Below are positions 1 to 64,000 of a stretch of 64,000 nt of DNA, one piece after another. The translations under genes were made by a program, and so were the position numbers. Origin of the DNA: a virus. Under the pieces are notes generated by a model. It saw nothing but the letters and a program-made list of their open reading frames with translations. It made no database searches and was not told the DNA's origin. Each line of letters starts with the position of its first letter. Within the stretch, counting starts at the first letter, position 1. The stretch is taken from positions 22,539-86,538 of IMG/VR virus record IMGVR_UViG_3300035189_000033. One strand, 5' to 3'.

Positions 1-1497
1 GCAACGTCGCTCGAAGACCTGCAATCACTGGCCCGCGACGCAGCGGCGGACCTCGAACACACCGCAGCGCAGCAAACCACCGCCCAGCTTGCGGCCGAAT
101 CGCTGGCGGCGCTGCGGGGCGACGCAGCGGCATCGCTCGAAGCCCTGGCCGGGCCGCAATCCACCGGCGCAAGCCCGCTGGAAACGCTGGCCGGACTGCG
201 CACCGACGCCAACGAACCGGCCGAAAACCTCGCTGCGGAAGCGACGAACGCAGCGATCGGGCAGGAAAACACCGGCACCGTTCGCGGTGACGAAGCGATC
301 CCGCTCGAATCGCTGGAGGGCTTGGCGCGCGACAGTCAGCCACCCCTTGAACACCTGATCGGCGCACAAAGCGACGCAGCGAGCCCAGACGAAGCCAACT
401 CTGCGCAGATATCGACCGGCGCGATCGCGGTTGAGCACCGCGCCAGCGAGCGGGCAGATGCGACCGCGCCGCTGGAAAACCTCGGATCGGTCGTCACCGA
501 TGCAACCAACCCGCTCGAAAGCAAGGCGGGACTGAGCAGCGACGGGGCCATCGCCGCGGAACAGAGCGCGGCGCAGCAGACCACCGGCGCGAGCCCGCTG
601 GAAAGCCTGAGCAACCAGCGCGCCGATGCCGCAGAACCGGCAGAAACACTCGCTGCAGAAGAAACCGATGCCGCCAGCCCGACAGAGTCCACCCAGGGGC
701 TTGCCACCGATCAGGCATCGCCGATCGAAACCCTGGCGGGCGAACAGACCGACACCGAAGCAACGTCGGAAAGCGGGCAGACCGTTGCGGCTGATACAAC
801 GACACCGGCCGAGACACTCACCGGGCTGCAAACCACCCAGGTCAATCCGCTGGAATGGACCGGCTCGGTGGTCGCGGTCAGCACCACGCAATCGATGCCG
901 ATCGAATGGACCGGCACGGTCGAGGCCGACGCAGCGACCGGCGCTGAATTTGTTGCATCGACGGCCGGGGGCGCGGCGCAACCACTGGAAAGCCTTGCCG
1001 CAACCGCAACCGACACCGCGCCATCGCTAGAGTCCTCGGCCGCAGTCACCAAAGACACCGCAAGCCCGGTGCAGCCCGCCACGACCACGCCGGCCTACGG
1101 CGGTGCGACCGATGACACGCTGGCGGAACCGCCGCCCGGCTACCGGCGGATGCTGGACACCAGCGGGATCAACCTGCGTGAACTGCAAGAACAACGACTT
1201 CAGCAGGCGCGCCGTGAAATCGGGCTGTTGCAGGGTGATGAGGTGCCGCTGCTGCCGGCGCCGATCGCAGCCGTGCCGCTGGCGGAGCGCATCGCGTTTG
1301 CCGAATTGCCGGTTATTCAGATCCCGGAACTGCTGCGCGACATGTACGCAGAAGAGATCGCCGCCGCGCTGCTGGCCGCGATCCGGGCGGATGATGCGGC
1401 GGAACTGGCGCGGATCGAGCAGGCGCGTGCGGCGCGGTTACTGCGGATCAATCGTGACGACGCCGACGTTCTGCTGTTGCTTTCGGCACTGATCTGA
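1..1497 (+). CDS. Repeat-rich phage protein, 5'-truncated by window edge
   Basis: The reading frame is open from base 1, so the N-terminus is missing. The first ~365 residues are a run of degenerate repeats of about 13-15 residues with the pattern D-A-x-x-P-L-E-x-L (variants PLESL, PLEWTG, PAETL), separated by Ala/Thr/Gly-rich linkers. The last ~115 residues are different: charged and helical, with LDTSGINLRELQEQRLQQAR near their start. It lies upstream of the scaffold and coat genes, where P22-like phages keep portal and head genes, so a virion-associated role is inferred from position only. I do not recognise a catalytic motif. The stop is followed by 104 bases without a gene. Confidence 0.75.
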   Translation, partial: ATSLEDLQSLARDAAADLEHTAAQQTTAQLAAESLAALRGDAAASLEALAGPQSTGASPLETLAGLRTDANEPAENLAAEATNAAIGQENTGTVRGDEAIPLESLEGLARDSQPPLEHLIGAQSDAASPDEANSAQISTGAIAVEHRASERADATAPLENLGSVVTDATNPLESKAGLSSDGAIAAEQSAAQQTTGASPLESLSNQRADAAEPAETLAAEETDAASPTESTQGLATDQASPIETLAGEQTDTEATSESGQTVAADTTTPAETLTGLQTTQVNPLEWTGSVVAVSTTQSMPIEWTGTVEADAATGAEFVASTAGGAAQPLESLAATATDTAPSLESSAAVTKDTASPVQPATTTPAYGGATDDTLAEPPPGYRRMLDTSGINLRELQEQRLQQARREIGLLQGDEVPLLPAPIAAVPLAERIAFAELPVIQIPELLRDMYAEEIAAALLAAIRADDAAELARIEQARAARLLRINRDDADVLLLLSALI

Positions 1498-1601
1498 TCG
1501 CAAAACCGATACGCTCGCGGCAACATATTGACGACACACGATGATATCCCATAAGAGTCGCTCCGCGAACCTACGACGCGACCCGATGGAGACCTGTTTC
1601 C

Positions 1602-2759
1602 GTGGCATCTACTGCCGTTTCGCGACCGCCTGACATCCTGATCCGCGCCGCGCCGGCGCTGTCGGCGACGGCGGACGGGCCGCTGGAACAGGCTCCACGG
1701 CCGCCCATTTCTGCGTCGAACCATGCGGACGACCAGGACGCGGGCATCCCGGCGGAGATGACGCTGGAAGAGAAAGCCGCCGCAGACGCCGCCAGAACCA
1801 CCCCGGCGCTAAGCGCCAACAACCCTAAGAAGCAAAGCGACTGGCCTGAACCGGGATCGGAGCCAGGACGCGAACCGGCCGCGAAGCCTGGAGACAAGCC
1901 CGCAGCGGAATCGCAAAACGCGACGGAAGACGACGACGTCGATGTGTCGGACCTGCCGCCCGAAACGCAGGCTTTCGCGGTGCGCGAAATTTCCAACGCG
2001 CGCAAGGCCGCACGCGCAAAGGTCAGGGAAGCCACCGCTGCGGCGGACGCTGCCAGGGCTGCCGCCGAAGCCGCACAGGCCGAACTCGCCGAGATGCGCG
2101 CCAAGATTGCTGACGCCAGGCCGGCCGAACCGCCGAAGCTGGATCCGCGTCCGACGCGAGACGGTTTTGACGATCCCGACAGCTACGACAGCGCGCTGAC
2201 CGACTGGGCCGAGCGCGAGGGTGCGCGCAAGGCGGAGGCGAAGATCGCCGCAGAGGCCGCCGCCGCCCGCGCGGCCCAGGAAACCGCCGCACAGGCCGCA
2301 CAGGCTGCCGCCGCCGAAGCGCAACGTGAGGCGCTGAACGCGGACTGGACCGCCAAAGTCGCCGCTGCCTCCGCCAAATATCCCGATTATATCGCCGTCG
2401 CCGAGGGCAATCATCCGGTCTCCATGCCGATGGCCGAAGCGATCATGCGAGCCGATAACGGCGCGGACATCGCCTATTACCTCGGCAAGAACCCCGAAGA
2501 GTCGGCGCGGATCGCCGCGTTGCCCTACTTCGCGAGTCAGATCACCGAGATCGGCAAAATCTCCGCCCAGCTTGCCGCCCCACAAAGCCGCCGGACGCGA
2601 TCGCGCCCGATCGAACCGGTCGAGAGCGGCGCCGCGCCAGCCGACATCGGCACGCGCGAGCCGTCGATGGACGAATGGGGTGCCAAGCGGACGAAAGAAA
2701 TTCTCTCTGCCCGACGGCCGTTCTTCCAGGTGGCAGAGCAGATCGCTAACCGGCACTGA
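1602..2759 (+). CDS. Putative scaffolding protein
   Basis: 385 residues starting at GTG, with GGAG about ten bases upstream. The N-terminal ~120 residues are Pro/Ala/Glu-rich and disordered-looking. Residues ~120-260 are an Ala/Glu/Arg-rich coiled coil. The C-terminal third is more ordered and ends in a basic segment before a helical tail. It sits directly before the coat gene, which is the scaffold position in P22-like phages, and the acidic, helical make-up fits an assembly chaperone that is lost from the mature capsid. The assignment rests on position and composition; no catalytic motif is visible. Confidence 0.65.
   Translation: MASTAVSRPPDILIRAAPALSATADGPLEQAPRPPISASNHADDQDAGIPAEMTLEEKAAADAARTTPALSANNPKKQSDWPEPGSEPGREPAAKPGDKPAAESQNATEDDDVDVSDLPPETQAFAVREISNARKAARAKVREATAAADAARAAAEAAQAELAEMRAKIADARPAEPPKLDPRPTRDGFDDPDSYDSALTDWAEREGARKAEAKIAAEAAAARAAQETAAQAAQAAAAEAQREALNADWTAKVAAASAKYPDYIAVAEGNHPVSMPMAEAIMRADNGADIAYYLGKNPEESARIAALPYFASQITEIGKISAQLAAPQSRRTRSRPIEPVESGAAPADIGTREPSMDEWGAKRTKEILSARRPFFQVAEQIANRH
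1826..1844 (+). repeat. Dispersed 19-bp repeat, copy 1
   Basis: The motif taagaagcaaagcgactgg lies in the scaffold gene. It differs at one base from two other copies at 34797-34815 and 55192-55210. Confidence 0.6.
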
Positions 2760-2770
2760 CGCCGTGAGGG

Positions 2771-2905
2771 CCGAACCGGACGGCATATTCCGGGTGGCTG
2801 AAGCCTAAAACCCGAACCGGACGGGATATTCCGGGTGGCTGACGCCTGAAAACGCCACCGGCGCGACGAAGCCGGGACCGCCACCGGGGCATATCCCGGG
2901 TCGAG
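2771..2905 (+). repeat. Imperfect tandem repeat between scaffold and coat genes
   Basis: Two adjacent copies of a ~41-bp unit, each beginning ccgaaccggacgg and containing atattccgggtggctga, occupy 2771-2851. A decayed third copy (accggggcatatcccgggt) lies near 2885-2905. This fills most of the 210-bp gap before the coat gene. It could be a recombination scar or a transcript-level control element. Confidence 0.6.
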
Positions 2906-2969
2906 GAACCATCACTCATGCAAACAACCAGATAGCCGCTCCGCGTGCGGGGCGCGCAGGAGTTTAACC

Positions 2970-4154
2970 GTGGCCTCGAACGCCCTTCTCACGCCTGCCC
3001 TGATCTCCAAGGAAACTCTGGTGATCCTGGAAAACAATCTGGTTGCGGCTGGCAAGGTGAACCGCCAGTTCGAAAATCAGTTCGTCAAAATCGGCACCAC
3101 GCTCACCATACGCAAGCCGAACCGGTTCAAGATCAGCCTCGGACCCGCGCTCCAGATCCAGGACATCAGCGAGCCCTCGACCTCGATCGCCATCTCGACC
3201 CAGGCGCACGTCGATTTCCAGTTCTCCAGCCAGGAACTGACGCTGACGATCGAGGAATACAGCGAGCGCTACTGCAAGCCGGCAGCCGTCACCATCGCCA
3301 ACACGATCGACGTGTCCGTTCTGGCGAACTTCACCTCGGTCTACAACGAAGTCGGCACGCCCGGCACCTTGCCGGCGAACTTCCCCGCACTCGCCGCCGT
3401 CGGCCAGCGGCTCGATGAATCCGCCGCTCCGCAGGACGGGCGCGTGCTGATCCTCAACCCCGCCGCGTACTGGTCACTGGCGAGCGGGCTGTCGAACCTG
3501 TTCACCCGTTCGGTTGCCGAACCGGCGCTAAAAGGCTTCCTGGCCGCGATCGCCAACTTCGAAATCTACGAAGACCAGAACGTCCAGTCGCAGACCGTCG
3601 GCGCACAGGGCGGCACACCGACCGTCAACGGCGCCGGCCAGACCGGGGCATCGCTGATCACCCAGGGATGGTCGAACAACATCACCGGTCTGCTGAACGT
3701 CGGTGATGTGTTCACCATCGCCGGCGTCTACGCGATCAATCCGCAAAGCCGTCAGTCCACCGGCACGCTGATGAACTTCGTCGTCACCACGGCGGCCAAT
3801 TCATCGGGCGGCGGTGCGGCGACGCTGGCCATCGCGCCGGCGATCACCACCACCGGCGCCTATCAGAACGTCTCGGCTGCACCGGCCAACAACGCCGCGA
3901 TCACCGTGTTCGGCACAGGTGGATCGACGTATTTCCAGAACATCGGATTTACCCGCGATGCGTTCGGTCTGGTGAGCGTGCCGATGGAGCTGCCGGGCGG
4001 TGTCGACTTCGCGGCGCGCGAGATGTGGAAAAACATCTCGATGCGGATCGTTCGGGCGTTCGACATTTTCAACGACGTCACCCCGTGCAGAATCGACGTC
4101 CTGTTCGGAACTTCCTGTTTTTACCCTGAGTTGGCTTGCAGGCTGACCAACTGA
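2970..4154 (+). CDS. Major capsid protein, P22 gp5-like coat
   Basis: 394 residues from a GTG start with AGGAG just upstream. The N-terminal block (residues ~5-105) has the helical E-loop-like region and the run QDISEPSTSIAISTQ. A large insert around residues 210-310 contains GLLNVGDVFTIAGVYAIN and then a β-rich stretch, as in the inserted domain of P22 coat proteins. The C-terminus resumes with a G-F-T-R-D-A-F motif. P22 coat is about 430 residues, so the length fits. It is the main structural subunit of the icosahedral head. The preceding scaffold-like gene and following tail-accessory gene support the call. Confidence 0.85.
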   Translation: MASNALLTPALISKETLVILENNLVAAGKVNRQFENQFVKIGTTLTIRKPNRFKISLGPALQIQDISEPSTSIAISTQAHVDFQFSSQELTLTIEEYSERYCKPAAVTIANTIDVSVLANFTSVYNEVGTPGTLPANFPALAAVGQRLDESAAPQDGRVLILNPAAYWSLASGLSNLFTRSVAEPALKGFLAAIANFEIYEDQNVQSQTVGAQGGTPTVNGAGQTGASLITQGWSNNITGLLNVGDVFTIAGVYAINPQSRQSTGTLMNFVVTTAANSSGGGAATLAIAPAITTTGAYQNVSAAPANNAAITVFGTGGSTYFQNIGFTRDAFGLVSVPMELPGGVDFAAREMWKNISMRIVRAFDIFNDVTPCRIDVLFGTSCFYPELACRLTN

Positions 4155-4157
4155 GCC

Positions 4158-4466
4158 ATGACCAGCCGCCAGATACGCCGCCTGCGCCGCCAGTTCGCCG
4201 AACAGGTGGACCGCGAACGCAACGGCGCGCCAATTCCGGGCGATATCCTCGAACGGATGACCAAGCCGAAGTCGCCGGATGTGTTGTTTCAGGTGGTGGT
4301 GACGGTGCGCGAGAACCGCGCGCTGTTGCCGGTTGGTCCGGCGATGAACCGCGACGCCTGCGGCTTGATGGCGGAAGCGGTCAACAAGCAGATTGCGCTA
4401 GGCCGCGAACGCACCTGGATGAATGCCGCCGTCGTTCCCCTTACCCCGATAACAGGAGTACACTGA
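4158..4466 (+). CDS. Small basic phage protein, function unknown
   Basis: 102 residues, starting four bases after the coat stop. The first 15 residues are strongly basic (RQIRRLRRQF), followed by a mixed α/β part containing DVLFQVVVTVREN. No family is recognised. The gene lies in a tightly packed head-gene run and ends three bases before the next start, so it is probably co-transcribed with the coat gene. Confidence 0.7.
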   Translation: MTSRQIRRLRRQFAEQVDRERNGAPIPGDILERMTKPKSPDVLFQVVVTVRENRALLPVGPAMNRDACGLMAEAVNKQIALGRERTWMNAAVVPLTPITGVH

Positions 4467-4469
4467 GCC

Positions 4470-4778
4470 ATGTCCGGTTCAAACAACGAACCCGTCACCG
4501 TGGGCACCGTCACCACCACGACCAACGCGCGGAACCTGTCGGACGGCAACCCGGTCGGCACCGTGTTCGGCCTGAGCCCGACCGATCTGATCAGCCATTA
4601 CGGGGCGGCAGCGGTGCCGCAGTTCAGCCAGCCGGGTGCGCCCAACACCACGACCGGGGCGGCGGGCAGCGTGACGGCGGCGTTCACCAACACCACCTTC
4701 ACCGGCGGCATCGGCACCTCCGCCTACAGCATCGGCGACATCGTGACGGCGCTGAAGCGATACGGGCTGCTGGCGTAA
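4470..4778 (+). CDS. Small Thr/Gly-rich virion-associated protein
   Basis: 102 residues with an AGGAG ribosome site ten bases upstream. The composition (Thr, Ser, Asn, Gly, Ala) is that of a β-rich phage surface or head protein. The C-terminus carries YSIGDIVTALKRYGLL, a short amphipathic helix like the coat-anchoring ends of small decoration proteins. The structural role is inferred from composition and from its place next to the coat gene. Confidence 0.65.
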   Translation: MSGSNNEPVTVGTVTTTTNARNLSDGNPVGTVFGLSPTDLISHYGAAAVPQFSQPGAPNTTTGAAGSVTAAFTNTTFTGGIGTSAYSIGDIVTALKRYGLLA

Positions 4779-4874
4779 CCCGGCCGAAACGCGAGGGGAG
4801 CCTGGCGGGTGTGCCTACCAAGCGCCCGCCGGTTGCGGTAATCGTGTCTGGATTGACACGGGGACGAGGCGGCA

Positions 4875-5249
4875 ATGGGCACGGTCGAGATGGTGGCGCG
4901 GGCGATGTGCTTCTCGGAAGGCGAAGACCCGGACACGCCGCTGGTGCCGTGGCATGTGCCGATCATTGGCCCGCGCGGCTATTGCGTGGCACCGCCAAAC
5001 GAACAGGTGATTGCGGCGTGGATGGTCTACGCGCGTCAGGCACGCGCCGCCATCGAAGCGATGCACGAACCGTCCGGGGCGATGATCGAGGCCGGCATGA
5101 GAGCGATTCTGCTGCGGAACACGGGGGAGTCCGGCGAGGTGGTGCGTGAGGTCTGGCGCGCGATGACCGCTGCCATGATGGAACAGCCAACCAAGCCGGG
5201 CGAGGCGCCGGACCGGGGCTTCGGCATACGAGAAAAGGCTGCGGGATGA
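4875..5249 (+). CDS. Small phage protein, function unknown
   Basis: 124 residues, starting after GAGG. The first half includes VEMVARAMCFSEGEDPDTPL and the second half is helical. No family is recognised. Its stop overlaps the ATG of the next small gene by four bases (ATGA), which suggests translational coupling within the head operon. Confidence 0.65.
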   Translation: MGTVEMVARAMCFSEGEDPDTPLVPWHVPIIGPRGYCVAPPNEQVIAAWMVYARQARAAIEAMHEPSGAMIEAGMRAILLRNTGESGEVVREVWRAMTAAMMEQPTKPGEAPDRGFGIREKAAG

Positions 5250-5425
5250 AGAAACCACCACCCAAGAAACCGTTGGCCGCGGCAAAACCGCCGAGTATTC
5301 CGATAAACCAACGATACGACGCGCAAGCGGCATTGCCCCGCATTCGGGCGGGCTTGGCTCGCCGCAACCGAATGCGTAGAACACACTCAAACGTGCGCAT
5401 GAGATCAAGCAAGATCCGAAACTAA
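5246..5425 (+). CDS. Very basic 59-residue protein
   Basis: Starts inside the stop of the preceding gene (ATGA overlap) and encodes 59 residues, of which about a third are Lys or Arg. It begins MKKPPPKKPLAAAKPP and ends in an Arg/Ser-rich tail. The composition suggests nucleic-acid or capsid-interior binding, but no family is recognised. The four-base overlap and in-operon position are the main evidence that it is real. Confidence 0.5.
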   Translation: MKKPPPKKPLAAAKPPSIPINQRYDAQAALPRIRAGLARRNRMRRTHSNVRMRSSKIRN

Positions 5426-5493
5426 TGCACCACGTACGCTTGCACGCCAAGCAAGAAAGAGCGGCGTTAACCAAGGTCATCGGGAGAAAGTAA
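5425..5493 (+). CDS. Candidate 22-residue leader-like ORF
   Basis: A 22-codon frame whose ATG overlaps the TAA of the preceding gene by one base and whose TAA overlaps the ATG of the next gene by one base (TAATG at both ends). It is rich in His, Arg and Lys. The double overlap would allow ribosomes to pass from one gene to the next, but the frame is short enough to arise by chance. Confidence 0.3.
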   Translation: MHHVRLHAKQERAALTKVIGRK

Positions 5494-6431
5494 TGGCGAT
5501 CCTACAGCAGCACGCAGACGCAATTGTTCGAGGCGCACCGCCGGAACGGGTGCACCAGAAATACCCGCGGCACATGACGCATCCGGCCTATACGCCGGGC
5601 TCGATCGGCACTGAGGTCAAGTCGCCGGGCGGCTTCACCTATCATGTCGGCGGCACACCGATCCGCTACGCGCCGGTGCTCGTTATGGATGAGGGCCAGG
5701 AAGAATACTACAAGTCACAGGGGTATGTGACCCAGGGCGAATCTGATCCGGCCGCGTTCGCCGCTGCCGTCGCCACGATGCGCCCGGCGGGCGAGGAATA
5801 CGAACCGCAGGAATATCCGAAATGGGTCGGCGGCAAGCTGGTGCAGAACGCCGAAGAGGAGGCGCGGGCGGCGCGTGAGCGGCGGGTGCAGTTGGGCATC
5901 GAAGAACCGGCTGAGAAACCGGGCGACGATCCGACGCCAAAGGAGCCACCTCCGCAAGAGTCCACACCACCAGCGCCCGAAAAGACGACCCCGCCGGACG
6001 AGCCCGAGCCGCAGCCAGCCGCCGCGCAGTCTGCGGTCACTGAGCGCATTGCCGCGCTGGAGGGATCGCTGTCGGAGATCAAGCTGATGCTACGCGCTCT
6101 GACACGGTCGGCGGCAGAAGCCGACCAGCCGGTGCAGGTGCTGGCGGCTCAGGGCCCGGGGCCGCAATCCGCGCCGGTTGCGCCGCCTTGGGACGAACCC
6201 GCCGGTGCCAATGAACCGACCGACGTGACGGCGGAAAAACCCCCCGAAATAGCGGAAAAACCCCCCGAAAAGACTGCAAAACCCGAGAAAAATGCGGTCG
6301 CAGCACATGACAAACCCATCAAACAGCGCAAGGCCCGCCCGCCCTCAAAGCGCAAGATGGAGGAGCAGCACCGCGCGCAGGACGCCGCCCGCCGGGTCGC
6401 CGCGGTCATGCACCCCTCGCACGCGCACTGA
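5493..6431 (+). CDS. Pro/Glu-rich phage structural or assembly protein
   Basis: 312 residues. Residues 1-130 are a compact part with GGFTYHVGGTPIRYAPVL. Residues ~135-185 are a Pro/Glu/Lys linker, and residues ~185-210 are a short coiled coil (ERIAALEGSLSEIKLMLRAL). The rest is a charged tail with a tandem EKPPE motif and a basic end. It lies between coat and tail-accessory genes, so a head-assembly or virion role is inferred. No enzymatic motif is visible. Confidence 0.6.
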   Translation: MAILQQHADAIVRGAPPERVHQKYPRHMTHPAYTPGSIGTEVKSPGGFTYHVGGTPIRYAPVLVMDEGQEEYYKSQGYVTQGESDPAAFAAAVATMRPAGEEYEPQEYPKWVGGKLVQNAEEEARAARERRVQLGIEEPAEKPGDDPTPKEPPPQESTPPAPEKTTPPDEPEPQPAAAQSAVTERIAALEGSLSEIKLMLRALTRSAAEADQPVQVLAAQGPGPQSAPVAPPWDEPAGANEPTDVTAEKPPEIAEKPPEKTAKPEKNAVAAHDKPIKQRKARPPSKRKMEEQHRAQDAARRVAAVMHPSHAH

Positions 6432-6449
6432 TCGGCGGTCTAAGCAACG

Positions 6450-7175
6450 ATGACCACCGCGCTTGATCTGATCCAGGACAGCCTCGAAATGCTCGGCGTC
6501 TACGGCCCGGGCGATACCATCAGTGCGGCCGACCTCGACCGCTCATTGACCGCACTGAACGACATGATCGACTCGTGGTCCAACGAGTCGATGACGTGCT
6601 TTGCGTGGCAGCAACTGAGCTTCGCGCTGCAACCCAACATCACGCAATACACCTGCGGCACCGGCGGCTCGATCAGCACGATCCGCCCGCTGCGGGTGTC
6701 CGACGCCGCAGGGTCCGCCTACCTGCTCGATGCGGACAACAACAAATACCCGATGGACGTGCTGGGTCAGCTCGCGTTCAATCTGCGCACCACGGCGGCA
6801 GTGAGTTCCAATCTGCCGGACACGCTGTTCTACGATCCGCAGTTTCCGCTTGGGATCGTCAACATCTGGCCGACGCCCTGCCAGGTTTATCAGTGCTATT
6901 TCTACTCGTACCTGCAACTCGGCGACTTTCCGACGCCCGAAACCAACGTGTTGCTGCCGCCCGGCTACAATCTGGCGATCAAGACCAATCTGGCGATCGC
7001 ACTCAAGCCCTATTTCACCGCCGCCCAGCTTGATCCCATCGTGGTCAGCCGCGCGGCGGAATCGAAGGGCAACGTCAAGCGCAACAACAACCGCACGCAG
7101 CGGTCGGTGTTCGATCCGGAAATCATCGCCCGCGGGCAATCGACCTATAACATCAGAAGTGACCGGAACTACTAG
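6450..7175 (+). CDS. P22 gp4-like tail accessory factor
   Basis: 241 residues. The N-terminus reads LIQDSLEMLGVYGPGDTIS followed by a helix with LTALNDMIDSW, the typical opening of the gp4/tail-accessory family that plugs the portal and starts tail assembly. The middle has W-P-T-P and aromatic-rich strands, and the C-terminus is basic (KGNVKRNNNRTQR). P22 gp4 is shorter (~166 residues), but phage homologues of this size are usual. The next gene is the gp10-like stabilisation factor, which matches P22 order. Confidence 0.8.
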   Translation: MTTALDLIQDSLEMLGVYGPGDTISAADLDRSLTALNDMIDSWSNESMTCFAWQQLSFALQPNITQYTCGTGGSISTIRPLRVSDAAGSAYLLDADNNKYPMDVLGQLAFNLRTTAAVSSNLPDTLFYDPQFPLGIVNIWPTPCQVYQCYFYSYLQLGDFPTPETNVLLPPGYNLAIKTNLAIALKPYFTAAQLDPIVVSRAAESKGNVKRNNNRTQRSVFDPEIIARGQSTYNIRSDRNY

Positions 7176-7193
7176 CGTTTTGAATGGGTTAAC

Positions 7194-9527
7194 GTGGCGC
7201 AATCCCCGATCCTCGGCGGCTTCTCCAGGTCGCGCTCAACTTCGGCCAGCGATAACGAGGCCTACAACCTGTATCTGGAAGTGATTGAAACCAAGGACGG
7301 CAAGGTTCCCGGCGCGCTGTATCTGACCGCCGGGCTCGACCTGATCGGCACCCTCGGGCCCGGCCCGGTCCGCGGCGTGAAACGCCTCAAGGACGTGCTC
7401 TACGTGGTGTCCGGCAACGAGGTCTACAGCCTGACACCGAACGGCACCGCCACTCTGCTAGGGCAGGTGGTGATCGGCAGCGCCCCCGTTTCGATGTTCG
7501 AGAACGGCCAGCAGATCATGATCGTCGATGGCGTCGGCGGCTGGCTCGCACCCGGCGGCTATCCGGTCACCGGCGGCACTATCACCGGCCAGACGACCAA
7601 TCCCTCGACCGGTGCGAAGGTGACCCTGACCGGCCTCGCCGGCGGGCTCTATGCGGTGGATGACACGATCACCCTGCAATCGGCAAGCGGCACACAGACC
7701 AGCTATCCAATCCTCACCGTGACCGCGGTCGCCAACAATCCGGTCACCGTCTACACGCTGGTCAATCCCGGCACGACATACGCCAGCACGGCCAGCGCCA
7801 GCACCACCGGCATTAACGGCCAGGTCGGCGCCGGTAGCGGCCTGACCCTCAATGTCACCGCAGCCGACGGGGTTGTGACGGCGGCCACGGCCGCCGCAGG
7901 CGGCGCCGGCTATGCCGTGGGTGACACCGGGCTGATCAATGTCTACTCGGAGGATGCCGTCTACCAGGTGACCGCCGAAAGCGGCGGCGCCGTCAGCGCC
8001 GTGCAGATCATCTACGGCGGGACCGAGTACGGCACCGCCAGCGCCCAGGCGACCAAGGCCGCCCCCGGCGTGCCGGCCAGCGTCGGCACCGGCCTGACGT
8101 TCGCTATCACCGCCAGTTCGGGGCCGATCACCGCCTCATCGATCGTCAGCGGCGGCAAGAACTACGTCATCGGCAATGTGGGCAAGATCAACGGCGGATC
8201 CGCCGATGCGATCTACCGGGTGAGCGCGGTGGGCGCGACCGGCATGGTGACCGGCTTCACCGTCACCCAAGGCGGCACGGTCAACGACAAGGCCGCCACC
8301 TTCACACAGAAATCGACCTCGGGATCGGGTGCGGGCCTGACCCTGACAGCCCCGACTTATGGCGCGTGGCTGGGCCTCGTGCCGGTCATGCTGCCGTTCG
8401 CCAACCCCCTTGTGGGGGGCATCTCGGACGGCTTCGGCGTGCTGGTGTTCCAGGGCACGCAGTATCTGGCCTCGTCCGACGAACTGGACCTCTCGACCTG
8501 GGAAGCGCTGGCCTACGGGGTGTCTGACTCATCGCCCGATCAGTGCATGTCGCTCGCGGTGATCCATGACGAAATCTACCTGATCAAAGAAAAGCATACG
8601 GAGATCTGGATCGATGCGGGCCTCGTGCCGTTCCCCTTCCAACTGGTCACGTCGGCGCGGATGGAGTCTGGCACCATCGCGCCGTTCTCTGCGGCGGCTC
8701 TCGGCGAACATCTCTTTTTCCTGTCGCGCAATGACCAGGGCCAGGGCATCGTGGTGCGCGCGCAAGGCTACAATCTGGTGCCGGTTTCGACGCAGGCGCT
8801 GATTGCTGAATTTGACACCTATCCGAACCTCGGCGATGCCATCGGCTACGGCCGCCAGCAGGGCGGGCATCAGTTCTATGTGCTGACCTTCCCCGAGGCG
8901 AACAAGACCTGGGTGCATGACCTGACCGCGAGCGAGATGGCCGGGTTTCCGCTGTGGCACCGGATCGCCGCCTGGACCGACGGGGCATGGAACCGCCACG
9001 CGGGCAACTGCTTCACGCCCTGGCAGGGCGCGGTCACGCGGGTCAACACCACGACCGCCTATCAGGCGCAGTCGGTCAAACTGACCACCGAGACGCTGGC
9101 CACGGCATCGGGGCTGGTGGGGCTGCCGACAGCGTTCTTCAGCGCGGTGTTCTCGGTCTGGCTCAATCTGCCCGACACCGGCGCGGCCGGTGTGGTGTTC
9201 TCCAATCAGGGCGGATCGGCAACACCCGGCTTGTCCCTCACCATCAAGAACGACGCCGCCGGATCGCCGCAGATCACGGTCGAGGCGTGGGACTCTGCTG
9301 CCGCGCCGATCGTCGCGGCAACGTATGATTTCACCAATTGGGTCGCCTGGGTGAACATCCTGATCTCGATCGACACCGCCACGCAGCAGTTGCAGGTCTA
9401 CGCCAACACGCTGGTTGCCAACGTGCTGACCGAAACGCTGCTGACGGCGGCCTCGATCACGTGGTCATCCTCGCACGCGATTGCGCCAGCGGCCACGCAA
9501 CCGTGGTCACTGGTGGCGGTGGCATGA
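7194..9527 (+). CDS. P22 gp10-like DNA stabilisation protein, N-terminal and central part, with inserted modules
   Basis: 777 residues. Residues ~1-117 and ~405-610 look like the gp10 tail-hub fold: RGVKRLKDVLYVVSG early, then FGVLVFQGTQYLASSDELDL, a TEIW motif, and the segment ending RHAGNCFTPWQG. Between them sits a ~280-residue Gly/Thr-rich insert with repeats of the type GG-x-GY-x-VGD. After residue ~612 the expected gp10 C-terminus is missing and is replaced by a ~165-residue β-sandwich-like module (FFSAVFSVWLNLPDTGAAG, LQVYANT) resembling LamG/ConA-like lectin domains. The missing C-terminus appears in the gene at 10588-11412. Confidence 0.75.
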   Translation: MAQSPILGGFSRSRSTSASDNEAYNLYLEVIETKDGKVPGALYLTAGLDLIGTLGPGPVRGVKRLKDVLYVVSGNEVYSLTPNGTATLLGQVVIGSAPVSMFENGQQIMIVDGVGGWLAPGGYPVTGGTITGQTTNPSTGAKVTLTGLAGGLYAVDDTITLQSASGTQTSYPILTVTAVANNPVTVYTLVNPGTTYASTASASTTGINGQVGAGSGLTLNVTAADGVVTAATAAAGGAGYAVGDTGLINVYSEDAVYQVTAESGGAVSAVQIIYGGTEYGTASAQATKAAPGVPASVGTGLTFAITASSGPITASSIVSGGKNYVIGNVGKINGGSADAIYRVSAVGATGMVTGFTVTQGGTVNDKAATFTQKSTSGSGAGLTLTAPTYGAWLGLVPVMLPFANPLVGGISDGFGVLVFQGTQYLASSDELDLSTWEALAYGVSDSSPDQCMSLAVIHDEIYLIKEKHTEIWIDAGLVPFPFQLVTSARMESGTIAPFSAAALGEHLFFLSRNDQGQGIVVRAQGYNLVPVSTQALIAEFDTYPNLGDAIGYGRQQGGHQFYVLTFPEANKTWVHDLTASEMAGFPLWHRIAAWTDGAWNRHAGNCFTPWQGAVTRVNTTTAYQAQSVKLTTETLATASGLVGLPTAFFSAVFSVWLNLPDTGAAGVVFSNQGGSATPGLSLTIKNDAAGSPQITVEAWDSAAAPIVAATYDFTNWVAWVNILISIDTATQQLQVYANTLVANVLTETLLTAASITWSSSHAIAPAATQPWSLVAVA

Positions 9528-9556
9528 CCACACGTAGTGGGAATAGGTATTAAACC

Positions 9557-10588
9557 ATGGGTATCTACTTTGTCGGGGCCGAGGATTGTGACTTCCTGAA
9601 TTTTGGCGGTGGGGTGGTCACCACCGATGGCAGCCATTTCCGTTCCGCCTATGCCCGATGCGCCTTGCAGATCAACGTCACGACACCGACGAGTTATGGG
9701 CTGTCGTCCTACTGGGCGTCACCAACTGGTGCTTTTACGCAATCGTCATTCTGGATGACCGCCCGCTACTACGACGCTTCAATTTCAAATGGAGGCGATG
9801 CTGGCTATCTCGTCCGCTGGAATGATTCCTCCGGGAACGCCCGCCTCCTCGTCGGCTATGACTGTCAGAGCAATGACACCGGACCATCGACGTGGCTGTA
9901 TCAATTAAAAACCGTGGACAGTTCAGGGAATGTCACCATCCTCGCCAATTCGGTAGCCGGTATCAACAGTGGCTATGTCGCCAAGCTGGATTTTTATGTC
10001 GATTATGCCAGTGCCGGCTCATTCCAAATGTATGTTGATGGCGTGCCGTTCCTCTCCTACACCGGCAACCTCACCACCAACGGGCTGACCACGTTGGCTG
10101 GCTTCAATCTCGGGCAATCCACACAGGGTAATGATAATGCGGGAATCGTGGCATGGTCGGAAGTGATCGTATCGTCATCAGACACCCGCTCCATGTCGCT
10201 TGAGACGCTTCCGCCGAATGGACAGGGCGCGACCTCGCAATGGACCGGTGATGCGACCGGCAATTCCGTCAATGAAGTGGTGCTGAATGACAGCAGCGGG
10301 ATCTCCTCGGACACCGCCGATCAGATCGAACTCTTTACCCAGCCCGGCACCTCTGTTGCCCCGTTCATCGCCGCCGTCGCTGTTACCGCCAGGGCGATGA
10401 CGGCGTCCGGTGCCCCGCAGAACATTGGTCTCCTGCTCCGTTCGGGCGGTGTCACCGGCAGCTCACCGCCAGAGGCACTGGCAAATTCGTTTGGCTTCCA
10501 TCAGTACATCTGGACGACCGATCCCGCGACCGGAAATCCCTTTGCCAGCCTCTCTACCGTGCAGACTGGCATTGAAAGCCTGGCGTAA
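9557..10588 (+). CDS. Lectin-like (LamG/ConA-type) surface protein
   Basis: 343 residues with β-sandwich character: alternating hydrophobic strands, SFWMTARYYD near residue 60, a DFYVDYASAGSFQMYVDG hairpin near 150, and a second β-rich part after residue 220. This pattern is seen in concanavalin/LamG-like phage domains that bind glycans. By eye its codons are less GC-rich than its neighbours, which suggests recent acquisition. Its stop overlaps the next ATG (TAATG). It lies between two apparent halves of a gp10-like protein. The glycan-binding role is an inference. Confidence 0.6.
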   Translation: MGIYFVGAEDCDFLNFGGGVVTTDGSHFRSAYARCALQINVTTPTSYGLSSYWASPTGAFTQSSFWMTARYYDASISNGGDAGYLVRWNDSSGNARLLVGYDCQSNDTGPSTWLYQLKTVDSSGNVTILANSVAGINSGYVAKLDFYVDYASAGSFQMYVDGVPFLSYTGNLTTNGLTTLAGFNLGQSTQGNDNAGIVAWSEVIVSSSDTRSMSLETLPPNGQGATSQWTGDATGNSVNEVVLNDSSGISSDTADQIELFTQPGTSVAPFIAAVAVTARAMTASGAPQNIGLLLRSGGVTGSSPPEALANSFGFHQYIWTTDPATGNPFASLSTVQTGIESLA

Positions 10589-11412
10589 TGACCGGCGTTG
10601 GCGTCAGCAAACTCAACACCTACGCCGCCATCGTTCCGCAGATCACAAGTCTGTCGAAATTCAACACTTACATCATCGGCAGCACCATGGCGCCGCCACC
10701 CGTCACAATCGCCGATCTGTTCTTCACGCCGACCGCGGAATTCGTCGATCTGACCGTGCTGGCGAACCGCCGCGCCTTCATCTCGGCCGCCGGCGGGGCA
10801 CAGCTCCTTAGAGCGGACGGATCAGCCCCGTTCGGCGTCACCCCGCCGGTGTTCCTCACCTCGAACGGCACGCCTGCCACCTTCGCCGACAACAACGGCC
10901 GCGGCGGCGCCTTCTCGATCTCGGGCGGGACTCTGACAGCAGGCCCATCCAACCCGCCCGGATCGTCGCAGACCGTCGTCACGTCGCAACAGAACTCGCC
11001 CGGCGCCGGCGTGCTGGGCGACTACGCCTCGGGCAACCTCTATGCGTTCAATGTCAACAGCCTGACCGACAACGGCATCCGCCGCCGCTGGCTCCGCCGC
11101 TGGCGGGCGCTGCCCAAAGCCAGCATGGCCGCTGACCGGTTCTACTCGCTGTCGGTGGCGATGCAGACCGGCCAGGGTGTGCCGAACGGCGTCGAACCGC
11201 AGGTGGTGCTGCGGTGGAGCGATGACGGCGGGCGAACCTGGTCCGATGAACGCATCGTCGCGGCCGGGCCGCTGGGTGCGACGACGCAGACCGTGAAGTT
11301 CAACCGGCTGGGCGCGACGCGGCGGTTTGGCGGATCGGACAGGATTTTTGAACTGTCATCCTCGGACCTGTTCCTGGTAGCGATCCTGGACGCAGATGTG
11401 GACGTCGGATGA
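10588..11412 (+). CDS. gp10-like stabilisation protein, C-terminal part as separate gene
   Basis: 274 residues. The N-terminus has two copies of the phage motif S-K-x-N-T-Y (VSKLNTYAAI and LSKFNTYII). Residues ~140-274 match the usual end of gp10-type hub proteins: GVLGDYASGNLYAFNV, an Arg-rich turn, QVVLRWSDDGGRTWSDER, and FELSSSDLFLVAILDADV. This part is absent from the 7194-9527 protein, so the two may assemble as a split hub. Its stop overlaps the next start (ATGA). Confidence 0.7.
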   Translation: MTGVGVSKLNTYAAIVPQITSLSKFNTYIIGSTMAPPPVTIADLFFTPTAEFVDLTVLANRRAFISAAGGAQLLRADGSAPFGVTPPVFLTSNGTPATFADNNGRGGAFSISGGTLTAGPSNPPGSSQTVVTSQQNSPGAGVLGDYASGNLYAFNVNSLTDNGIRRRWLRRWRALPKASMAADRFYSLSVAMQTGQGVPNGVEPQVVLRWSDDGGRTWSDERIVAAGPLGATTQTVKFNRLGATRRFGGSDRIFELSSSDLFLVAILDADVDVG

Positions 11413-11996
11413 TGCCAATCCCGTTTCTGATCACCGGACTGCCGCGCTCGCGGACGGCCTGGATGGCGGCGGCGGCGTCCAACGACCTGTCTATCTGCAT
11501 CCATGAACCGCTGCGCTATGTCGAACGCTGGCAGCATGTGTTCGAGACCGTATGGGGCATGTCGGGTTTCCGGTATGTCGGCGCCTCTGACCATGGCCTG
11601 GGCTTCCATCTGCCTGAAATCTTCCGGCGCCTGACCCCGCGCACCCTGATCATCGAACGCCCGATCGCCGAGGTCGAGGCGTCGCTCGCGCGGATCGGCA
11701 TTCCAGGGAGCAATTTCTGCGAGCTGCTGATGGAGGCGCTGAACGGGTTTGATCATCCACTGATCATGCGCGTGCCCTATGCCGATCTGGCGGACACAGA
11801 GGTCGTGGGGCGCTGCCTTGCCCACCTGATGCCGTTCAATCCCGTCTCAGCGGCGCGCATCGAGGCACTGCAGAAGATGAATATCCAGGCACCGAACCTG
11901 AATGCGGTGGTCGCGGAGGGCATTCGGCGCGGCCAGCAAGGCGATGCCGCCGCGCTGGTCGGTGAGGATGTTGTGGCGCGGATCCGCCTGCATTGA
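11409..11996 (+). CDS. Sulfotransferase-like P-loop protein
   Basis: 195 residues. FLITGLPRSRTAWMA (residues ~6-20) is the 5'-phosphosulfate-binding loop typical of PAPS-dependent sulfotransferases, and ERPIAEVEASLARIGI further on resembles the 3'-phosphate-binding strand. No other domain is present, so it is near minimal for the fold. ATGATG gives two possible starts, 11409 or 11412. It overlaps the gp10 C-terminal gene and the next gene by four bases each, so it belongs to the particle operon. The substrate is unknown; modification of a host glycan or virion component is a guess. Confidence 0.65.
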   Translation: MMPIPFLITGLPRSRTAWMAAAASNDLSICIHEPLRYVERWQHVFETVWGMSGFRYVGASDHGLGFHLPEIFRRLTPRTLIIERPIAEVEASLARIGIPGSNFCELLMEALNGFDHPLIMRVPYADLADTEVVGRCLAHLMPFNPVSAARIEALQKMNIQAPNLNAVVAEGIRRGQQGDAAALVGEDVVARIRLH

Positions 11997-12769
11997 CCGA
12001 AAAGCCCGTCATCCTCGCCCCGCGCGAGCCGCTCGTCGACCGCTCCGGCCAGATTTCGCGGTCCTGGTGGCGCGCATTGAACGGGCTGTTTGAGCAGTCC
12101 GGCACCTTGGCAAAGGCGCTGGTAACCAATCCCTCCGCGGTGCTGGCCTCGGTCGACGTCAGCAGCGGCGGCACGATTTCCGCACCCGACCTCGCCGCGA
12201 AAAGCCTGATCGGCAATCCGGCCGACACCACGGCGCAACCCGTGGCAATCGCGGTATCTGACTCGTTCGCGCTCAATTCCGGCACGCTCGATCTCGCCTC
12301 GCTGGCGGCTGGCACGCTGTCGGGCAACGGCGGGCTGTTCAGCGCCCCACCCGGGGCTGTCAGGGTCGGCAGCAACCTCACCCTCGCCAACGGCACGCTC
12401 GACGTGTCCTCGACCAGCGACATGACAGACCAGACCTATGCCTATTCGATCCGCGACACGCGCGGGCCGGTCAACACCGCCGACCGGGCTGCGGCCGATG
12501 CGCTGACCCTCGCACTGCTGGGGGGATCGACATCATCACCGAGCGCGGCGCCGATCACCGTGGCCGCCGACAGCCTGTTCGGTAACGCCGGCACGGTGGC
12601 CGCCAGCGGCAGCAGTATCGCCGTCGGCACCGGCCTGACGCTCTCGCCCGCCGGCACGCTCTCGGCCACCGGCGGCGGGATCTACGCCCCGCTGGTCAAC
12701 GGCGACCTGCCAAGCCCGGGGCTGATCGCCGATCCGTTCGGCCAGTGCATCATGGTGCAAATCCGATGA
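11993..12769 (+). CDS. Ser/Thr/Gly-rich tail or fibre protein
   Basis: 258 residues from a TTG start that overlaps the preceding TGA. The N-terminus has SGQISRSWWRALNGLFEQSG, a short helix with a Trp pair common at the start of phage fibre-attachment proteins. The rest is repetitive β-rich sequence (GTLSGNGGLF, GSNLTLANGTLDV, GTGLTLSPAGTLS). Overlaps on both sides place it in the particle operon. A tail-fibre or adaptor role is inferred from composition. Confidence 0.65.
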   Translation: MTEKPVILAPREPLVDRSGQISRSWWRALNGLFEQSGTLAKALVTNPSAVLASVDVSSGGTISAPDLAAKSLIGNPADTTAQPVAIAVSDSFALNSGTLDLASLAAGTLSGNGGLFSAPPGAVRVGSNLTLANGTLDVSSTSDMTDQTYAYSIRDTRGPVNTADRAAADALTLALLGGSTSSPSAAPITVAADSLFGNAGTVAASGSSIAVGTGLTLSPAGTLSATGGGIYAPLVNGDLPSPGLIADPFGQCIMVQIR

Positions 12770-13284
12770 CCTCCAGCATTCTCACCGACTATCTCGGCCA
12801 AGGGCCTGCGGCATCGCGGCCGGCGACGCCACCGATCGGCACTGCGGCGCTGGCGTTCTACTACGCCGACGATACCGGCGTGCTGTCGCTGTGGGACACC
12901 GCGACCAGCGCCTGGGTAACGGCGGGCGGCGCCGGCCTGTCGACCTCCAACACCTGGACGGCGGCACAGATCGGCGCCGTCGTGACGCTGACCGACGGCG
13001 CGACGATCACCGCGAATTTCAGTCTGGGCAACAACTTCGCGGTCACGCTTGGCGGTAACCGCACGCTGGCCAATCCATCCAGCGTCAATGCCGGGCAGGG
13101 CGGGCAGATCGTCGTCACCCAGGACGGCACCGGCGGCCGGACGCTCGCCTATGGCTCGGACTGGAAATTCCCCGGCGGCACGGCTCCTGTGCTGTCGACC
13201 GCGGCCGGTGCGACCGACATCCTGAGCTATTACGTCGTCAGCTCGACGTTTATTGCTGTCAGTCCGGCGCTGGCCTTCGCTTAA
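12766..13284 (+). CDS. Small β-rich tail-associated protein
   Basis: 172 residues. The ATG at 12766 overlaps the previous TGA and was preferred over an ATG seven codons upstream inside that gene. The N-terminus includes LAFYYADDTGVLSLWDT and the core has NFAVTLGGNRTLANPSSVNAG followed by QDGTGGRTLAYGSDWKF. That pattern recurs in phage fibre and decoration proteins. No catalytic residues are evident. The stop overlaps the next ATG (TAATG). Confidence 0.65.
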   Translation: MTSSILTDYLGQGPAASRPATPPIGTAALAFYYADDTGVLSLWDTATSAWVTAGGAGLSTSNTWTAAQIGAVVTLTDGATITANFSLGNNFAVTLGGNRTLANPSSVNAGQGGQIVVTQDGTGGRTLAYGSDWKFPGGTAPVLSTAAGATDILSYYVVSSTFIAVSPALAFA

Positions 13285-13760
13285 TGGCCGCGCACCGTTA
13301 CTGGCGGATCAATATAACCGCGGTGCTGCCAAGTGCGACCAACGTCAATCTTGCTGAGATACAAATGGCATCTTCGGTCGGGGGCGCCGATCTGTTCGGC
13401 TCAGGCACGGCTTTGGCGTCGTCTACGCAGGGCGGTATCTATGAGCCGTCTGCCGCCTGTGATGGCAATCTAACGACATTCTGGAGCAGTGCGCCCGCGG
13501 ATTCGTTGCCTCAATGGTGGGGCTATGACTTCGGCGCGGGCAACAGCGTGGTGGTGAATGAGGTTCGGATCTACCCGCTCGACTACAGTAGCGTTCTCTA
13601 CGCACCCACCGCCTTCACGCTGGACTATTCGGACGACGCATCGGCCTGGACGGCGGTGCAAGCCTTCACCACGGCCGGCTGGTCGGTCGACACGTGGCAG
13701 AGCTTTGACGTGACCGTGGCGCCGGCTGCGGTAAGGTTTCGCGGCTTGTTGGGGTTCTAG
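13284..13760 (+). CDS. F5/8-type C (discoidin-like) carbohydrate-binding protein
   Basis: 158 residues. The pattern is that of a discoidin/F5-8C β-sandwich: YWRINITA at the start, an AACDGNLTTFW metal/ligand loop, WWGYDFGAGNSVVVNEVRIYP, then FTLDYSDDASAWTAVQAF. Such modules bind sugars, so this is a candidate receptor-binding accessory of the tail. The sequence looks less GC-rich than its neighbours. It is a single-domain protein with no obvious anchor. Confidence 0.7.
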   Translation: MAAHRYWRINITAVLPSATNVNLAEIQMASSVGGADLFGSGTALASSTQGGIYEPSAACDGNLTTFWSSAPADSLPQWWGYDFGAGNSVVVNEVRIYPLDYSSVLYAPTAFTLDYSDDASAWTAVQAFTTAGWSVDTWQSFDVTVAPAAVRFRGLLGF

Positions 13761-13779
13761 CGTCGTAAGGGGACTTTCC

Positions 13780-14121
13780 GTGACCGTTCAAGTCATTCAG
13801 ATGTTCACCCCGACCGTGCTGACCACCACGGCGGCGACGCTGTACACGGTCGACACCGGCAACGTCGCCACGGTGCTGGCGCGCGGGCGGATCCGCTTCA
13901 CCAACACCTCGGCGTCGGCGGTGACGGTCACCGCCTACGGTGTGCCAAGCGCCGGCACGGCGGGCAGCGGCAACGACTTCTGCCCGGCGCTGACTGTTCC
14001 GCCGAGCAGCAACCTCGACATCGACGTGCCGGTGCTGTCGACCGGCGGGCTTATTCAGGCGCTTGCCTCGACCGCCGGCGTGGTGGTGGCGCACGCGATG
14101 GATGGGGTGCTGTTCAGCTAG
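13780..14121 (+). CDS. Small β-rich virion protein
   Basis: 113 residues from a GTG start after GGGGAC. The sequence alternates hydrophobic and Thr/Ser residues (VLTTTAATLYTVDTGNVATV, RIRFTNTSASAVTVTAYGV), a β-sandwich pattern of small phage decoration or tail proteins. The last codons (MDGVLFS) recur about 520 bp downstream as MDLALFS, beyond a reversed gene. No family name is assigned. Confidence 0.65.
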   Translation: MTVQVIQMFTPTVLTTTAATLYTVDTGNVATVLARGRIRFTNTSASAVTVTAYGVPSAGTAGSGNDFCPALTVPPSSNLDIDVPVLSTGGLIQALASTAGVVVAHAMDGVLFS

Positions 14122-14504
14122 TGCGTCAACAGGCGGAACAGCACGCCCGCCGTCAGCACGAGGTTGGTGCCGCACATCCAACGCAACAGGTTGATTTCAC
14201 CGCGGACTTTGGCGAATTCCTGATCCACGCGGGCAAACTTCTGGTCAACGCCAGCAAACCCCTCGCGCATCTCGCCGCGCACCTTGGCGAACTCCTGATC
14301 CACGCGGGCAAACCCCTCGCGCATCTCGCCGCGCACCTTGGCGAACTCCTGATCCACGCGGGCAAACCCCTCGCGTATCTCGGAGCGCAAGCCTGAGAAC
14401 TCTGCGTTGTAAGCGGCCAGTTCCTCCGCCGCCGCGGCGGCTTTCGCCTCTGGCACGTTCGCCGCGAGGAACGCATCCCGGACCGCACCCAACTGCAATG
14501 CCAT
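14118..14504 (-). CDS. Coiled-coil protein with C-terminal membrane segment
   Basis: 128 residues from the ATG at 14504, with GAGG upstream; a GTG 19 codons further up is possible. Residues 1-39 are Ala-rich helix. Residues 40-100 contain three copies of an 18-residue repeat (R-G-E-M-R-E-G-F-A-R-V-D-Q-E-F-A-K-V). Residues ~105-125 are a hydrophobic segment (LVLTAGVLFRLL). The overall plan resembles DUF1640-type coiled-coil membrane proteins. It is antisense to all its neighbours and its stop overlaps the stop of the preceding plus-strand gene. The function is unknown. Confidence 0.65.
   Translation of the reverse strand: MALQLGAVRDAFLAANVPEAKAAAAAEELAAYNAEFSGLRSEIREGFARVDQEFAKVRGEMREGFARVDQEFAKVRGEMREGFAGVDQKFARVDQEFAKVRGEINLLRWMCGTNLVLTAGVLFRLLTH
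14205..14387 (-). repeat. 54-bp coding tandem repeat
   Basis: Three near-identical 54-bp units encode the 18-residue coiled-coil repeat of the minus-strand gene; the third carries an extra seven codons. The units are nearly identical at DNA level, so copy number could change by slippage or recombination without shifting the frame. Confidence 0.75.
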
Positions 14505-14787
14505 TACGCGAACGCCTCGATAATCAATGGTGCCACGCCGCCAATCCCGTAGTATCGGCACCGTTTCGGTGATTTCACATACCGCGAGGCCGAGGGCACG
14601 GCAAATCGCAATAAAGTATGGACCTCGCGCTGTTCAGCTAGAAGTTGTGGGATCGTTGCGGCTCACAGCCCGAGGGTGCTAGTCCTGTCAGTGTCTTAGC
14701 GCAGGAAGGTGTGTCATTCCCTACATCGCTGCCTCGATCCTGGGCGCTGGTGCTCTCTCTTCCGGCGGATCACTGCTTTCCGGCCTG

Positions 14788-15558
14788 ATGGGATCGAACG
14801 CCTCCAAACAGGCGGCCAACGCGGAGCAATCCGCCTACGCCCGCGCCACCGGGCTTGAGCAGGCCAACTACGAGCAGGCGCAGGGCCAGTTCGCGCCCTA
14901 TGTGGCGGCTGGCGGCAATGCGCTCAGCGCACTGCAGAAGCTGCTGGGCATCGGACCCGGCACCAGCGGCGGTGCCACCAACCCCATTCTGCAAATGCTG
15001 GGCATCGGGGGCGCGGGCGGCGGCGGCACCGGGAGCATCAATCCGGCGACGTTCCAGGCCTCGCCGGGCTACCAGTATGCGTTGCAGCAGGGGATGCAGG
15101 GGGTGACCAATCAGGCCGCCACGCAAGGCGGGCTCGGCGGCAATCAGTTGAAGGCGTTGCAAGCCACCGGGCAGGGGATGGCGAACCAGAACTTCAACCA
15201 GTATCTGAACAACGCGAACTCTGCCTATCAGGGGCTGGTCGGCAACGTGTCGAATCTGGCATCCAACGGCCAGAACGCGGTCGGCACGCTGGCGGGGCTT
15301 GGCGCCAACGTGGGCGCGCTGGAGGGCGCCAACGCGATCGGCGCGGGCAGCGCGCAGGGATCGGGCATCATGGGCTCGGTCAACGCTCTGACGGGCGGGA
15401 TAAACCAGGCGGTGGGCAACGCCGGCAGCACCGGCATCTACGGCACCGACAACCCCGGTTTGGCGAACAACCAGAACATGATCGCCGCGCTTATGTCGTT
15501 GTTCGGCAGCGGCGGGGGCGGGTCGGGCGGATACGGCTCAATGGGCGGCGCGGCCTGA
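14788..15558 (+). CDS. gp7-like DNA ejection protein
   Basis: 256 residues from ATG 14788. The coding character clearly continues upstream in the same frame to 14716, giving a hydrophobic Ala/Gly/Leu N-terminus typical of this family, but that stretch has no standard start codon. Residues ~10-40 are an Ala/Gln-rich helix. Residues ~85-140 carry the family-like run SPGYQYALQQGMQGV, a GGLGGNQLKAL turn and NFNQYLNNANSAY. The C-terminus is Gly-rich. P22 gp7-type proteins are ejected with the DNA to help form the cell-envelope channel. Two further ejection-type genes follow, as in P22-like genomes. Confidence 0.7.
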   Translation: MGSNASKQAANAEQSAYARATGLEQANYEQAQGQFAPYVAAGGNALSALQKLLGIGPGTSGGATNPILQMLGIGGAGGGGTGSINPATFQASPGYQYALQQGMQGVTNQAATQGGLGGNQLKALQATGQGMANQNFNQYLNNANSAYQGLVGNVSNLASNGQNAVGTLAGLGANVGALEGANAIGAGSAQGSGIMGSVNALTGGINQAVGNAGSTGIYGTDNPGLANNQNMIAALMSLFGSGGGGSGGYGSMGGAA

Positions 15559-15561
15559 TCC

Positions 15562-17697
15562 ATGGGCCTCGATCCGACCCTCGTGCACGGGTTCCAGCCG
15601 ACGCAGAATGTCGGGCCGAACCTCGGCGGCATGCTGCAAGACGCGAACTCGATGCTGCAAATCGGCGAGCAGAAGCGGGTGTTGCAGCAGCAGAACGCGC
15701 TGCGCGGCATCCTGGGGACGCCGGACGCGCTCGATGCGCAGGGCAATCCGACCGACGCCACGCTGAAGCGGGTTTCGGGCGTGGACCCCGCGATGGGCAT
15801 GCAGTTGCGCCAGAACATGCTGGTCTCGCAGCAGCGGCAGCTTCAGACCGAGTCGATGCAGAGCAAGGCCATGCAGGACAAGATGGAGCTGCTGGCCAAG
15901 ACGTATGAGCCGATTTGGGACGACTACAATGACGCGATCAAGCATGGCGCCACGCCCGAGGAGGCGAAGCGGGCGGCGCAGGAGGGGGTGACCGAGGGCA
16001 ACAAATTTCTGACGCAGCACGGGCTTCTGGCGCCGCATGAGGTCGCCAACCTGCCGACTCAATTTGACCCCATCCAGTTCGGGCATTTCATCAAAGGATC
16101 GCAGACTTACCGCGAGGATATGACGGCGCGGGCGGCTGCGGAGCAGAAGGCGAGAACCGAGCAACAGCGCGAGCGGCAGCTCGATATTGAGCAGCAGCGG
16201 GCGGATCAGGAAAAAAGCAAAGAACAGCCCACAATGGGGCCTGATCCAAATGACCCGAGCAAGCTGGTGCCGGGTGTCGTGCGGAGCAACGCCGGCAGCA
16301 ACGACCCGCCGGTCTTCATTCCTTATCCGACCGGCGTGCAGGCGCCGGCCGGCAAAACCGCCCCAGCAGGATCAGTTGCGGCGGAGCGGTCAACACGGTT
16401 CGAGGAAGAAAAGCGCAACCAGCAGGCCGCCGGGACCTATAAGAACGACAGCGGGGTCTACGACGTCGTCGATGCGAAGCTGAAGACGATCAAGGATAAC
16501 CACTTCCCGCCCGGCACCGCGAAAGTTCTCGTCCAGCGCGCGCTTGCCGGCGATTTTTCAGGCATGACCGGCTTTAGCCGCTCGCCCGGGCTTTTGGTGG
16601 AACTCGACACCGAGCTTGCCAAGCAGATGGCGGAGCACGATCCGCCGCTGACCGGCTTGGATCTGGCGCGAATGAGGGCCGGATTTGCCGCCTACACGCA
16701 GGGCGTCAAAGCGTTCGAGGCGGGCGGCAAGCTGGAACAGCCGGTGCGCAGCCTGTCGGTCGCGGTGGATCACCTGGACCTGCTGAAACATGCGGCGACG
16801 GCGGTTTCCCAGCATGACAGCGCGACGCTCAACAGACTCCAGAACGCGCTGAAGACAGAGTTTGGTTACACCGGGCCACCGACGTTGGACGCGATCAGGG
16901 GCACGGTTGCGGCCGAAATCGAGAAGGCCGTATCGGGCAGCGCTGGTGCTGTGTCAGACCGCGAAGACCTGAAGGCCAACCTCAACAAATCGCTGCCCCC
17001 TGCCGCGCTGATGAGTGTGATCGACGGCTACGAGGGGCTGATGAGCGGCCAGCTTGGCGGCTTCCGGAAGACCTATCAACGGCTGCAAGGGATCGAGCAA
17101 GGCAGCGGTGAGGATTTTGACAAGAAATTCCTCAGTGACCGGGCGACCGCGGTCCTGACCAGACGCGGACAGATGGGCGCCGCGGGCGGCACGAATGAGA
17201 AGCCCCCCGCTGCGACCGCGCCGGCGGCAAAGGCAGATCAAGCCGCGATTGCCGTTCCGACAACGCCGGCCGAACTTGCCGCACTGCCGCCAGGGACCAA
17301 ATACCGCAGACCGACCGATGCGCCTGGCGTGGTTCGGCATGCGGCGGCGGCGACTGCGACGCCGGAGGCGGCCAAGCCAGCCGCCGCGGCGCCCGCAGCA
17401 GCAGCGGCACCCGCAGCAGCGACGCCGGCAGCCGCGCCCCCGCCCGGAGCCTACACGGTGCCGAAATCTCGCGCGGACGATCCGGACGGCACCACTTACA
17501 ACAACGGCAAGCTGGTCAAACAGGGTGGCTTCATCGTGCCGGTGAAACCGGCCGAGGCCGCACGCAAGGATGCAACGCCGCCTGCGGGCGGTCGACCGCT
17601 GCCGAAGTCGCGGGCCAGCGATCCCGACGGCACGACCTATAACGACGGAAAGTGGGTCAAGCGGGGCGATTTTGTCGTTCCTGTAGGAGCACAATAA
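15562..17697 (+). CDS. gp20-like DNA ejection / internal virion protein
   Basis: 711 residues. Residues ~1-225 are helical, with Gln/Glu-rich coiled coil (QQNALRGIL, AEQKARTEQQRERQ). Residues ~270-540 form a helical core including PGTAKVLVQRALAGDFSGM. Residues ~560-640 are an Ala/Pro linker. The C-terminus has two copies of a short motif, PKSRADDPDGTTYNNGKLVK and PKSRASDPDGTTYNDGKWVK. Position between gp7-like and very large ejection genes, plus composition, supports an internal ejected protein. The stop overlaps the next ATG. Confidence 0.65.
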   Translation: MGLDPTLVHGFQPTQNVGPNLGGMLQDANSMLQIGEQKRVLQQQNALRGILGTPDALDAQGNPTDATLKRVSGVDPAMGMQLRQNMLVSQQRQLQTESMQSKAMQDKMELLAKTYEPIWDDYNDAIKHGATPEEAKRAAQEGVTEGNKFLTQHGLLAPHEVANLPTQFDPIQFGHFIKGSQTYREDMTARAAAEQKARTEQQRERQLDIEQQRADQEKSKEQPTMGPDPNDPSKLVPGVVRSNAGSNDPPVFIPYPTGVQAPAGKTAPAGSVAAERSTRFEEEKRNQQAAGTYKNDSGVYDVVDAKLKTIKDNHFPPGTAKVLVQRALAGDFSGMTGFSRSPGLLVELDTELAKQMAEHDPPLTGLDLARMRAGFAAYTQGVKAFEAGGKLEQPVRSLSVAVDHLDLLKHAATAVSQHDSATLNRLQNALKTEFGYTGPPTLDAIRGTVAAEIEKAVSGSAGAVSDREDLKANLNKSLPPAALMSVIDGYEGLMSGQLGGFRKTYQRLQGIEQGSGEDFDKKFLSDRATAVLTRRGQMGAAGGTNEKPPAATAPAAKADQAAIAVPTTPAELAALPPGTKYRRPTDAPGVVRHAAAATATPEAAKPAAAAPAAAAAPAAATPAAAPPPGAYTVPKSRADDPDGTTYNNGKLVKQGGFIVPVKPAEAARKDATPPAGGRPLPKSRASDPDGTTYNDGKWVKRGDFVVPVGAQ

Positions 17698-20600
17698 TGC
17701 CACTCGACGGTGCTGATGACGGCGCATGGCTGGTGCCGGATAAGCCGGTTGGCAAAGCACCGCGAGCGCCGGACTTCGACCTGATCCCCGACCCGCCGGC
17801 GAAACAGGCGGCAGCGGATGATTCGGGGGATTGGCTCGTGCCGGATCGGCCGCGAGCGGCCGTCGCGCAACCGGCGGCGCAGCCAGCCGCACTCGCACCG
17901 GCACAGCCCGCAGCGCGCCCTGCATCAGCACAGACAGCCCCGGTTCAGCAGATGCCGCCGCTCGATGAGTTGGGTATCGGCCAACTCGGACCGCAAACCG
18001 GCGCACCGCCAGGGCAGAAACCGGTCGAGGTGGGACAACCGGGCGTCAATATGCTCGCCGCGATCGCGCAGGGCGCCAAAGCGGGCTGGCAGGGCGGCGC
18101 GTTCCAGGAACAGCCGGGCCTGGTTGACGCTGAACTTCAAACCCTGAAAACGCCGGTCTATGGCTCCGGTCCGACGGCTATGCCGGGCTTCGCTGCTGTC
18201 CCCGCCGTGACTGGCCTAGCCGGGCACGTCATCAACCAAGCGCTCGGCGCACTCGGCGGTGGCTTCACGTCTGGCGTCGTGCAAGCTGGCGAAGAAGTCG
18301 GGCCGAAACTGGGCGGACCGCAACTCGCACGAGACTATCTCGGCTACCTACAGGCAATCGGCAATGAGATCGGCATGGGGGGCGTGTTCGCGCCCAAAAC
18401 GATAGCCGAAGCGGAATCAGGTGCGAACACGCGGATCTTCCGGGGTGGAAGCCCCGGGCCAGGCGATTCGCCTGGGCGGGTGCTCAATTGGGATGTGATC
18501 GAACAACGGCCGCCGGCGCCGCCAGCGCGTTCTGTGCCCGGCGTCAAACGGAGCGAAGTAGACATTCAGCTTGAGTCTGATGCGTTCCTGATCGCCCATC
18601 CTGAAACCGCGGCGATCTACGACAAATACCATGGCGAAGGTGCCGCACAGAAGGTGCTCGACGCCGCTGCCAAGAAGCCCGAGGGCGGCAAGCCGCAGGC
18701 GACGACGCCGACTGCCGCGAGCGCGGCCCCCGCGAAACCAGCCGAAGAACCGCCGAAACCCTCTGCGTCCGACGATACGGTTAAAACAGCCACCAAACCC
18801 ACCGGTCCAACGGCGCCCAAAATCCGCACGATCTCGCAAATCCAGAAGGAAGACGGCGTCGGCTACAACGAGGCGGCGCGCCGCCGGGATGCTGAAAAGC
18901 TGGTGGCACAGCTGGTCTCGTCCGCCGCCGCGCCGACCGCAGCAGATGCAGGCACCCCTGCGCCGGATGGTGCGCCTGCCGCTGGCGACACCGGAACTGT
19001 GACCACTAGCGAAACACGACCCACCAAACTTAAACCGGGGCAACGATTTCACGAGTACCCGGACTCCGCGCTTGTGGCTGATGGGCTGCGTGAAGGCGAC
19101 GAGATAACCACCAGCGCAGGAGATAAATTCACCGTACTTGGGGTCTTCGCCCATAACAGGAATCGGCCTGACTTGGGCAACAGGATCGACATCCGCTGGG
19201 ATAATGGAAAAGAAGTCTCCTTCAAACCACGCGACCTCGAATCCGTCCTCGTGCCGCACTATTATTACGACGCCAACACTGGCGAGCGAAAGCTGGGCGA
19301 GGGAGCGACGATCCAGCGGGCCAAGGCTGCGGCCGAAGACGCGGCTACTGGCGGCAAGGGCACGTCCGATGAACCGCCTGTGGCGACGGCCGCCGATTCC
19401 GCCACCACGGCACCGGCCCCGGCAGATGCAGGCACCGCACCGCCCGCTCCTAGACCCGTCAGCCAGATCCAGGCCGAGGACGGCGTTCCGCTCGGGACGG
19501 CGGTGCAAACCCATGAGGCGGAGAAGCTGGCAGCCGAACAGGCGCTCACCACAACCGAACAGCCCAAAGCCGATGAGCCCGACCTCGAAAACGCCCATGA
19601 GGGACCATGGGAAGCCGCCGGCACCAACGCCGAGGGCGAGACGGTCTACCGCAACCCCAAGGGCCGGCTGGCGACATTCGATGCCGGCGTGCCGTGGCTG
19701 GGTGCGGCGGACGGCTCGGACGACGACAACAAGCGGCTGAAGGTGGTCAAGCCCGTTGAGGCGGCGGCGGCACCAGAACCCCGCCCGGTCGAGCAGATCC
19801 AGGCCGAGGACGGTGTTGGCCTCGGTGCTGCGGTGCAGACGCACGAGGAGGAGAAGGAAGCGGCGAAGAAGGCTGAACAGGAGGCGGCAGGCGAAACCGA
19901 AAAGCCCGAGAAGAAGCCCGCGGCGAAGAAAGCCAAGCCCGCCGCGGCCGAACCGGAGGATGAGGCGCCCGCCGAACCGGCCGCCGAACCATCCGGCGAT
20001 CAAAAGACTCCGGGAAAATCCGGGATTAAAGCGAACGAGAAACCGCAACAAACGCAGCCCGCCCAGTCGCCCTCGGGCTCCTTAGTGATGGCGCCGATCG
20101 GGGACGACTATTTCCCGCCCGTCCAGTCGGGGCAGAAGTTGCGCACACAATCGGGCCGCGACATCACGGTCCCGACGTTCAGCAGCGGGTCAAACCGGGC
20201 GGACAATCTCGCCCGCCGCAAGCTCAACGCCTGGCTGGCGGACGAGACGCGCAAGGAAGTCGCCGCGAGCGGGGCTGACAGCTATCTGGCCGGCATTGTG
20301 GCCGGAATGAACCCCAAGAACATGTCGCAAACCGACCGCGACACCGCGAGCGATATCCTGTTCGGGGCGGATGGTCCGAAAGCCGCTCCCAAGGCGGAAC
20401 CGGCCAAGAAACCGGCGGCTGCACCCGAAGCCGCAGCGCCGGCGACGCCGGTCACGAAACCCTTCACGTCGCAAGACATCGGAACGAAGGTGCGGCCGAA
20501 GCCGGGCAGTGGCCTCGATCCGGTCAAGAACGCGGGCATTATCTCGCACGTCCAGACATCGCCGCAGGGGCCGAAAATTTCGGTCAACGGCGGCCCGCAC

Positions 20601-23600
20601 TTCCTGGGATCGGACTTCGAGCGCGTGCCGGAAGCGATCCCTGTGACACCCGAGGCGCTGCACGACCGTATCATCGCCCAGCTTCAGGCCGACACCAGGC
20701 TGCAAGCGGTTTTGTCGAACGCCGAGGAAAGCCCCGATGGCGCGCGCGAGACGGTTCGCAAGGCATACCGCGCCGCGCTGGGCCAGATGCTGGCCGACGC
20801 GGATATGCCAGACCTGCACGCTATCGCTGCCGCGTCGGATGCGTTGCGCGACAGGCCGATCGGCATGGATGACGTGCGCGAGATCACGGCGGCCCGCCCG
20901 GGAGCCGCACCCGAACCGGCTGCAGAAGCCACCGGCACGCCGACCACCGACGCGAAACCCGCCGCACCCGCGCCAGCCGCAACGCGCACGATCACACCCG
21001 AAGAGCCAACTTACGATCCCAAAGACGAAGATCAGCGGAACGCCCCGGTTGGGGAGTTTGGCTGGAGAGACCTCGGGGGAGGATACGATTATCGCTTTGG
21101 CGAAACGGGTGATGATCGTGTCCGGCGCCGATTTATCCAGGTCAGAATTCTCGACAACTACAACGACCCAACCGATTGGTTCACTTGGAACACGGTTCGC
21201 GCGGAATCGCTCGACATGACACTTCAGGCGCCCCTGGTGCACAGCTACGTGCGCAAGGGTCGGGACGGCGAGATGGAGCCGGATGAGGTCTGGCCGGAGC
21301 ACGGCCCGGAGATCGAGCACCGTTTACGCGAAGCGGCGAAGCAACAAGGTGACCAGCAAGGTCTACCCGCACCTGATTTGCAAACGCCGGGCGGAAGCGC
21401 CATATCGGAAACTCAGGAGTCCGCAGATGGCGATCGACCCGACAGTGCTGAAGTGGGTGAACCGACAGGTGGCGGACCTCGCGCATCGGGGGCTGGTGCC
21501 CGGAAGCCCAAGGGAAACCGACCTGCTGCAACACTGGCTCCAGAATCGGCCGAAGATGATGCACCGGCTGGACTCAGCGGGGATGGCGGAGAAGCTGGCG
21601 TTCGTCCTGGATCAGAAGCGGTGGGAGGCGCGCCAGCAGTACATAGCGGCGGGGATGCCGCCACCGGACGCGGAGGAACAGGCGATGAGGGAGTGGTGCC
21701 TGATGGAGCCGGAGGACGAACCCCAAACCCAGCCGTTACCCGCCCCAATTTCCACATTGACGACCCAAAGCGAATAATCGGCGGCACTGGACCTAAGCAG
21801 CGTTTCGCCCGCAACCGGGCCGCTTTAAAGGCGCTTGAAGACATCCAGGCAGAAGGCCGCGATCCGACCCAGGAAGAATTGGAGACCATGGCCGGGTTCA
21901 TCGGCTGGGGCTCGTTTGGCCAGGAGGTCTTCCAGGGCAGTTTCGAACGGCAACCCTACCGCGATGGATGGGAAGAAGAAGGCCGTTGGCTGCGCGAGCA
22001 CCTGGGCAAAGAGGCGTGGGACAGTGCCCGCGACTCCATCCGCAACGCCCATTACACCGACCCGCCCACCGTCGCCGCGATGTGGGACATGGTTCGCCAC
22101 ATGGGTTTCTGGGGCGGGCGGGTGCTCGAACCGTCCATGGGCGTCGGCAACTTCTTCGGCCTGATGCCGCGCGACCTGATGGGTCAAAGCGATCTGACCG
22201 GCATCGAGAAGGAAAAAACCACCGGCGAAATGGCTAAGCTGCTGTATCCGCACGCCGGTATCCACGTGCGGGGCTACGAGGAAAGCAAAACCGCAGATAA
22301 TTTCTACGATCTGGTTATCGGGAACTGGCCGTTCGCTGCGCAAAGCCCGCCCGACCGACGCTATGACAGGCTCTCGCCAAGCCTGCACAATTACTTCTTC
22401 CTCAAGGCGCTGGATCAGGTCCGCCCCGGCGGGCTCGTGGTCGGCATCACCAGCAACGGGACGATGGACAGCGCCGGCCGCGCCGCCCGGCTGGAAATGG
22501 CGAAGAAGGGCAAGCTGATTGCCGCGTTCCGCCTGCCGTCTGGCGCGTTCAAGGATTACGCCGGGACTAGCGTCGTCGCCGACATCATCATCCTGCAGAA
22601 GCGGGCGCAACCGCTGGCGAATGCCGTCGATGAGCCATGGATCGATGCCACGGAGATGAGCACCGGGCACGGCGACATCCGGGTGAACCGGTATTTCCAG
22701 GATCACCCCGAAAACGTGCTGGGCACCCTCGATTGGGGCCACGGCACCACCTCGGGGCGCCCGGGGATGATCGTGCATCGTCCGGACGACCTGGAGCAAC
22801 GGCTGCAAGCTCTGGCGGCAACGCTGCCAACAGACGCCTATCAGCCAGTGATCCGGGGCAAGGAACCGCGCTTTCTGGTCAACAACACGACCGACCGGCA
22901 CGGCAGCATCGTCATTGGCGACGACGGCCATCTCTACCAAGTCCAGGGTGAGCGGCTGACCCGGCTTGACGACCTGAAAAGCGGGATGACAACAGGGCCG
23001 GCCAAGGTGGTGAAGGCGCGCGAAGATCAGGTTCGCCGCATGGTCGCGATGCGCAAGGCGTATGGCGCGCTGATCGACGCCGAGCGGGACGGCAAGCCGG
23101 AAGCCGACACGCTGCGCAAGTCGCTGAAGGCGCAGTACGACCAGTTCCGCGCCGAGCACGGCCCGATCGGTAAATCCGATGGCTTGCGTGTGCTTGACCG
23201 GATGAAAGACCCTGGCCGTTCGGCGGTTGAATCGCTGGAACGGCCGGACGGGACGCCTTCACCCATTCTGACCGAGCCGACGGTGCGTTCGAGGCGGAGC
23301 CTGGAAAACCCCTCGATCGCCGACGCATTTGTCCTGGCGCGAAACGAGCAGGCAAATTTCGACCTCGACCGCGTCGCCGAACTGACCGCCAAGCCGCGCG
23401 CCGCGGTTGAGGATGTGTTGCTCGACCAGGGCGCCATCATGCGAACGCCGGGCGGCGGTTTTGAGGCGACCGACGATTATTTGTCAGGCAACGTCCGGCG
23501 CAAACTGCGTGAGGCCAAGGAAGCCCTGGCCGCTGGCGATGAGAAAATGCAGCCGTCGATCGATGCGCTGACCAAAGTTCTGCCGCCAGATACGCCGTAT

Positions 23601-26600
23601 TACAACATCGAGGCGAAGCTGGGCGCCACCTGGGTCGGCGATGACGCCTACCGGTCGTTTATCGGCGACCTGTTGAACCTGACACCCGATCAGCGCGCGG
23701 GCGTCGATGTCCGCTTCACCGGGAGCCGCTGGCGGGTGCGGTTCGGTGACCGTGCCATCAACGGCAAGGCCGAGGCCAGGACTGTCCACGGGCACGAAGA
23801 TTACCCGTTCAACCAGTTGATCATGGCGGCGATGGGCAACCGCTCCGTCAAAATCACGTACCGGGACGATGACAACGTCAAGCACACCGACGACAAGGCG
23901 ACCGAAGAGGTCAACGCCAAAGTCCAGGATCTGAAAGAGAAGTTCACCGACTGGGCGTGGTCGGACCCGGAACGCAAGGTGGCGTTCGAACAAGCCTTCA
24001 ACGAGACGATGAACGCCATCGCCAAGCCGCGCTTTGACGGCTCGTTCATGGATATGTCGGGGATGGCGCTGCGCCGCGGCAATGACCCGTTTTCCATGCG
24101 GCGGCATCAGCTTAACGCCATCTGGCGCGGCGTGGCGCTTGGGCGCGGACTGTTCGCCCATGAGGTCGGCACCGGCAAGAGCTACACCATGGCCGGGATC
24201 GCTGTTGAAGGCCGCCGCTATGGCAAATTTCGCAAGCCCGTGGTGTTCGCGCACGGCGCCAACAGCGCCGCCGTCGCCCAAGAGTTCCAGGACATGTATC
24301 CGGGCGGCAAGTTCTTCTACATCAGCACGCTAAAGCCCGACCAGATCGCCACCAGCCTGCGCCGCATCGCCAACGAGGACTGGGATGCGGTGATCATGCC
24401 GCACAGCCTGATCGACCGCATGGCGCTGACCAAGCCGACCCTGGTGGCATTGGCGGCGGAGCAAATTGCCGAACTGGAAAACGCGGCGATCGAGGCGGCG
24501 GCGGAAGATGACATTACGCTTACGCCCGAAGAAATTTACAGCCTGATCGAAGAGTCCAAAACGGACAAAAAGGCGATGGGCCGTCTGCGCAGCCCGACCG
24601 CGAAGGATGTTGTCCGGCAAATCCAGTCGCTTCTGAACAACATCGAGAAGCAGGCCAGCCGTGCCTCGAAAGAGGACGCCGTGCCGTTCGAGCAACTGGG
24701 CATCGACGCAATTCTTGTCGACGAAGCGCACGAGTTTAAAAAGCCGCCGTTCGCCACGGCGATGAAGATGCGCGGGCTGAACACCCAGTCCAGCGACCGC
24801 TCCATCGCGCTGGACTTCCTGACCAAATACGTCAAGGCCAACAATGCCGGGAAGGGCGTGTTCCTGTTCACCGGGACGCCGGTGACCAACACGTTGAACG
24901 AAATCTTCAACATGGCTCGCTACTTCATGGATGACCGGATGGCAGATGCCGGCATCAAGGAGTGGGACGCATGGTTTAACACTTTCGCCGACGCGACCAA
25001 CGACATCGAACTGACCAGCACCGGCGAGATTGAGCCGGTGAAACGGCTGGCCGCGTTCAACAACGTCGATGAACTGGTGCGCCAGATGTCGGAGTTTGTT
25101 GACGTCGTCCAGGCCAAGGACATGCCCGAGTTCAAGCCGCGACCGACGCCGTCGGGCAAGACCCTGACATCGCCCGACCTCACCGCGGAAGAGCTTGATT
25201 TCCTGATGAACGGCCGGACCCTCAAGCCCGAGGGCCGCCCCTACGTCAAGGTGATGACCGACGTCGGCGAGATGTCGCCCGCCCAGGTGGACATCCTCGA
25301 CGAACTGCGTGAACTGGCCCGAGAGTTCAAGACTGCTGACGGGAAGCAGAAAAAGGAGTGGATGCAGGAGGGTGACGAGCGGGTGCCGATCCGCATCGAA
25401 ACCAACTCCGCCAACACTGGTATCGACCCGAGGCTGTACAACCCGGACGCGCCGGACACCGAAGACAGCAAGATCAACCGCATTGTGCGCAACGTGCTGC
25501 GCCACTATGGCGAGCCGGACGCCGCGCAGGCGATCTTCCTCGATCGCGGCTTCAATCCTGTGAAGTCGTCCGAGGGGCGGGCGAGCCGTTTCGTGGTGGT
25601 CGATGAACTGATCGCCAAGCTGGTCGAGGGGGGCATCCCGCGCGAGCAAATCGCCGTCGTCGCAGGCGGGATGAAAGCGGAGAAGAAGAAAGAGATCGCC
25701 GACGGCATGAACTCGGGCAAGTACCGGATTGCCATCGGCCAAAGCGGCACGTTGGGCGTTGGCGTGAACATGCAGGAACGGCTGCGCGCCATCCACCACT
25801 TTGATGCGCCCTGGCGTCCGGGCGATCTGGAGCAGCGCAACGGCCGCATGAACCGCCAGGGCAACACCTGGAACATGGCCTACGAATACCGCTACGTGAC
25901 CGAAGGCATCGACGGCCGCCGCTGGCAGGTTCTTCAGGTTAAAGACAAGTTCATCAAGGCGTTCATCGCCGCGTTCAACGACACCAGCGGCAAGCGCATC
26001 GGCAATATTGAGGGCGATGCGGCGGATATGTCGGAAGATGAGGACTTCTCGAAGACCTTGTCGGCCGCTGCCGGCGATCCGAGGATTATGATCAGGGCCA
26101 AATACAAGGCCGATGTGGAGCGTTTGCAGCGCCGCGAGCGGTTGCACACCAGGGGTCAGGCCGAGGCGATACAGCTTGCCCGCAGTCGGCGGCCGATCGC
26201 CCAGCGTTTGCAAGAGCAGGCCGCAGCGCAAGGCCGTTACGCCGATCGCTGGGAAGCATCGGTTGCCCGTGCGGCGAAGGCTGCGGAGGCCGATGGAGAC
26301 GACCGCAAGTGGTATGAGATTGACGGCGACAAAGCCCAGGCGGCGGCCAAAATCGCTAACCTGGAAACATCGCTCGCGGGTTGGGACGATCAAATCGCCA
26401 AGGCGCGGAAGGCGCTGCAAGAGGCGAAGACGGCAAACAATCGGTTCGAACATATCGAACGGCGCCTTGACCGGCTGATTGGCGCCAAAAACCGGGCGCA
26501 GGCCGCTGTTGAGACCGTCAGGTCCACCGGGCGCTGGTTTGATACCGGCGCCGATCTTCAGGATACGCTTGACAAGGCGATCACTGAGGTCGCCAGGGGC

Positions 26601-29600
26601 GAGAAGCGGAAACTCGCGACCGTGGGCGGTTTTGATATCGTCGGTAACTGGAGCAGCCCGTTCAACTTCTTCGAGGCGCCGCGCATTGAGATCTACGACC
26701 CCGCAAGCGGGGAAGTGGTAGACTGGGTAACCGGATTGACGGTGCTGCGCATCGCCAATGAACTGAACCAGCGGCGCCAAAAACAACAATCCTGGGCGAC
26801 TGACGCCGCCGAGAAAATGGCGTCGATCCCCGCGCTGGAAGCCGCTGGCAAGCAGGATTTCCCGCAGCAGGAAAAGCTGACCAAGTTGCGCCAGCAGCTT
26901 GCCAAGCTGGAAGACGACCTACAGGCCAATCCAAACCCGCCGCCGTCCTGGCTGCGCAACGGCGCGCCGATCGACACCGATATCTACGTGGATGGAGAGC
27001 CCCGCACGGTGCGTGGGCATCGGGTGGTGGACGACTATTTCCTGGTCACCGACGAGGGCGAAGTGCCCTACCTGGCGGCGATGGACGCCAACGGGCTGCG
27101 GATGTTCACGGTTCACGAGCCGCCGCAGGTCGTGTCGCGGGAAACGCCAGACTGGGTGAAGCCGCATCTCGAAGCGACCAAGGGCGTCTCCGAGGGTGAC
27201 CCGCATGTCTGGCACGGCGAACTGGTCTGGCACAACCGCGACCTGGCGCTGATAAGGGGCACCACGAACCTGTGGGGGCCGGACGAAACGGCGTTCCTGG
27301 GGTTCAAGAAGGGCGTTCCTGCCGAGCCGGGCCGCAACCTCATCGGCATGATGTCGCCGAAGGGTTTCAAGCCGCAGGAGTGGGAGCGGCTGGGTGAAGC
27401 GCGCGACGACTACGTTGCCCGCGAGGCGAACAAGGCGGCGCTGGCGGCCGCGGCACAGCCGACGCCCGCGAGCGGGTTCCAGCCGACGCCGGGCCTGGAC
27501 TGGACGGTGGATGAGACTGAGCGTTGGGTGCGCGGGCTGCCGCGGGGCGGGCTGGCCGAGGGATCTGGGGGCATCTCCGTGCCGCTCTACAGCGCGGTGC
27601 AGCGGGCGGCCGACGCGCTGAAGCAGGCCAAGGGCACCGGCCAGCAGATGCTGGCGCAGATCGTCAAGACGCCCGGGGTGAAGCCGGAAGAGATCGAGTG
27701 GATGGGGCTCGATGATTGGCTGAAGTCGCAGCCCAGCGTGACCAAGCAGCAGATCCAGGATTTCGTCGCGGCGAACCGGCTGGAGGTGCGGGAAGTCACC
27801 AAAGGCGACTATCGGGCCCGGCTTGAACCGGCGCACACAGCGGTCAGTGAAGCTGCCGACCGGCGACAGATCGCGGCCGAACGGCTGGAGCGCGGCGTGG
27901 ATCAGAACGGCTACACGGTCGAGATCGACGGCGAGCGCTTGTATCATGACGAGATCATGCGCGGGCTTGCTGATGGCGCAATCAAGCCGGGCGATTTGCC
28001 CGTGGCGCACGGGTTACGTTCCCGTGCCGCGCTTTTTGTCGAGGCTGTCGCCGACGAAGCGCAGGCCGAGGCCAAGCTGAAGCAGGCGCAAGAGCGGGTC
28101 AGAGCCAACCCAGACCCAACCAAGTTCGGAGGCTGGCTGGCGCCGTTCCAGCCCACGGACCAATACCGCGAGATCGTATTCACTTTGCCGGCGCCAGAAC
28201 CGTCGCCTGCTGGCGACATTGAGAGGCTACAGAACGGTAAGTTTCGGGTTACTTACGGCGGATCGGGTGACGTGTTTGCTACGCGGGCTGAAGCCGAAGC
28301 GGAAACCCGGCGACTGGGCGAAATCTTCAACAAAACAAATGATTCACGGGTTTTTCGTGGTGGGCATTGGAGCGAACGGAACGTCGTGGCGCATGTCCGC
28401 TTCGATGTAGTCGAGGCGCCGGACGGCGCGCGCGTGCTGATGGTCCACGAGGTGCAAAGCGATTGGCATCAGGCGGGTCGAAAGAAAGGCTACCAGACTG
28501 GCGAAAAGCCCAAGGGCGCGGGCAATTTCATGGACTGGACCGCGCGCCAGGGGATCAGCGCGGACGACGCGGGCCGGATCTGGGAATACCGAGAAAAGGG
28601 CGACCCCAACACGCCTGACAACGTGATCTACGCGCGCTGGCGGCAAGAGAGCGACGCGGCGATCGCCGCCATCGATCGCTGGAACCATGCGGTGCCGGAT
28701 GCGCCATACAAGACCACGTGGCCTACGCTGGTGATGCGGCGGACGATCAAATACGCCGTGGACAACGGCTTCGACCGGATCGCGTGGTCGCCGGGTGCGG
28801 TGCATGCGGATCGCTACGACCTGTCCAAGCAGATCAGCCGCGTCGAATATGACCAAAGCCCCAACAACCCCGAGGGGGGCTCATTCAAGGCGTTCGATAA
28901 GAGCGGCAGAGCGGTTATCAACCGCTACGCCAAGACGGCCGAACTGCCAGACATGATCGGCAAGGCGGCGGCTGACAAACTGCTGGCGCAAAAGCCCGAA
29001 GGCGACGGCATCACACGGGGCAACAGTCTGAAGCGAACGCTTCGCGGCCTCGATCTGAAAGTCGGCGGCGAGGGGATGACCGGCTTCTACGACGACATTC
29101 TGCCCAAGACGGTGCAGAAGATCGTCGGCAAATACGGCGCCAGGGTGGGCAAGAGCGAGATACCGACGGGCGGCGGCAATGCTGCGGCGCGTGCCGAGTA
29201 TGCCCAGGAGATTGAGGACATCGAGGCCGCTATCGTCCACAACGAAGCGGCCGGCGCCGAAGAGCACTACCTCGACCAACTGCGGGACCAGTTGGCAGAG
29301 GTTGAAGCCCAGATGATGCAGGACACAATGGATCGTTCCGCGCAGCCCGGCGCGTCCGCCGTCCACTCCTTCGACATCACGCCGGCGCTGCGTGACGCGG
29401 TGCGGACTGAGGGGATGGCGCTGTTCGAGCGCAAGCCGGGTGGTGCGGATAGGCCAGCCAGCCCGGCGCCGGCGACGAAACCAACCTGGGCGACGCCGCT
29501 GGCCAGCGATATCAACGGCACTGTGGCATGGCAGAGCAAGGGGCTGGCGCTAATCCAAGGGCACTCGATCAGCGGCAAACGCATCTACGTGCCGGCCAAG

Positions 29601-30746
29601 GAAGGCATCGGCCGCGCCAGCGTGGATCTCGACAGCTACACCGGGAAGCACTTCACGCCGGACGAACTTGCCCGCCTGAAAGCGGCGCGTGACAAGGTCG
29701 CCGCCGCCGAAGCAAGGCAATTGGCGAAACGCCAGTCAGCCAGCAACCGCGTTTCGCCATGGCCCGACGGTGGCGCCAACTTCACCGATCTGCTGCATGA
29801 AGCGCCCGAGCAGGGCCACGGCGAAGCCGGTGACTGGACCCGCCAGAAGGGCATCGACACCAACCACGAGCACATCGCGGTGGTGGATAATGCGACTGGG
29901 CGGATTGTGCATGCCGGGACGAACAATCAGCGCCGTGAGGTGGATTTTCCGCACGCCAATGTCGCCGGCACCACCGACACCGTCACCCTGCATCACAACC
30001 ATCCGAACAGCACGGGACAGTCGCGGGAAGATACCGTGTTCATGGCAAACCCCGGCGTGAGCCACATGGTTGTGCATGGGCACGACGGATCAACATCGAT
30101 CACGACGCTGGGGCCGAATGCCGGGTTTGTGCGGTCCGCTGATGATATCGCCGCGAACGGCAAGACCCTGGGTGCGGCGTATGACCGGGCTGACGCGACA
30201 TCCCACCAAGTGCTGCGCGAGCGGGTTATCGCGGGCGACGTCAGCGAAGATGTGGCCGGACAGTTCCGCGCGGAAGTTGCCAACCGCTTGCTGAACGCAG
30301 AGGGTATAATCAGCTACGTGTCTACCCGAGAACTGGTGCCCGCGATCAAACTGGCTGTGGGCAAGAAACTAAGGAGTCTAGGCTACGATGAGCGGCAGAT
30401 TGATCGATCCACCGGACGAGTTCGCCCCGAAGAGCGAGTTGCAAGCCTTCCTCGACCAGTACAAGGCGGACCCGGACCCGAACGTGAAGCGGATGGTGCA
30501 GCAGGTAACGGGGTACTTGCAGGACAAGGACAAACCGATGTCGCAGCGCCGCCAGATCAGCCCAGCAGACCAGATGCAGCCCCGCAAGAGGCGGTAGGCG
30601 GCGACAAAAGCGGTATCCGCAACGCGCTGCGCTGGATCACCGGCCGTGCGCCGAAGCGTGGCGGGCTTGCCGAGACGCCGAACGCCCTGGCCGCTATAGC
30701 CGCACGCCCGGCGCGTCCCTCGAACAATGCCCTCGCGAGGCTGTGA
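17697..30746 (+). CDS. Giant polyvalent protein: DNA methylase, SNF2-like helicase, JAB-like domain
   Basis: 4349 residues from ATG 17697, behind a good GTAGGAGC site; the frame is open a little further upstream inside the previous gene. Residues ~1-1330 are mostly Ala/Pro/Glu linker with three copies of a Q-I-Q-x-E-D-G motif. Residues ~1355-1640 look like an N6-adenine methyltransferase (EPSMGVGNFFGLMP near 1478, VIGNWPF near 1539). Residues ~2120-2800 are an SF2/SNF2-like helicase (EVGTGKS near 2155, VDEAHEF near 2340, RNGRMNRQG near 2714), as in phage P1 DarB. Near 3581 is EVQSDWHQAGRKKGY, a motif of large polyvalent proteins. Near 4099 is HHNHPNSTGQSRED, a JAB/MPN-like metal site. It lies among ejection genes, so delivery with the DNA and protection from restriction are inferred. 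Confidence 0.85.
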   Translation: MPLDGADDGAWLVPDKPVGKAPRAPDFDLIPDPPAKQAAADDSGDWLVPDRPRAAVAQPAAQPAALAPAQPAARPASAQTAPVQQMPPLDELGIGQLGPQTGAPPGQKPVEVGQPGVNMLAAIAQGAKAGWQGGAFQEQPGLVDAELQTLKTPVYGSGPTAMPGFAAVPAVTGLAGHVINQALGALGGGFTSGVVQAGEEVGPKLGGPQLARDYLGYLQAIGNEIGMGGVFAPKTIAEAESGANTRIFRGGSPGPGDSPGRVLNWDVIEQRPPAPPARSVPGVKRSEVDIQLESDAFLIAHPETAAIYDKYHGEGAAQKVLDAAAKKPEGGKPQATTPTAASAAPAKPAEEPPKPSASDDTVKTATKPTGPTAPKIRTISQIQKEDGVGYNEAARRRDAEKLVAQLVSSAAAPTAADAGTPAPDGAPAAGDTGTVTTSETRPTKLKPGQRFHEYPDSALVADGLREGDEITTSAGDKFTVLGVFAHNRNRPDLGNRIDIRWDNGKEVSFKPRDLESVLVPHYYYDANTGERKLGEGATIQRAKAAAEDAATGGKGTSDEPPVATAADSATTAPAPADAGTAPPAPRPVSQIQAEDGVPLGTAVQTHEAEKLAAEQALTTTEQPKADEPDLENAHEGPWEAAGTNAEGETVYRNPKGRLATFDAGVPWLGAADGSDDDNKRLKVVKPVEAAAAPEPRPVEQIQAEDGVGLGAAVQTHEEEKEAAKKAEQEAAGETEKPEKKPAAKKAKPAAAEPEDEAPAEPAAEPSGDQKTPGKSGIKANEKPQQTQPAQSPSGSLVMAPIGDDYFPPVQSGQKLRTQSGRDITVPTFSSGSNRADNLARRKLNAWLADETRKEVAASGADSYLAGIVAGMNPKNMSQTDRDTASDILFGADGPKAAPKAEPAKKPAAAPEAAAPATPVTKPFTSQDIGTKVRPKPGSGLDPVKNAGIISHVQTSPQGPKISVNGGPHFLGSDFERVPEAIPVTPEALHDRIIAQLQADTRLQAVLSNAEESPDGARETVRKAYRAALGQMLADADMPDLHAIAAASDALRDRPIGMDDVREITAARPGAAPEPAAEATGTPTTDAKPAAPAPAATRTITPEEPTYDPKDEDQRNAPVGEFGWRDLGGGYDYRFGETGDDRVRRRFIQVRILDNYNDPTDWFTWNTVRAESLDMTLQAPLVHSYVRKGRDGEMEPDEVWPEHGPEIEHRLREAAKQQGDQQGLPAPDLQTPGGSAISETQESADGDRPDSAEVGEPTGGGPRASGAGARKPKGNRPAATLAPESAEDDAPAGLSGDGGEAGVRPGSEAVGGAPAVHSGGDAATGRGGTGDEGVVPDGAGGRTPNPAVTRPNFHIDDPKRIIGGTGPKQRFARNRAALKALEDIQAEGRDPTQEELETMAGFIGWGSFGQEVFQGSFERQPYRDGWEEEGRWLREHLGKEAWDSARDSIRNAHYTDPPTVAAMWDMVRHMGFWGGRVLEPSMGVGNFFGLMPRDLMGQSDLTGIEKEKTTGEMAKLLYPHAGIHVRGYEESKTADNFYDLVIGNWPFAAQSPPDRRYDRLSPSLHNYFFLKALDQVRPGGLVVGITSNGTMDSAGRAARLEMAKKGKLIAAFRLPSGAFKDYAGTSVVADIIILQKRAQPLANAVDEPWIDATEMSTGHGDIRVNRYFQDHPENVLGTLDWGHGTTSGRPGMIVHRPDDLEQRLQALAATLPTDAYQPVIRGKEPRFLVNNTTDRHGSIVIGDDGHLYQVQGERLTRLDDLKSGMTTGPAKVVKAREDQVRRMVAMRKAYGALIDAERDGKPEADTLRKSLKAQYDQFRAEHGPIGKSDGLRVLDRMKDPGRSAVESLERPDGTPSPILTEPTVRSRRSLENPSIADAFVLARNEQANFDLDRVAELTAKPRAAVEDVLLDQGAIMRTPGGGFEATDDYLSGNVRRKLREAKEALAAGDEKMQPSIDALTKVLPPDTPYYNIEAKLGATWVGDDAYRSFIGDLLNLTPDQRAGVDVRFTGSRWRVRFGDRAINGKAEARTVHGHEDYPFNQLIMAAMGNRSVKITYRDDDNVKHTDDKATEEVNAKVQDLKEKFTDWAWSDPERKVAFEQAFNETMNAIAKPRFDGSFMDMSGMALRRGNDPFSMRRHQLNAIWRGVALGRGLFAHEVGTGKSYTMAGIAVEGRRYGKFRKPVVFAHGANSAAVAQEFQDMYPGGKFFYISTLKPDQIATSLRRIANEDWDAVIMPHSLIDRMALTKPTLVALAAEQIAELENAAIEAAAEDDITLTPEEIYSLIEESKTDKKAMGRLRSPTAKDVVRQIQSLLNNIEKQASRASKEDAVPFEQLGIDAILVDEAHEFKKPPFATAMKMRGLNTQSSDRSIALDFLTKYVKANNAGKGVFLFTGTPVTNTLNEIFNMARYFMDDRMADAGIKEWDAWFNTFADATNDIELTSTGEIEPVKRLAAFNNVDELVRQMSEFVDVVQAKDMPEFKPRPTPSGKTLTSPDLTAEELDFLMNGRTLKPEGRPYVKVMTDVGEMSPAQVDILDELRELAREFKTADGKQKKEWMQEGDERVPIRIETNSANTGIDPRLYNPDAPDTEDSKINRIVRNVLRHYGEPDAAQAIFLDRGFNPVKSSEGRASRFVVVDELIAKLVEGGIPREQIAVVAGGMKAEKKKEIADGMNSGKYRIAIGQSGTLGVGVNMQERLRAIHHFDAPWRPGDLEQRNGRMNRQGNTWNMAYEYRYVTEGIDGRRWQVLQVKDKFIKAFIAAFNDTSGKRIGNIEGDAADMSEDEDFSKTLSAAAGDPRIMIRAKYKADVERLQRRERLHTRGQAEAIQLARSRRPIAQRLQEQAAAQGRYADRWEASVARAAKAAEADGDDRKWYEIDGDKAQAAAKIANLETSLAGWDDQIAKARKALQEAKTANNRFEHIERRLDRLIGAKNRAQAAVETVRSTGRWFDTGADLQDTLDKAITEVARGEKRKLATVGGFDIVGNWSSPFNFFEAPRIEIYDPASGEVVDWVTGLTVLRIANELNQRRQKQQSWATDAAEKMASIPALEAAGKQDFPQQEKLTKLRQQLAKLEDDLQANPNPPPSWLRNGAPIDTDIYVDGEPRTVRGHRVVDDYFLVTDEGEVPYLAAMDANGLRMFTVHEPPQVVSRETPDWVKPHLEATKGVSEGDPHVWHGELVWHNRDLALIRGTTNLWGPDETAFLGFKKGVPAEPGRNLIGMMSPKGFKPQEWERLGEARDDYVAREANKAALAAAAQPTPASGFQPTPGLDWTVDETERWVRGLPRGGLAEGSGGISVPLYSAVQRAADALKQAKGTGQQMLAQIVKTPGVKPEEIEWMGLDDWLKSQPSVTKQQIQDFVAANRLEVREVTKGDYRARLEPAHTAVSEAADRRQIAAERLERGVDQNGYTVEIDGERLYHDEIMRGLADGAIKPGDLPVAHGLRSRAALFVEAVADEAQAEAKLKQAQERVRANPDPTKFGGWLAPFQPTDQYREIVFTLPAPEPSPAGDIERLQNGKFRVTYGGSGDVFATRAEAEAETRRLGEIFNKTNDSRVFRGGHWSERNVVAHVRFDVVEAPDGARVLMVHEVQSDWHQAGRKKGYQTGEKPKGAGNFMDWTARQGISADDAGRIWEYREKGDPNTPDNVIYARWRQESDAAIAAIDRWNHAVPDAPYKTTWPTLVMRRTIKYAVDNGFDRIAWSPGAVHADRYDLSKQISRVEYDQSPNNPEGGSFKAFDKSGRAVINRYAKTAELPDMIGKAAADKLLAQKPEGDGITRGNSLKRTLRGLDLKVGGEGMTGFYDDILPKTVQKIVGKYGARVGKSEIPTGGGNAAARAEYAQEIEDIEAAIVHNEAAGAEEHYLDQLRDQLAEVEAQMMQDTMDRSAQPGASAVHSFDITPALRDAVRTEGMALFERKPGGADRPASPAPATKPTWATPLASDINGTVAWQSKGLALIQGHSISGKRIYVPAKEGIGRASVDLDSYTGKHFTPDELARLKAARDKVAAAEARQLAKRQSASNRVSPWPDGGANFTDLLHEAPEQGHGEAGDWTRQKGIDTNHEHIAVVDNATGRIVHAGTNNQRREVDFPHANVAGTTDTVTLHHNHPNSTGQSREDTVFMANPGVSHMVVHGHDGSTSITTLGPNAGFVRSADDIAANGKTLGAAYDRADATSHQVLRERVIAGDVSEDVAGQFRAEVANRLLNAEGIISYVSTRELVPAIKLAVGKKLRSLGYDERQIDRSTGRVRPEERVASLPRPVQGGPGPEREADGAAGNGVLAGQGQTDVAAPPDQPSRPDAAPQEAVGGDKSGIRNALRWITGRAPKRGGLAETPNALAAIAARPARPSNNALARL

Positions 30747-30780
30747 ATAACGCCGGCGACGGCGAGCCGGTCGAGGCGGC

Positions 30781-31197
30781 TTAGCCGTCCGCTATCGCCT
30801 CGTCGAACGTCCACGGGCACTGGGCCGGGAAGGTGCCTTCCGCCAGTCCGGTCTCGCGTTCCGCGATCATCACTGCATCGCCGTAGGCATCGGTGATGAT
30901 GGCATCGAGAACGCCGCGCAGGCCGGGGTTCTGCGCCAGCACACGAGCGGCCCGGCGGCGCTGTTCGCGGATGGTGAGCCGCCAGATGTTGCCGCGCAGT
31001 CCCGGCTGGAACTGCCACTTCAGGAGATGCGCAAGCAGCACGGCGAGGCGGTTGGTCAACTGGTTCCGCTCGCTGCGGCCCATGCTCTCGATCTCCTCGG
31101 CAATGTTGGACCAGTCCAGTTCCGCGGCCTGCCCGGCGCGCAGCAGATGCGCCTGCTCGATGGTCCAACTGTAGAAATCGTCGTCATAGCTGGGCAT
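30781..31197 (-). CDS. DUF29 family protein
   Basis: 138 residues from ATG 31197, chosen because of a CAGGAG site upstream. The sequence matches the DUF29 pattern: DDDFYSWTIEQAHLLRAG, LDWSNIAEEIESMGRSER, LLAHLLKWQFQPGLRGNIW, and EQRRRAARVLAQNPGLR. DUF29 proteins are small helical proteins of unknown biochemical role, common in bacterial chromosomes. This gene is antisense to the late genes and paired with a coiled-coil gene, so it looks like cargo of bacterial origin. Confidence 0.85.
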   Translation of the reverse strand: MPSYDDDFYSWTIEQAHLLRAGQAAELDWSNIAEEIESMGRSERNQLTNRLAVLLAHLLKWQFQPGLRGNIWRLTIREQRRRAARVLAQNPGLRGVLDAIITDAYGDAVMIAERETGLAEGTFPAQCPWTFDEAIADG

Positions 31198-31284
31198 ATT
31201 TGAGAACTCCTGGCGCTTGCTGTCGGTGTCGGCGCGCAACTGCTCCTGCTGGATGCGCAGCGTGGTCGGCAGGAGAGGTGGCGC

Positions 31285-31653
31285 TCAAGGCAGTTTCCCC
31301 AGGATCGCGGCCAGCGTTTGCTCGATCCCGCCGAGCCGCTGGTCGATCGCGCCGAGCCGCTTGTCGATCGCGCCGAGCCGCTGGTCGATCGCGTCGAGGC
31401 GAACCGTGTGCTCCGATTGCGTGTCGGCAATTCGCATGATGGCCAGCGTATGAGCGCCTTGCCCGGCATACAGCGCCGACAGCCGCGCCTCGATGCCAAC
31501 CAGCCGGCCCTCGACACTGCCCATTCGGATCTCGATGCCGCCCAGCCGATGACCGGCCTCGGATTCCAGCAGTTTCGCCGACGCTGCGGCTGCCTCTGCC
31601 GCATGCTGCGCCTTTTGCAGTATGAGCAGGGGTAAATCCACGAGATCGCTCAT
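31285..31653 (-). CDS. Coiled-coil heptad-repeat protein
   Basis: 122 residues from ATG 31653, behind GGAGGG. The N-terminus is VDLPLLILQKAQHAAEAAA. The C-terminal half is a run of seven-residue repeats (RLGAIDQ, RLGAIDK, RLGAIDQ, RLGGIEQ), a parallel coiled coil. It is probably transcribed with the DUF29 gene that follows 87 bases downstream. No other domain is visible and the function is unknown. Confidence 0.65.
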   Translation of the reverse strand: MSDLVDLPLLILQKAQHAAEAAAASAKLLESEAGHRLGGIEIRMGSVEGRLVGIEARLSALYAGQGAHTLAIMRIADTQSEHTVRLDAIDQRLGAIDKRLGAIDQRLGGIEQTLAAILGKLP

Positions 31654-31722
31654 CGTCCCTCCAAAACGGTAATATCGCCCAATCCCGTTGTTTCTCCTAC
31701 TCACAAGACGCAAAGTTGCCCG

Positions 31723-34700
31723 ATGTCCGAGACCGATAGCATCCCGACCATGACGATCCGCCCCCGGCCCAAACAGGAGGGCGATGGCGGCACCAGCCCA
31801 ACCGGCAAGCTGTCCTACGGCAACATGGTCCAGAAATGGAAAGCCCTCGGCTACTCCGACGGCGGGGCCCGCGGCATAGCCGACAACATGACCCGCGAGT
31901 CCGGCGGCGACCCCACCGCGATCGGCCCGGGCGGGGCGGCCATCGGCCTGTTCCAGCACGAAGGCCCACGCCGCGAGGCACTGGAGAAATTCGCCAAGGA
32001 CCGTGGCACCAAGCCGACCGACCCCGACACGCAGATCGCGTTCGCCGATAACGAACTGAAAACCGATTACCCGACGCTGCGGGAGCAACTGCAGAAGTCC
32101 ACCGACCGCGCCGCCTCGGAAAACAGCTTCAAGCGGGTGTTCGAGCGGCCGAAATCGGTGCTGTGGGGCGAGCGGCCAAAGACCGAAACGCCCGATTTCC
32201 GGTTCTCGCCCTATGCCATGGCCGAGCACGCCAAGCGGCCGAACACCGACGTCGTGCTGATGGCGCCGGATGATTACCTCGACCTCGCACCGGCGCTGGG
32301 CGGGCGGCCGTTCGCCAATCCGGCCGGGCGCTCGCTGCTGGCCTCGGTGGACAAAGGCGAGCCGATCGAGGCGATCCCGACGCTGGATGTGGACGTCAAG
32401 GGCAACACCGGCACGGTGACCGACCAGGACGGGCGGCACCGGGCGTTGCTCGCCAAGCATGCGGGTGTCGATGCGATCCCGGTGGCGATCCAGAAGAACG
32501 GTGAGGGTGAGCCGACCGAACTGGCGGGCATGTCGGGGAAGGTGCTGCCCAATCGCTTTCCGAAGGTGCAGCAGCAGAAGCCCCAGCAGCGTTCGCTGCT
32601 TCAGCGCGCCGGAGACGCGATCATCCCGCGCGCCGAGGCGGCGGAACCGTCTGCCGGCGCGACTGGACCGGCGGCAGAGGCATGGCCGGACGATCCGATC
32701 GTTGAGGGCGGCCCGCAGCAAGGCGCTGCTCCGCATGCGCCGGCTCCAGACAGCAACGAGCAATGGCCGGATGATCCAATCGTTGAGGGCGGCGACAGCG
32801 CGGCGGCGGCCAAACCCGACGGGATGGCCCTCTCAGCGCTCAAGGGCGCGGGCTACGGTGTGGGCAAGACGGCGCTCGCCGGGCAGGAACTGCTGGGCGA
32901 GGGCTTGCGGGCGGTGGGCGTATCGAGCGTGGGCGGCTGGCTGGTCGACGATGCGCGCAAGGGCATGAAGCAGCTCGACCAGGACATCGCTCCGGATCAG
33001 GCGGCGCATCCCTACGCGACCGGCGCGGGCGAATTCGCCGGCGGCATGGCGGTGCCGATGGGTGCCGTCGGGCTTGGCGGCAAACTGCTTGGCCGCTATG
33101 CGCCCGCTATCGCGCGTGCCGGCGGCAATGCTCTCAAAGGCGCCGCGGCCGGCGGGGTGGTTGGCGCGCTGCAACCGGGCGATCCGGAGCATTACTGGGC
33201 CGACAAGGCCGGCGAAACCGCCCTCGGCGCTGGCCTCGGCGCGGCCGGCAACGCGCTGGCGGCGCAGGCATCCAGGCTGATCGCGCCGCGCATGCGACCA
33301 ATCTATGAGTTCGTCGAGCGCGTCACTGGCAAACCCGCGTCGAAAAGCCCGGGCGCGATGTCGGTGATCAAGCGCATGGAGAGCGACCAGCGAGCCGGCG
33401 GGTCGACGGCGCAGGACATGCTCGACCTCGCGAACCAGACACCGGATAAGCCGCTGACCCTGGCTGATCTCGGCGGCCCGGAGGTGCGGGCGCTGGCGGG
33501 GCGTGTCGCCCGAGGACCAGGGGATGGCCGGGCGGTGATGACCAACTTCCTCAATGAGCGCGATCGGGGCGCTGGCGCGCGGCTGGCGGGCGACGTCGAC
33601 CGCGAAATCCAGCGCAAGTCAGCCTATGAGCAGGGCAAAGCCCTCGATCGCAGCCGTAAGATCGCGGCGCAACCGCTTTACGACGGGGCGTACGCGCATC
33701 CGCCGATCAATCCCGATGAGATGCAGGGCAACGGGCGCATCGGCCGGCTGATGAACCGCCCGTCGTTCCGCGCAGGGATGCAGAATGCCATCAAGATATC
33801 GGCCGAAGAGGGGGTGCCGTTGAAGACGCTCGGGATTGATCTCGATGCGCAAGGCGTGCCGTTCTTCACCGAGGTTCCAACCTGGCGCACGCTCGATTAC
33901 GTCAAGCGCGGGATGGATGACGTGATCGAGGAGTTCCGCAGTGACGTGACCGGCAGGCTGAAACTGGACACCTATGGCCGCGCCGCAAACAACACCCGGA
34001 CCGATTTCCGGGACACCCTGCGCGACCTCAATGGACCCTATGCCGCCGCTCTCGACGCTTACTCAGGCCCCTCCACCAGCCTCGATGCGTTGCACGCCGG
34101 ACAGGACTTTTTGCTGCGCAGCCCGGAAGAAATCGCCGACCGGATTGGGCGCTTCGGCGCAGGCGACCGCGAGTTTTTCAAGATCGGGGCGGCCGATACA
34201 CTGCGCACCCGGATGGAAAAGAAGGGGGTTACGGCTGACGAAGCCAAGGCGATCGTGAACAGCCCGTACATGGCCCGCCAACTTAGACCCTTGTTCGAGA
34301 GCGATGCCGCGTTTAAGCGGTTCACGAACGCGGTGCAGGCAGAGGCTAAGATGTACGCCACCCGCTTCGATGTGCTGGGCGGATCGCAGACCGCCGCCCG
34401 CCGGGGCGAGGACACCTCGCCGGACCTCGAAGCGCTGGTCCAAATCGGGCGGGGCGCCCTGCATGCCAAGACCGGCAACCTGCCCGCCGCCATGCAAAGC
34501 CTTTGGCGCGGGGCGAAAGCCTGGAAGTCCGGGCGTGATCCTGCGGTCAATGCCGGCATCGCCGATATCCTGACTCACCCCATCGCATCCGGCACAACCG
34601 GGCAGCGGATGAACGACTTCAAGACGTTCATGGCGGCGCTGCCGACCACCCGGGCGCACATGACGCGGAACGCCTTGGCGGACATGACGCGCGCCGCCGG

Positions 34701-34782
34701 GCCGGCTGCCGGGGTTGGTCTCGCGCAGATCCCGTCTATGACGGTGCGGCCGGGTGACCAGCAGAATGGTCAGGGTCAGTAA
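31723..34782 (+). CDS. gp16-like ejection protein with N-terminal tail-lysozyme domain
   Basis: 1019 residues. Residues ~30-125 resemble the phage tail lysozyme fold: NMVQKWKALGYSDGGARGIA, then NMTRESGGDP with the likely catalytic Glu at residue 59, and GPGGAAIGLFQHEG. Residues ~170-255 look like a ParB/sulfiredoxin-type fold with DGRHRALLAKH near 234. Two WPDDPIVEGG repeats follow. Residues ~370-520 are Gly/Ala-rich with hydrophobic stretches, and the rest is helical. P22 gp16 is about 600 residues; the extra length is the enzymatic N-terminus. It is likely ejected to open peptidoglycan and help DNA entry. Confidence 0.75.
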   Translation: MSETDSIPTMTIRPRPKQEGDGGTSPTGKLSYGNMVQKWKALGYSDGGARGIADNMTRESGGDPTAIGPGGAAIGLFQHEGPRREALEKFAKDRGTKPTDPDTQIAFADNELKTDYPTLREQLQKSTDRAASENSFKRVFERPKSVLWGERPKTETPDFRFSPYAMAEHAKRPNTDVVLMAPDDYLDLAPALGGRPFANPAGRSLLASVDKGEPIEAIPTLDVDVKGNTGTVTDQDGRHRALLAKHAGVDAIPVAIQKNGEGEPTELAGMSGKVLPNRFPKVQQQKPQQRSLLQRAGDAIIPRAEAAEPSAGATGPAAEAWPDDPIVEGGPQQGAAPHAPAPDSNEQWPDDPIVEGGDSAAAAKPDGMALSALKGAGYGVGKTALAGQELLGEGLRAVGVSSVGGWLVDDARKGMKQLDQDIAPDQAAHPYATGAGEFAGGMAVPMGAVGLGGKLLGRYAPAIARAGGNALKGAAAGGVVGALQPGDPEHYWADKAGETALGAGLGAAGNALAAQASRLIAPRMRPIYEFVERVTGKPASKSPGAMSVIKRMESDQRAGGSTAQDMLDLANQTPDKPLTLADLGGPEVRALAGRVARGPGDGRAVMTNFLNERDRGAGARLAGDVDREIQRKSAYEQGKALDRSRKIAAQPLYDGAYAHPPINPDEMQGNGRIGRLMNRPSFRAGMQNAIKISAEEGVPLKTLGIDLDAQGVPFFTEVPTWRTLDYVKRGMDDVIEEFRSDVTGRLKLDTYGRAANNTRTDFRDTLRDLNGPYAAALDAYSGPSTSLDALHAGQDFLLRSPEEIADRIGRFGAGDREFFKIGAADTLRTRMEKKGVTADEAKAIVNSPYMARQLRPLFESDAAFKRFTNAVQAEAKMYATRFDVLGGSQTAARRGEDTSPDLEALVQIGRGALHAKTGNLPAAMQSLWRGAKAWKSGRDPAVNAGIADILTHPIASGTTGQRMNDFKTFMAALPTTRAHMTRNALADMTRAAGPAAGVGLAQIPSMTVRPGDQQNGQGQ

Positions 34783-34796
34783 CGCAGCGACAGGTT

Positions 34797-34815
34797 TAAG
34801 AAGCGAAGCGACTGG
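34797..34815 (+). repeat. Dispersed 19-bp repeat, copy 2
   Basis: The motif taagaagcgaagcgactgg lies in the 178-bp gap after the gp16-like gene. It is identical to the copy at 55192-55210 and differs at one base from 1826-1844. I see no gene in the rest of this gap. Confidence 0.6.
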
Positions 34816-34960
34816 CTGGCGCACCACCGGCCAAAACGAAAGGCAAGGCTGGGAAGACCGAGCGCGATGCGCCGCTGTCGCCGCCGGCGCAATACGTCGA
34901 AAACATAAGTGAGCACCCCGCACCCCATCGCTTGCAGGGGCGCCAGCGAGTGAGGATCAG

Positions 34961-35320
34961 ATGGCATTGTCGAAAATCATCATAGAGTACCTGCCTCAAG
35001 ACCGGATGCGGTACGACACCACGGGGGATTGGTTTTTCGACGCGGAAGGCAACCTGGTCATCCAGGTCGTCGGCGGCGATCCATTCGATCAGGATGAGGC
35101 GTTTCTGGTCGCCTTGCATGAACTGGTGGAAGTCAAACTGTGCCACTCAGCGGGCATCACTCAAGGGGCGGTGGACGCCTTTGATTTCACATTCGAAGGA
35201 GAGGGCGAGCCCGGCGATCATCCCGACGCGCCGTATCGCGAGCAGCACCGCCGGGCCATGCTGATCGAGCACCTGATGGCGAACTTCCTGGGCAAGACGG
35301 ATTACGGCCGCGTGGAGTAA
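34961..35320 (+). CDS. Small protein with HELVE motif, possible zincin-like
   Basis: 119 residues with GAGGAT upstream of the ATG. VALHELVEVKLCHSAGIT (residues ~49-66) contains H-E-L-V-E, a partial zincin-like HExxx pattern, but a second metal-binding His in the usual H-E-x-x-H spacing is absent. VDAFDFTFEGE and APYREQHRRAML follow. Similar small proteins are common in phage genomes, but I cannot name a function. Its 3' end overlaps the convergent zinc-ribbon gene. Confidence 0.6.
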   Translation: MALSKIIIEYLPQDRMRYDTTGDWFFDAEGNLVIQVVGGDPFDQDEAFLVALHELVEVKLCHSAGITQGAVDAFDFTFEGEGEPGDHPDAPYREQHRRAMLIEHLMANFLGKTDYGRVE

Positions 35321-35505
35321 TCCCGGCCTCGCTGCTGGCGCCTGAGTTCGCACACGTTGCAGACCACCGGCTTTGTGCCGTCATCATCGGCATCGGCCAT
35401 CCAGGTGCCGCCGCAGCGCGGGCAGATATAGCGATAGGGCCGCTCGTTCTGCCCACTTGGCACGCGCCAGGGCTTCAGATGATCTTTCGGGGGCGGCTGG
35501 CTCAT
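35302..35505 (-). CDS. Zinc-ribbon protein
   Basis: 67 residues. ICPRCGGTWM and VVCNVCELRR supply two C-x-x-C pairs about 20 residues apart, a zinc ribbon. The N-terminus is Pro/Lys-rich. It is the last gene of a long minus-strand operon and its start overlaps the stop of the preceding small membrane-protein gene by four bases. A nucleic-acid or protein-binding role is likely for such a ribbon, but it is not shown. Confidence 0.65.
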   Translation of the reverse strand: MSQPPPKDHLKPWRVPSGQNERPYRYICPRCGGTWMADADDDGTKPVVCNVCELRRQQRGRDYSTRP

Positions 35506-35600
35506 CGGTGGGGCCGGCGGATCACGATCAACACGCCAAGGATGATGGCGGCCGTTCCGAGCCCCAGCATCACGCGGTAGATCAGGTCGAGTGTCGTCAT
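35502..35600 (-). CDS. 32-residue single-span membrane peptide
   Basis: A 32-codon frame from ATG 35600 to a TGA that overlaps the zinc-ribbon start (ATGA). Residues ~6-27 are one hydrophobic segment (VMLGLGTAAIILGVLIVI), followed by a basic end (RRPHR), so an N-out/C-in inner-membrane topology fits. Overlap in a tightly coupled operon is the main support. Confidence 0.5.
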   Translation of the reverse strand: MTTLDLIYRVMLGLGTAAIILGVLIVIRRPHR

Positions 35601-35617
35601 CGCCCGTAAGCCCTTAG

Positions 35618-35663
35618 CAGAACTGTCAGGACTGGGGCACCAGAACTGTCAGGACTGGGGCGC
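35618..35663. repeat. 23-bp tandem duplication
   Basis: Two adjacent copies of cagaactgtcaggactgggg plus three bases, differing at one position. They lie just downstream of the gene at 35669-35932 in the direction of transcription. Confidence 0.7.
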
Positions 35664-35668
35664 CTTTG

Positions 35669-35932
35669 TTACAGCGGGTCGATGTTCTCGCGCAGCGCCA
35701 TCTTCATCCACTCGTTGATGTTCGCCTGCGTGGTGATTTCTTCGATCTTCGAGCGCAGCGGGTCAATCATCGGGCCGGCCCAGTCGGCTTGCATCCACTG
35801 CCGCAGATAAGCGCGCATGGCGCCGATCTGGTTGGGCGTCATCGGCTCGCGGCGCAGATACGCCTCGACCGCAGGCCGCAGCACGCCGCTGGTCTCGTTC
35901 ATCCAGTAGCCGGGAACGATCGGCATCGGCAT
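35669..35932 (-). CDS. Small phage protein, function unknown
   Basis: 87 residues. The sequence includes PMTPNQIGAMRAYLRQWM and a helical C-terminus with NINEWMKMALREN. No family is recognised. Its start abuts the stop of the YkgJ-like gene, as expected for a coupled operon. A 68-bp gap with a tandem duplication separates it from the next gene. Confidence 0.6.
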   Translation of the reverse strand: MPMPIVPGYWMNETSGVLRPAVEAYLRREPMTPNQIGAMRAYLRQWMQADWAGPMIDPLRSKIEEITTQANINEWMKMALRENIDPL

Positions 35933-36546
35933 CAGCGGAAGTCCCGGAGCACCGCGGCCTCCTCGGCGTCGCGTGCCTCGATGGTGCCGTCTCTGATTTC
36001 ATGCCACTGGCGATCGGAACTGATCGGCGGCGGGAAGATCGTCATGGCGTCGCGGCTGTTCCAGCGGACGATGGTGGCGATGCCGCCCTTCTCGGCCTGT
36101 GAAAGCATGTAAGCGCGAAGCTCCGGCGCGCGGTGCGCGTCCGGGAAGGCCGGATCCACCCAGACTTGCAGCACCGTGATCTTGGTGCTGACGCCGGTCT
36201 CGTGGTTGATCATGGTGATATAATCGTAGGACAGGTCGATGACGTAGTGACAGCGATCCGGGCGCGGCATTGCGGCGGTGAGCGGGTCCGCGAGCCAGCG
36301 GCACGACCATGCCCGGCAGACATTCGGCCGGCGTGCATAGATGGTGCAGCCTTTGCCGTACTTGGCGTGCTGGCATTTCTTCCCGGCTGGTTTGGTGAGC
36401 TGCGGCACCGGCACAAGTTTGCAGCAGAGCGTGCATTCGCCGCACCTGCGTCCGGTGCCCTTGTTGTCCCAGGTGATGCTGGCGGAGCCGTCGGGGTTTT
36501 CGGTCAGCCGCATCTGGTCGCCGGCAAAACTAAGTTTGTCGCTCAT
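35932..36546 (-). CDS. YkgJ-type zinc/iron-chelating cysteine cluster protein
   Basis: 204 residues from ATG 36546, which overlaps the previous stop by four bases. RCGECTLCCKLVPV (residues ~34-47), followed by a KKCQ, a KGC and an RPNVCRAWSC segment, gives the Cys arrangement of the YkgJ/UPF0153 family of putative Zn/Fe-chelating domains. A mixed α/β part follows, with YDYITMINHE and ITVLQVWVDPAFPDAHR. The biochemical role of the family is not well established. It is one of the few recognisable genes in this block. Confidence 0.75.
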   Translation of the reverse strand: MSDKLSFAGDQMRLTENPDGSASITWDNKGTGRRCGECTLCCKLVPVPQLTKPAGKKCQHAKYGKGCTIYARRPNVCRAWSCRWLADPLTAAMPRPDRCHYVIDLSYDYITMINHETGVSTKITVLQVWVDPAFPDAHRAPELRAYMLSQAEKGGIATIVRWNSRDAMTIFPPPISSDRQWHEIRDGTIEARDAEEAAVLRDFR

Positions 36547-36728
36547 GCACGCTCCTCCGCCGCCCGGACTTTGCGGGCCAAGTCGCAGAGCGTCTTGGTT
36601 GTGGCATCGCTCTGGCCAGTCAGGACGACCCACATCTCGCGGTCGTACGGTGTCCATTCTCCGCCGCGATGAAACAGCAGCACCGCCCGCGCAAGCTTTT
36701 CCGCGTCGCTGATCGGGGTTTCGCTCAT
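36543..36728 (-). CDS. Small helical protein, unknown
   Basis: 61 residues, with four-base overlaps to both neighbours. It begins MSETPISDAEKLARAVLLF and ends in a charged helix (DLARKVRAAEER). No family is recognised. Confidence 0.55.
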   Translation of the reverse strand: MSETPISDAEKLARAVLLFHRGGEWTPYDREMWVVLTGQSDATTKTLCDLARKVRAAEERA

Positions 36729-36976
36729 GCCTCTGGCCCGTGGATAATCGCGGCGTTGATCGGCACCAATTCCCGCACCAGTCCCACGTGACTCGCGAGG
36801 ATCTTTTCGCGGATGTCATTGGTTGCGGCCGGATTGCCGCGCACGATGTGACCGGCCAAAAAAGTCGCCAGCAGGTCGGCCAGGATCGCGGATTGAATCT
36901 CCGGCGGCCGGCCAGCAAGCACCACGGCGATCATCTTGACGACCGTTGCAAAGTCTTTCGGACGGCTATCGCTCAT
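36725..36976 (-). CDS. Small helical protein, unknown
   Basis: 83 residues. TVVKMIAVVLAGRPPEIQSA is followed by ILADLLATFLAGHI, two amphipathic helices, and then a helical tail. No family is recognised. The start overlaps the preceding stop (ATGA). Confidence 0.55.
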   Translation of the reverse strand: MSDSRPKDFATVVKMIAVVLAGRPPEIQSAILADLLATFLAGHIVRGNPAATNDIREKILASHVGLVRELVPINAAIIHGPEA

Positions 36977-37137
36977 CGCGGCTCATCCTCCCGCCGAAGC
37001 GCGATTTCGGTCATCCGCTGCTTCACGAGAAGCACGAAATCCCGAGCCTCGTCGTCGGACACGTTGTGCATGAGCGCGGCGCGCCATTCCTCCAGGAACA
37101 GTTCGAGCGCGATCGGCAGGACGGGCGGAATGGTCAT
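36973..37137 (-). CDS. 54-residue helical protein, unknown
   Basis: 54 codons from ATG 37137 to a TGA overlapping the next ATG. The sequence begins MTIPPVLPIALELFLEEWR and ends in an acidic/basic tail (LRREDEPR). Four-base overlaps on both sides support it as a gene despite its size. No family is recognised. Confidence 0.55.
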   Translation of the reverse strand: MTIPPVLPIALELFLEEWRAALMHNVSDDEARDFVLLVKQRMTEIALRREDEPR

Positions 37138-37373
37138 CGGGCTTGATCCGGCAAGCTTTGCATGATTTTGGCGGCCCAGCGTCGGGCAGCCTCCGCGTCG
37201 GGCGGTGGGATCGACACCAGGCCTTCGGCCACGGCCTCGGACTGACCGCCGAACGCCACCGCCGTTACGAGGGCGATCACCGGGTTACCTGCATCGTCCG
37301 TGCCTTGCCACATCCGCACCATCACCTCGTCCGCCATGAAGAAATGTTCGGTCGGTGTGATCGTCAGTTTCAT
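37134..37373 (-). CDS. Small protein, unknown
   Basis: 79 residues from the ATG at 37373, which overlaps the preceding stop. It begins MKLTITPTEHFFMADEVMVR, a β-hairpin-like opening, followed by a helical C-terminus (DAEAARRWAAKIMQSL). The frame is open further upstream, but overlap spacing and the poor upstream composition favour this start. Confidence 0.55.
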   Translation of the reverse strand: MKLTITPTEHFFMADEVMVRMWQGTDDAGNPVIALVTAVAFGGQSEAVAEGLVSIPPPDAEAARRWAAKIMQSLPDQAR

Positions 37374-37720
37374 CGGGTTTGCTCCTGCACCACCACCGCG
37401 GCATGCCCGGCCAGCGCCGCCGCATGGGTGTGATAGCGGATCAGCCGGGTCGGCACGCCGTCGGCGGTGAAACACATGGTTTCAAAACAAATTGGCGGTT
37501 CCCCCTCGCGCCTTGCGCTGCAATCGACGCCGAGAAACACCGTGGAGACGACAACGGGCGGATCGCCGACAGAACTGAGCGCAAGCTGGCTATCATGATC
37601 TCCCATCCACAGCGCCCAATCGACGATATGAGCGGCTTCGGGCTCGTTGTCGGCGTTGAGCACGTAAAACCGCGGACGAACGAAGTCGCCAAGCGACCGG
37701 CCTTTCGGCGGGACGTCCAT
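37370..37720 (-). CDS. Small α/β protein, unknown
   Basis: 116 residues. The central part (VVVSTVFLGVDCSARREGEP, FETMCFTADG) suggests a mixed β-fold, and it ends with a helix rich in Ala, His and Thr. Similar short reading frames occur among small phage accessory genes, but I cannot name a family. Its ATG overlaps the upstream gene's stop by one base. Confidence 0.6.
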   Translation of the reverse strand: MDVPPKGRSLGDFVRPRFYVLNADNEPEAAHIVDWALWMGDHDSQLALSSVGDPPVVVSTVFLGVDCSARREGEPPICFETMCFTADGVPTRLIRYHTHAAALAGHAAVVVQEQTR

Positions 37721-37977
37721 TATTCCCAGCCTTCTGCAGGGGCGTCGCGGAATTCGGCGCGGTAAGCATCGCGCATGGTCTCGATGTCTTCCAGCCGCAC
37801 CGGCAGATCGGGCAGAACGCCATGCCGCGCCCCATGACCGGGAATAGCGCGGGCGCAGATGCCCAGCGCCTCAGTGCGCGAGAACGGCGCCGCTTCGGAG
37901 AGTCTGGCGGTGTAGCCATGCCGCTTCAACCACCACATACGATGTTCGACCGACCAGACCAGATAGGTTTCTTCCAT
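37720..37977 (-). CDS. Small protein, unknown
   Basis: 85 residues from ATG 37977, chosen for the GGAG site upstream; a longer frame begins at 38073. It starts MEETYLVWSVEHRMWWLKRH, which is unusually Trp-rich and resembles small phage proteins that recognise a substrate surface. It ends in an acidic helix. No family is recognised. Confidence 0.55.
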   Translation of the reverse strand: MEETYLVWSVEHRMWWLKRHGYTARLSEAAPFSRTEALGICARAIPGHGARHGVLPDLPVRLEDIETMRDAYRAEFRDAPAEGWE

Positions 37978-38059
37978 CTCGTATCTCCGCCGCTTCCATT
38001 CGCTGAGTCGCCCGGTCAGCTTCTGCAGTGGCCGCTGGAATGGCGCTATGCCGGGTCGA

Positions 38060-38368
38060 TTATCGTTCCCCAAAAATGCGTCCTATGGCGGCTTGCTCGC
38101 GTTCGCTCTGCCGTAATGCCGGTGCGGCTTCCTCCATCGAGGTGAACCGGGTGCGACCGAGTTCGTACAGCCAGCAATCGCGGGGCGAGTGGCACAGTCC
38201 GCACCACGGATCAATCGTACCGCTTCCTATCATCCTCGCGACGTGCGTGCGGAGCGGTTCCAGCGCCGCCTGTTCGGCAGCGTCCCGATCTTCAGCGACG
38301 ACAGCCGCGGCCAGGATGGCGTGACGCCTGGGGCCACAGAGGCATTGGGCGATCCAAACCGCGCTCAT
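38060..38368 (-). CDS. Small Cys-containing protein, unknown
   Basis: 102 residues from ATG 38368, overlapping the preceding stop by four bases. WIAQCLCGPRRH near the start and PWCGLCHSPRDCW in the middle supply several Cys residues that could bind metal. Helical, charged sequence connects them. No family name is assigned. Confidence 0.6.
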   Translation of the reverse strand: MSAVWIAQCLCGPRRHAILAAAVVAEDRDAAEQAALEPLRTHVARMIGSGTIDPWCGLCHSPRDCWLYELGRTRFTSMEEAAPALRQSEREQAAIGRIFGER

Positions 38369-38589
38369 TTGCCGTCCTCTTTGCGGGGGGGAATTTCCGT
38401 GCACTCTCTCGCGCGGCGGATATGTCGGCCGAGTGACCAGATCACGCGATCAAGCGAGTGTGCGCCATCGCGCAGATCGCACCTCAAATCATGGGAGGCG
38501 TTCTCGCAGAGCGGTTGCACCGTGCGCACGATCGCCAGGGCATCTTCCAGCCGTCTATAGGCGGAGAGCCATTCGCTTTCGTGGCTCAT
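38365..38589 (-). CDS. Small helical protein, first gene of its operon
   Basis: 74 residues, mostly helical and charged (YRRLEDALAIVRTVQPLCEN, RVIWSLGRHIRRAR). It is the most upstream gene of the minus-strand run that ends at 35302, and the 397-bp gap before it should hold the promoter. No family is recognised. Confidence 0.55.
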   Translation of the reverse strand: MSHESEWLSAYRRLEDALAIVRTVQPLCENASHDLRCDLRDGAHSLDRVIWSLGRHIRRARECTEIPPRKEDGK

Positions 38590-38700
38590 GACATACCGAG
38601 CCTGCGCAGGCGGCCGGGAACGCGCGCATCACGTTGTGAGTCCGCGCTCCATACCGCTTCGGTTACGGCTGTGATAGGATAAGGGTTAGAGAAGGGGGAG

Positions 38701-38740
38701 TGCCTGAGTGCCTGAGTGCCTGAGTGCCTGAGTGCCTGAG
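38701..38740. repeat. 8-bp unit repeated five times
   Basis: Five exact tandem copies of tgcctgag, preceded by a partial unit. The repeat lies in a gene-free region about 110 bases upstream of the nearest start codon. Such microsatellites change length easily. Confidence 0.85.
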
Positions 38741-38827
38741 TGCACATCCGAGACCAACGGCTTGGCCGCACGCTCGCAACAGGGGGGCAAAGGTAGGCAC
38801 GCATCGGGCTTCCCTCCCAGGCAGAAA

Positions 38828-38845
38828 GATACTCATACGAGTATC
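38828..38845. promoter_or_regulatory. 18-bp palindrome, possible operator
   Basis: gatactc-atac-gagtatc is a perfect 7-bp inverted repeat with a four-base centre. It lies between the TTGACA hexamer and the operon start, where a regulator could bind. No matching copies were seen elsewhere. Confidence 0.4.
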
Positions 38846-38986
38846 ATTCGTTACGCCGTCGCTGATCGGTTGCGGCGGCGGTGTTCGGCACTACCAAAAC
38901 GGCAAAGTCACCGAACTGTCAAGTCCGGATCTGTCGAATATCACACATGCCAAAGCCGTGATCGGGTCTTGCGAAGTCGAAATTGT

Positions 38987-39211
38987 TTAATTGTCCGTTA
39001 TGACTTCGCCCGGCTCCAGCCCCGCCTCGATGGCCTGCTGGATCAGGCTTAAAGCCTCATCGACCATCAGCCGCCGCGCGCGGCCGGGTGCGGGCAACGG
39101 GCGCTTGCACCAGAATTCGCCGCGTCCGCTGAAGCCCGAGATCCGCACGCAGACGGCGTCGGTGGACGGGTCATAGTAGCGAACCGACTGCCAAGCGTTC
39201 ATGGACGGCAT
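38987..39211 (-). CDS. Small protein, unknown
   Basis: 74 residues; an internal ATG three codons later is an alternative start. SVRYYDPSTDAVCVRISGFS suggests a β-rich opening, followed by a helical end (ALSLIQQAIEAGLEPGE). It is the last gene of the upstream minus-strand operon, its start lying next to the preceding TGA. No family is recognised. Confidence 0.55.
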   Translation of the reverse strand: MPSMNAWQSVRYYDPSTDAVCVRISGFSGRGEFWCKRPLPAPGRARRLMVDEALSLIQQAIEAGLEPGEVITDN

Positions 39212-39523
39212 TCACTCGTCCGGCCACGTGCGCTCGGTATAGGTGGTTTCCATGCGACGAATGAGGCCGAGAACGTGATGCTCCTCGCCATCCGCCCATG
39301 CCTTGGACGCCTCGATGCACTTCTGGCGGTTGCCGTCCTCGGTTTCGATAGTGGCCACGATGGCATAGCCGGCGACCTTGCCGGCACGCGCCTCGGCGAT
39401 CAGCCATATCAGCGTAGATATGAAGTTGGTGTCGTCGGGCTCGGGCGGGGTGTTCAGCACCGAGATCGAGGCGCCGCCGGTCTTGTAAGTGACCTTACTG
39501 ATCCGAACGCGCGCGGCGCTCAT
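39212..39523 (-). CDS. Small protein, unknown
   Basis: 103 residues from ATG 39523, overlapping the previous stop by four bases. It has RVRISKVTYKTGGASISVLN and then a helix (ISTLIWLIAEARAGKVAGYA) followed by VATIETEDG. The α/β order with a Trp-rich end does not match a family I know. Confidence 0.55.
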   Translation of the reverse strand: MSAARVRISKVTYKTGGASISVLNTPPEPDDTNFISTLIWLIAEARAGKVAGYAIVATIETEDGNRQKCIEASKAWADGEEHHVLGLIRRMETTYTERTWPDE

Positions 39524-39771
39524 GCCGCGCTCAATGGCCCGCCGGGCCGCATCGGCTGGTCGGGGGCGAGCATCAGCGCCTTGATCCGGTCGATCAGCCA
39601 GTTGCATTGCGCCATTGTCAGATCGCTGTCGAGGAACACAAGGCTGCCGTCGGCCAGCTCGGACAGCACCAGCACGTTGGGCAGGTCCATCCGCTGGGCG
39701 ACGGCCAGCACATCGACGACGCTGTGAAACTGACGCGGCACCCGCAGCAGCGTCACCTCGCCGTCACTCAT
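39520..39771 (-). CDS. Small protein, unknown
   Basis: 83 residues from ATG 39771. EVTLLRVPRQFHSVVDVLAV and LPNVLVLSELADGSLVFLDS alternate strands and helices, followed by a Trp-containing helix. No family is recognised. Four-base overlaps with both neighbours support it. Confidence 0.55.
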   Translation of the reverse strand: MSDGEVTLLRVPRQFHSVVDVLAVAQRMDLPNVLVLSELADGSLVFLDSDLTMAQCNWLIDRIKALMLAPDQPMRPGGPLSAA

Positions 39772-40061
39772 TGCAGTGTGCCGGCGATCTCTCGCGCGCC
39801 CATGCGGAGCTTCCGCAACCGTTCCTGCAACGCCGCGTGCTCTTCCGTGACAGCCTGGCGCAATCGCCCGTACGACGCCGCAACCTCGGCCATCTGATCG
39901 ATGTCCAACTGGGTCGGTTCGCGCCATTCGTCGGTCTGGATGTCGTAAATCCGCAGCGCCATGCTCGCCTCCTCTGTGCCGGGTTTCGCCCAGCCGCAAT
40001 AGACGCATGTTTTTGCGTTCGAGCGGTACAGGCACCAGCTATTGCACCGCTCGATCCGCAC
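39768..40061 (-). CDS. Small zinc-finger-like protein with possible second start
   Basis: 97 residues from a GTG that immediately follows the preceding TGA. The first 22 residues hold four Cys (C6, C10, C19, C22) in a C-x3-C-x8-C-x2-C arrangement, a possible zinc site. A strong AGAGGAGG site precedes an internal ATG at 39962, so a 64-residue form starting MALRIYDIQTDEW may also or instead be made. The C-terminal half is a helical coiled coil. Confidence 0.5.
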   Translation of the reverse strand: MRIERCNSWCLYRSNAKTCVYCGWAKPGTEEASMALRIYDIQTDEWREPTQLDIDQMAEVAASYGRLRQAVTEEHAALQERLRKLRMGAREIAGTLQ

Positions 40062-40223
40062 TCACATTTTCTGTGTCTGGCTCGGCTTGCCGTAGCGCTG
40101 CTTCATGTCGACCTGCGGCACCTTTGCCTTTGTGACCGGCATGTTGATGCCGGAACCCGTGTGCGCCTGCTTGCGCTCCTTGGTCGACTTGCCGCCGCCC
40201 TTCTTGTCCGCATTCTTCTTCAT
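40062..40223 (-). CDS. 53-residue Lys-rich protein
   Basis: 53 codons from ATG 40223 to TGA 40062. The N-terminus is strongly basic (MKKNADKKGGGKSTKERKQA) and the rest is polar and probably disordered. The start overlaps the preceding stop by four bases. The composition suggests nucleic-acid binding, but nothing specific is recognised. Confidence 0.55.
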   Translation of the reverse strand: MKKNADKKGGGKSTKERKQAHTGSGINMPVTKAKVPQVDMKQRYGKPSQTQKM

Positions 40224-40399
40224 GACAGATCCCCTAGCTTGTTGCGCATCGTCGACGGCTTCTTGCCGCCACCCAAACCCGCGGCAATCGATTGGTCCTG
40301 TCGCGTTTCGTCCCGCATCATCTTGCCGGGCGTCGGCATTTTCGGGACCGGGCCTTTGATGGGGGCCGCGCGCTTGGGCTTGTGTATTCCCTTCTTCAT
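40220..40399 (-). CDS. 59-residue Lys/Pro-rich protein
   Basis: 59 codons from ATG 40399. It begins MKKGIHKPKRAAPIKGPVPK and contains AAGLGGGKKPSTMRNKLGDL. It is basic and low in complexity, like the next gene, with which it overlaps by four bases (ATGA). No family is recognised. Confidence 0.55.
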   Translation of the reverse strand: MKKGIHKPKRAAPIKGPVPKMPTPGKMMRDETRQDQSIAAGLGGGKKPSTMRNKLGDLS

Positions 40400-40427
40400 G
40401 TCGGCTGTTCTCCTGCTGGTGGCGCGT

Positions 40428-40796
40428 TTATCGGCGCCGCGGGTTTGACGACGCTTTTGCCGGGATCTTGCCTTTGTTGATCATCGCGAGCGCGTTCGGG
40501 CCAAGCTTGGCGACGGCGGCCTTCTTGACGACGTATTCGCCCTTTTTGGCAGGGATCATGCCGTCGTCCTTGCCGACCTTGGGGCCCGCCACCTTGCGGA
40601 TAAGGCCGCCTTTGGCCTTGCCATCTCCGGCCATCGCTTTCGCCGCGTTGTCCAAAAACATCTGCTTCATCTTTGGATCGGTTTCTTGTGCGGCTTGACC
40701 CTTGAGGAATCGCTGCACGTCTGGGTCCGCACGGTAGGTTCCGCCAGCGGCGCGAAACTCAGTTTCGATCTCATCGTCAGGAGGTTTTCTTGCCAC
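40428..40796 (-). CDS. Phage protein with conserved GEYVV-type motif
   Basis: 122 residues. The C-terminal half has DDGMIPAKKGEYVVKKAAVA followed by KLGPNALAMINKGKIP, which resembles a motif widespread in phage proteins of unknown role (dDkIPAxLsxGEYVixxxaVxxxGxxxLdxlN). The N-terminal half is helical and acidic. A virion- or assembly-linked role is suspected for that motif, but it is not established. Confidence 0.65.
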   Translation of the reverse strand: MARKPPDDEIETEFRAAGGTYRADPDVQRFLKGQAAQETDPKMKQMFLDNAAKAMAGDGKAKGGLIRKVAGPKVGKDDGMIPAKKGEYVVKKAAVAKLGPNALAMINKGKIPAKASSNPRRR

Positions 40797-40802
40797 GGGG
40801 CT

Positions 40803-41153
40803 TTATCCTTTTCCGATGACTTCCAGCTGGTCTTTTGGTGTGTATCCGGCCTCGAACGCTTCCTTCGGCGAGACGGAGCAAAACCCGTCGGCGTAGACGA
40901 CTGCATAGCCGCCAATCTCGGCGCGGGCGGCCATTGCCGGTTCGGACGGATAGAACCGTTCGACCCGGTCATCGCCGTAGGGTTTGACCAGGATGGCAAC
41001 GCCGCTGTCCCCGACCCCGCATTCGGGTCGGCCTAAGCCGTGGATGACCGCCGCTGCCACGATCTTGTGGGAAACGTAGCGTGGCCAAAGTTGAAACTGC
41101 GCTTTGGCTCGGGTGTCGTCATCGGGCTGATAAGCCAACGGCTCGATGGACAT
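40803..41153 (-). CDS. Small protein, unknown
   Basis: 116 residues from ATG 41153. The central VAAAVIHGLGRPECGVGDSG and VERFYPSEPAM segments are followed by YAVVYADGFCSVSPKEAFEA, an α/β pattern. The upstream in-frame extension lacks a better start. It lies seven bases from the next gene. No family is recognised. Confidence 0.55.
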   Translation of the reverse strand: MSIEPLAYQPDDDTRAKAQFQLWPRYVSHKIVAAAVIHGLGRPECGVGDSGVAILVKPYGDDRVERFYPSEPAMAARAEIGGYAVVYADGFCSVSPKEAFEAGYTPKDQLEVIGKG

Positions 41154-41241
41154 AGCGGGCACGCCTTTCGCGATCGTCGATAAGTCATTGCTAACAGAGC
41201 GCTTGCGCGCTCGCAAGAAAACGGTCTGGCGTCAGACAGGC

Positions 41242-41526
41242 TCACCGGCGCCGCATTTCATCTTCCAGTTTGCTGATGCGCTGACTGAGCGTGAGGTTTT
41301 CTTGCAGTCCGTACAGCACATGCGCCCGCGTGGTGTCGGCATCGGTTCGCAGCGCCGGCATCTTATCGAGGATATCGTCCAGCTTGTTGTTCAGTTGCTC
41401 GCGCAGCCGGGTTTGCTCGGCTTCCACCGCCACCATGCGGGTTTCAACGCGGCTAAGGCGTTCAGACATATCCGCCTGCCCTGTTTCCAGGCGGGCGAGT
41501 GCGGCAAGGATCTGGTCGTCGGACAT
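41242..41526 (-). CDS. Coiled-coil protein
   Basis: 94 residues, almost entirely a predicted coiled coil: ALARLETGQADMSERLSRVE, EAEQTRLREQLNNKLDDILD, LSQRISKLEDEMRR. It resembles the other small coiled-coil genes at 14118 and 31285 in plan, not in sequence. It follows a one-span membrane-protein gene, and the two could act together at the membrane. Confidence 0.6.
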   Translation of the reverse strand: MSDDQILAALARLETGQADMSERLSRVETRMVAVEAEQTRLREQLNNKLDDILDKMPALRTDADTTRAHVLYGLQENLTLSQRISKLEDEMRRR

Positions 41527-41550
41527 CGGTTCTCCTTGGTAATGCCGGTG

Positions 41551-41781
41551 TTAGTGGGCGGGCGGAACAACGATCGATCCGGGCTGAAAGATGATTTGCG
41601 TTACCGGTGGGTTGTTCTGGCCGATCTTGAAGCCAAGCACGCCCGCGATCGCTGCAACCGCAGTCACCAGCAAGGCGATGTTCCGCGGCGTTTCCCAGAA
41701 CGCCTGCTTGTCCTTGAGTCGCAAATCCGTCTGCATGACGCTGATTTTCCAATCCTGTTCTTCTTGGTCGCGTGTCGGCAT
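41551..41781 (-). CDS. Small membrane protein
   Basis: 76 residues. A charged N-terminus (MPTRDQEEQDWKISVMQTDL) precedes one hydrophobic span, residues ~35-52 (IALLVTAVAAIAGVLGF), and a Pro/Ile/Val-rich outer part. This is a single-pass inner-membrane protein, the most upstream gene of the minus-strand block and divergent from the ATP-grasp gene. The function is unknown. Confidence 0.6.
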   Translation of the reverse strand: MPTRDQEEQDWKISVMQTDLRLKDKQAFWETPRNIALLVTAVAAIAGVLGFKIGQNNPPVTQIIFQPGSIVVPPAH

Positions 41782-41824
41782 AAACTCAGTATGCGGCGCG
41801 GCTCAGGCGCCGGACAATACCATT

Positions 41825-43168
41825 ATGGTGATGGAGGTTACCGTCCGAACATTGATTATTGATGCGGACCACGTCGGACTCGATGCCGCGATGCGGTTCG
41901 CCGCGGCCGGGCATGAGGTCCGGCTGTTCCGCTGGTCGAAGAAGCCGACCCGCTACGCCGAGGGCTTTGCGGGTATCGAGATCGTGCCCGACTACAAGGA
42001 GCACATGGCCTGGGCGAAAGACGGTTTGATCTTCAACACCACCAACAGCCGGTATTTGTGGGAGCTTGACCGCTACCGCAGCGACTTCGGCTACAAGATA
42101 TTCAGCCCGACCGTCGCCTCCGCCCGCCTCGAAATCAACCGCCAGGCTGGCATGGACGCCATGGCGAGCATCGGCATCGAGGTGCCGCCTTTCCAGACCT
42201 TTGACAGCCTCGCCGCGGCCGAGGCGTTCGCGCGCAAGTCCGACCGCGCCTGGGTGTTCAAGCCGATGGGCGACGAAGAAGACAAGTCGCTGACCTATGT
42301 CGCGAAAGACCCGGCCGATATGGTGGGCTGGCTGCGGCGGCAGATGGCGCTCGGCAAGGCGCTCAAAGGCAAGGCGATGCTGCAAGAGAAGGTCGAGCGC
42401 ATCGCCGAACTGGGCGTGTCGGGCTGGATGGGGCCGGAAGGCTTCCTGCCGGAGCGGTTCCAGGTCTGTTTCGAGCACAAGAATCTGTTCAATGAAGAAC
42501 TGGGGCCCGCCACCGGCGAGATGGGGTCGGTCTGCCAGTACACCGACAAGGACAAGCTGGCCGAGCAGATGCTGCTGCCGCTGGAGCCGATCCTGCGCAC
42601 CCTCGGCCACCGCGGGGACTTCGCCATCGGCGCCATCATCGACGCCAAGGGCCGCGCTCATTTCCTCGAAGTCACCGCCCGCTGCGGCTATCCCGCGTGG
42701 TGGATCCAGGCGGCCTCGCATCGCGGCGACCCGGCGCAATGGATGCGCGATCTGCTCGACGGCAAGGACTCGCTGAAAGTCTCCAACGACGTCGCCATCG
42801 GCGTGGTCATGGCGCAGCCGCAGTTTCCCTACGAGACCGCATCGCCCGAACAGGTCGAAGGCGTGCCTATTCGCGGCGCCGCGGAAGCACTGGCCAACAT
42901 TCATCTGGTCGAGGTGATGATGGGCAAGGGGCCGGTCATGGAGGGGGGCCGCGTCGTGGACCGGCCGACCTATCAGACCGCCGGCGAATACGTCCTGGTC
43001 GCCACCGCGCTGGGCCGGACGCTTGGCCGTGCGCAGGCCAAGGTCTATACCACGATAGACACGATACACTTTCCCAACCGGATGTACCGGACGGATATCG
43101 GGAACAAGGTGATTGACAGTCTCCCGAGGCTTCATTCTTTCGGTTACGCCTTGACCATGCAGGCTTAA
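41825..43168 (+). CDS. ATP-grasp enzyme, PurD-like
   Basis: 447 residues from ATG 41825 (an ATG two codons later is possible). The N-terminus is a Rossmann-like start (LIIDADHVGLDAAMRFAAAG). The ATP-grasp core includes RAWVFKPMGDEEDKSLTYV, ATGEMGSVCQYTDKDKLAEQ, and HFLEVTARCGYP with the metal-binding Glu near the end. It resembles phosphoribosylamine-glycine ligase-like proteins found in some podoviruses. The reaction would be ATP-dependent carboxylate-amine ligation, substrate unknown. It lies just before the tail-collar gene, so it may modify a virion component or serve nucleotide synthesis. Confidence 0.75.
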   Translation: MVMEVTVRTLIIDADHVGLDAAMRFAAAGHEVRLFRWSKKPTRYAEGFAGIEIVPDYKEHMAWAKDGLIFNTTNSRYLWELDRYRSDFGYKIFSPTVASARLEINRQAGMDAMASIGIEVPPFQTFDSLAAAEAFARKSDRAWVFKPMGDEEDKSLTYVAKDPADMVGWLRRQMALGKALKGKAMLQEKVERIAELGVSGWMGPEGFLPERFQVCFEHKNLFNEELGPATGEMGSVCQYTDKDKLAEQMLLPLEPILRTLGHRGDFAIGAIIDAKGRAHFLEVTARCGYPAWWIQAASHRGDPAQWMRDLLDGKDSLKVSNDVAIGVVMAQPQFPYETASPEQVEGVPIRGAAEALANIHLVEVMMGKGPVMEGGRVVDRPTYQTAGEYVLVATALGRTLGRAQAKVYTTIDTIHFPNRMYRTDIGNKVIDSLPRLHSFGYALTMQA

Positions 43169-43198
43169 ACGACACCCCACTGAAGGACTGTCTGCGCC

Positions 43199-44152
43199 GT
43201 GTCCACGATGATCCTAGCGCCTAGCCCGGTTCAGCAGTTCGTTGACAATAACAACAACCTGCTGGTGGGCGGGCTGTTGTTCGTCTACGCCGCCGGCACC
43301 ACCACCAAGCAGGCCGCGTTCACCGACGCCTCCGGCGCCACCGCCCTGCCTGATCCCGTCGTGCTCAATGCCCGCGGCGAGGTCGCAGCTTCGTCGACCG
43401 GCACGTCCTGCGGGCTGTGGCTCGATCCGACGCTGGCCTACAAGCTGGTGCTGGCGCCGGCCACCGACAGCGATCCGCCGACCCATCCGTTCTGGACCAT
43501 CGACAACATCGTCTCGCCGCAATCGGCGATCCTGGCGGCGGTGAGCGAGTATCAGGCCAGCCTCGGCGGCACCCCGATCGGCGGCATGATCGCCTATGGC
43601 GGCGCCGCCGCACCCCCCGGGTGGCTGCTCTGCTACGGCCAGGCGGTGTCTCGCACAAGCTATGCGCTGCTGTTCGCCATTCTCGGCATCGACTACGGCG
43701 CCGGCGACGGGTCCACCACGTTCAATCTGCCCGACAAACGCGGCCGGATGTCGATCGGCGCCGACAACATGGGCGGCAGCGCGGCCAACCGCGTCACCCA
43801 GGCGGTGTCTGGCATCCTGGCAACCACGGTCGGGCAGGCGGGCGGCAACCAGTTGGCGCAGCAGGACACACTGACCGCGACAACCACGGTGAGCGTCGGC
43901 GATCCCGGCCACCAGCACACCGCCGCGGGGTCGCTGATCAATGGCACGGCCGCTCCTGGCGCCAGCACCGGCGCCGGCGGGGTGACCACTTACCCGCAGC
44001 CGATCGCCGAAGGGTTCATCACCAACGCGGCCTCGACCGGAATATCCGCCACCGCAGCAACCACGGTCACGTCGGCGCTGACCGGCGCGAGCCAGAACAT
44101 GCCGCCAGCGGAGGTCGACAACTGGATCATCTACACCGGAACGACGTCATGA
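43199..44152 (+). CDS. Tail-collar-domain fibre protein
   Basis: 317 residues from a GTG start. Residues ~1-120 are a fibre-base region beginning SPVQQFVDNNNNLLVGGLLF. Residues ~124-200 are a phage tail-collar domain: GGMIAYGGAAAPPGWLLCYG, then SYALLFAILGIDYGAGDG and FNLPDKRGRMSIGADN. The remaining Thr/Ala-rich part has GHQH and ends with a VDNWIIYTG motif typical of collar fibres. It is a likely host-receptor-contacting tail protein. Confidence 0.85.
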   Translation: MSTMILAPSPVQQFVDNNNNLLVGGLLFVYAAGTTTKQAAFTDASGATALPDPVVLNARGEVAASSTGTSCGLWLDPTLAYKLVLAPATDSDPPTHPFWTIDNIVSPQSAILAAVSEYQASLGGTPIGGMIAYGGAAAPPGWLLCYGQAVSRTSYALLFAILGIDYGAGDGSTTFNLPDKRGRMSIGADNMGGSAANRVTQAVSGILATTVGQAGGNQLAQQDTLTATTTVSVGDPGHQHTAAGSLINGTAAPGASTGAGGVTTYPQPIAEGFITNAASTGISATAATTVTSALTGASQNMPPAEVDNWIIYTGTTS

Positions 44153-44745
44153 ACATCGGGCAGGCGTTGGGCTACGCCGTGACCATCGTCAACGGCTCCG
44201 AGGGGTACACACCCGTGGCCTTCCTCGACACGCTGGCGAGCGAACCGGTGTGGACGATCGGGCACGGCACGACCCGGGTTGCCGGTCAACCGGTGCAGCC
44301 CGGCATGACCTGCACCCGCGAACAGGCCGATCTCTGGGCGATGACGGACATGACCGCGGCGGCGCATTATGTGCTGGAAGAGTCCAAGGTGCCGCTCAAC
44401 GAATTTCAACTCGGTGCGTTGATCTCGTTTTGCTACAACATCGGCGACGGGAATTTCCGCGCCTCATCCGTTCTCGAAGCGCTCAACCTCGGGCTTTACA
44501 CTGTCGCCGCCGATCGCCTGCTGGAATACGACGAAGCGGGCGGGGTGGTTCGCGGCGGTCTGGAAACGCGGCGCGGCCGTGAGCGAGCGCTGTTCCTGTT
44601 GGGCTGCCCGCATGGGGCGCTGACCCTCGCAGCCGAGCGGGCCAGCGTCGAGCAGGCTGCGGCGGATGCGGAAACAGCCCGCGAGGATGCGGAGACCGAC
44701 GCGCTTAATCAAGCGTCGCTCGATCGCATTGCGAAAGGAAAATGA
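44149..44745 (+). CDS. GH24-type endolysin (lysozyme)
   Basis: 198 residues; the ATG overlaps the collar gene's TGA by four bases. NGSEGYTPVAFLD supplies the catalytic Glu (E18) and Asp (D27), followed by VWTIGHGTT (T36), the E-D-T triad of T4-lysozyme-type muramidases with a three-residue insertion before the Thr. ALISFCYNIGDGNF and LETRRGRERALFLLG complete the fold. The C-terminal ~35 residues are an Ala/Glu coiled coil. No signal peptide is seen, so export would rely on the holin gene that follows. Confidence 0.85.
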   Translation: MNIGQALGYAVTIVNGSEGYTPVAFLDTLASEPVWTIGHGTTRVAGQPVQPGMTCTREQADLWAMTDMTAAAHYVLEESKVPLNEFQLGALISFCYNIGDGNFRASSVLEALNLGLYTVAADRLLEYDEAGGVVRGGLETRRGRERALFLLGCPHGALTLAAERASVEQAAADAETAREDAETDALNQASLDRIAKGK

Positions 44746-44764
44746 ATCGGCTAAAAGCCGTTAC

Positions 44765-45340
44765 ATGCTCCCATTGATCCCGTTGGTTATCAGTCTTGTT
44801 CCGAGTTTGACGAAATGGCTGTTCGGCTCGCAGGCGGCAGCCACCGTAACCCAGGTGACGCAGGTCGTGCACAGCCTGACCGGATCGACCGATCCGGCGA
44901 CCGTCAGTGCCGCGATCACCGCAGATCCAGCGCTGGCGAACCAGATCACCTTGCAACTCGCGCAGATCGCCGCGCAACGCGAGCAAGAGGCTGACGCGAC
45001 GAATCAGGCGGCACTGGTGGCAACGCTCTCCGACATCGCCTCGGCGCGGGCTCAGACGGTGGCTCTTGCCACAGCCAAGTCCCCGATCGCGTGGGGGGCG
45101 CCGGTGGTGTCGACCCTGGTTCTCGGCACGTTCGGCCTGATGCTGGGGTTGGTCCTGTCGCGCACGGTGCCGCCGGGCAGCGAGGCGCTTGCCAACATCA
45201 TGATGGGCACGCTGGCGGGCATGGCCTCGGCCGTCGTGTCGTACTGGGTCGGCTCCAGTGCCGGATCAGCCCGCAAATCCGATGACCTCGCGCGTGCCCA
45301 GGATCAACTTGCCGCCTCGACACCACAGCCCGCAAGCTGA
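44765..45340 (+). CDS. Three-TM holin of gene-transfer-agent type
   Basis: 191 residues from ATG 44765. A hydrophobic start (LPLIPLVISLVPSLTKWLF) and two later membrane segments (PVVSTLVLGTFGLMLGLVL and LAGMASAVVSYWVG) flank a polar helical centre with LTGSTDPATVSAAI, EQEADATNQA and LSDIASARAQT. This is the plan of the GTA-type 3TM holins that permeabilise the inner membrane for lysozyme. It directly follows the endolysin and precedes a terminator, giving a complete late lysis unit. Confidence 0.75.
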   Translation: MLPLIPLVISLVPSLTKWLFGSQAAATVTQVTQVVHSLTGSTDPATVSAAITADPALANQITLQLAQIAAQREQEADATNQAALVATLSDIASARAQTVALATAKSPIAWGAPVVSTLVLGTFGLMLGLVLSRTVPPGSEALANIMMGTLAGMASAVVSYWVGSSAGSARKSDDLARAQDQLAASTPQPAS

Positions 45341-45378
45341 TACGTTGCCGCCTCGGCTAAAGCACATCCCGCCTCAAA

Positions 45379-45415
45379 CCCCTCGTCGGACCCGAAACCG
45401 GCGGGGGATTTTTTT
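45379..45415 (+). terminator. Rho-independent terminator after lysis genes
   Basis: The arm CCCCTCGTCGG (45379-45389) pairs with CCGGCGGGGG (45398-45407) as a 10-bp stem with one bulged T and an 8-base loop, followed by A and seven T. It ends the late transcript about 40 bases after the holin stop. I see no gene in the remaining ~220 bases before 45638. Confidence 0.8.
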
Positions 45416-45637
45416 GTCGCGATCCGACTTCAAACTCCTCAGATCAGTGCGTGACACGAACGTTGCTCATCGGTATTAACGGGCCGGGGCGGGCGCTGCG
45501 CATTTAAAGCAGCGGGACGTGCGTAAACTCGAAATCGTCGTCCTGCTTCGCGCGCTCGGGTGTGCGCAAGCACGCTTGGGACGGTGGCGGCGAGGCATGA
45601 CCGGACAACGTCCGCCCGCCCCAGTTCCAGAGGTCCC

Positions 45638-46636
45638 ATGCGTACCGATCCGCTTCATGTGTTCAAGACGTCGCCGGCGCTGTCGCCTGCCGCGTTGCAT
45701 GTCGTGACCTGCGTCGCCAACCCGATGCGGTGGGAGTCGCGGATCCGTTTGGCGAAGCGGTTCATCGAGCACATGCTTGACGCCGGGGTCGACGTGACGG
45801 TGGTGGAAACCGCGTACGGTGAACGGCCGTTCGAACTCGCCGAGATCCCGCACATCCGCCACGTGCCAACCCGCGCGGCCACGATGGCATGGTCGAAAGA
45901 AAGTTCGCTGAACGTGGGCATCCGCGCCTTGCCGGCGAGTGCCAAATATATCTGCTGGCCGGACGCAGATATTACATTCGCCTCACGGACATGGCCGACC
46001 GACATCCTGCACGGGCTGCAATTGATGCCGGTTCTGCAGCCATGGTCCGAGGCGCTGGATTTGGGGCCGAACGGCGAGGTCATGACGATCAAAGGCCAGG
46101 AGATCCAGCGGTCGTTCGGCTGGGTCTGGCGCGCCCACGGCAACGTCACCGACTGGTGGCAGAAGAAGCAGGCCGGTGAGCCGTACGCCTACCCGCATTC
46201 TGGTTATTGCTGGAGTGCGACGATGGACTGGTTCAACGCGGTCGGCGGGCTGCTCGACTTCAGCGGTTTGGGCGCCGGAGACCATCAAATGAGCATGTCG
46301 ATGGTGGGCCAGATCGAGAAAGCGATCCACGGCTTGTCGAGCCCCGGCTACGTCGCGCGGGTCAAAGCCTGGGGCGACCGCTGCTACGGCGTCACGAAAG
46401 GCCACGTCGGCTATGTGCAGGGGCGCATTGAGCATTCGTTTCATGGCGCAAAGGCCAACCGGCTCTATGTGGAGCGGTGGGACATCCTCAACAAATACGC
46501 CTTTGACCCGAACACCGACCTGATCTTGAACCGCTGGGGCATTCTCGAACTCGCCGGCAACAAGCCTGAGATGGAACGGGCATTTCAGGCTTATTTCAAG
46601 CAAAGGGACGAAGACAGCTACTATTCGGTGGTTTGA
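45638..46636 (+). CDS. Glycosyltransferase-like protein (GT-A type)
   Basis: 332 residues from ATG 45638, behind AGAGG; an upstream in-frame extension exists but lacks a site. LHVVTCVANPMRWESRIRLA opens a GT-A fold, and KYICWPDADITF near residue 108 carries the Asp-x-Asp metal motif. Later segments include RAHGNVTDWWQKKQ and FSGLGAGDHQMSMSM, resembling the acceptor-side GxGDH region of glycosyltransferases. It pairs with the next gene. Modification of host surface sugars (lysogenic conversion) or of the virion is possible. Confidence 0.65.
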   Translation: MRTDPLHVFKTSPALSPAALHVVTCVANPMRWESRIRLAKRFIEHMLDAGVDVTVVETAYGERPFELAEIPHIRHVPTRAATMAWSKESSLNVGIRALPASAKYICWPDADITFASRTWPTDILHGLQLMPVLQPWSEALDLGPNGEVMTIKGQEIQRSFGWVWRAHGNVTDWWQKKQAGEPYAYPHSGYCWSATMDWFNAVGGLLDFSGLGAGDHQMSMSMVGQIEKAIHGLSSPGYVARVKAWGDRCYGVTKGHVGYVQGRIEHSFHGAKANRLYVERWDILNKYAFDPNTDLILNRWGILELAGNKPEMERAFQAYFKQRDEDSYYSVV

Positions 46637-46640
46637 ACAG

Positions 46641-47549
46641 ATGCCGCAAACCTACGCTTTCGTCACCATCGGCCACGCGGCCGATTTCGGACTACTCGAA
46701 TTGCAGGCCCGCTCGATGGCGCTCTATTGCCCGCCGGCGTTGGTGCATGAAATCCTCATCGTCGAGAACTTCGACGCACAGACGGCAATCGACTGGCGGC
46801 CCGCGCTGCTCAAGGCCTACGGACCGCTGGCGCATCTTGTTTGGTTTGTCGATCAGGCCACCCTCGCCCCGATGGAGGCGCGGCACGGCGGTTGGTGGCG
46901 GCAGCAGGTATTGAAGCTCGCGGTGGCCCGGGTGGTGACAGCCGAGCGGTATCTTGTGCTGGACTGCAAGAACCATCTGTTTCGCCCGCTCGAAGCCAGC
47001 TTTCTGGAGACCCCGGCCGGTCAGCCGAAGCTAAACGGCTACGGCTTCGAAAAGCACAGCCTGCGGGACGCGCTGATCCGCACGCTGGGCTATTTCGCGA
47101 TCGACGCGGCACCGTTCATTTCCCACTTTACGCGGACCTCGACCCCGTTTTTGATGCTGACAGCGGTCGCGCTGGAGGTTGTCGCGTATGTCGAACAGCG
47201 CGAAAAGCGACCGTTCGCCGAGGCGTTCCTGGATCTGCGCCTGACCGAGTTCTTCTTGTATTCGGCCTATCTGCAATCCAAGGGACGGCTGCAAAGCACG
47301 TATTCGATGACGCAGCCGTTTTGCGCCCAGATCTGGGAGTTTTCGGCGATCGAGGCGGGCGTTCGCGAGGCGCTTGGGCGGGCCGCAGAGATCAAGGGTG
47401 GGCCTTTCATCGCGGTGCATCCGCGCGCGTTGAAAGCCATGGGCGAGCCCGCGCGGCGCCTGGTTGCGGAGTTCTGGCACGCCGCCGGCCTGTTCCCGTC
47501 TGTCGCTGACGCAGCGACCGCCCAACTCAGCACGCGATCACGTGTCTGA
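46641..47549 (+). CDS. DUF6492-like glycosyltransferase-fold protein
   Basis: 302 residues, starting four bases after the previous stop. TYAFVTIGHAADFGLLELQA is a nucleotide-sugar-fold opening, GGWWRQQVLKLAVARVV and ERYLVLDCKNHLFRPL (D-C-K in place of D-x-D) resemble the DUF6492 group. The family relation is from memory of motifs and is not certain. The changed metal motif could mean altered or lost catalysis. It is tightly linked to the preceding glycosyltransferase-like gene. Confidence 0.55.
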   Translation: MPQTYAFVTIGHAADFGLLELQARSMALYCPPALVHEILIVENFDAQTAIDWRPALLKAYGPLAHLVWFVDQATLAPMEARHGGWWRQQVLKLAVARVVTAERYLVLDCKNHLFRPLEASFLETPAGQPKLNGYGFEKHSLRDALIRTLGYFAIDAAPFISHFTRTSTPFLMLTAVALEVVAYVEQREKRPFAEAFLDLRLTEFFLYSAYLQSKGRLQSTYSMTQPFCAQIWEFSAIEAGVREALGRAAEIKGGPFIAVHPRALKAMGEPARRLVAEFWHAAGLFPSVADAATAQLSTRSRV

Positions 47550-47979
47550 CGATCTCGTTTCCTTTCTAACGGCAATCCCGGGCGCTGCCTATGCGGCCGT
47601 CGCGGCTATCGCCAGCAGCGGTCTGACTTGGTGGCTGGGAATACGCACCCTGCGCAGCACGGCCCAGCAAGCGCGCCTGAAGATGATAGAAGAGATGGCC
47701 GCCAGCGAGCAGGCCGACCGCAACCAGTTCCGCCAGACCCTCATGGAAGATCTGGGGCAAATGCGCGCCCTGCAAAAAGAGTGCGAGCTGGATCGCATAC
47801 ATTTGCGGGGCATGATCAACGCGAACGAGAAACAGATCAGCGTGCTCAAGGCATCGGCCGAGATCATGCAGCGGTGGCTGGATTTTTTCCGCAAGGCCGA
47901 AACGACCAACCCAGGCACGCTCACCGCACTGCTCTCGGCCCTGCCGATCGGCCCGATCGACCCGGAGTGGAAGCCTTGA
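47542..47979 (+). CDS. Membrane-anchored coiled-coil protein
   Basis: 145 residues from GTG 47542, which overlaps the previous gene's end. Residues ~13-30 are hydrophobic (AAYAAVAAIASSGLTWWLG). The rest is a long helix with coiled-coil heptads (MIEEMAASEQADRNQFRQ, LEKEC-type charged stretches, MINANEKQISVLKASAEIM). The plan resembles an inner-membrane spanin (Rz-like), but no partner lipoprotein is visible, so that name is not given. Its stop overlaps the receiver-domain gene. Confidence 0.5.
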   Translation: MSDDLVSFLTAIPGAAYAAVAAIASSGLTWWLGIRTLRSTAQQARLKMIEEMAASEQADRNQFRQTLMEDLGQMRALQKECELDRIHLRGMINANEKQISVLKASAEIMQRWLDFFRKAETTNPGTLTALLSALPIGPIDPEWKP

Positions 47980-48371
47980 GCAGCCTCGTTCTTGTCGTAG
48001 ATGACGAATTGATCAACCGCGAGATCATCGGCAGCTTCGTCTCGCACACCGGCCGGCGCATCTGTCTTGCGGCCAGCGGCGCGCAGGCGTTGGAACTGGC
48101 CGCTGCACAGCGGTTTGACCTGATCCTGATGGACATCCGCCTCGGCGCCGGCATGAGCGGGCTTGAGGCGGCACGTCATATCCGCGCCACAGCGGGGCCA
48201 TGTCGGTTCACGCTGATCCTCGCACTAACGGTCAACGACAGCGCCGAGAAGGCCAGGGCATGCCTGGCCGCGGGCATGGACGGGGTGATTATCAAGCCGA
48301 TCTCGTACGAGGCGCTGTCGAGCGCGCTCAATGAGTGGGATCTGGGCGGCACACATGGGCCTGGTGCTTGA
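47976..48371 (+). CDS. Response-regulator receiver (REC) domain protein
   Basis: 131 residues from a TTG that overlaps the previous stop. All REC landmarks are present: the acidic pair D9-D10 (LVVDDE), the phospho-acceptor D53 (LILMDIRL), T85 (ILALT) and K107 (VIIKP). Two-component receivers are phosphorylated on the Asp by a sensor kinase to switch activity. It has no output domain of its own. The next gene, overlapping by 17 bases, supplies an OmpR-type winged helix, so the two look like one split regulator. No kinase gene is near, so a host kinase would be the phosphate source. A phage-borne receiver is unusual. Confidence 0.8.
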   Translation: MSSLVLVVDDELINREIIGSFVSHTGRRICLAASGAQALELAAAQRFDLILMDIRLGAGMSGLEAARHIRATAGPCRFTLILALTVNDSAEKARACLAAGMDGVIIKPISYEALSSALNEWDLGGTHGPGA

Positions 48372-48729
48372 TCTGCAAAGCTGCACCCTGTCAGACGGCG
48401 AGCGTTCGATCCGGTTCACAAGACATCAGGCGCGGATTCTCGCCCGGCTCGCCAATGGTCCGGTCGGAATGTCCGAACAGGGCGACAGCCAGGAATGGTG
48501 CGGCCTGCGCGTGCATATCTGCACGATCCGCAAACGGCTGCGCGCTGGCGGCTTTGCGCCGCTGATCGCCAACACGGTCGGGGCCTACCACCTGTTGGTT
48601 CCGGTCGCGGTGACCGGTGCCGCCGTGGCTGGGGTCGTTGTCCCGGGCCACATGGTCGCCGCGCTGCGCACGCTGCTCTGGTCGCATCCCGATCACGCGG
48701 CGGCCGAGCCGTTCCTGGTTATGTTTTGA
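48355..48729 (+). CDS. Winged-helix DNA-binding protein, OmpR/PhoB type
   Basis: 124 residues from ATG 48355. RFTRHQARILARLANGPVGM and LRVHICTIRKRLRAGGF, followed by ANTVGAYHLLV, match the recognition-helix and wing pattern of OmpR/PhoB-type effector domains (Trans_reg_C). The Leu-Arg-Val-His-Ile and Arg-Lys-Arg-Leu positions are the usual DNA-contact region. A hydrophobic and charged tail of ~40 residues follows. It overlaps the receiver-domain gene and is probably its output half. Confidence 0.7.
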   Translation: MGLVLDLQSCTLSDGERSIRFTRHQARILARLANGPVGMSEQGDSQEWCGLRVHICTIRKRLRAGGFAPLIANTVGAYHLLVPVAVTGAAVAGVVVPGHMVAALRTLLWSHPDHAAAEPFLVMF

Positions 48730-48743
48730 CGCGGCGGGCTCGA

Positions 48744-49004
48744 TCAGGGCGCGTCCTCGATTACCGTGCGGGTGGAAAATTCGATCAGGCGGACCGGGCG
48801 CCCGCTTTTGCGGGCGAGATTGCGGGCTAACGAGCGATAGCTTTCGATCCGGACGCGGTCGGCGCCGACGAGCGGGCAGAAGAGATCGATCCCGGTCATA
48901 GCAAACGGGTGAGCGACGATGCCCTCGCCGCCATCGGCCGCGGTGCCGACCCAGGCATACAGCCGCTCGATGGTTTGGCCTGTGCCCGTTTTCGGGTCAG
49001 CCAT
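48744..49004 (-). CDS. Small α/β protein, unknown
   Basis: 86 residues, convergent with the winged-helix gene. TGQTIERLYAWVGTAADGGE and RVRIESYRSLARNLARKSGR form an α/β pattern. The gene is the last of a four-gene minus-strand run and overlaps its neighbour by eight bases. No family is recognised. Confidence 0.55.
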   Translation of the reverse strand: MADPKTGTGQTIERLYAWVGTAADGGEGIVAHPFAMTGIDLFCPLVGADRVRIESYRSLARNLARKSGRPVRLIEFSTRTVIEDAP

Positions 49005-49236
49005 CTGCGGTGCATTCCTCGATGAACGCGCGTGTCTCGTTCAGCGTGCCGTAGACCGCGATGTTGACCGAGCGTCGGGTCATCGGCAGCGTCGGGACGG
49101 TCTGCTCGTGCTTGCCGAGATCGCTCATGAGCGAAGTGATCGCCTGTATTGGATCTCCGAGATCGAGGTATTCCAGCGCCCGCTGGCGGCACCACGCCAG
49201 ATGGGCTTCGCGGCCGTCGAAGTCAGGCATGGGCAC
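48997..49236 (-). CDS. Small phage protein, unknown
   Basis: 79 residues. AHLAWCRQRALEYLDLGDPI followed by ITSLMSDLGKHEQT resembles a short helical pattern seen in phage proteins of unknown role. The C-terminus has VNIAVYGTLNETRAFIEE. No name is assigned. The start lies directly next to the following gene's stop. Confidence 0.55.
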   Translation of the reverse strand: MPMPDFDGREAHLAWCRQRALEYLDLGDPIQAITSLMSDLGKHEQTVPTLPMTRRSVNIAVYGTLNETRAFIEECTADG

Positions 49237-49458
49237 TCATCGATCCGCCGCCTTTCGCGGTTCTGGCTCCATCTCTGCTTCGGCCGCCGCCACCAAAACC
49301 GAGATCAGCGGCCAGTTCCGCATCTGAAATGCGCCGACGCACAGGAACAGCAGCACTTCGTTGAGGCGCCGCCCCAGAAGGACCAGCCGAATGTGATAGA
49401 TGCACATCCCCAGGTTGAGCGCAGTCGATGCCAACATGACGATGGCGAGCAGGCTCAT
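49237..49458 (-). CDS. Small membrane protein
   Basis: 73 residues. Two hydrophobic stretches, ~3-22 (LLAIVMLASTALNLGMCI) and ~34-58 (VLLFLCVGAFQMRNWPLISV), suggest a two-span membrane protein with an acidic end. The ATG overlaps the preceding stop by four bases. The function is unknown. Confidence 0.55.
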   Translation of the reverse strand: MSLLAIVMLASTALNLGMCIYHIRLVLLGRRLNEVLLFLCVGAFQMRNWPLISVLVAAAEAEMEPEPRKAADR

Positions 49459-50066
49459 CGGGGCCGCTCGCTCTCGGGCGCTGGTATCCCCTCCGGGGCC
49501 GGCCAGACCGGGCGTTCGCCGACGGATGACTCGATGATGTCGGACACGATATCGCGCATCAGTCCCATGAAGGTGGCTTTGTGCTGCGGATCGGTCACCA
49601 CCGCCATTTGGATTGTCGCCAGCAGTAGCGCGCCGTCCATCGTCTCCGGCGAGGCAACATAAGCATGCCAGAATTCGCCTTCCTCGCGGAACGCCAGGCG
49701 GGCGGCGATCTGCGCTTTCGGATCGGGCGCTTCCTGTCGGCGTCCCGCTCTGTGCCGCACCTCGGGGTTCAGCAGATGCGCGAATGTCTCACGCCCTTCC
49801 TGGCTGGCCGCGAAGGCATCGCTTTCTTCCTTAGTGGCGTCGAACTCGCCGTTCATGTGCCGCGCCAGCACCGTGCGCACGGCGAGGCGGCGCAGTTCAG
49901 ATAATGACGGCGCCTCGGCGAACGTGCGCAGGTCGTGTGCAAGCTGCACACTCGGTGTGTCGAGCGGGGAGACGAAGTCGTGGTAGTAGCCGGTGGCGGC
50001 CTTGTTTGCCATCTCGTTGAGCCCGGCCGCGCGGAGCGCTTCGACCAGACGGTCCGTTGATTCCAT
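49455..50066 (-). CDS. Helical protein, unknown
   Basis: 203 residues, first gene of its minus-strand run. STDRLVEALRAAGLNEMANK is followed by long helical segments and a Pro/Glu-rich C-terminus. No family is recognised. A 180-bp gap separates it from a divergent plus-strand gene. That gap holds a 17-bp palindrome (cgataa-attaa-ttatcg, 50216-50232) and should contain the divergent promoters. Confidence 0.55.
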   Translation of the reverse strand: MESTDRLVEALRAAGLNEMANKAATGYYHDFVSPLDTPSVQLAHDLRTFAEAPSLSELRRLAVRTVLARHMNGEFDATKEESDAFAASQEGRETFAHLLNPEVRHRAGRRQEAPDPKAQIAARLAFREEGEFWHAYVASPETMDGALLLATIQMAVVTDPQHKATFMGLMRDIVSDIIESSVGERPVWPAPEGIPAPESERPR

Positions 50067-50246
50067 CCCAACCTCCTCGCATACGATTCCCGTTGCAGGG
50101 CTTCACGTTTACAGCACGCTCAAATTTTATGAAGAAAGCAGCGCGGTCGGACGGAGCCGACGCGGAAATCCCGGTTACCGCATCACCGGATTGGTGTAAA
50201 CCCCCGCCCGGCGAGCGATAAATTAATTATCGGGGGGGCGGCGCCA

Positions 50247-50843
50247 ATGACGGCTGAAGGAAGCATCGGCGAGGCGGCGGTCGCCCTGATCCGCATGCGG
50301 GCGCGCAGCGGCATCACAACCGGCCACGACCAGCACCCGGTCGAGCGGGCCTATCTGCGCCGCTGCACGCATTTTCACTGGCGCACGGGGACGGTGGTGA
50401 TGTTCACACGCGACACCGGGCACCATTCCAGCGGGTGGATGAAGAACCCGGATTTTGAGCATTGTCGGCATTTATCCCTGTCATTCCGCCAGCCCTACCC
50501 GGAACGCGACCCGGCGAGCCTTGCCAATGTCCACACGCTCGGGACGCTCATGCGCAACGCGGACCGGATCATGGAACTTGCGCCGTTCGACCCGGGGCTG
50601 GCTGCAGAATGGGTGAAGCTGATCCACGGCGAGGACCGGCGCCTGGCCTGGGAGGAAGGGCCGTTTTCGCGGGAGGGCCAGCAACTGTCGGTTCGCCATT
50701 ACCGCGTGTTCACCGATCCATCCGGGGCGGCGATCAAGCCGCGCGGGGAGGTGTATAATACGGAATTGACGGAGCTAGGCTGGAAATCATGGTCCGAGGT
50801 GCAGGGCGAGTCTGCGCCGCGGAACTGGGTGGATGCTGAGTAA
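50247..50843 (+). CDS. Phage accessory protein, unknown
   Basis: 198 residues with a G-rich site upstream. CTHFHWRTGTVVMFTRDTGH, WMKNPDFEHCRHLSLSFRQP and a Trp-rich end (WKSWSEVQGESAPRNW) suggest a compact, possibly catalytic fold, but no known motif is clear. It ends at the boundary of the TnpB element, so the element may have inserted right at its 3' end. Confidence 0.6.
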   Translation: MTAEGSIGEAAVALIRMRARSGITTGHDQHPVERAYLRRCTHFHWRTGTVVMFTRDTGHHSSGWMKNPDFEHCRHLSLSFRQPYPERDPASLANVHTLGTLMRNADRIMELAPFDPGLAAEWVKLIHGEDRRLAWEEGPFSREGQQLSVRHYRVFTDPSGAAIKPRGEVYNTELTELGWKSWSEVQGESAPRNWVDAE

Positions 50844-50844
50844 T

Positions 50845-51000
50845 GTACCGTCAGCTAAAGCAGACGGCTTTGCCCTACCGCTTACGCGGCGAGCACATCA
50901 GGGCTCATTACTCGCCCATGTGCCAGCAACGCCCGCGAACGGATGTTGTCGGCCGCGTTCTTGTCGGCCGGCGCTTGGCGCCCACACGAAATGCAGTGAA
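50845..51000 (-). ncRNA. Putative omega RNA (guide RNA) of TnpB
   Basis: In this family the guide RNA is read through the 3' end of tnpB and the right end, ending with a guide copied from the flank. Here that would be the minus strand from about 51000 to 50845, including the 50848-50867 hairpin, with a guide starting near actcagcatccaccc. The extent is inferred from family rules; no transcript evidence is available. Confidence 0.35.
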
Positions 51001-52006
51001 ACCGGGCCTGGTCCGGTCTGTTCCGCTTGTCGATACAGCCGCACGCGGCGCACTCACGCGACGTGTTACGGGGATCGACGCAGGTCAATGGCACACCAAC
51101 GCGCTTTGCCTTGTAGCTGGTAAAGGCGCGCGTTTGGCCAAAGGCCCAGTTGGAGAGACGGGCTCGTTGGCAGCGTCGGGCCGTGACCCGGCTGCGAATG
51201 CCTCGAAGCTCTTCGAGGGCAATGCCGCGACCGGTGCGTTGCGCTTCCTGGACGAGAGCCTTGGATATCACGTGGTTCTGGTGGGTCTGGTATCTCCTCT
51301 GTTTGCCAGCCAGCTTACGAAGGCGGCGCTTCGCACCCTTGGTGCCGATCCTTTGCAGATCAGTCCGGCGTTTCTGATGCCGGCGCCGCTGTGTCTCGAC
51401 ATCATCCCCGGTGTAAACGCGGCCGTCACTGTCAACCGCGAGACTGACGATCCCGAGGTCAACACCAAGCCAGTCCTCCGCCTTAAATTCCTCGGTTTCG
51501 GGAATGTCGCAGGTTGCGGCCAGCATCCACTTGCCGCGGACGAAGCACAGATCGACCTCGCCTTTGCGGAAGGCCATCAACCGCTTCTGGTGCTCGCCCA
51601 TCACGATGGGCACGACCAAGCGACCCTCAATCGTCCACAAGCTGACCGCACTGCCATCCTTGACGAAGCGGATTATCCGATCGTCGTAAGGCTGGGCGGC
51701 GTCGGGGCGGAAGACTGGGGCGACTTCGCGGCTGACCTTGAAAGCGTCGGCAACCTTGGAGATGGACCGGACCGCGGCCTGGGCTGTCAGACCGAACCGT
51801 TCCCTGATCGCCGCATAGCCCATTTTGTGCAGGTCGTATTGCCGGAACGTCTGGCTCTCAAAGCCACGCTCGGCAAGCCAGGAACACGCCGCGTTGCACC
51901 GGTTCAGCGTCGCAGCAAGGCATATAGCATGCTGCGGCGTCGGCAGCATCTTGAGGGCGGCAACAAGCTTCATTCCGTCAAGTATGGAAGACTTCCGGTG
52001 CGCCAT
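50882..52006 (-). CDS. tnpB: TnpB RNA-guided endonuclease
   Basis: 374 residues. The split RuvC site looks intact: D183 in GVDLGI, E265 in ALEELRGI, and D348 in ADKNAADN. A zinc finger C319-x2-C322 ... C338-x2-C341 lies between the last two. The N-terminus includes LPTPQHAICLAATLNRCNAACSW, the usual start region. TnpB cuts DNA next to a short target motif as directed by an omega RNA and helps its element persist. The start could also be the ATG at residue 12. Confidence 0.9.
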   Translation of the reverse strand: MAHRKSSILDGMKLVAALKMLPTPQHAICLAATLNRCNAACSWLAERGFESQTFRQYDLHKMGYAAIRERFGLTAQAAVRSISKVADAFKVSREVAPVFRPDAAQPYDDRIIRFVKDGSAVSLWTIEGRLVVPIVMGEHQKRLMAFRKGEVDLCFVRGKWMLAATCDIPETEEFKAEDWLGVDLGIVSLAVDSDGRVYTGDDVETQRRRHQKRRTDLQRIGTKGAKRRLRKLAGKQRRYQTHQNHVISKALVQEAQRTGRGIALEELRGIRSRVTARRCQRARLSNWAFGQTRAFTSYKAKRVGVPLTCVDPRNTSRECAACGCIDKRNRPDQARFHCISCGRQAPADKNAADNIRSRALLAHGRVMSPDVLAA

Positions 52007-52090
52007 CCAGTAACAGAGAGGCGAACTGCGTTCGCCGCCGCTATCCCTCCGTCGCCTGAAGGCGACGGTTTCTCGCGGAGTCCCCTATGA

Positions 52091-52312
52091 TCAGCGCCTG
52101 GGCAGCGTGATCCCGAGCCGGGTGATGACCGCCTTCGCCCGTTCCTGCGCGCCGGCTTCGCTGCTTCCCATGCCCACCGCATTGAGCGATTCGATGTCCT
52201 GGCGGAGATCGGCATCGAGGTCCGAAGATCCGGCGAGGTAGCCGCGATAGGCGTCGGGATGGTCGCGCTTGATCCGGCGGACGGCGGTGAAGCAGGTTTT
52301 GCGGAGCGGCAT
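52091..52312 (-). CDS. Small helical protein, unknown
   Basis: 72 residues from ATG 52312; a longer frame starts at 52387. MPLRKTCFTAVRRIKRDHPD and YRGYLAGSSDLDADLRQDIE are followed by AGAQERAKAVITRLGI. No family is recognised. It lies between the TnpB left end and the attachment fragment; its stop is at the element boundary. Confidence 0.5.
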   Translation of the reverse strand: MPLRKTCFTAVRRIKRDHPDAYRGYLAGSSDLDADLRQDIESLNAVGMGSSEAGAQERAKAVITRLGITLPRR

Positions 52313-52561
52313 GGGAGATTCGATACGAGTCGCTGGGCGTGGAACGCAAGGTGATTGTTGCCGACGACGAGCCCAAATCTGCGGCAAATCGGCGTGCCGC
52401 CGTTTCGCAGATTGGCCGCCGATTTCGGGAACAACATGGGAACATCCTATTTGTAGAAACGCGGCGGCATGTGGCCGATTTCCGCCATTTCACAATTGAT
52501 TGAGCAAATGGACCGTCAATATAGTATTGAAATATAAGAGAAATTTTCCGAGCAGTCCGAA

Positions 52562-52606
52562 CTACGAATCTGGGGGTTGGAAGTTCGAGTCTTTCCGGGC
52601 GCGCCA
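52562..52606 (+). other. Attachment-site core: 3' end of a tRNA-Arg(ACG)
   Basis: The 45 bp from ctacgaa to gcgcca matches the 3' part of a tRNA: anticodon loop CTACGAA (anticodon ACG), T arm GGAAG-TTCGAGT-CTTTC, acceptor strand CGGGCGC and G-CCA. The 5' half of a tRNA is absent, so it is not a functional gene but the fragment a phage carries to restore a tRNA after integration. It lies next to the integrase gene. The ~250 bp to its left is AT-rich near the core and may contain arm sites. Confidence 0.8.
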
Positions 52607-52633
52607 TAACACTCTGAAAAAACTCACAAAAGA

Positions 52634-53860
52634 TCAGGTTTTTCGTTTCGTGGCACGGCCGTTCATTTGTCCATTTGTGGTTTCATTTGTGGAAACCCCG
52701 CCCCTGTCGCGGCGCGATTGAGCCTCAGACTCTCGCGCCGTTTCGTCCGACAACCGCACGACCCGAGGCCCCTTCTTCTCGGACGCTTCCCAAGCCTCGA
52801 TCCCGCCCAGCGCCACCTCGGTCCGACGCGGCAGATAGGTGTCGATGATCCGCTGGCAGTAATCGATCTGGTGCCCTGACACGGCGGCGATCTGCGGCGT
52901 CGTTGCCCCACCCTCGGCCATGCGGACAATCCCCGTCCGGCGAAGGTCGCGCCGCTGTCGGTGGCGCTGCGCCAACTCCTCGTCGACCTTCCGTTGCACC
53001 CAGCCGCGCGCCTTCAACTCGGCGGCCAGCTTCACGTCGGCGTCGGCAAGATCATGGTCCCATGCGCGCGATGCGTTCCGCCGGCTCCATTCCCGTCCGC
53101 GCGGGCTCGGCACCAGCAGCATGGTCTTCAACTGCCGATCGGTGCCTCTCTCCGGGATCGTCACATCCTCGGCCAAGCGTTGGCGCAACAGAACCGCCAA
53201 CGCATCGTGCACCGGGATGCCAACCAACTCGTCGGTTTTGGACTGGCGCAGGGTAATGTAGAGGCGGCCTTGGTGTTCCTGAACCTGATTGAGTGTCATC
53301 TTCAGCACGTCCGAAAGCCGCTGGCAGGTGTAGAGCATCAGCATGAACAGCAGTTTCAGGCGCGGGCGGAAATACGCGACGTATCGCGTCTCTTCCTCGC
53401 GGCTCCAAACCTCGATCCTGGCGCGGACTTCCAGCTTGCCGATGCCGGCGGCGGGATTGTAATGGACCGTGCCCTGGCTCATCGCCAGTTTGAACAGGAT
53501 CGACAGCAGCGCCAGCGCCCCATTGAACTTGGACGGTTGCGCAGACAGAGACTCCTTGAATTCCAGGATCACGACCGGCGTGAAACTGCGAATCTTCATG
53601 TCGCCGAATGTGGCACCGAGGAAGTCGAGGGTGCTGCCATAAGTTTCGCGGGTGCGCGGCATGCGGGTTTTGAACTGGTTCGATGCCCGATAGGCCAGGA
53701 TCAGCGCCGCCATGCTGTCGGCTTGGACCAATGGCGCGACGGTCGCACACTCCTTGCCAAGCAACGCACGGGTGACGCGATCGTAGAGATAAACGACCGT
53801 CGAGCCGTCTTTCAGTTTACGGACTTCGCGCCTTGGTCCGTCCTTGCGTTGTCTGGGCAT
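52634..53860 (-). CDS. int: Tyrosine-recombinase integrase
   Basis: 408 residues from ATG 53860. The core-binding region (SMAALILAYRASNQFKT, TYGSTLDFLGATFGDMK) is followed by the catalytic domain: YTCQRLSDVLKMTL (first Arg), a KTDELVGIPV Lys region, RDLRRTGIVRMAEGG (second Arg), GHQ, and IIDTYLPR (Tyr). The residue where many family members have H-x-L-R is R-D-L-R here. It would join the nearby tRNA fragment to the host tRNA gene. The start lies within the upstream excisionase-like gene. An AT-rich 7-bp hairpin at 52616-52644 may end its transcript. Confidence 0.9.
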   Translation of the reverse strand: MPRQRKDGPRREVRKLKDGSTVVYLYDRVTRALLGKECATVAPLVQADSMAALILAYRASNQFKTRMPRTRETYGSTLDFLGATFGDMKIRSFTPVVILEFKESLSAQPSKFNGALALLSILFKLAMSQGTVHYNPAAGIGKLEVRARIEVWSREEETRYVAYFRPRLKLLFMLMLYTCQRLSDVLKMTLNQVQEHQGRLYITLRQSKTDELVGIPVHDALAVLLRQRLAEDVTIPERGTDRQLKTMLLVPSPRGREWSRRNASRAWDHDLADADVKLAAELKARGWVQRKVDEELAQRHRQRRDLRRTGIVRMAEGGATTPQIAAVSGHQIDYCQRIIDTYLPRRTEVALGGIEAWEASEKKGPRVVRLSDETARESEAQSRRDRGGVSTNETTNGQMNGRATKRKT

Positions 53861-54152
53861 GGAGCTGGATTCTCCGGGTGATTTCGCCTGGTGGGATGAC
53901 CGGATGCGGCGCCCGCGCCTGATCCGGGTCTTCCAATCCAGCAGCACGATCGAGCGCGAGGTCAAGCAACCGCCGATCCCAGGTGCGCAACCCCTGGTTA
54001 GGGCCGCGCCGCTCCGCATCCGGCCATTTCCCGCATCGCACTTCGTAGAGGAACATGTCGGGCGACACGCCGACATAGGCCGCAGCCAGGGTCAGCGACA
54101 GCATGCGCGGCCAGTGGGGAAGCTGGTCAAGCGCGAGGGATTTACGGCTCAT
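53817..54152 (-). CDS. Excisionase-like (AlpA/HTH-17 type) DNA-binding protein
   Basis: 111 residues. LSLTLAAAYVGVSPDMFLYE followed by a W-P-x-A turn and RTWDRRLLDLALDR is the winged helix-turn-helix opening of AlpA/Xis-type proteins. The gene overlaps the integrase start, the usual xis-int arrangement that couples the two. It probably controls excision direction or att-site binding. The C-terminus is basic and disordered-looking. Confidence 0.7.
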   Translation of the reverse strand: MSRKSLALDQLPHWPRMLSLTLAAAYVGVSPDMFLYEVRCGKWPDAERRGPNQGLRTWDRRLLDLALDRAAGLEDPDQARAPHPVIPPGEITRRIQLHAQTTQGRTKARSP

Positions 54153-54197
54153 CGGGGTCCGTCCGTGGCGAGGTAAAATGCGGGGGCGAATTTTGCC

Positions 54198-54719
54198 TCA
54201 ATGCTTGGTGCTCCGGTTGAGCATCATGGAGTCCCCGAAAAGGCCGACCCATTGCGCGATCGCGTCCGTATCGGGGTTCAGTTCGCCCTTGGCGATCATC
54301 GCCACCGCGGCGGCCACCTTCGCCGTGGCCTCGGCGTCGGTTTCCACAATCATCTGGGCGCCGAAGTTGGCCGGCATCAGCACCTCGAACGCCATCTCGT
54401 CGAACATCGGCTGGCGCGGTTCGTCAGGGTCGAGCGCCATCAGCATCATCTCGTGCGTCGCACCATCGAAGTAGCAGACGGGCGGCGGCTGCCCCTCGAC
54501 CGGGCGCAGACTGACCAGCGACAGCACGTAGCTGTGCCACAGCGGATGCGCCCAGGGCGCCTCGATCAGCCACAGCGCGACGCCGCCGAGCGCCTTCGCC
54601 GCCTCGAACTGCGAGATATCGACCTGCCAGATGCGGGTGTGCACGGTTTCGATCGTCGGTGGGATGGTGATGATGTCGGCTCGCCATGGCGGCACGGGGT
54701 TGTCGTTTTGCGTTTCCAT
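54198..54719 (-). CDS. Early phage protein, unknown
   Basis: 173 residues. ITIPPTIETVHTRIWQVDIS, a central Trp-rich part (LIEAPWAHPLWHSYVLSLV) and a C-terminus with FGAQMIVETDAEATAKVAAA. No family is recognised. It is between excisionase and RecT in the leftward operon, so a recombination or early-regulation role is possible from position. Confidence 0.6.
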   Translation of the reverse strand: METQNDNPVPPWRADIITIPPTIETVHTRIWQVDISQFEAAKALGGVALWLIEAPWAHPLWHSYVLSLVSLRPVEGQPPPVCYFDGATHEMMLMALDPDEPRQPMFDEMAFEVLMPANFGAQMIVETDAEATAKVAAAVAMIAKGELNPDTDAIAQWVGLFGDSMMLNRSTKH

Positions 54720-54787
54720 GCGGTTGCCTCCGGTTTTGTCGGCTTCTGGCGGCGGGCGTTTTGCCCCCCGGGCTGCTCTAAGGAGGC

Positions 54788-56191
54788 TTAATCGGCCGCC
54801 TCCGACGCCGGTTCGCCCAGGCGTTGGGCGCTGGCGCGGAACAGCGCGTCAATCTCTGATCGCACCTTTGCCGGCGCGTCGCGGCGATTGCGCACGACCG
54901 ATGGCTCGACATGCAGCGCGGCCAGATCATCCATCGTCGGGCATTCGCGCAGCAGGGTTTCCAGCGCCTGCATCCACTTGTAGCCGACACCCATATCGAC
55001 CATCAGCGCGATCGCGGCGCGGGTCATGAACGGCGGTTCCGCCTCCGCTGGCGGCGCCACCGGTCGGCGCCGGCCGTTCGCCTTCTGCGACGGCCTCTCG
55101 TGCGGCGGCTCGACGATGGCGCCCTGGCGGGGCTTGACATGCCCGGGATGGCGCGCCGAGGGCGGTTCGGTCAGCGGTGTCTTGGCCTTGCTAAGAAGCG
55201 AAGCGACTGGGGCGGTCAGCAGTTCCTCCAGCGTGCCCAACCGGTCTTGCGGTGCGGCAAGGGCGGCCGGTTCGGACTTGTCTTCGCTAATGCTCGCGTC
55301 CTGGCGCTCGAAATCAATCTCCAGGTCAGCCATCATCGCCGCCTGGAAGCGCTTGGCCGCCGCACTGGTGGTGTCGAGGTTGATCCACTTCGCGGTGAAC
55401 AGGATCATCCCTTTCAGGAACATCTCGTCGATCCAGCGCCCCGACCACGGGCCTTTCTCGGCGCGGGTGCTCTGCCACAGGCTGATCAGCCGCTGGCGGG
55501 TCATCCAGCGCCGCGTGATGGTGCCGTCGGTGGCGGTGATGAGGCAGTAGGCGGCGCGCAGGTGAGCGATGAACGCATCCGGCTTGGAGATCATGGCGCC
55601 GTTGCCGTCACGGCCACCGTTCAGCGCGGCATAGGCCGCATCGACAATGTCGGGGTCGACCTCGTGCTCGATGCGGTCTTCCTCGCCCTGGATGATGCGG
55701 AACGGCTCGCCGTTGAACACCAGCACCGCGCGGATGCTGCGGATCGCGCCGGTTTCGCGGCCCAGCTTGACCACGCCCCAGACCATCGGCTGCCAGGCGA
55801 TTTCAAACGTCTTGGTATCGGCGTTGTAGCGGGGCACCAAAGCCCCTTGCTTGCCGTCCGGCAGCAACCCCATGCTGGCCGCCCGCATCACCCCGGTCAG
55901 CAGCGACGGGCGCAAATCCGCGCGCAGCAATTGCGGCTTGAGCACGACTGCGGTTTTGGCGGTGGCGATGAACACCGGCGCCTGGACGTGATCGGGCAGC
56001 ATGATTTTCAGTTGCCGCAGCGTGTCGGCGTGTTCCAGCCAGTCGTAAAAGTCCTCACCGGCGGCGGCCAGTTCCTCCGGCGTCATCGCCGGCGCAGCAT
56101 TGCCGCGGCCACGCCCGCGACCGGAGCCGCCACCGTGCTGCGGGCCGTATTCAGGGGGCGGGATATCGGACCAGTCGGGCGCGTCGGACAT
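54788..56191 (-). CDS. recT: RecT-family single-strand annealing protein
   Basis: 467 residues. Residues ~45-290 match the RecT fold: IMLPDHVQAPVFIATAKTAV, PSLLTGVMRAASMGLLPDGK, a GALVPRYN strand and EIAWQPMVWGVVKLGRETG. A C-terminal ~150 residues (SISEDKSEP...) form a Pro/Glu linker and a helical end. RecT proteins anneal homologous single strands, working with a 5'-3' exonuclease, here YqaJ-like at 56953-57930. The gene follows the DnaQ-like gene with no gap, suggesting one recombination module. Confidence 0.85.
   Translation of the reverse strand: MSDAPDWSDIPPPEYGPQHGGGSGRGRGRGNAAPAMTPEELAAAGEDFYDWLEHADTLRQLKIMLPDHVQAPVFIATAKTAVVLKPQLLRADLRPSLLTGVMRAASMGLLPDGKQGALVPRYNADTKTFEIAWQPMVWGVVKLGRETGAIRSIRAVLVFNGEPFRIIQGEEDRIEHEVDPDIVDAAYAALNGGRDGNGAMISKPDAFIAHLRAAYCLITATDGTITRRWMTRQRLISLWQSTRAEKGPWSGRWIDEMFLKGMILFTAKWINLDTTSAAAKRFQAAMMADLEIDFERQDASISEDKSEPAALAAPQDRLGTLEELLTAPVASLLSKAKTPLTEPPSARHPGHVKPRQGAIVEPPHERPSQKANGRRRPVAPPAEAEPPFMTRAAIALMVDMGVGYKWMQALETLLRECPTMDDLAALHVEPSVVRNRRDAPAKVRSEIDALFRASAQRLGEPASEAAD
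55192..55210 (+). repeat. Dispersed 19-bp repeat, copy 3
   Basis: The motif taagaagcgaagcgactgg lies inside recT (antisense to it). It is identical to 34797-34815. Confidence 0.6.
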
Positions 56192-56956
56192 CTAGGCTGG
56201 GCTCCTTGGTTGATAGGCTTGTTCCGCGCGTTCGAGCAGCGACAGGTGGCCCTGGTCACTCGGTCGACGCTGCAATTCCTGGGTGGCGGTGAACCGGACG
56301 TCCTCGTCCATGTCGGTCTGGCGCATGATCCATTGCAGGTAATCGACCGGGACCTCGGACCAGCGGGCGAGGCGGTGCTTGCCGAACAGCACCCTGGGCA
56401 GCAGCCCGGGTTCGCGGGTCCAGGCGAGCAGCCGTTTCAGCCGGTGCTCGCCGCCTTCGAGCGCCAGCATCGTCGAGAATATCCAGGCGGTGACATAGGC
56501 GTCGGGCCCGGCGCGGTGCGGCGGCATCGCCAGGGTGGGATCGAAGCCCGCCATCGCATCGAGGCCGAGAACGTAGCGCAGCACCTGATTGGTATGGCGC
56601 GGCGCGTCCGGCCACAGCCGCAGCGCGGCTTTGTAGGTGCAGATCCAGGGTGCTGGGGCGTCGGGCCAGAAACTGGCCTCGAACGCCGCATGGTGGGCGA
56701 CATAGGCGACCGGTTTGCCGTCCGTGAGCGCGTCCTGCCAGTCCTGCTTGCGGACGCCGCGCTCGACCTGCTGCTCGCTCAGGTGGTGCGCCGCCATGGC
56801 CTCGACCGAAATCGGGTGGGCCGGGCGGCACAGCATGCTGCGCGGTCGGGTCATCTGCCCGTCGGAGCGGACATCGACCCAGCCGACTTCGATCACGTCC
56901 GCCGCGGCCGGATCGAGGTCGGTGGTCTCGAAGTCGATGACGCGGGCGAAGGTCAT
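56192..56956 (-). CDS. DnaQ/ExoX-like 3'-5' exonuclease
   Basis: 254 residues from ATG 56956, which overlaps the preceding stop by four bases. VIDFETTDL (D8, E10) is the first motif of DEDD exonucleases. VAYVAHHAAFEASFWPD and a later PDAYVTAWIF segment supply the other acidic residues. The C-terminus, residues ~175-254, is helical and charged. Such proteins remove nucleotides from 3' ends and are often found with phage recombination genes, where they may trim the substrate of RecT or act in repair. Confidence 0.8.
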   Translation of the reverse strand: MTFARVIDFETTDLDPAAADVIEVGWVDVRSDGQMTRPRSMLCRPAHPISVEAMAAHHLSEQQVERGVRKQDWQDALTDGKPVAYVAHHAAFEASFWPDAPAPWICTYKAALRLWPDAPRHTNQVLRYVLGLDAMAGFDPTLAMPPHRAGPDAYVTAWIFSTMLALEGGEHRLKRLLAWTREPGLLPRVLFGKHRLARWSEVPVDYLQWIMRQTDMDEDVRFTATQELQRRPSDQGHLSLLERAEQAYQPRSPA

Positions 56957-57930
56957 GGGTGCACCAGTTCCTTGACCTTCCACCAGATCGATGCAGCGCG
57001 CTTGCCGACGATCTTGTTGGGGTCCATGTCGCCGGCGCGCTGGCCCGGGTTTGCCGCGGTGAACACGCCATTCAGCGCGTAGCCGGTGCAGACCGCGTGT
57101 TTGCGGCCCTTCAGCTTCTCGCGCAGGCGGTTCTTGAATTCCTCTTCGTTGTCCGCAGCGGCTTTGCGGTCCGCTGTCGCCACCAGCAGCCCGGCGCAGA
57201 TTTCCGGCATCTCGTTGTCGGTGGTCAGATCCAGCGGCAGTTCGACCGGCAGGGTCGGATACAGCGCGGTCACGGCAGCGGCGGTGCTTTCCGACCCGTC
57301 CACCAGCGGCGGGCGGCGCTCGCGCAGGCCGTTCCAGAACTCGGTCACCCGGGCGCGGATCAGGTGGATGGTCTTGTCGCGGCGGGCATAGCGGTAGGCC
57401 GGCAGTTCGTTGCCGCCGACCATGCCGATGATCACCCCCCAGGTGCAGTTCGCGCAGGCGATTTCGTGCTGCAACTGCAGAAGGATCGGGAACGGCGGTT
57501 CGTCCATCGTCCATTTCTGGCGGAACTGCAAACCGTCAACGTTCTTGATCTGCAACACGCCCGGCCCCTGGAAGCCGAGTTTGATTTCCTCGGGCCCGGG
57601 TTCCGTAATCAGATAATCGAGGCTACAGGCCATGCCCGGGGTCGTGTCATCGAGGCAATAACCGCCCTTCTGAATAGTCCAGCCGTGCAGCTCGGCCGCC
57701 ATCGCCGCGATCTGCGGTTCGAGTTTGATGCCGAACCAGATGCGCGAGCCCGGGCTGTCGTCCACTGGCGGGGCCGGGATCTGGCCGGACTTGACCATGT
57801 GCAGGGTGTACGCGGACTGCGCATAGTCGGCCTGCACGCCGAACAGGCCGGCGATTTCGGAGCCGCCGATGTTCTGCAAGCGGATGGCGTGCCAAGCGTC
57901 TGAGTGTTCGATGATATCGGCGACGATCAT
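56953..57930 (-). CDS. YqaJ-like phage exonuclease (lambda-exo fold)
   Basis: 325 residues. WHAIRLQNIGGSEIAGLFGV opens the YqaJ fold, SLDYLI carries the metal Asp, and LQIKNVDG the Q-x-K that stands for E-x-K in some phage members. LQLQHEIACAN is the helix after it. These enzymes digest one DNA strand 5'-3' to expose single strands for annealing by RecT, the gene two positions downstream. The C-terminal ~100 residues include a basic KLKGRKHAV segment. Confidence 0.85.
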   Translation of the reverse strand: MIVADIIEHSDAWHAIRLQNIGGSEIAGLFGVQADYAQSAYTLHMVKSGQIPAPPVDDSPGSRIWFGIKLEPQIAAMAAELHGWTIQKGGYCLDDTTPGMACSLDYLITEPGPEEIKLGFQGPGVLQIKNVDGLQFRQKWTMDEPPFPILLQLQHEIACANCTWGVIIGMVGGNELPAYRYARRDKTIHLIRARVTEFWNGLRERRPPLVDGSESTAAAVTALYPTLPVELPLDLTTDNEMPEICAGLLVATADRKAAADNEEEFKNRLREKLKGRKHAVCTGYALNGVFTAANPGQRAGDMDPNKIVGKRAASIWWKVKELVHP

Positions 57931-57944
57931 TGCGGGCGTTCCTT

Positions 57945-59024
57945 TCAGTAAGTGATGGTGACGTGACGGATTTCGGACTTGGCGATCGCGATGATGATGG
58001 CTTTGCTCAGACTCTCCAGCATCCCGACCGAGGCGGTGGTCTGCGCGCCCGCCGCGGCCGTCATCATGTCGTGCAGGGCCTCGCGGTGGATGCGCTGGCG
58101 ATGGGCGGCGTGACGCTCGCGCCGGGCGGCCTCGTCGGCGGCGGCCTGGGCGTCATCCTGCTGGCGCTTTCGCTCGCGCGCGACGGCCTGTTCGGCTGCG
58201 ACCTCCGCCGCCCGGGCCTTAGCCTCGGCCTCGGCAATCGCGCGCGCCGCCGCTTCGCGTTCGAGCGCGGCCTGCTGTTCGGCCTCCATCAGCGCCACCG
58301 CTCGGGCGTTGGCCGCGATGCGGGCTTCGTGCTCCAGCCGCCTTGCCTCGTTCTCCGCGGCGACCCGCGCGGCGTCAGCCTCGCGCCGCACGGCCGCGCG
58401 GTGCGCCTCGACCAGCTTGTCCCGCGTCGCCTCGATGGCGCGTTCGGCACGCACCGCGAATTCCTGCCATGGGCGATCGGACGGTGTCGGCAGCGACCAG
58501 ATGCGTTCGTTGATCGCCTCGGCGGTCATCCACTCGGTGTTGGCGAGCGCCTCGATCGCGGCGATGGCGGCCTCGTGGTCAGCAATGCGCCGGGCTTCCT
58601 CCGCCTCGAACGCATCGAGCGGCGCGCGGACCTCGGCTTTGAGCGTGTCGAGGCGGTCGCGCAGCAAGCGCCGGTCGGCATCGACCAGTCCCGCCATGCG
58701 CTTCCATTCGACGGCGAGATCCTTGCCCATGTCATCGAGCGCGGTCTTGGACTGCGCCACCTTATAGGCAAGCGAGGCGACCGCCTTGCGGCCTTTCGGG
58801 GTGCTGGCGTCGAGCGTGCCGGCTTGGGCGCGCACTTCGGCTTCCAGCGACGTCAGCAGCGCATCGACGCCGCCCGGGGCGAACACCTGCGCGGGCACCA
58901 GGGCCGCGACGGCGACCAGCGCCCGCTCGCCGCCGCCCTGCTGTGTGGCCAGCGAGGTGGGCGCGGGCGACGGGATCACGCCAGTCTCGTCCATGAAGCA
59001 AAGTTCGGACGCGGTCAGCATCAT
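57945..59024 (-). CDS. Long coiled-coil protein of the recombination operon
   Basis: 359 residues. Residues ~40-200 carry VFAPGGVDALLTSLEAEVRA, SLAYKVAQSKTALDDMGKDL and RDRLDTLKAEVRAPLD, a pattern found in phage proteins encoded next to RecT and exonucleases. Residues ~220-330 are one long Ala/Glu/Arg coiled coil. Its biochemical role is not known; a partner of the nuclease or annealing protein is a reasonable guess from neighbourhood. Confidence 0.7.
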   Translation of the reverse strand: MMLTASELCFMDETGVIPSPAPTSLATQQGGGERALVAVAALVPAQVFAPGGVDALLTSLEAEVRAQAGTLDASTPKGRKAVASLAYKVAQSKTALDDMGKDLAVEWKRMAGLVDADRRLLRDRLDTLKAEVRAPLDAFEAEEARRIADHEAAIAAIEALANTEWMTAEAINERIWSLPTPSDRPWQEFAVRAERAIEATRDKLVEAHRAAVRREADAARVAAENEARRLEHEARIAANARAVALMEAEQQAALEREAAARAIAEAEAKARAAEVAAEQAVARERKRQQDDAQAAADEAARRERHAAHRQRIHREALHDMMTAAAGAQTTASVGMLESLSKAIIIAIAKSEIRHVTITY

Positions 59025-59467
59025 CAGAATTGCACCGCGAACGGACGGTTGCCGGCCATGCTTGAGGCACGCGCGGACGCAAATTCGTGGAATTCGGCGA
59101 TTTCGCCGGGCCGGAAATCACGCTCGGCCAGCATCTCGGCGGTGGCCTCGCCGGTAGCGTCGGTCAGATCGATGATCGCCATCGCCAAGCGCCGGACGAG
59201 CGTGTCGAGGCGTTGCTGGTTGTGCGATGCAGCCCAGACATGGGCGTTGGCGAAAGCCTCGGCGACCGTCGGGGCATCGAAGAACTTGGTTTCGCCGACC
59301 CCGATGCCGTCCGGATAGACCATCAGAAAGACTTTGTTCGGGCCGGCGCGGCGCATGATGTTCACCGAGGCGTCGGCCTTTGGTCGTCCCAGCGCCGCCA
59401 CCAGCCGGTCGATTTCGCTCACCACGGTCTCGGCAAGTCCAGCATCAAAGAGAGAAGTGGTGTCCAT
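59024..59467 (-). CDS. Early phage protein, unknown
   Basis: 147 residues with a one-base overlap to the coiled-coil gene. SLFDAGLAETVVSEIDRLVA, a conserved-looking FLMVYPDGIGVGETKFF strand pair, and a helical end. No family is recognised. Probably co-expressed with recombination genes. Confidence 0.6.
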   Translation of the reverse strand: MDTTSLFDAGLAETVVSEIDRLVAALGRPKADASVNIMRRAGPNKVFLMVYPDGIGVGETKFFDAPTVAEAFANAHVWAASHNQQRLDTLVRRLAMAIIDLTDATGEATAEMLAERDFRPGEIAEFHEFASARASSMAGNRPFAVQF

Positions 59468-60009
59468 CAGGCGGCGTCCTTCTGTTCGAGACAGGTGATT
59501 GCATCAGTAATGAGTTTGGCCGCGGCGGCGACGGTGTCTTCATCGACCGGCTTTTCCTGCCGGCGGCCGGCGTAGAGGTATTCGGCGTGTGGGTGATCCA
59601 GCATCCGCGCGCGCAACACGGCCTGCGCGCTGAGCAGCCGCCGTTCGTCGAGGGTGGCGGGGAGATAGAGCGGTTCGCCCAGGGCATCGGCGACGGCTTG
59701 CAGCGACCGGGTTTCGACCAGGCGATGGGTGGCGACGTAGACGGATCCGGCTTGGTGCTGAATGCGCTCGAACGCGCAACTGACGGTGGGATTGATGACG
59801 GTGCCGGACAACCGGCTGCCCGGGGACAACTGCATTGCTGCGCGGAGCAGCATGGCGGCTTCGATCTGGCTGATCATCCTGGGTTGCACCGGCATGCAAT
59901 CCTGGCTAGAACCGCAGGAGGTCGTGTCTGTGATGACACCGCCGGCTTCGCCTGATCCGGGCATGGTCCCTGATGGCGGGCACTCGTGACATTGGTGGGG
60001 ACTATTCAT
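59467..60009 (-). CDS. First gene of leftward early operon, unknown
   Basis: 180 residues from ATG 60009. A Cys/Ser-rich N-terminus (SPHQCHECPPS, SSQDC) is followed by a helical part beginning MISQIEAAMLLRAAMQLSPG and ending KLITDAITCLEQ. A shorter start at that Met is possible. It is the first gene after the operator pair at 60041-60093, so it should be the earliest product of the leftward transcript. No family is recognised. Confidence 0.6.
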   Translation of the reverse strand: MNSPHQCHECPPSGTMPGSGEAGGVITDTTSCGSSQDCMPVQPRMISQIEAAMLLRAAMQLSPGSRLSGTVINPTVSCAFERIQHQAGSVYVATHRLVETRSLQAVADALGEPLYLPATLDERRLLSAQAVLRARMLDHPHAEYLYAGRRQEKPVDEDTVAAAAKLITDAITCLEQKDAA

Positions 60010-60040
60010 CGCGCGCCGACCCTGAGTTGGTGCGGCGCAG

Positions 60041-60093
60041 TTAACCAATTTGGTGAGTTAGTTGTCCAGGGGAAATTTTACCAAACTGGTTAG
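60041..60093. promoter_or_regulatory. Left operator pair, repressor binding sites
   Basis: Two sites share the consensus R-CCA-R-T-W-TGGT-R-A. One, accaatttggt (60044-60054), is read forward; the other, accagtttggtaaaa (60080-60090 core), is read on the minus strand. They lie 36 bp apart between the first leftward gene and the repressor, and the second touches a TAAAAT -10-like element on the minus strand. They match the right pair, so the same protein should bind both. Confidence 0.65.
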
Positions 60094-60131
60094 TCTCAAT
60101 AAAATTCGGGGAGGGCTGTTAGATGACGGTT

Positions 60132-60668
60132 CTACGATTTCCGGCTTTGTCTGACGCTCAAGGTTCGGTCTTGCCAAAGGGTCACGATATCGAGAACGAA
60201 TTTCTGGTCCATCGGCTGGAGACTGCGCCAGAAGTCGAGCAGCATCCGCTCGACCATGGTGGCGCCCGGCGAGCGCAAATTCTGCGCATCGCGAATGCCT
60301 GGCAGCGGGCGTGGACTGCGGCCGGCTTCTGATTCAGTGACTAAATCGGCGAGCAGATTGATCACACCGAGCACGTAGGACTGGTCGCGCGGCGACAGGC
60401 TGCGCCAGAACGCCAGCAGGAAAGCCTCGATTTCGCTGGCGCGCGGCCGGCGGCCGGGTACGGTATGCGCGTTCGCCAGCAGATCGGCCTTGGTCAGCCC
60501 CAGCGCCGCCGACAGCCGCTCCAGCCACTTGTCATTGAGCCCGCGCTTGCCGTTTTCGAGCCGGGAAATCGTCTGCGCGGTGGTCCCCGCGGCGATGGCC
60601 AAGCTCTCCTGGCTCCACTGCCGGCGCTCGCGCTGCTCGCGTATGCGATTCTTCGATACCTGCTCCAC
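60132..60668 (-). CDS. CI-like phage repressor, XRE HTH family
   Basis: 178 residues from GTG 60668. Residues ~7-63 are an XRE helix-turn-helix (IREQRERRQWSQESLAIAAG, TAQTISRLENGKRGLNDKWL). Residues 80-109 and 139-168 are two copies of a helical motif with FWRSL-x-P-x-DQ-x-x-VL. There is no LexA/CI peptidase domain, so induction would not be by RecA-stimulated self-cleavage. Matching operator pairs on both sides support the call as immunity repressor. Confidence 0.8.
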   Translation of the reverse strand: MEQVSKNRIREQRERRQWSQESLAIAAGTTAQTISRLENGKRGLNDKWLERLSAALGLTKADLLANAHTVPGRRPRASEIEAFLLAFWRSLSPRDQSYVLGVINLLADLVTESEAGRSPRPLPGIRDAQNLRSPGATMVERMLLDFWRSLQPMDQKFVLDIVTLWQDRTLSVRQSRKS

Positions 60669-60701
60669 GGCTCTGTTGTGGCACGATTCGCCGGTAGTGA
60701 C

Positions 60702-60752
60702 AGCGCCAATATGGTAAATTTCCGCTTGCCGTGACCGGGCCAATATGGTGAT
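60702..60752. promoter_or_regulatory. Right operator pair, repressor/Cro binding sites
   Basis: Two direct repeats gccaatatggt at 60705-60715 and 60739-60749, 34 bp apart, lie between the repressor and the divergent Cro-like gene. They match the left pair (accaatttggt, accagtttggt) in the palindromic core. The second overlaps an ATG at 60745, which argues against that codon as the Cro start. Confidence 0.65.
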
Positions 60753-60762
60753 GTGGCATACC

Positions 60763-60987
60763 ATGATGCTCCGGACCTATCTCGCGCACCACAAGATCAG
60801 TGCAACCGCTTTCGCCGCCGAGATCGCAGTCTCGGGCGCCGCGCTGCATCGCTATATCAACGGCGAGCGCATCCCCCGCCCCGAGGTCATGCAACGCATC
60901 TGCGCTGCCACCCGCGGGAGTGTGCAGCCGAACGACTTTTTCCCTTTCACGCAACCTCAAGACGGGCCGCCCCTGGTGGCGGCGTGA
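60763..60987 (+). CDS. Cro-like small HTH protein
   Basis: 74 residues from ATG 60763; an ATG at 60745 overlaps an operator and was not used. LRTYLAHHKISATAFAAEIA is the first half of an XRE/Cro helix-turn-helix and SGAALHRYINGERIPRPEVM the second half. The single short domain and divergent orientation from the repressor fit a Cro role, lowering repressor and early gene transcription. Confidence 0.75.
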   Translation: MMLRTYLAHHKISATAFAAEIAVSGAALHRYINGERIPRPEVMQRICAATRGSVQPNDFFPFTQPQDGPPLVAA

Positions 60988-61133
60988 CGGCACACACAAA
61001 CCCGCCGGCAGGCCGGGGGCGTTAGCACGCGCATGTCTGCTTTGTTCCCTCCCTTCGATTGCGGACGGTCGGCAAAGCGGCTGTCCGACTTTTTCTAGGG
61101 CCAACAAACCTACCCAGGGGAAAGGTTACTTTC

Positions 61134-61847
61134 ATGGCACGCCGAAGCAGCGTCGATGAGCCGTCAGCACCCAGCAACTGCTCGGACGAAACCAAACGAC
61201 AGGCCTACCGCGAAGCGCTGATCCTGAAGATCGCCGCTGAAGGGGCGGCCGAAGCAGCAAAATCGAAGCTGGGATCATACCGCGCCTATCTGAAGGTCGC
61301 GGGCAAGCGGGGCGTCTCGACGCAGGCCATCATCAATGCCCTGGCGCATCGGTTCGAGGATCCGGATCTGGTGCTGATCGAGGAGCGCGAGCGGCTGCGC
61401 CTCTACGAACTCTCCGGCTTCCTGCCGGGCATCCGCGACAAACTGCTGAGCCGGCTCGACGTGCAGGAGCCGACGACGCGCGAGGAAGAAGAAAATCAGG
61501 TTCTCATCGCTTTCGATCGCGGCGCCCTGGCGGGACGTTCGGGCCATCCGCAGACCGTCAACGACTATCCGGTCGGATCGCCGGGCTACGTGAAGTGGAT
61601 CGAAGGCTGGCGCGCCGGCCAGCAGGCCATCGCCGACGAGATGGTTATGGAGCAAGAATCCCCGCGAACGGTCGAGCGGGTCGCCTCGCCGCCGCCGCCG
61701 CCGCCGCCGCGAGGGACAGCGGCCAAAGGGCGAGGCCGCCCGCGCAAGGCTGCCAAGTCAAATGCGCAACCCGGCCGCGGGGAGGCCGCGCTGCTTGCGC
61801 ATGACAGCAATGAATTACCCGGAGCGATCCCCCCGGCCGTCTTCTGA
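61134..61847 (+). CDS. Early phage protein with RMF-like segment
   Basis: 237 residues from ATG 61134, behind AGGGGAAAGG. Residues ~20-145 are helical and charged (ERERLRLYELSGFLPGIRDK). The segment GRSGHPQTVNDYPVGS followed by WIEGWRAGQ vaguely resembles the C-terminal part of ribosome modulation factor; this is a weak match. An eight-codon Pro run and a basic tail (GRGRPRKAAK, an AT-hook-like motif) end the protein. The function is unknown; DNA binding by the tail is possible. Confidence 0.6.
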   Translation: MARRSSVDEPSAPSNCSDETKRQAYREALILKIAAEGAAEAAKSKLGSYRAYLKVAGKRGVSTQAIINALAHRFEDPDLVLIEERERLRLYELSGFLPGIRDKLLSRLDVQEPTTREEEENQVLIAFDRGALAGRSGHPQTVNDYPVGSPGYVKWIEGWRAGQQAIADEMVMEQESPRTVERVASPPPPPPPRGTAAKGRGRPRKAAKSNAQPGRGEAALLAHDSNELPGAIPPAVF

Positions 61848-62383
61848 TGGACGGCTCCGGCGCGCTGCCGGACGAGCCGGTGATCCGCATCGTCGTGCCG
61901 GGCCCGCCCCGCGGCTGGCAGCGCGGCGGCCACAAGATCATCACGCCGAAGGACAAGACGAAGAAAGCCTTCGTCTCGACGTTCACGCGAGACGCAACCC
62001 GCAGCGAACAGGGTGCGATCCGCATGTTCGCCGAGCAGGCGATGGCCGGCCAGGCGCCGTTCCAGGATGCCGTCGACCTGCGCTACGGCGCGTTCTTCGA
62101 GATCCCGGCAAGCTGGTCTGCGGTGAAGCAGCGCCGTGCCGCGGCCGGCATGATCCTGCCCACGGTGCGGCCCGACTTCGACAACCTCATGAAGCAGGTC
62201 GATGCGCTGAAGGGCATCGTCTGGCGCGATGACGTCCAGGCGACGGACGTTCATTTCTGGAAACGCTACGCCGCCCATCCGCGCGTCGTGATGGAAATCC
62301 GCCTGATCAGCCCCGAGCGGCTGCGGCGGGAAGCGGCGGCCCTGGCAAGCGCGGCCGGGCTCACCGAAGGGTGGTTCGGATGA
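61847..62383 (+). CDS. rusA: RusA-type Holliday-junction resolvase
   Basis: 178 residues; its ATG overlaps the previous stop. VIRIVVPGPPRGWQ is the RusA opening strand. TVRPDFDNLMKQVDALKGIV followed by WRDD contains the catalytic acidic residues (D110, D112, D119, D128/D129). These enzymes cut four-way junctions formed during recombination and replication, useful alongside RecT and exonuclease. The length (about 120 in E. coli RusA) is larger here because of N- and C-terminal additions. Confidence 0.85.
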   Translation: MDGSGALPDEPVIRIVVPGPPRGWQRGGHKIITPKDKTKKAFVSTFTRDATRSEQGAIRMFAEQAMAGQAPFQDAVDLRYGAFFEIPASWSAVKQRRAAAGMILPTVRPDFDNLMKQVDALKGIVWRDDVQATDVHFWKRYAAHPRVVMEIRLISPERLRREAAALASAAGLTEGWFG

Positions 62384-62571
62384 TCGCCTCGCTGCGCCAG
62401 TTCCTGGCCCGCTGCCCCGTCGTTCTCGATGAGAAAAATCGGGACTGGCAGATCGCCGGGGCGCTGCAACGCCAGGGCATGGTGCGGCTGGAATGGATCG
62501 CCACCCGTGTCGCCCGGGTCTGGGCGACCGAAGCGGGCAAAAACGAACTGCAGAAGGTCGAAGCGTCATGA
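62380..62571 (+). CDS. Small early protein, unknown
   Basis: 63 residues from ATG 62380, overlapping the RusA stop by four bases. MIASLRQFLARCPVVLDEKN and EWIATRVARVWATEAG look like two amphipathic helices with a strand between, possibly a small winged helix. No family is recognised. It overlaps the methylase gene start by four bases. Confidence 0.55.
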   Translation: MIASLRQFLARCPVVLDEKNRDWQIAGALQRQGMVRLEWIATRVARVWATEAGKNELQKVEAS

Positions 62572-63560
62572 GCGCCGCCTATTACAACGAGGTCAACGCG
62601 CATGCCGCCGGATGGCTCCGCAACCTTGTCGCAGCCGGACTTATTTGCGCCGGCGACGTTGACGACCGCGATATCCGCGACGTCTGCGCCGATGACCTCA
62701 AAGGCTACACGCAGCACCATTTCTTCGCTGGCATCGGAATCTGGTCGCTTGCGCTCCGGATGGCAGGATGGCCAGACGATCGCCCCGTCACCACCGGATC
62801 CTGCCCATGCCAGCCTTTCAGCGGCGCAGGCAAAGGCGATGGGTTTGCTGACGAGCGGCATCTATGGCCTGCATGGCACTGGCTCATCGGCCAGTACCGC
62901 CCTGACACGATCTTTGGGGAGCAGGTTGCAGACAAGGGTGGCCGGTCGTGGCTCGACCTTGTATCGGCTGACCTGGAAACTCTCGCGTACGCCTTCGCGC
63001 CGGTCGTTCTTCCTGCTGCGTGCCTCGGAGCGCCCAACATCCGGCATCGTTTCTTCTGGGTGGCCGACGCCGACCCGGATGGATGGGCAGTCGAGCGGCA
63101 CCAGCGCGGCCAACGCGGGCAAGACGTTGACGGACGCGGCGCGGTGCGCGGGCTGGCCGACGCCGGCGGCGGTCGACGCAACCTCGATCTCGGAATCGCT
63201 GGCCAGCAAGCGGGCGCGGGGCTCGGGCGGGATCAATCTGAACACGGCGGCGCGCACCACAACCGGCTGGGCGACGCCAGCCGCGCGGGATTACCGCACG
63301 CCGAACCACAAGGCGCTGAAGGACCGGGGCGGCGGGACGAAGGGCGAGCAACTGAACAACCAAGCGGCCCATGTGATCCCTGGCGCGAGCTTGAATGGAT
63401 TGCCTGCCTCGACGGCAGGCGCCGGCCTACTCAACCCGGACTTTTCCCGCTGGCTGCTCGGCATCCCGGCGACGTGGCCAAACTGCGCGCCTACGGCAAC
63501 GCGATCAGCCCGCAAGTCGCCGCCGAAGTGATCCGCGCATACATGGAGCAGGCATCATGA
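62568..63560 (+). CDS. C5-cytosine DNA methyltransferase
   Basis: 330 residues from ATG 62568. Motif I HHFFAGIGIW (residues ~50-59), motif IV GSCPCQPFSGAGK with catalytic C81, the motif VI-like FGEQVA, the motif VIII-like NIRHRFFWVA, and the end motif LRAYGNAISPQVAAE are all present. Residues ~175-290 are low-complexity and variable, where a target-recognition domain would be. It methylates cytosine in DNA, probably protecting phage DNA from host restriction. A second open frame covers most of the gene (62839-63531). Confidence 0.85.
   Translation: MSAAYYNEVNAHAAGWLRNLVAAGLICAGDVDDRDIRDVCADDLKGYTQHHFFAGIGIWSLALRMAGWPDDRPVTTGSCPCQPFSGAGKGDGFADERHLWPAWHWLIGQYRPDTIFGEQVADKGGRSWLDLVSADLETLAYAFAPVVLPAACLGAPNIRHRFFWVADADPDGWAVERHQRGQRGQDVDGRGAVRGLADAGGGRRNLDLGIAGQQAGAGLGRDQSEHGGAHHNRLGDASRAGLPHAEPQGAEGPGRRDEGRATEQPSGPCDPWRELEWIACLDGRRRPTQPGLFPLAARHPGDVAKLRAYGNAISPQVAAEVIRAYMEQAS
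62839..63531 (+). CDS. Overlapping +1 reading frame inside the methylase gene
   Basis: A 230-codon frame from ATG 62839, fully inside the methylase gene in another frame; the open frame extends upstream to an ATG at 62602. It contains GSTLYRLTWKLSRTPSRRSF, repeated W-P-T-P/W-A-T-P-A motifs and an end LNPDFSRWLLGIPATW followed by CAPTATRS. From memory, a recurring phage protein pattern has these features. Part may be forced by the conserved methylase frame, for example LRAYGNA giving CAPTATRS. Dual coding is possible but unproven. Confidence 0.35.
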   Translation: MGLLTSGIYGLHGTGSSASTALTRSLGSRLQTRVAGRGSTLYRLTWKLSRTPSRRSFFLLRASERPTSGIVSSGWPTPTRMDGQSSGTSAANAGKTLTDAARCAGWPTPAAVDATSISESLASKRARGSGGINLNTAARTTTGWATPAARDYRTPNHKALKDRGGGTKGEQLNNQAAHVIPGASLNGLPASTAGAGLLNPDFSRWLLGIPATWPNCAPTATRSARKSPPK

Positions 63561-64000
63561 GCGGACAGCCATGGGACGATCCGCAGGACGCCCAACTGCG
63601 CGCCTTGTGGGCGACAGGCATGTCGGCCAAGGCGATCGGCGTGGCGATGGGCCGCTCGAAGAGCAGCATCATCGGCCGCGCCCATCGGCTTGATCTGGAA
63701 GGCCGCCCCTCGCCGATCAGACCTTTCACAAGCGCGGGGGAATGCGCGCCCTCCGCACGACATGCCGAAGGCGCGCCCTCCGCGCGACATGCCGAAGGCG
63801 CGCCCTCCGCGCGACGCAAAGCGGCGTCCGGCGACGCGCCGCCGAATCTGCGGGCGAGGAATGCACCCGCACCAAAGGTCACCTTGCCGCCGATTCAAAG
63901 GACTGAACCGCCCCTCGCGCCCCCTCGGGAGGCACCCCAAGCGCCGGTTGTGATCTTCAAGCCCCCCCCCCCCCCCCCCAGCACGGGGGCCCAGGTGGGC
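63557..64000 (+). CDS. GcrA-like cell-cycle regulator, cut by window end
   Basis: 148 codons visible, ATG overlapping the methylase stop. DDPQDAQLRALWATGMSAKA followed by GRSKSSIIGRAHRLDL and RPSPI matches the N-terminal helix-turn-helix of GcrA, the alphaproteobacterial regulator that works with sigma70 at methylated promoters. Three copies of a nine-residue repeat (APSARHAEG) and a Pro run follow. Phage copies could redirect host cell-cycle transcription. The C-terminus lies outside the window. An 18-base C run at 63962-63979 may contain a length error. Confidence 0.75.
   Translation, partial: MSGQPWDDPQDAQLRALWATGMSAKAIGVAMGRSKSSIIGRAHRLDLEGRPSPIRPFTSAGECAPSARHAEGAPSARHAEGAPSARRKAASGDAPPNLRARNAPAPKVTLPPIQRTEPPLAPPREAPQAPVVIFKPPPPPPSTGAQVG
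63744..63815 (+). repeat. 27-bp coding tandem repeat in gcrA-like gene
   Basis: Two full and one partial copy of gcgcgccctccgc-type 27-bp units encode A-P-S-A-R-H-A-E-G repeats. The third copy breaks off after 18 bp. Copy number changes would keep the frame. Confidence 0.75.

Follow-up and report, generated by a model that had tools for sequence, protein, structure and literature searches.

In short-tailed phages, variation in host recognition is generally attributed mostly to fibres and spikes, with the tail hub regarded as a conserved DNA conduit. Ig-like and other accessory domains are also found appended to phage structural proteins, in some cases by frameshifting. The described hubs closest to the locus examined here are those of the P22 gp10 type, i.e., gp10 of P22 itself (PDB 8u10, 8eap) and the hubs of Sf6 (7sg7), Pam1 (7eeq), and Pan3 (9vyg), along with "tubeB" of PMC10386132, all of which belong to the same sequence family (PHROG 578) as our locus. 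Within this hub family, the conserved portion is noted to face the inside of the tail (PMC10386132), which would leave the outer loops free to vary; moreover, the abstract of PMC7241545 provides precedent for tube or hub proteins in adsorption. In the openly licensed literature searched, no description of a split gp10 hub was found, although one may exist elsewhere.

Our locus comes from IMG/VR record IMGVR_UViG_3300035189_000033 (86,538 bases). The window, i.e., the whole stretch of DNA analyzed, is 64,000 nt long and corresponds to record positions 22,539-86,538; the two hub genes, the middle gene, the adaptor-like gene upstream, and the segments delimited within the hub genes lie on its + strand.

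The gp10-type hub gene and its surroundings

A sequence-only reading of the window had proposed that a gp10-like tail-hub protein is divided between two genes, with a third gene of different composition lying between them, and all three open reading frames were located where it had placed them. The hub N chain (7194-9527; 777 aa) contains the gp10 N-terminal and middle part, a beta-repeat insertion, and a first lectin-like segment, and the hub C chain (10588-11412; 274 aa) closes with the gp10 C-terminal part (11011-11412), as delimited by alignment with split and intact relatives. The N chain matches PHROG 578 (head closure Hc3, gp10 type) with E 2.4e-53 over two stretches, the better of which aligns aa 412-615 to profile positions 150-345. 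In the C chain there is a single matching stretch (E 2.1e-12), aligning aa 142-272 to profile positions 345-468, such that the matches of the two chains meet at profile position 345. Start and middle are thus found in the first gene and the C-terminus in the last, as had been proposed, and intact genes of other phages (e.g., those of Rhodoferax phage P26218 and of MW202557) match the two pieces next to each other. Across the whole 86,538-base record, the N part was matched once and the C part once, and no intact gp10 was found. Membership in the gp10 family is clear from sequence and context, with the exception that the single polypeptide typical of the family is replaced by two open reading frames in different frames with a third gene between them. 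Profile comparison confirms the hub as a P22 gp10-type protein encoded as two separate pieces.

The beta-repeat insertion inside the N chain (7566-8384), recognized by comparison with plain gp10s and relatives, is present in all split relatives, partially present in the intact hubs of L014 and L016, and missing from plain gp10s such as L018. The middle gene (9557-10588; 343 aa) gives a full-length profile match to PHROG 6368 (residues 1-342 on profile positions 1-327 of 328; E 1.4e-32). Its deviating composition was borne out (GC 57% and GC3 0.67, versus 66-67% and 0.84-0.85 in the hub parts) and is as expected for a recent arrival. The TAATG overlap already recognized by the sequence-only reading is indeed present, coupling the end of the middle gene to the start of the C chain.

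The gene neighbourhood is likewise that of P22-type hubs, which share the same placement by a P22-type coat gene and an adaptor-like gene. In the window, a P22_CoatProtein match (E 6e-44) lies at 2970-4154, and a head-tail adaptor-like gene (6450-7175), matched by PHROG 12985 (E 7e-34; family function unknown) and at its N-terminus by the PHROG 637 adaptor Ad3 (E 3e-5), lies directly upstream of the hub and stays beside it in relatives. Two adaptor-like genes occur in a row upstream of the hub in L005, L008, and L010, and in L010 one of these is apparently interrupted by a segment of the beta repeat that is also inserted in gp10. Downstream, a gene at 11409-11996 overlaps the C-chain end, is matched by a PHROG named hydrolase, and is conserved after the hub in L002, L007, and L008; its start, FLITGLPRSRTAWMAA, looks like a putative sulfotransferase-type P-loop. 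Further along are a small gene (13284-13760) with an F5/8 type C (galactose-binding-like) domain (E 3e-12) and, beyond the tail genes, a single 4364-aa open reading frame (17652-30746) that is well conserved over much of its length in an 88.4-kb relative (G001, below). The same relative contains several partial matches to an open reading frame of short degenerate repeats (A-S/T-P-L/A-E-S/T type) at 322-1497.

The shared break, the halved domain, and the differing modules

Alignment-based scans of viral contigs identified the relatives of this hub; single-protein scans with the N part recovered five loci only, making alignments necessary, and the C part alone as query returned no confirmed relative from these contigs. 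Nine phages, all uncultured, carry the split hub: the window, L002/L004, L003 (its locus truncated by a contig end), L007/L013, L008, L009, L010, L012, and L031-L033. Their N chains are 55-77% identical to that of the window and end at the same place in all nine except L008, where the chain is extended to 862 aa. In five relatives (L002, L007, L010, L012, and L031), the start of the C chain overlaps the end of the N gene as ATGA. For the window compared with L002, dN/dS is 0.24 for the N hub part, 0.34 and 0.26 for the first and second lectin-like segments, and 0.35 for the C hub part, compared to 0.20 for the neighbouring adaptor-like gene; by this measure, both hub pieces are under purifying selection.

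These data bear on whether the gene is merely broken, i.e., a pseudogene, the relic of a defective phage, or an assembly error. P22 and most relatives have a single gene, and the window derives from a metagenome-derived virus record, both of which would fit such an explanation. However, the break is common to independent contigs, dN/dS is well below 1 in both pieces, the frames are open with starts coupled to upstream stops, no second hub is present in the record, and one genome pairs a single N chain with two C chains (see below). We thus regard a broken gene as scarcely credible. The sequence-only reading had left a split hub and a broken gene side by side; a break found in nine distinct phages, with constraint on both pieces, settles this in favour of the split hub.

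The N chain closes with a segment of ~166 residues (9027-9524), and the C gene carries a second segment of ~106 residues (10693-11010) ahead of its hub part; neither is present in plain hubs, and the second is conserved in all relatives with an available C chain. In L007, the module at the break contains an unbroken domain that matches the profile of the first segment and then that of the second, collinearly and in one frame, with 28 and 29 bits for the halves separately and 53 bits joined. Because this match is ordered and in the same frame, the two segments are the halves of one domain. An earlier suggestion of a lectin-like domain fused to the end of the N chain was therefore partly right: the domain is there, but only as a half, the other half opening the C gene. 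The joined domain gave no Pfam, PDB-sequence, or strong PHROG match, lectin and LamG families or structures included, for which reason "lectin-like" is to be read as a descriptive name only; as a query against 50,697 phage records, it returned nothing. Beta strands are predicted for the first half from a poor model of the window's N chain. This model, built from eight sequences, was too poor for further use, and a fold search from it was meaningless.

What lies between the halves differs among phages. Module and C chain share a single reading frame in L002, L007, L009, L010, L012, and L031: HAF repeats are fused to the C chain in L002 and L010 (and in L012, just under the curated cut-off), L007 combines beta repeats, the unbroken lectin-like domain, and a bacterial Ig domain, and the fused modules of L009 and L031 are without family assignment. 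In L008, a tail-fibre gene (Gp53-like_C, E 1e-13; PHROG 4209) and a small open reading frame stand between the hub halves, and in L003 and the window the module is a separate gene. Apart from the HAF group, the modules are mutually unrelated by BLASTP, with conserved flanks on either side, a pattern of module exchange.

In the window itself, the end of the N gene bears an ATGACC, the sequence at which relatives begin their C chain, but here it leads into a mini-ORF of only 9 codons (MTTRSGNRY; 9524-9553) and a stop. This is apparently a relic of the ancestral C-chain start, with the C chain now starting at the TAATG. There, a short leader of SKxNTY repeats (10588-10692) stands where relatives have fused modules, and this leader is absent from every other hub locus. 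Full-length relatives of the middle gene, 27-29% identical to it, occur in Brevundimonas phages (e.g., ON529863); in Brevundimonas phage Polewnik, the PHROG 6368 gene is located between the genes for the tape measure and the tail tip, and the next gene bears short K-xx-Y repeats comparable to the SKxNTY repeats of the window. The PHROG 6368 gene and the repeats may thus have moved together. Only short imperfect repeats were found at the module, with no element-like ends, and an Rfam scan at the module detected no group I or II intron and no other family.

The ATGA overlap of C and N frames in several relatives also raises the prospect that the pieces are joined on expression into one hub chain, whether by programmed frameshifting (reviewed in PMC5009743), intron splicing, or protein splicing, since a -1 shift could fuse the two frames. 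We consider such joining improbable because the window, L003, and L008 have whole genes between the two pieces, and because no intron family was found; the family matched by the middle gene, moreover, is one of phage tail regions and is neither an intein nor a homing endonuclease.

A second break site, an unsplit sister, and two C chains in one genome

The sequence-only reading had proposed looking for intermediates among relatives, and these were found: one sister has an uninterrupted hub, other relatives carry domains inserted in frame, and still others were split independently. An intact relative (L018) was modelled with confidence from 51 alignment rows that included the window's pieces (pLDDT 92.6, pTM 0.91). 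The model shares the beta-propeller fold of P22-type hubs, superposing on P22 gp10 (TM 0.86 to 8eap_D and 0.84 to 8u10_1) as well as on the Sf6, Pam1, and Pan3 hubs. The window-type break falls at a turn at L018 residues 336-337, between strands 329-335 and 338-343; judging from the model, such a hairpin turn is a natural site for domain insertion.

A different lineage has its hub interrupted at L018 residues 392-402, a site that in the model, as with the window-type break, lies in a loop between adjacent strands. There, L096-L101 carry an in-frame insert of ~174 residues within a single open reading frame, and L102, L024/L103, and L025 are split, L102 into three genes (N chain, middle gene, and C chain). 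The second-break forms make up one clade apart from the window's group (SH-aLRT 100, quick tree), and L120, outside this clade, is uninterrupted at the site. Similarity to the L096 insert was found for the middle gene of L102 (22.3 bits, a score reached by 0/500 shuffles) and, marginally, for that of L024. That a domain found inside the hub in L096 is a free gene between the halves in L102 constitutes the best support for association of free modules with the hub. A corresponding kinship of the L096 insert with the window's middle gene or the L025 module was not supported, with scores within the range of shuffles.

It could also be that the hub is truly split and the genes and modules at the break are passengers in insertion-tolerant DNA, located off the virion and with no role in host recognition. 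The break in L025 contains a glycosyltransferase-like open reading frame (Glycos_transf_2, E 2e-4, below the curated cut-off) that is unlikely to be structural, and the window's own module is unfused and of foreign composition. Conversely, module and C chain are in one frame in six phages, a tail-fibre gene occupies the break in L008, the PHROG 6368 genes of phage Polewnik are found amid tail genes, and the free L102 gene resembles a domain inside the L096 hub. On this evidence we judge passengers unlikely overall, the window's own middle gene being the likeliest candidate.

Record G001 (IMGVR_UViG_3300047331_000009, 88.4 kb; loci L004 and L039) encodes a single N chain but two C chains, which differ in their modules. 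The second C chain (L039:5948-7705) lies ~60 kb from the hub operon, flanked by an ATP-grasp-like gene and a tail-collar gene; at the matching place in the window, no second C chain is present and the ATP-grasp-like gene is directly followed by the tail-collar gene. In G001, the gene after the hub continues from one end of the record to the other and only one mapping of the coat gene is obtained, which argues for one circularly permuted genome as opposed to a join of two phages.

The unsplit sister (L042/L043) encodes its hub in a single open reading frame of 741 aa with 62-75% identity to the window's hub parts, the beta-repeat insertion being present and the lectin-like domain absent. The hairpin of this sister, GGYVTGQATSGGAGVLGDY, is similar to the two lectin halves at their outer edges, as would be expected after deletion of the lectin-like domain. 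In the tree, L042 falls inside the split group (88/95 with L007), and a single clade of split phages excluding L042 is neither supported nor rejected (AU p 0.19). Together, these features suggest domain loss and re-joining of the hub in this sister.

A probable two-chain hub and its relation to known systems

We consider it probable that the window encodes a two-chain hub rejoined by complementary lectin halves and displaying exchangeable, probably host-binding modules. As the two chains are made, the halves would fold together into one lectin-like domain, which, along with the hub's own contacts, would bring the chains into register at the beta-hairpin turn, allowing the hub to assemble as a ring. 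The break inside the lectin-like domain would serve as the module-exchange point, with modules either fused ahead of the C chain or, in the case of the window, encoded as a separate gene between the chains. Such modules would most likely be displayed outside the tail, aiding adsorption; assembly, display, and recognition, and any sugar binding, are inferred. The weakest step is the proposal that the window's PHROG 6368 product sits on the hub, its gene being free and fused to neither chain. Separate production of the C chain allows a phage to encode multiple versions of it, as one relative does. By extension, one N chain might work with interchangeable C chains, such that the hub ring of a single particle mixes recognition modules and such that modules are gained, lost, and moved between free and fused forms via the split lectin-like coupling domain; this broader scheme is tentative, and we are inclined to doubt it.

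A hub cut at a hairpin turn and accompanied by exchangeable modules, with a similar arrangement having arisen at a different loop in a second lineage, raises the prospect that a core part of the tail may also act in host recognition, as a platform on which displayed modules can be exchanged. If confirmed, this would provide (i) a natural split-protein coupling pair, (ii) a testable route for swapping recognition modules with the conduit undisturbed, and (iii) a warning that annotation pipelines would label such hub halves as unrelated hypothetical proteins.

Compared to described systems, the likenesses and departures are several. For its tube or hub proteins, the abstract of PMC7241545 mentions neither a split nor an exchangeable module. 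The PHROG 6368 genes of Brevundimonas phages occupy siphophage tail regions after the tape-measure gene, whereas the window's copy lies inside the hub locus. As with appended accessory domains, the window has accessory, probably surface-binding domains on a conserved virion protein; appended domains, however, sit at chain ends, whereas the window's carrier domain is located mid-hub and is itself cut, the hub being two gene products. Finally, in contrast to the one chain of P22-type hubs, the window's hub is encoded as two chains, contains a beta-repeat insertion and a lectin-like domain cut in two, and is accompanied by exchangeable modules.
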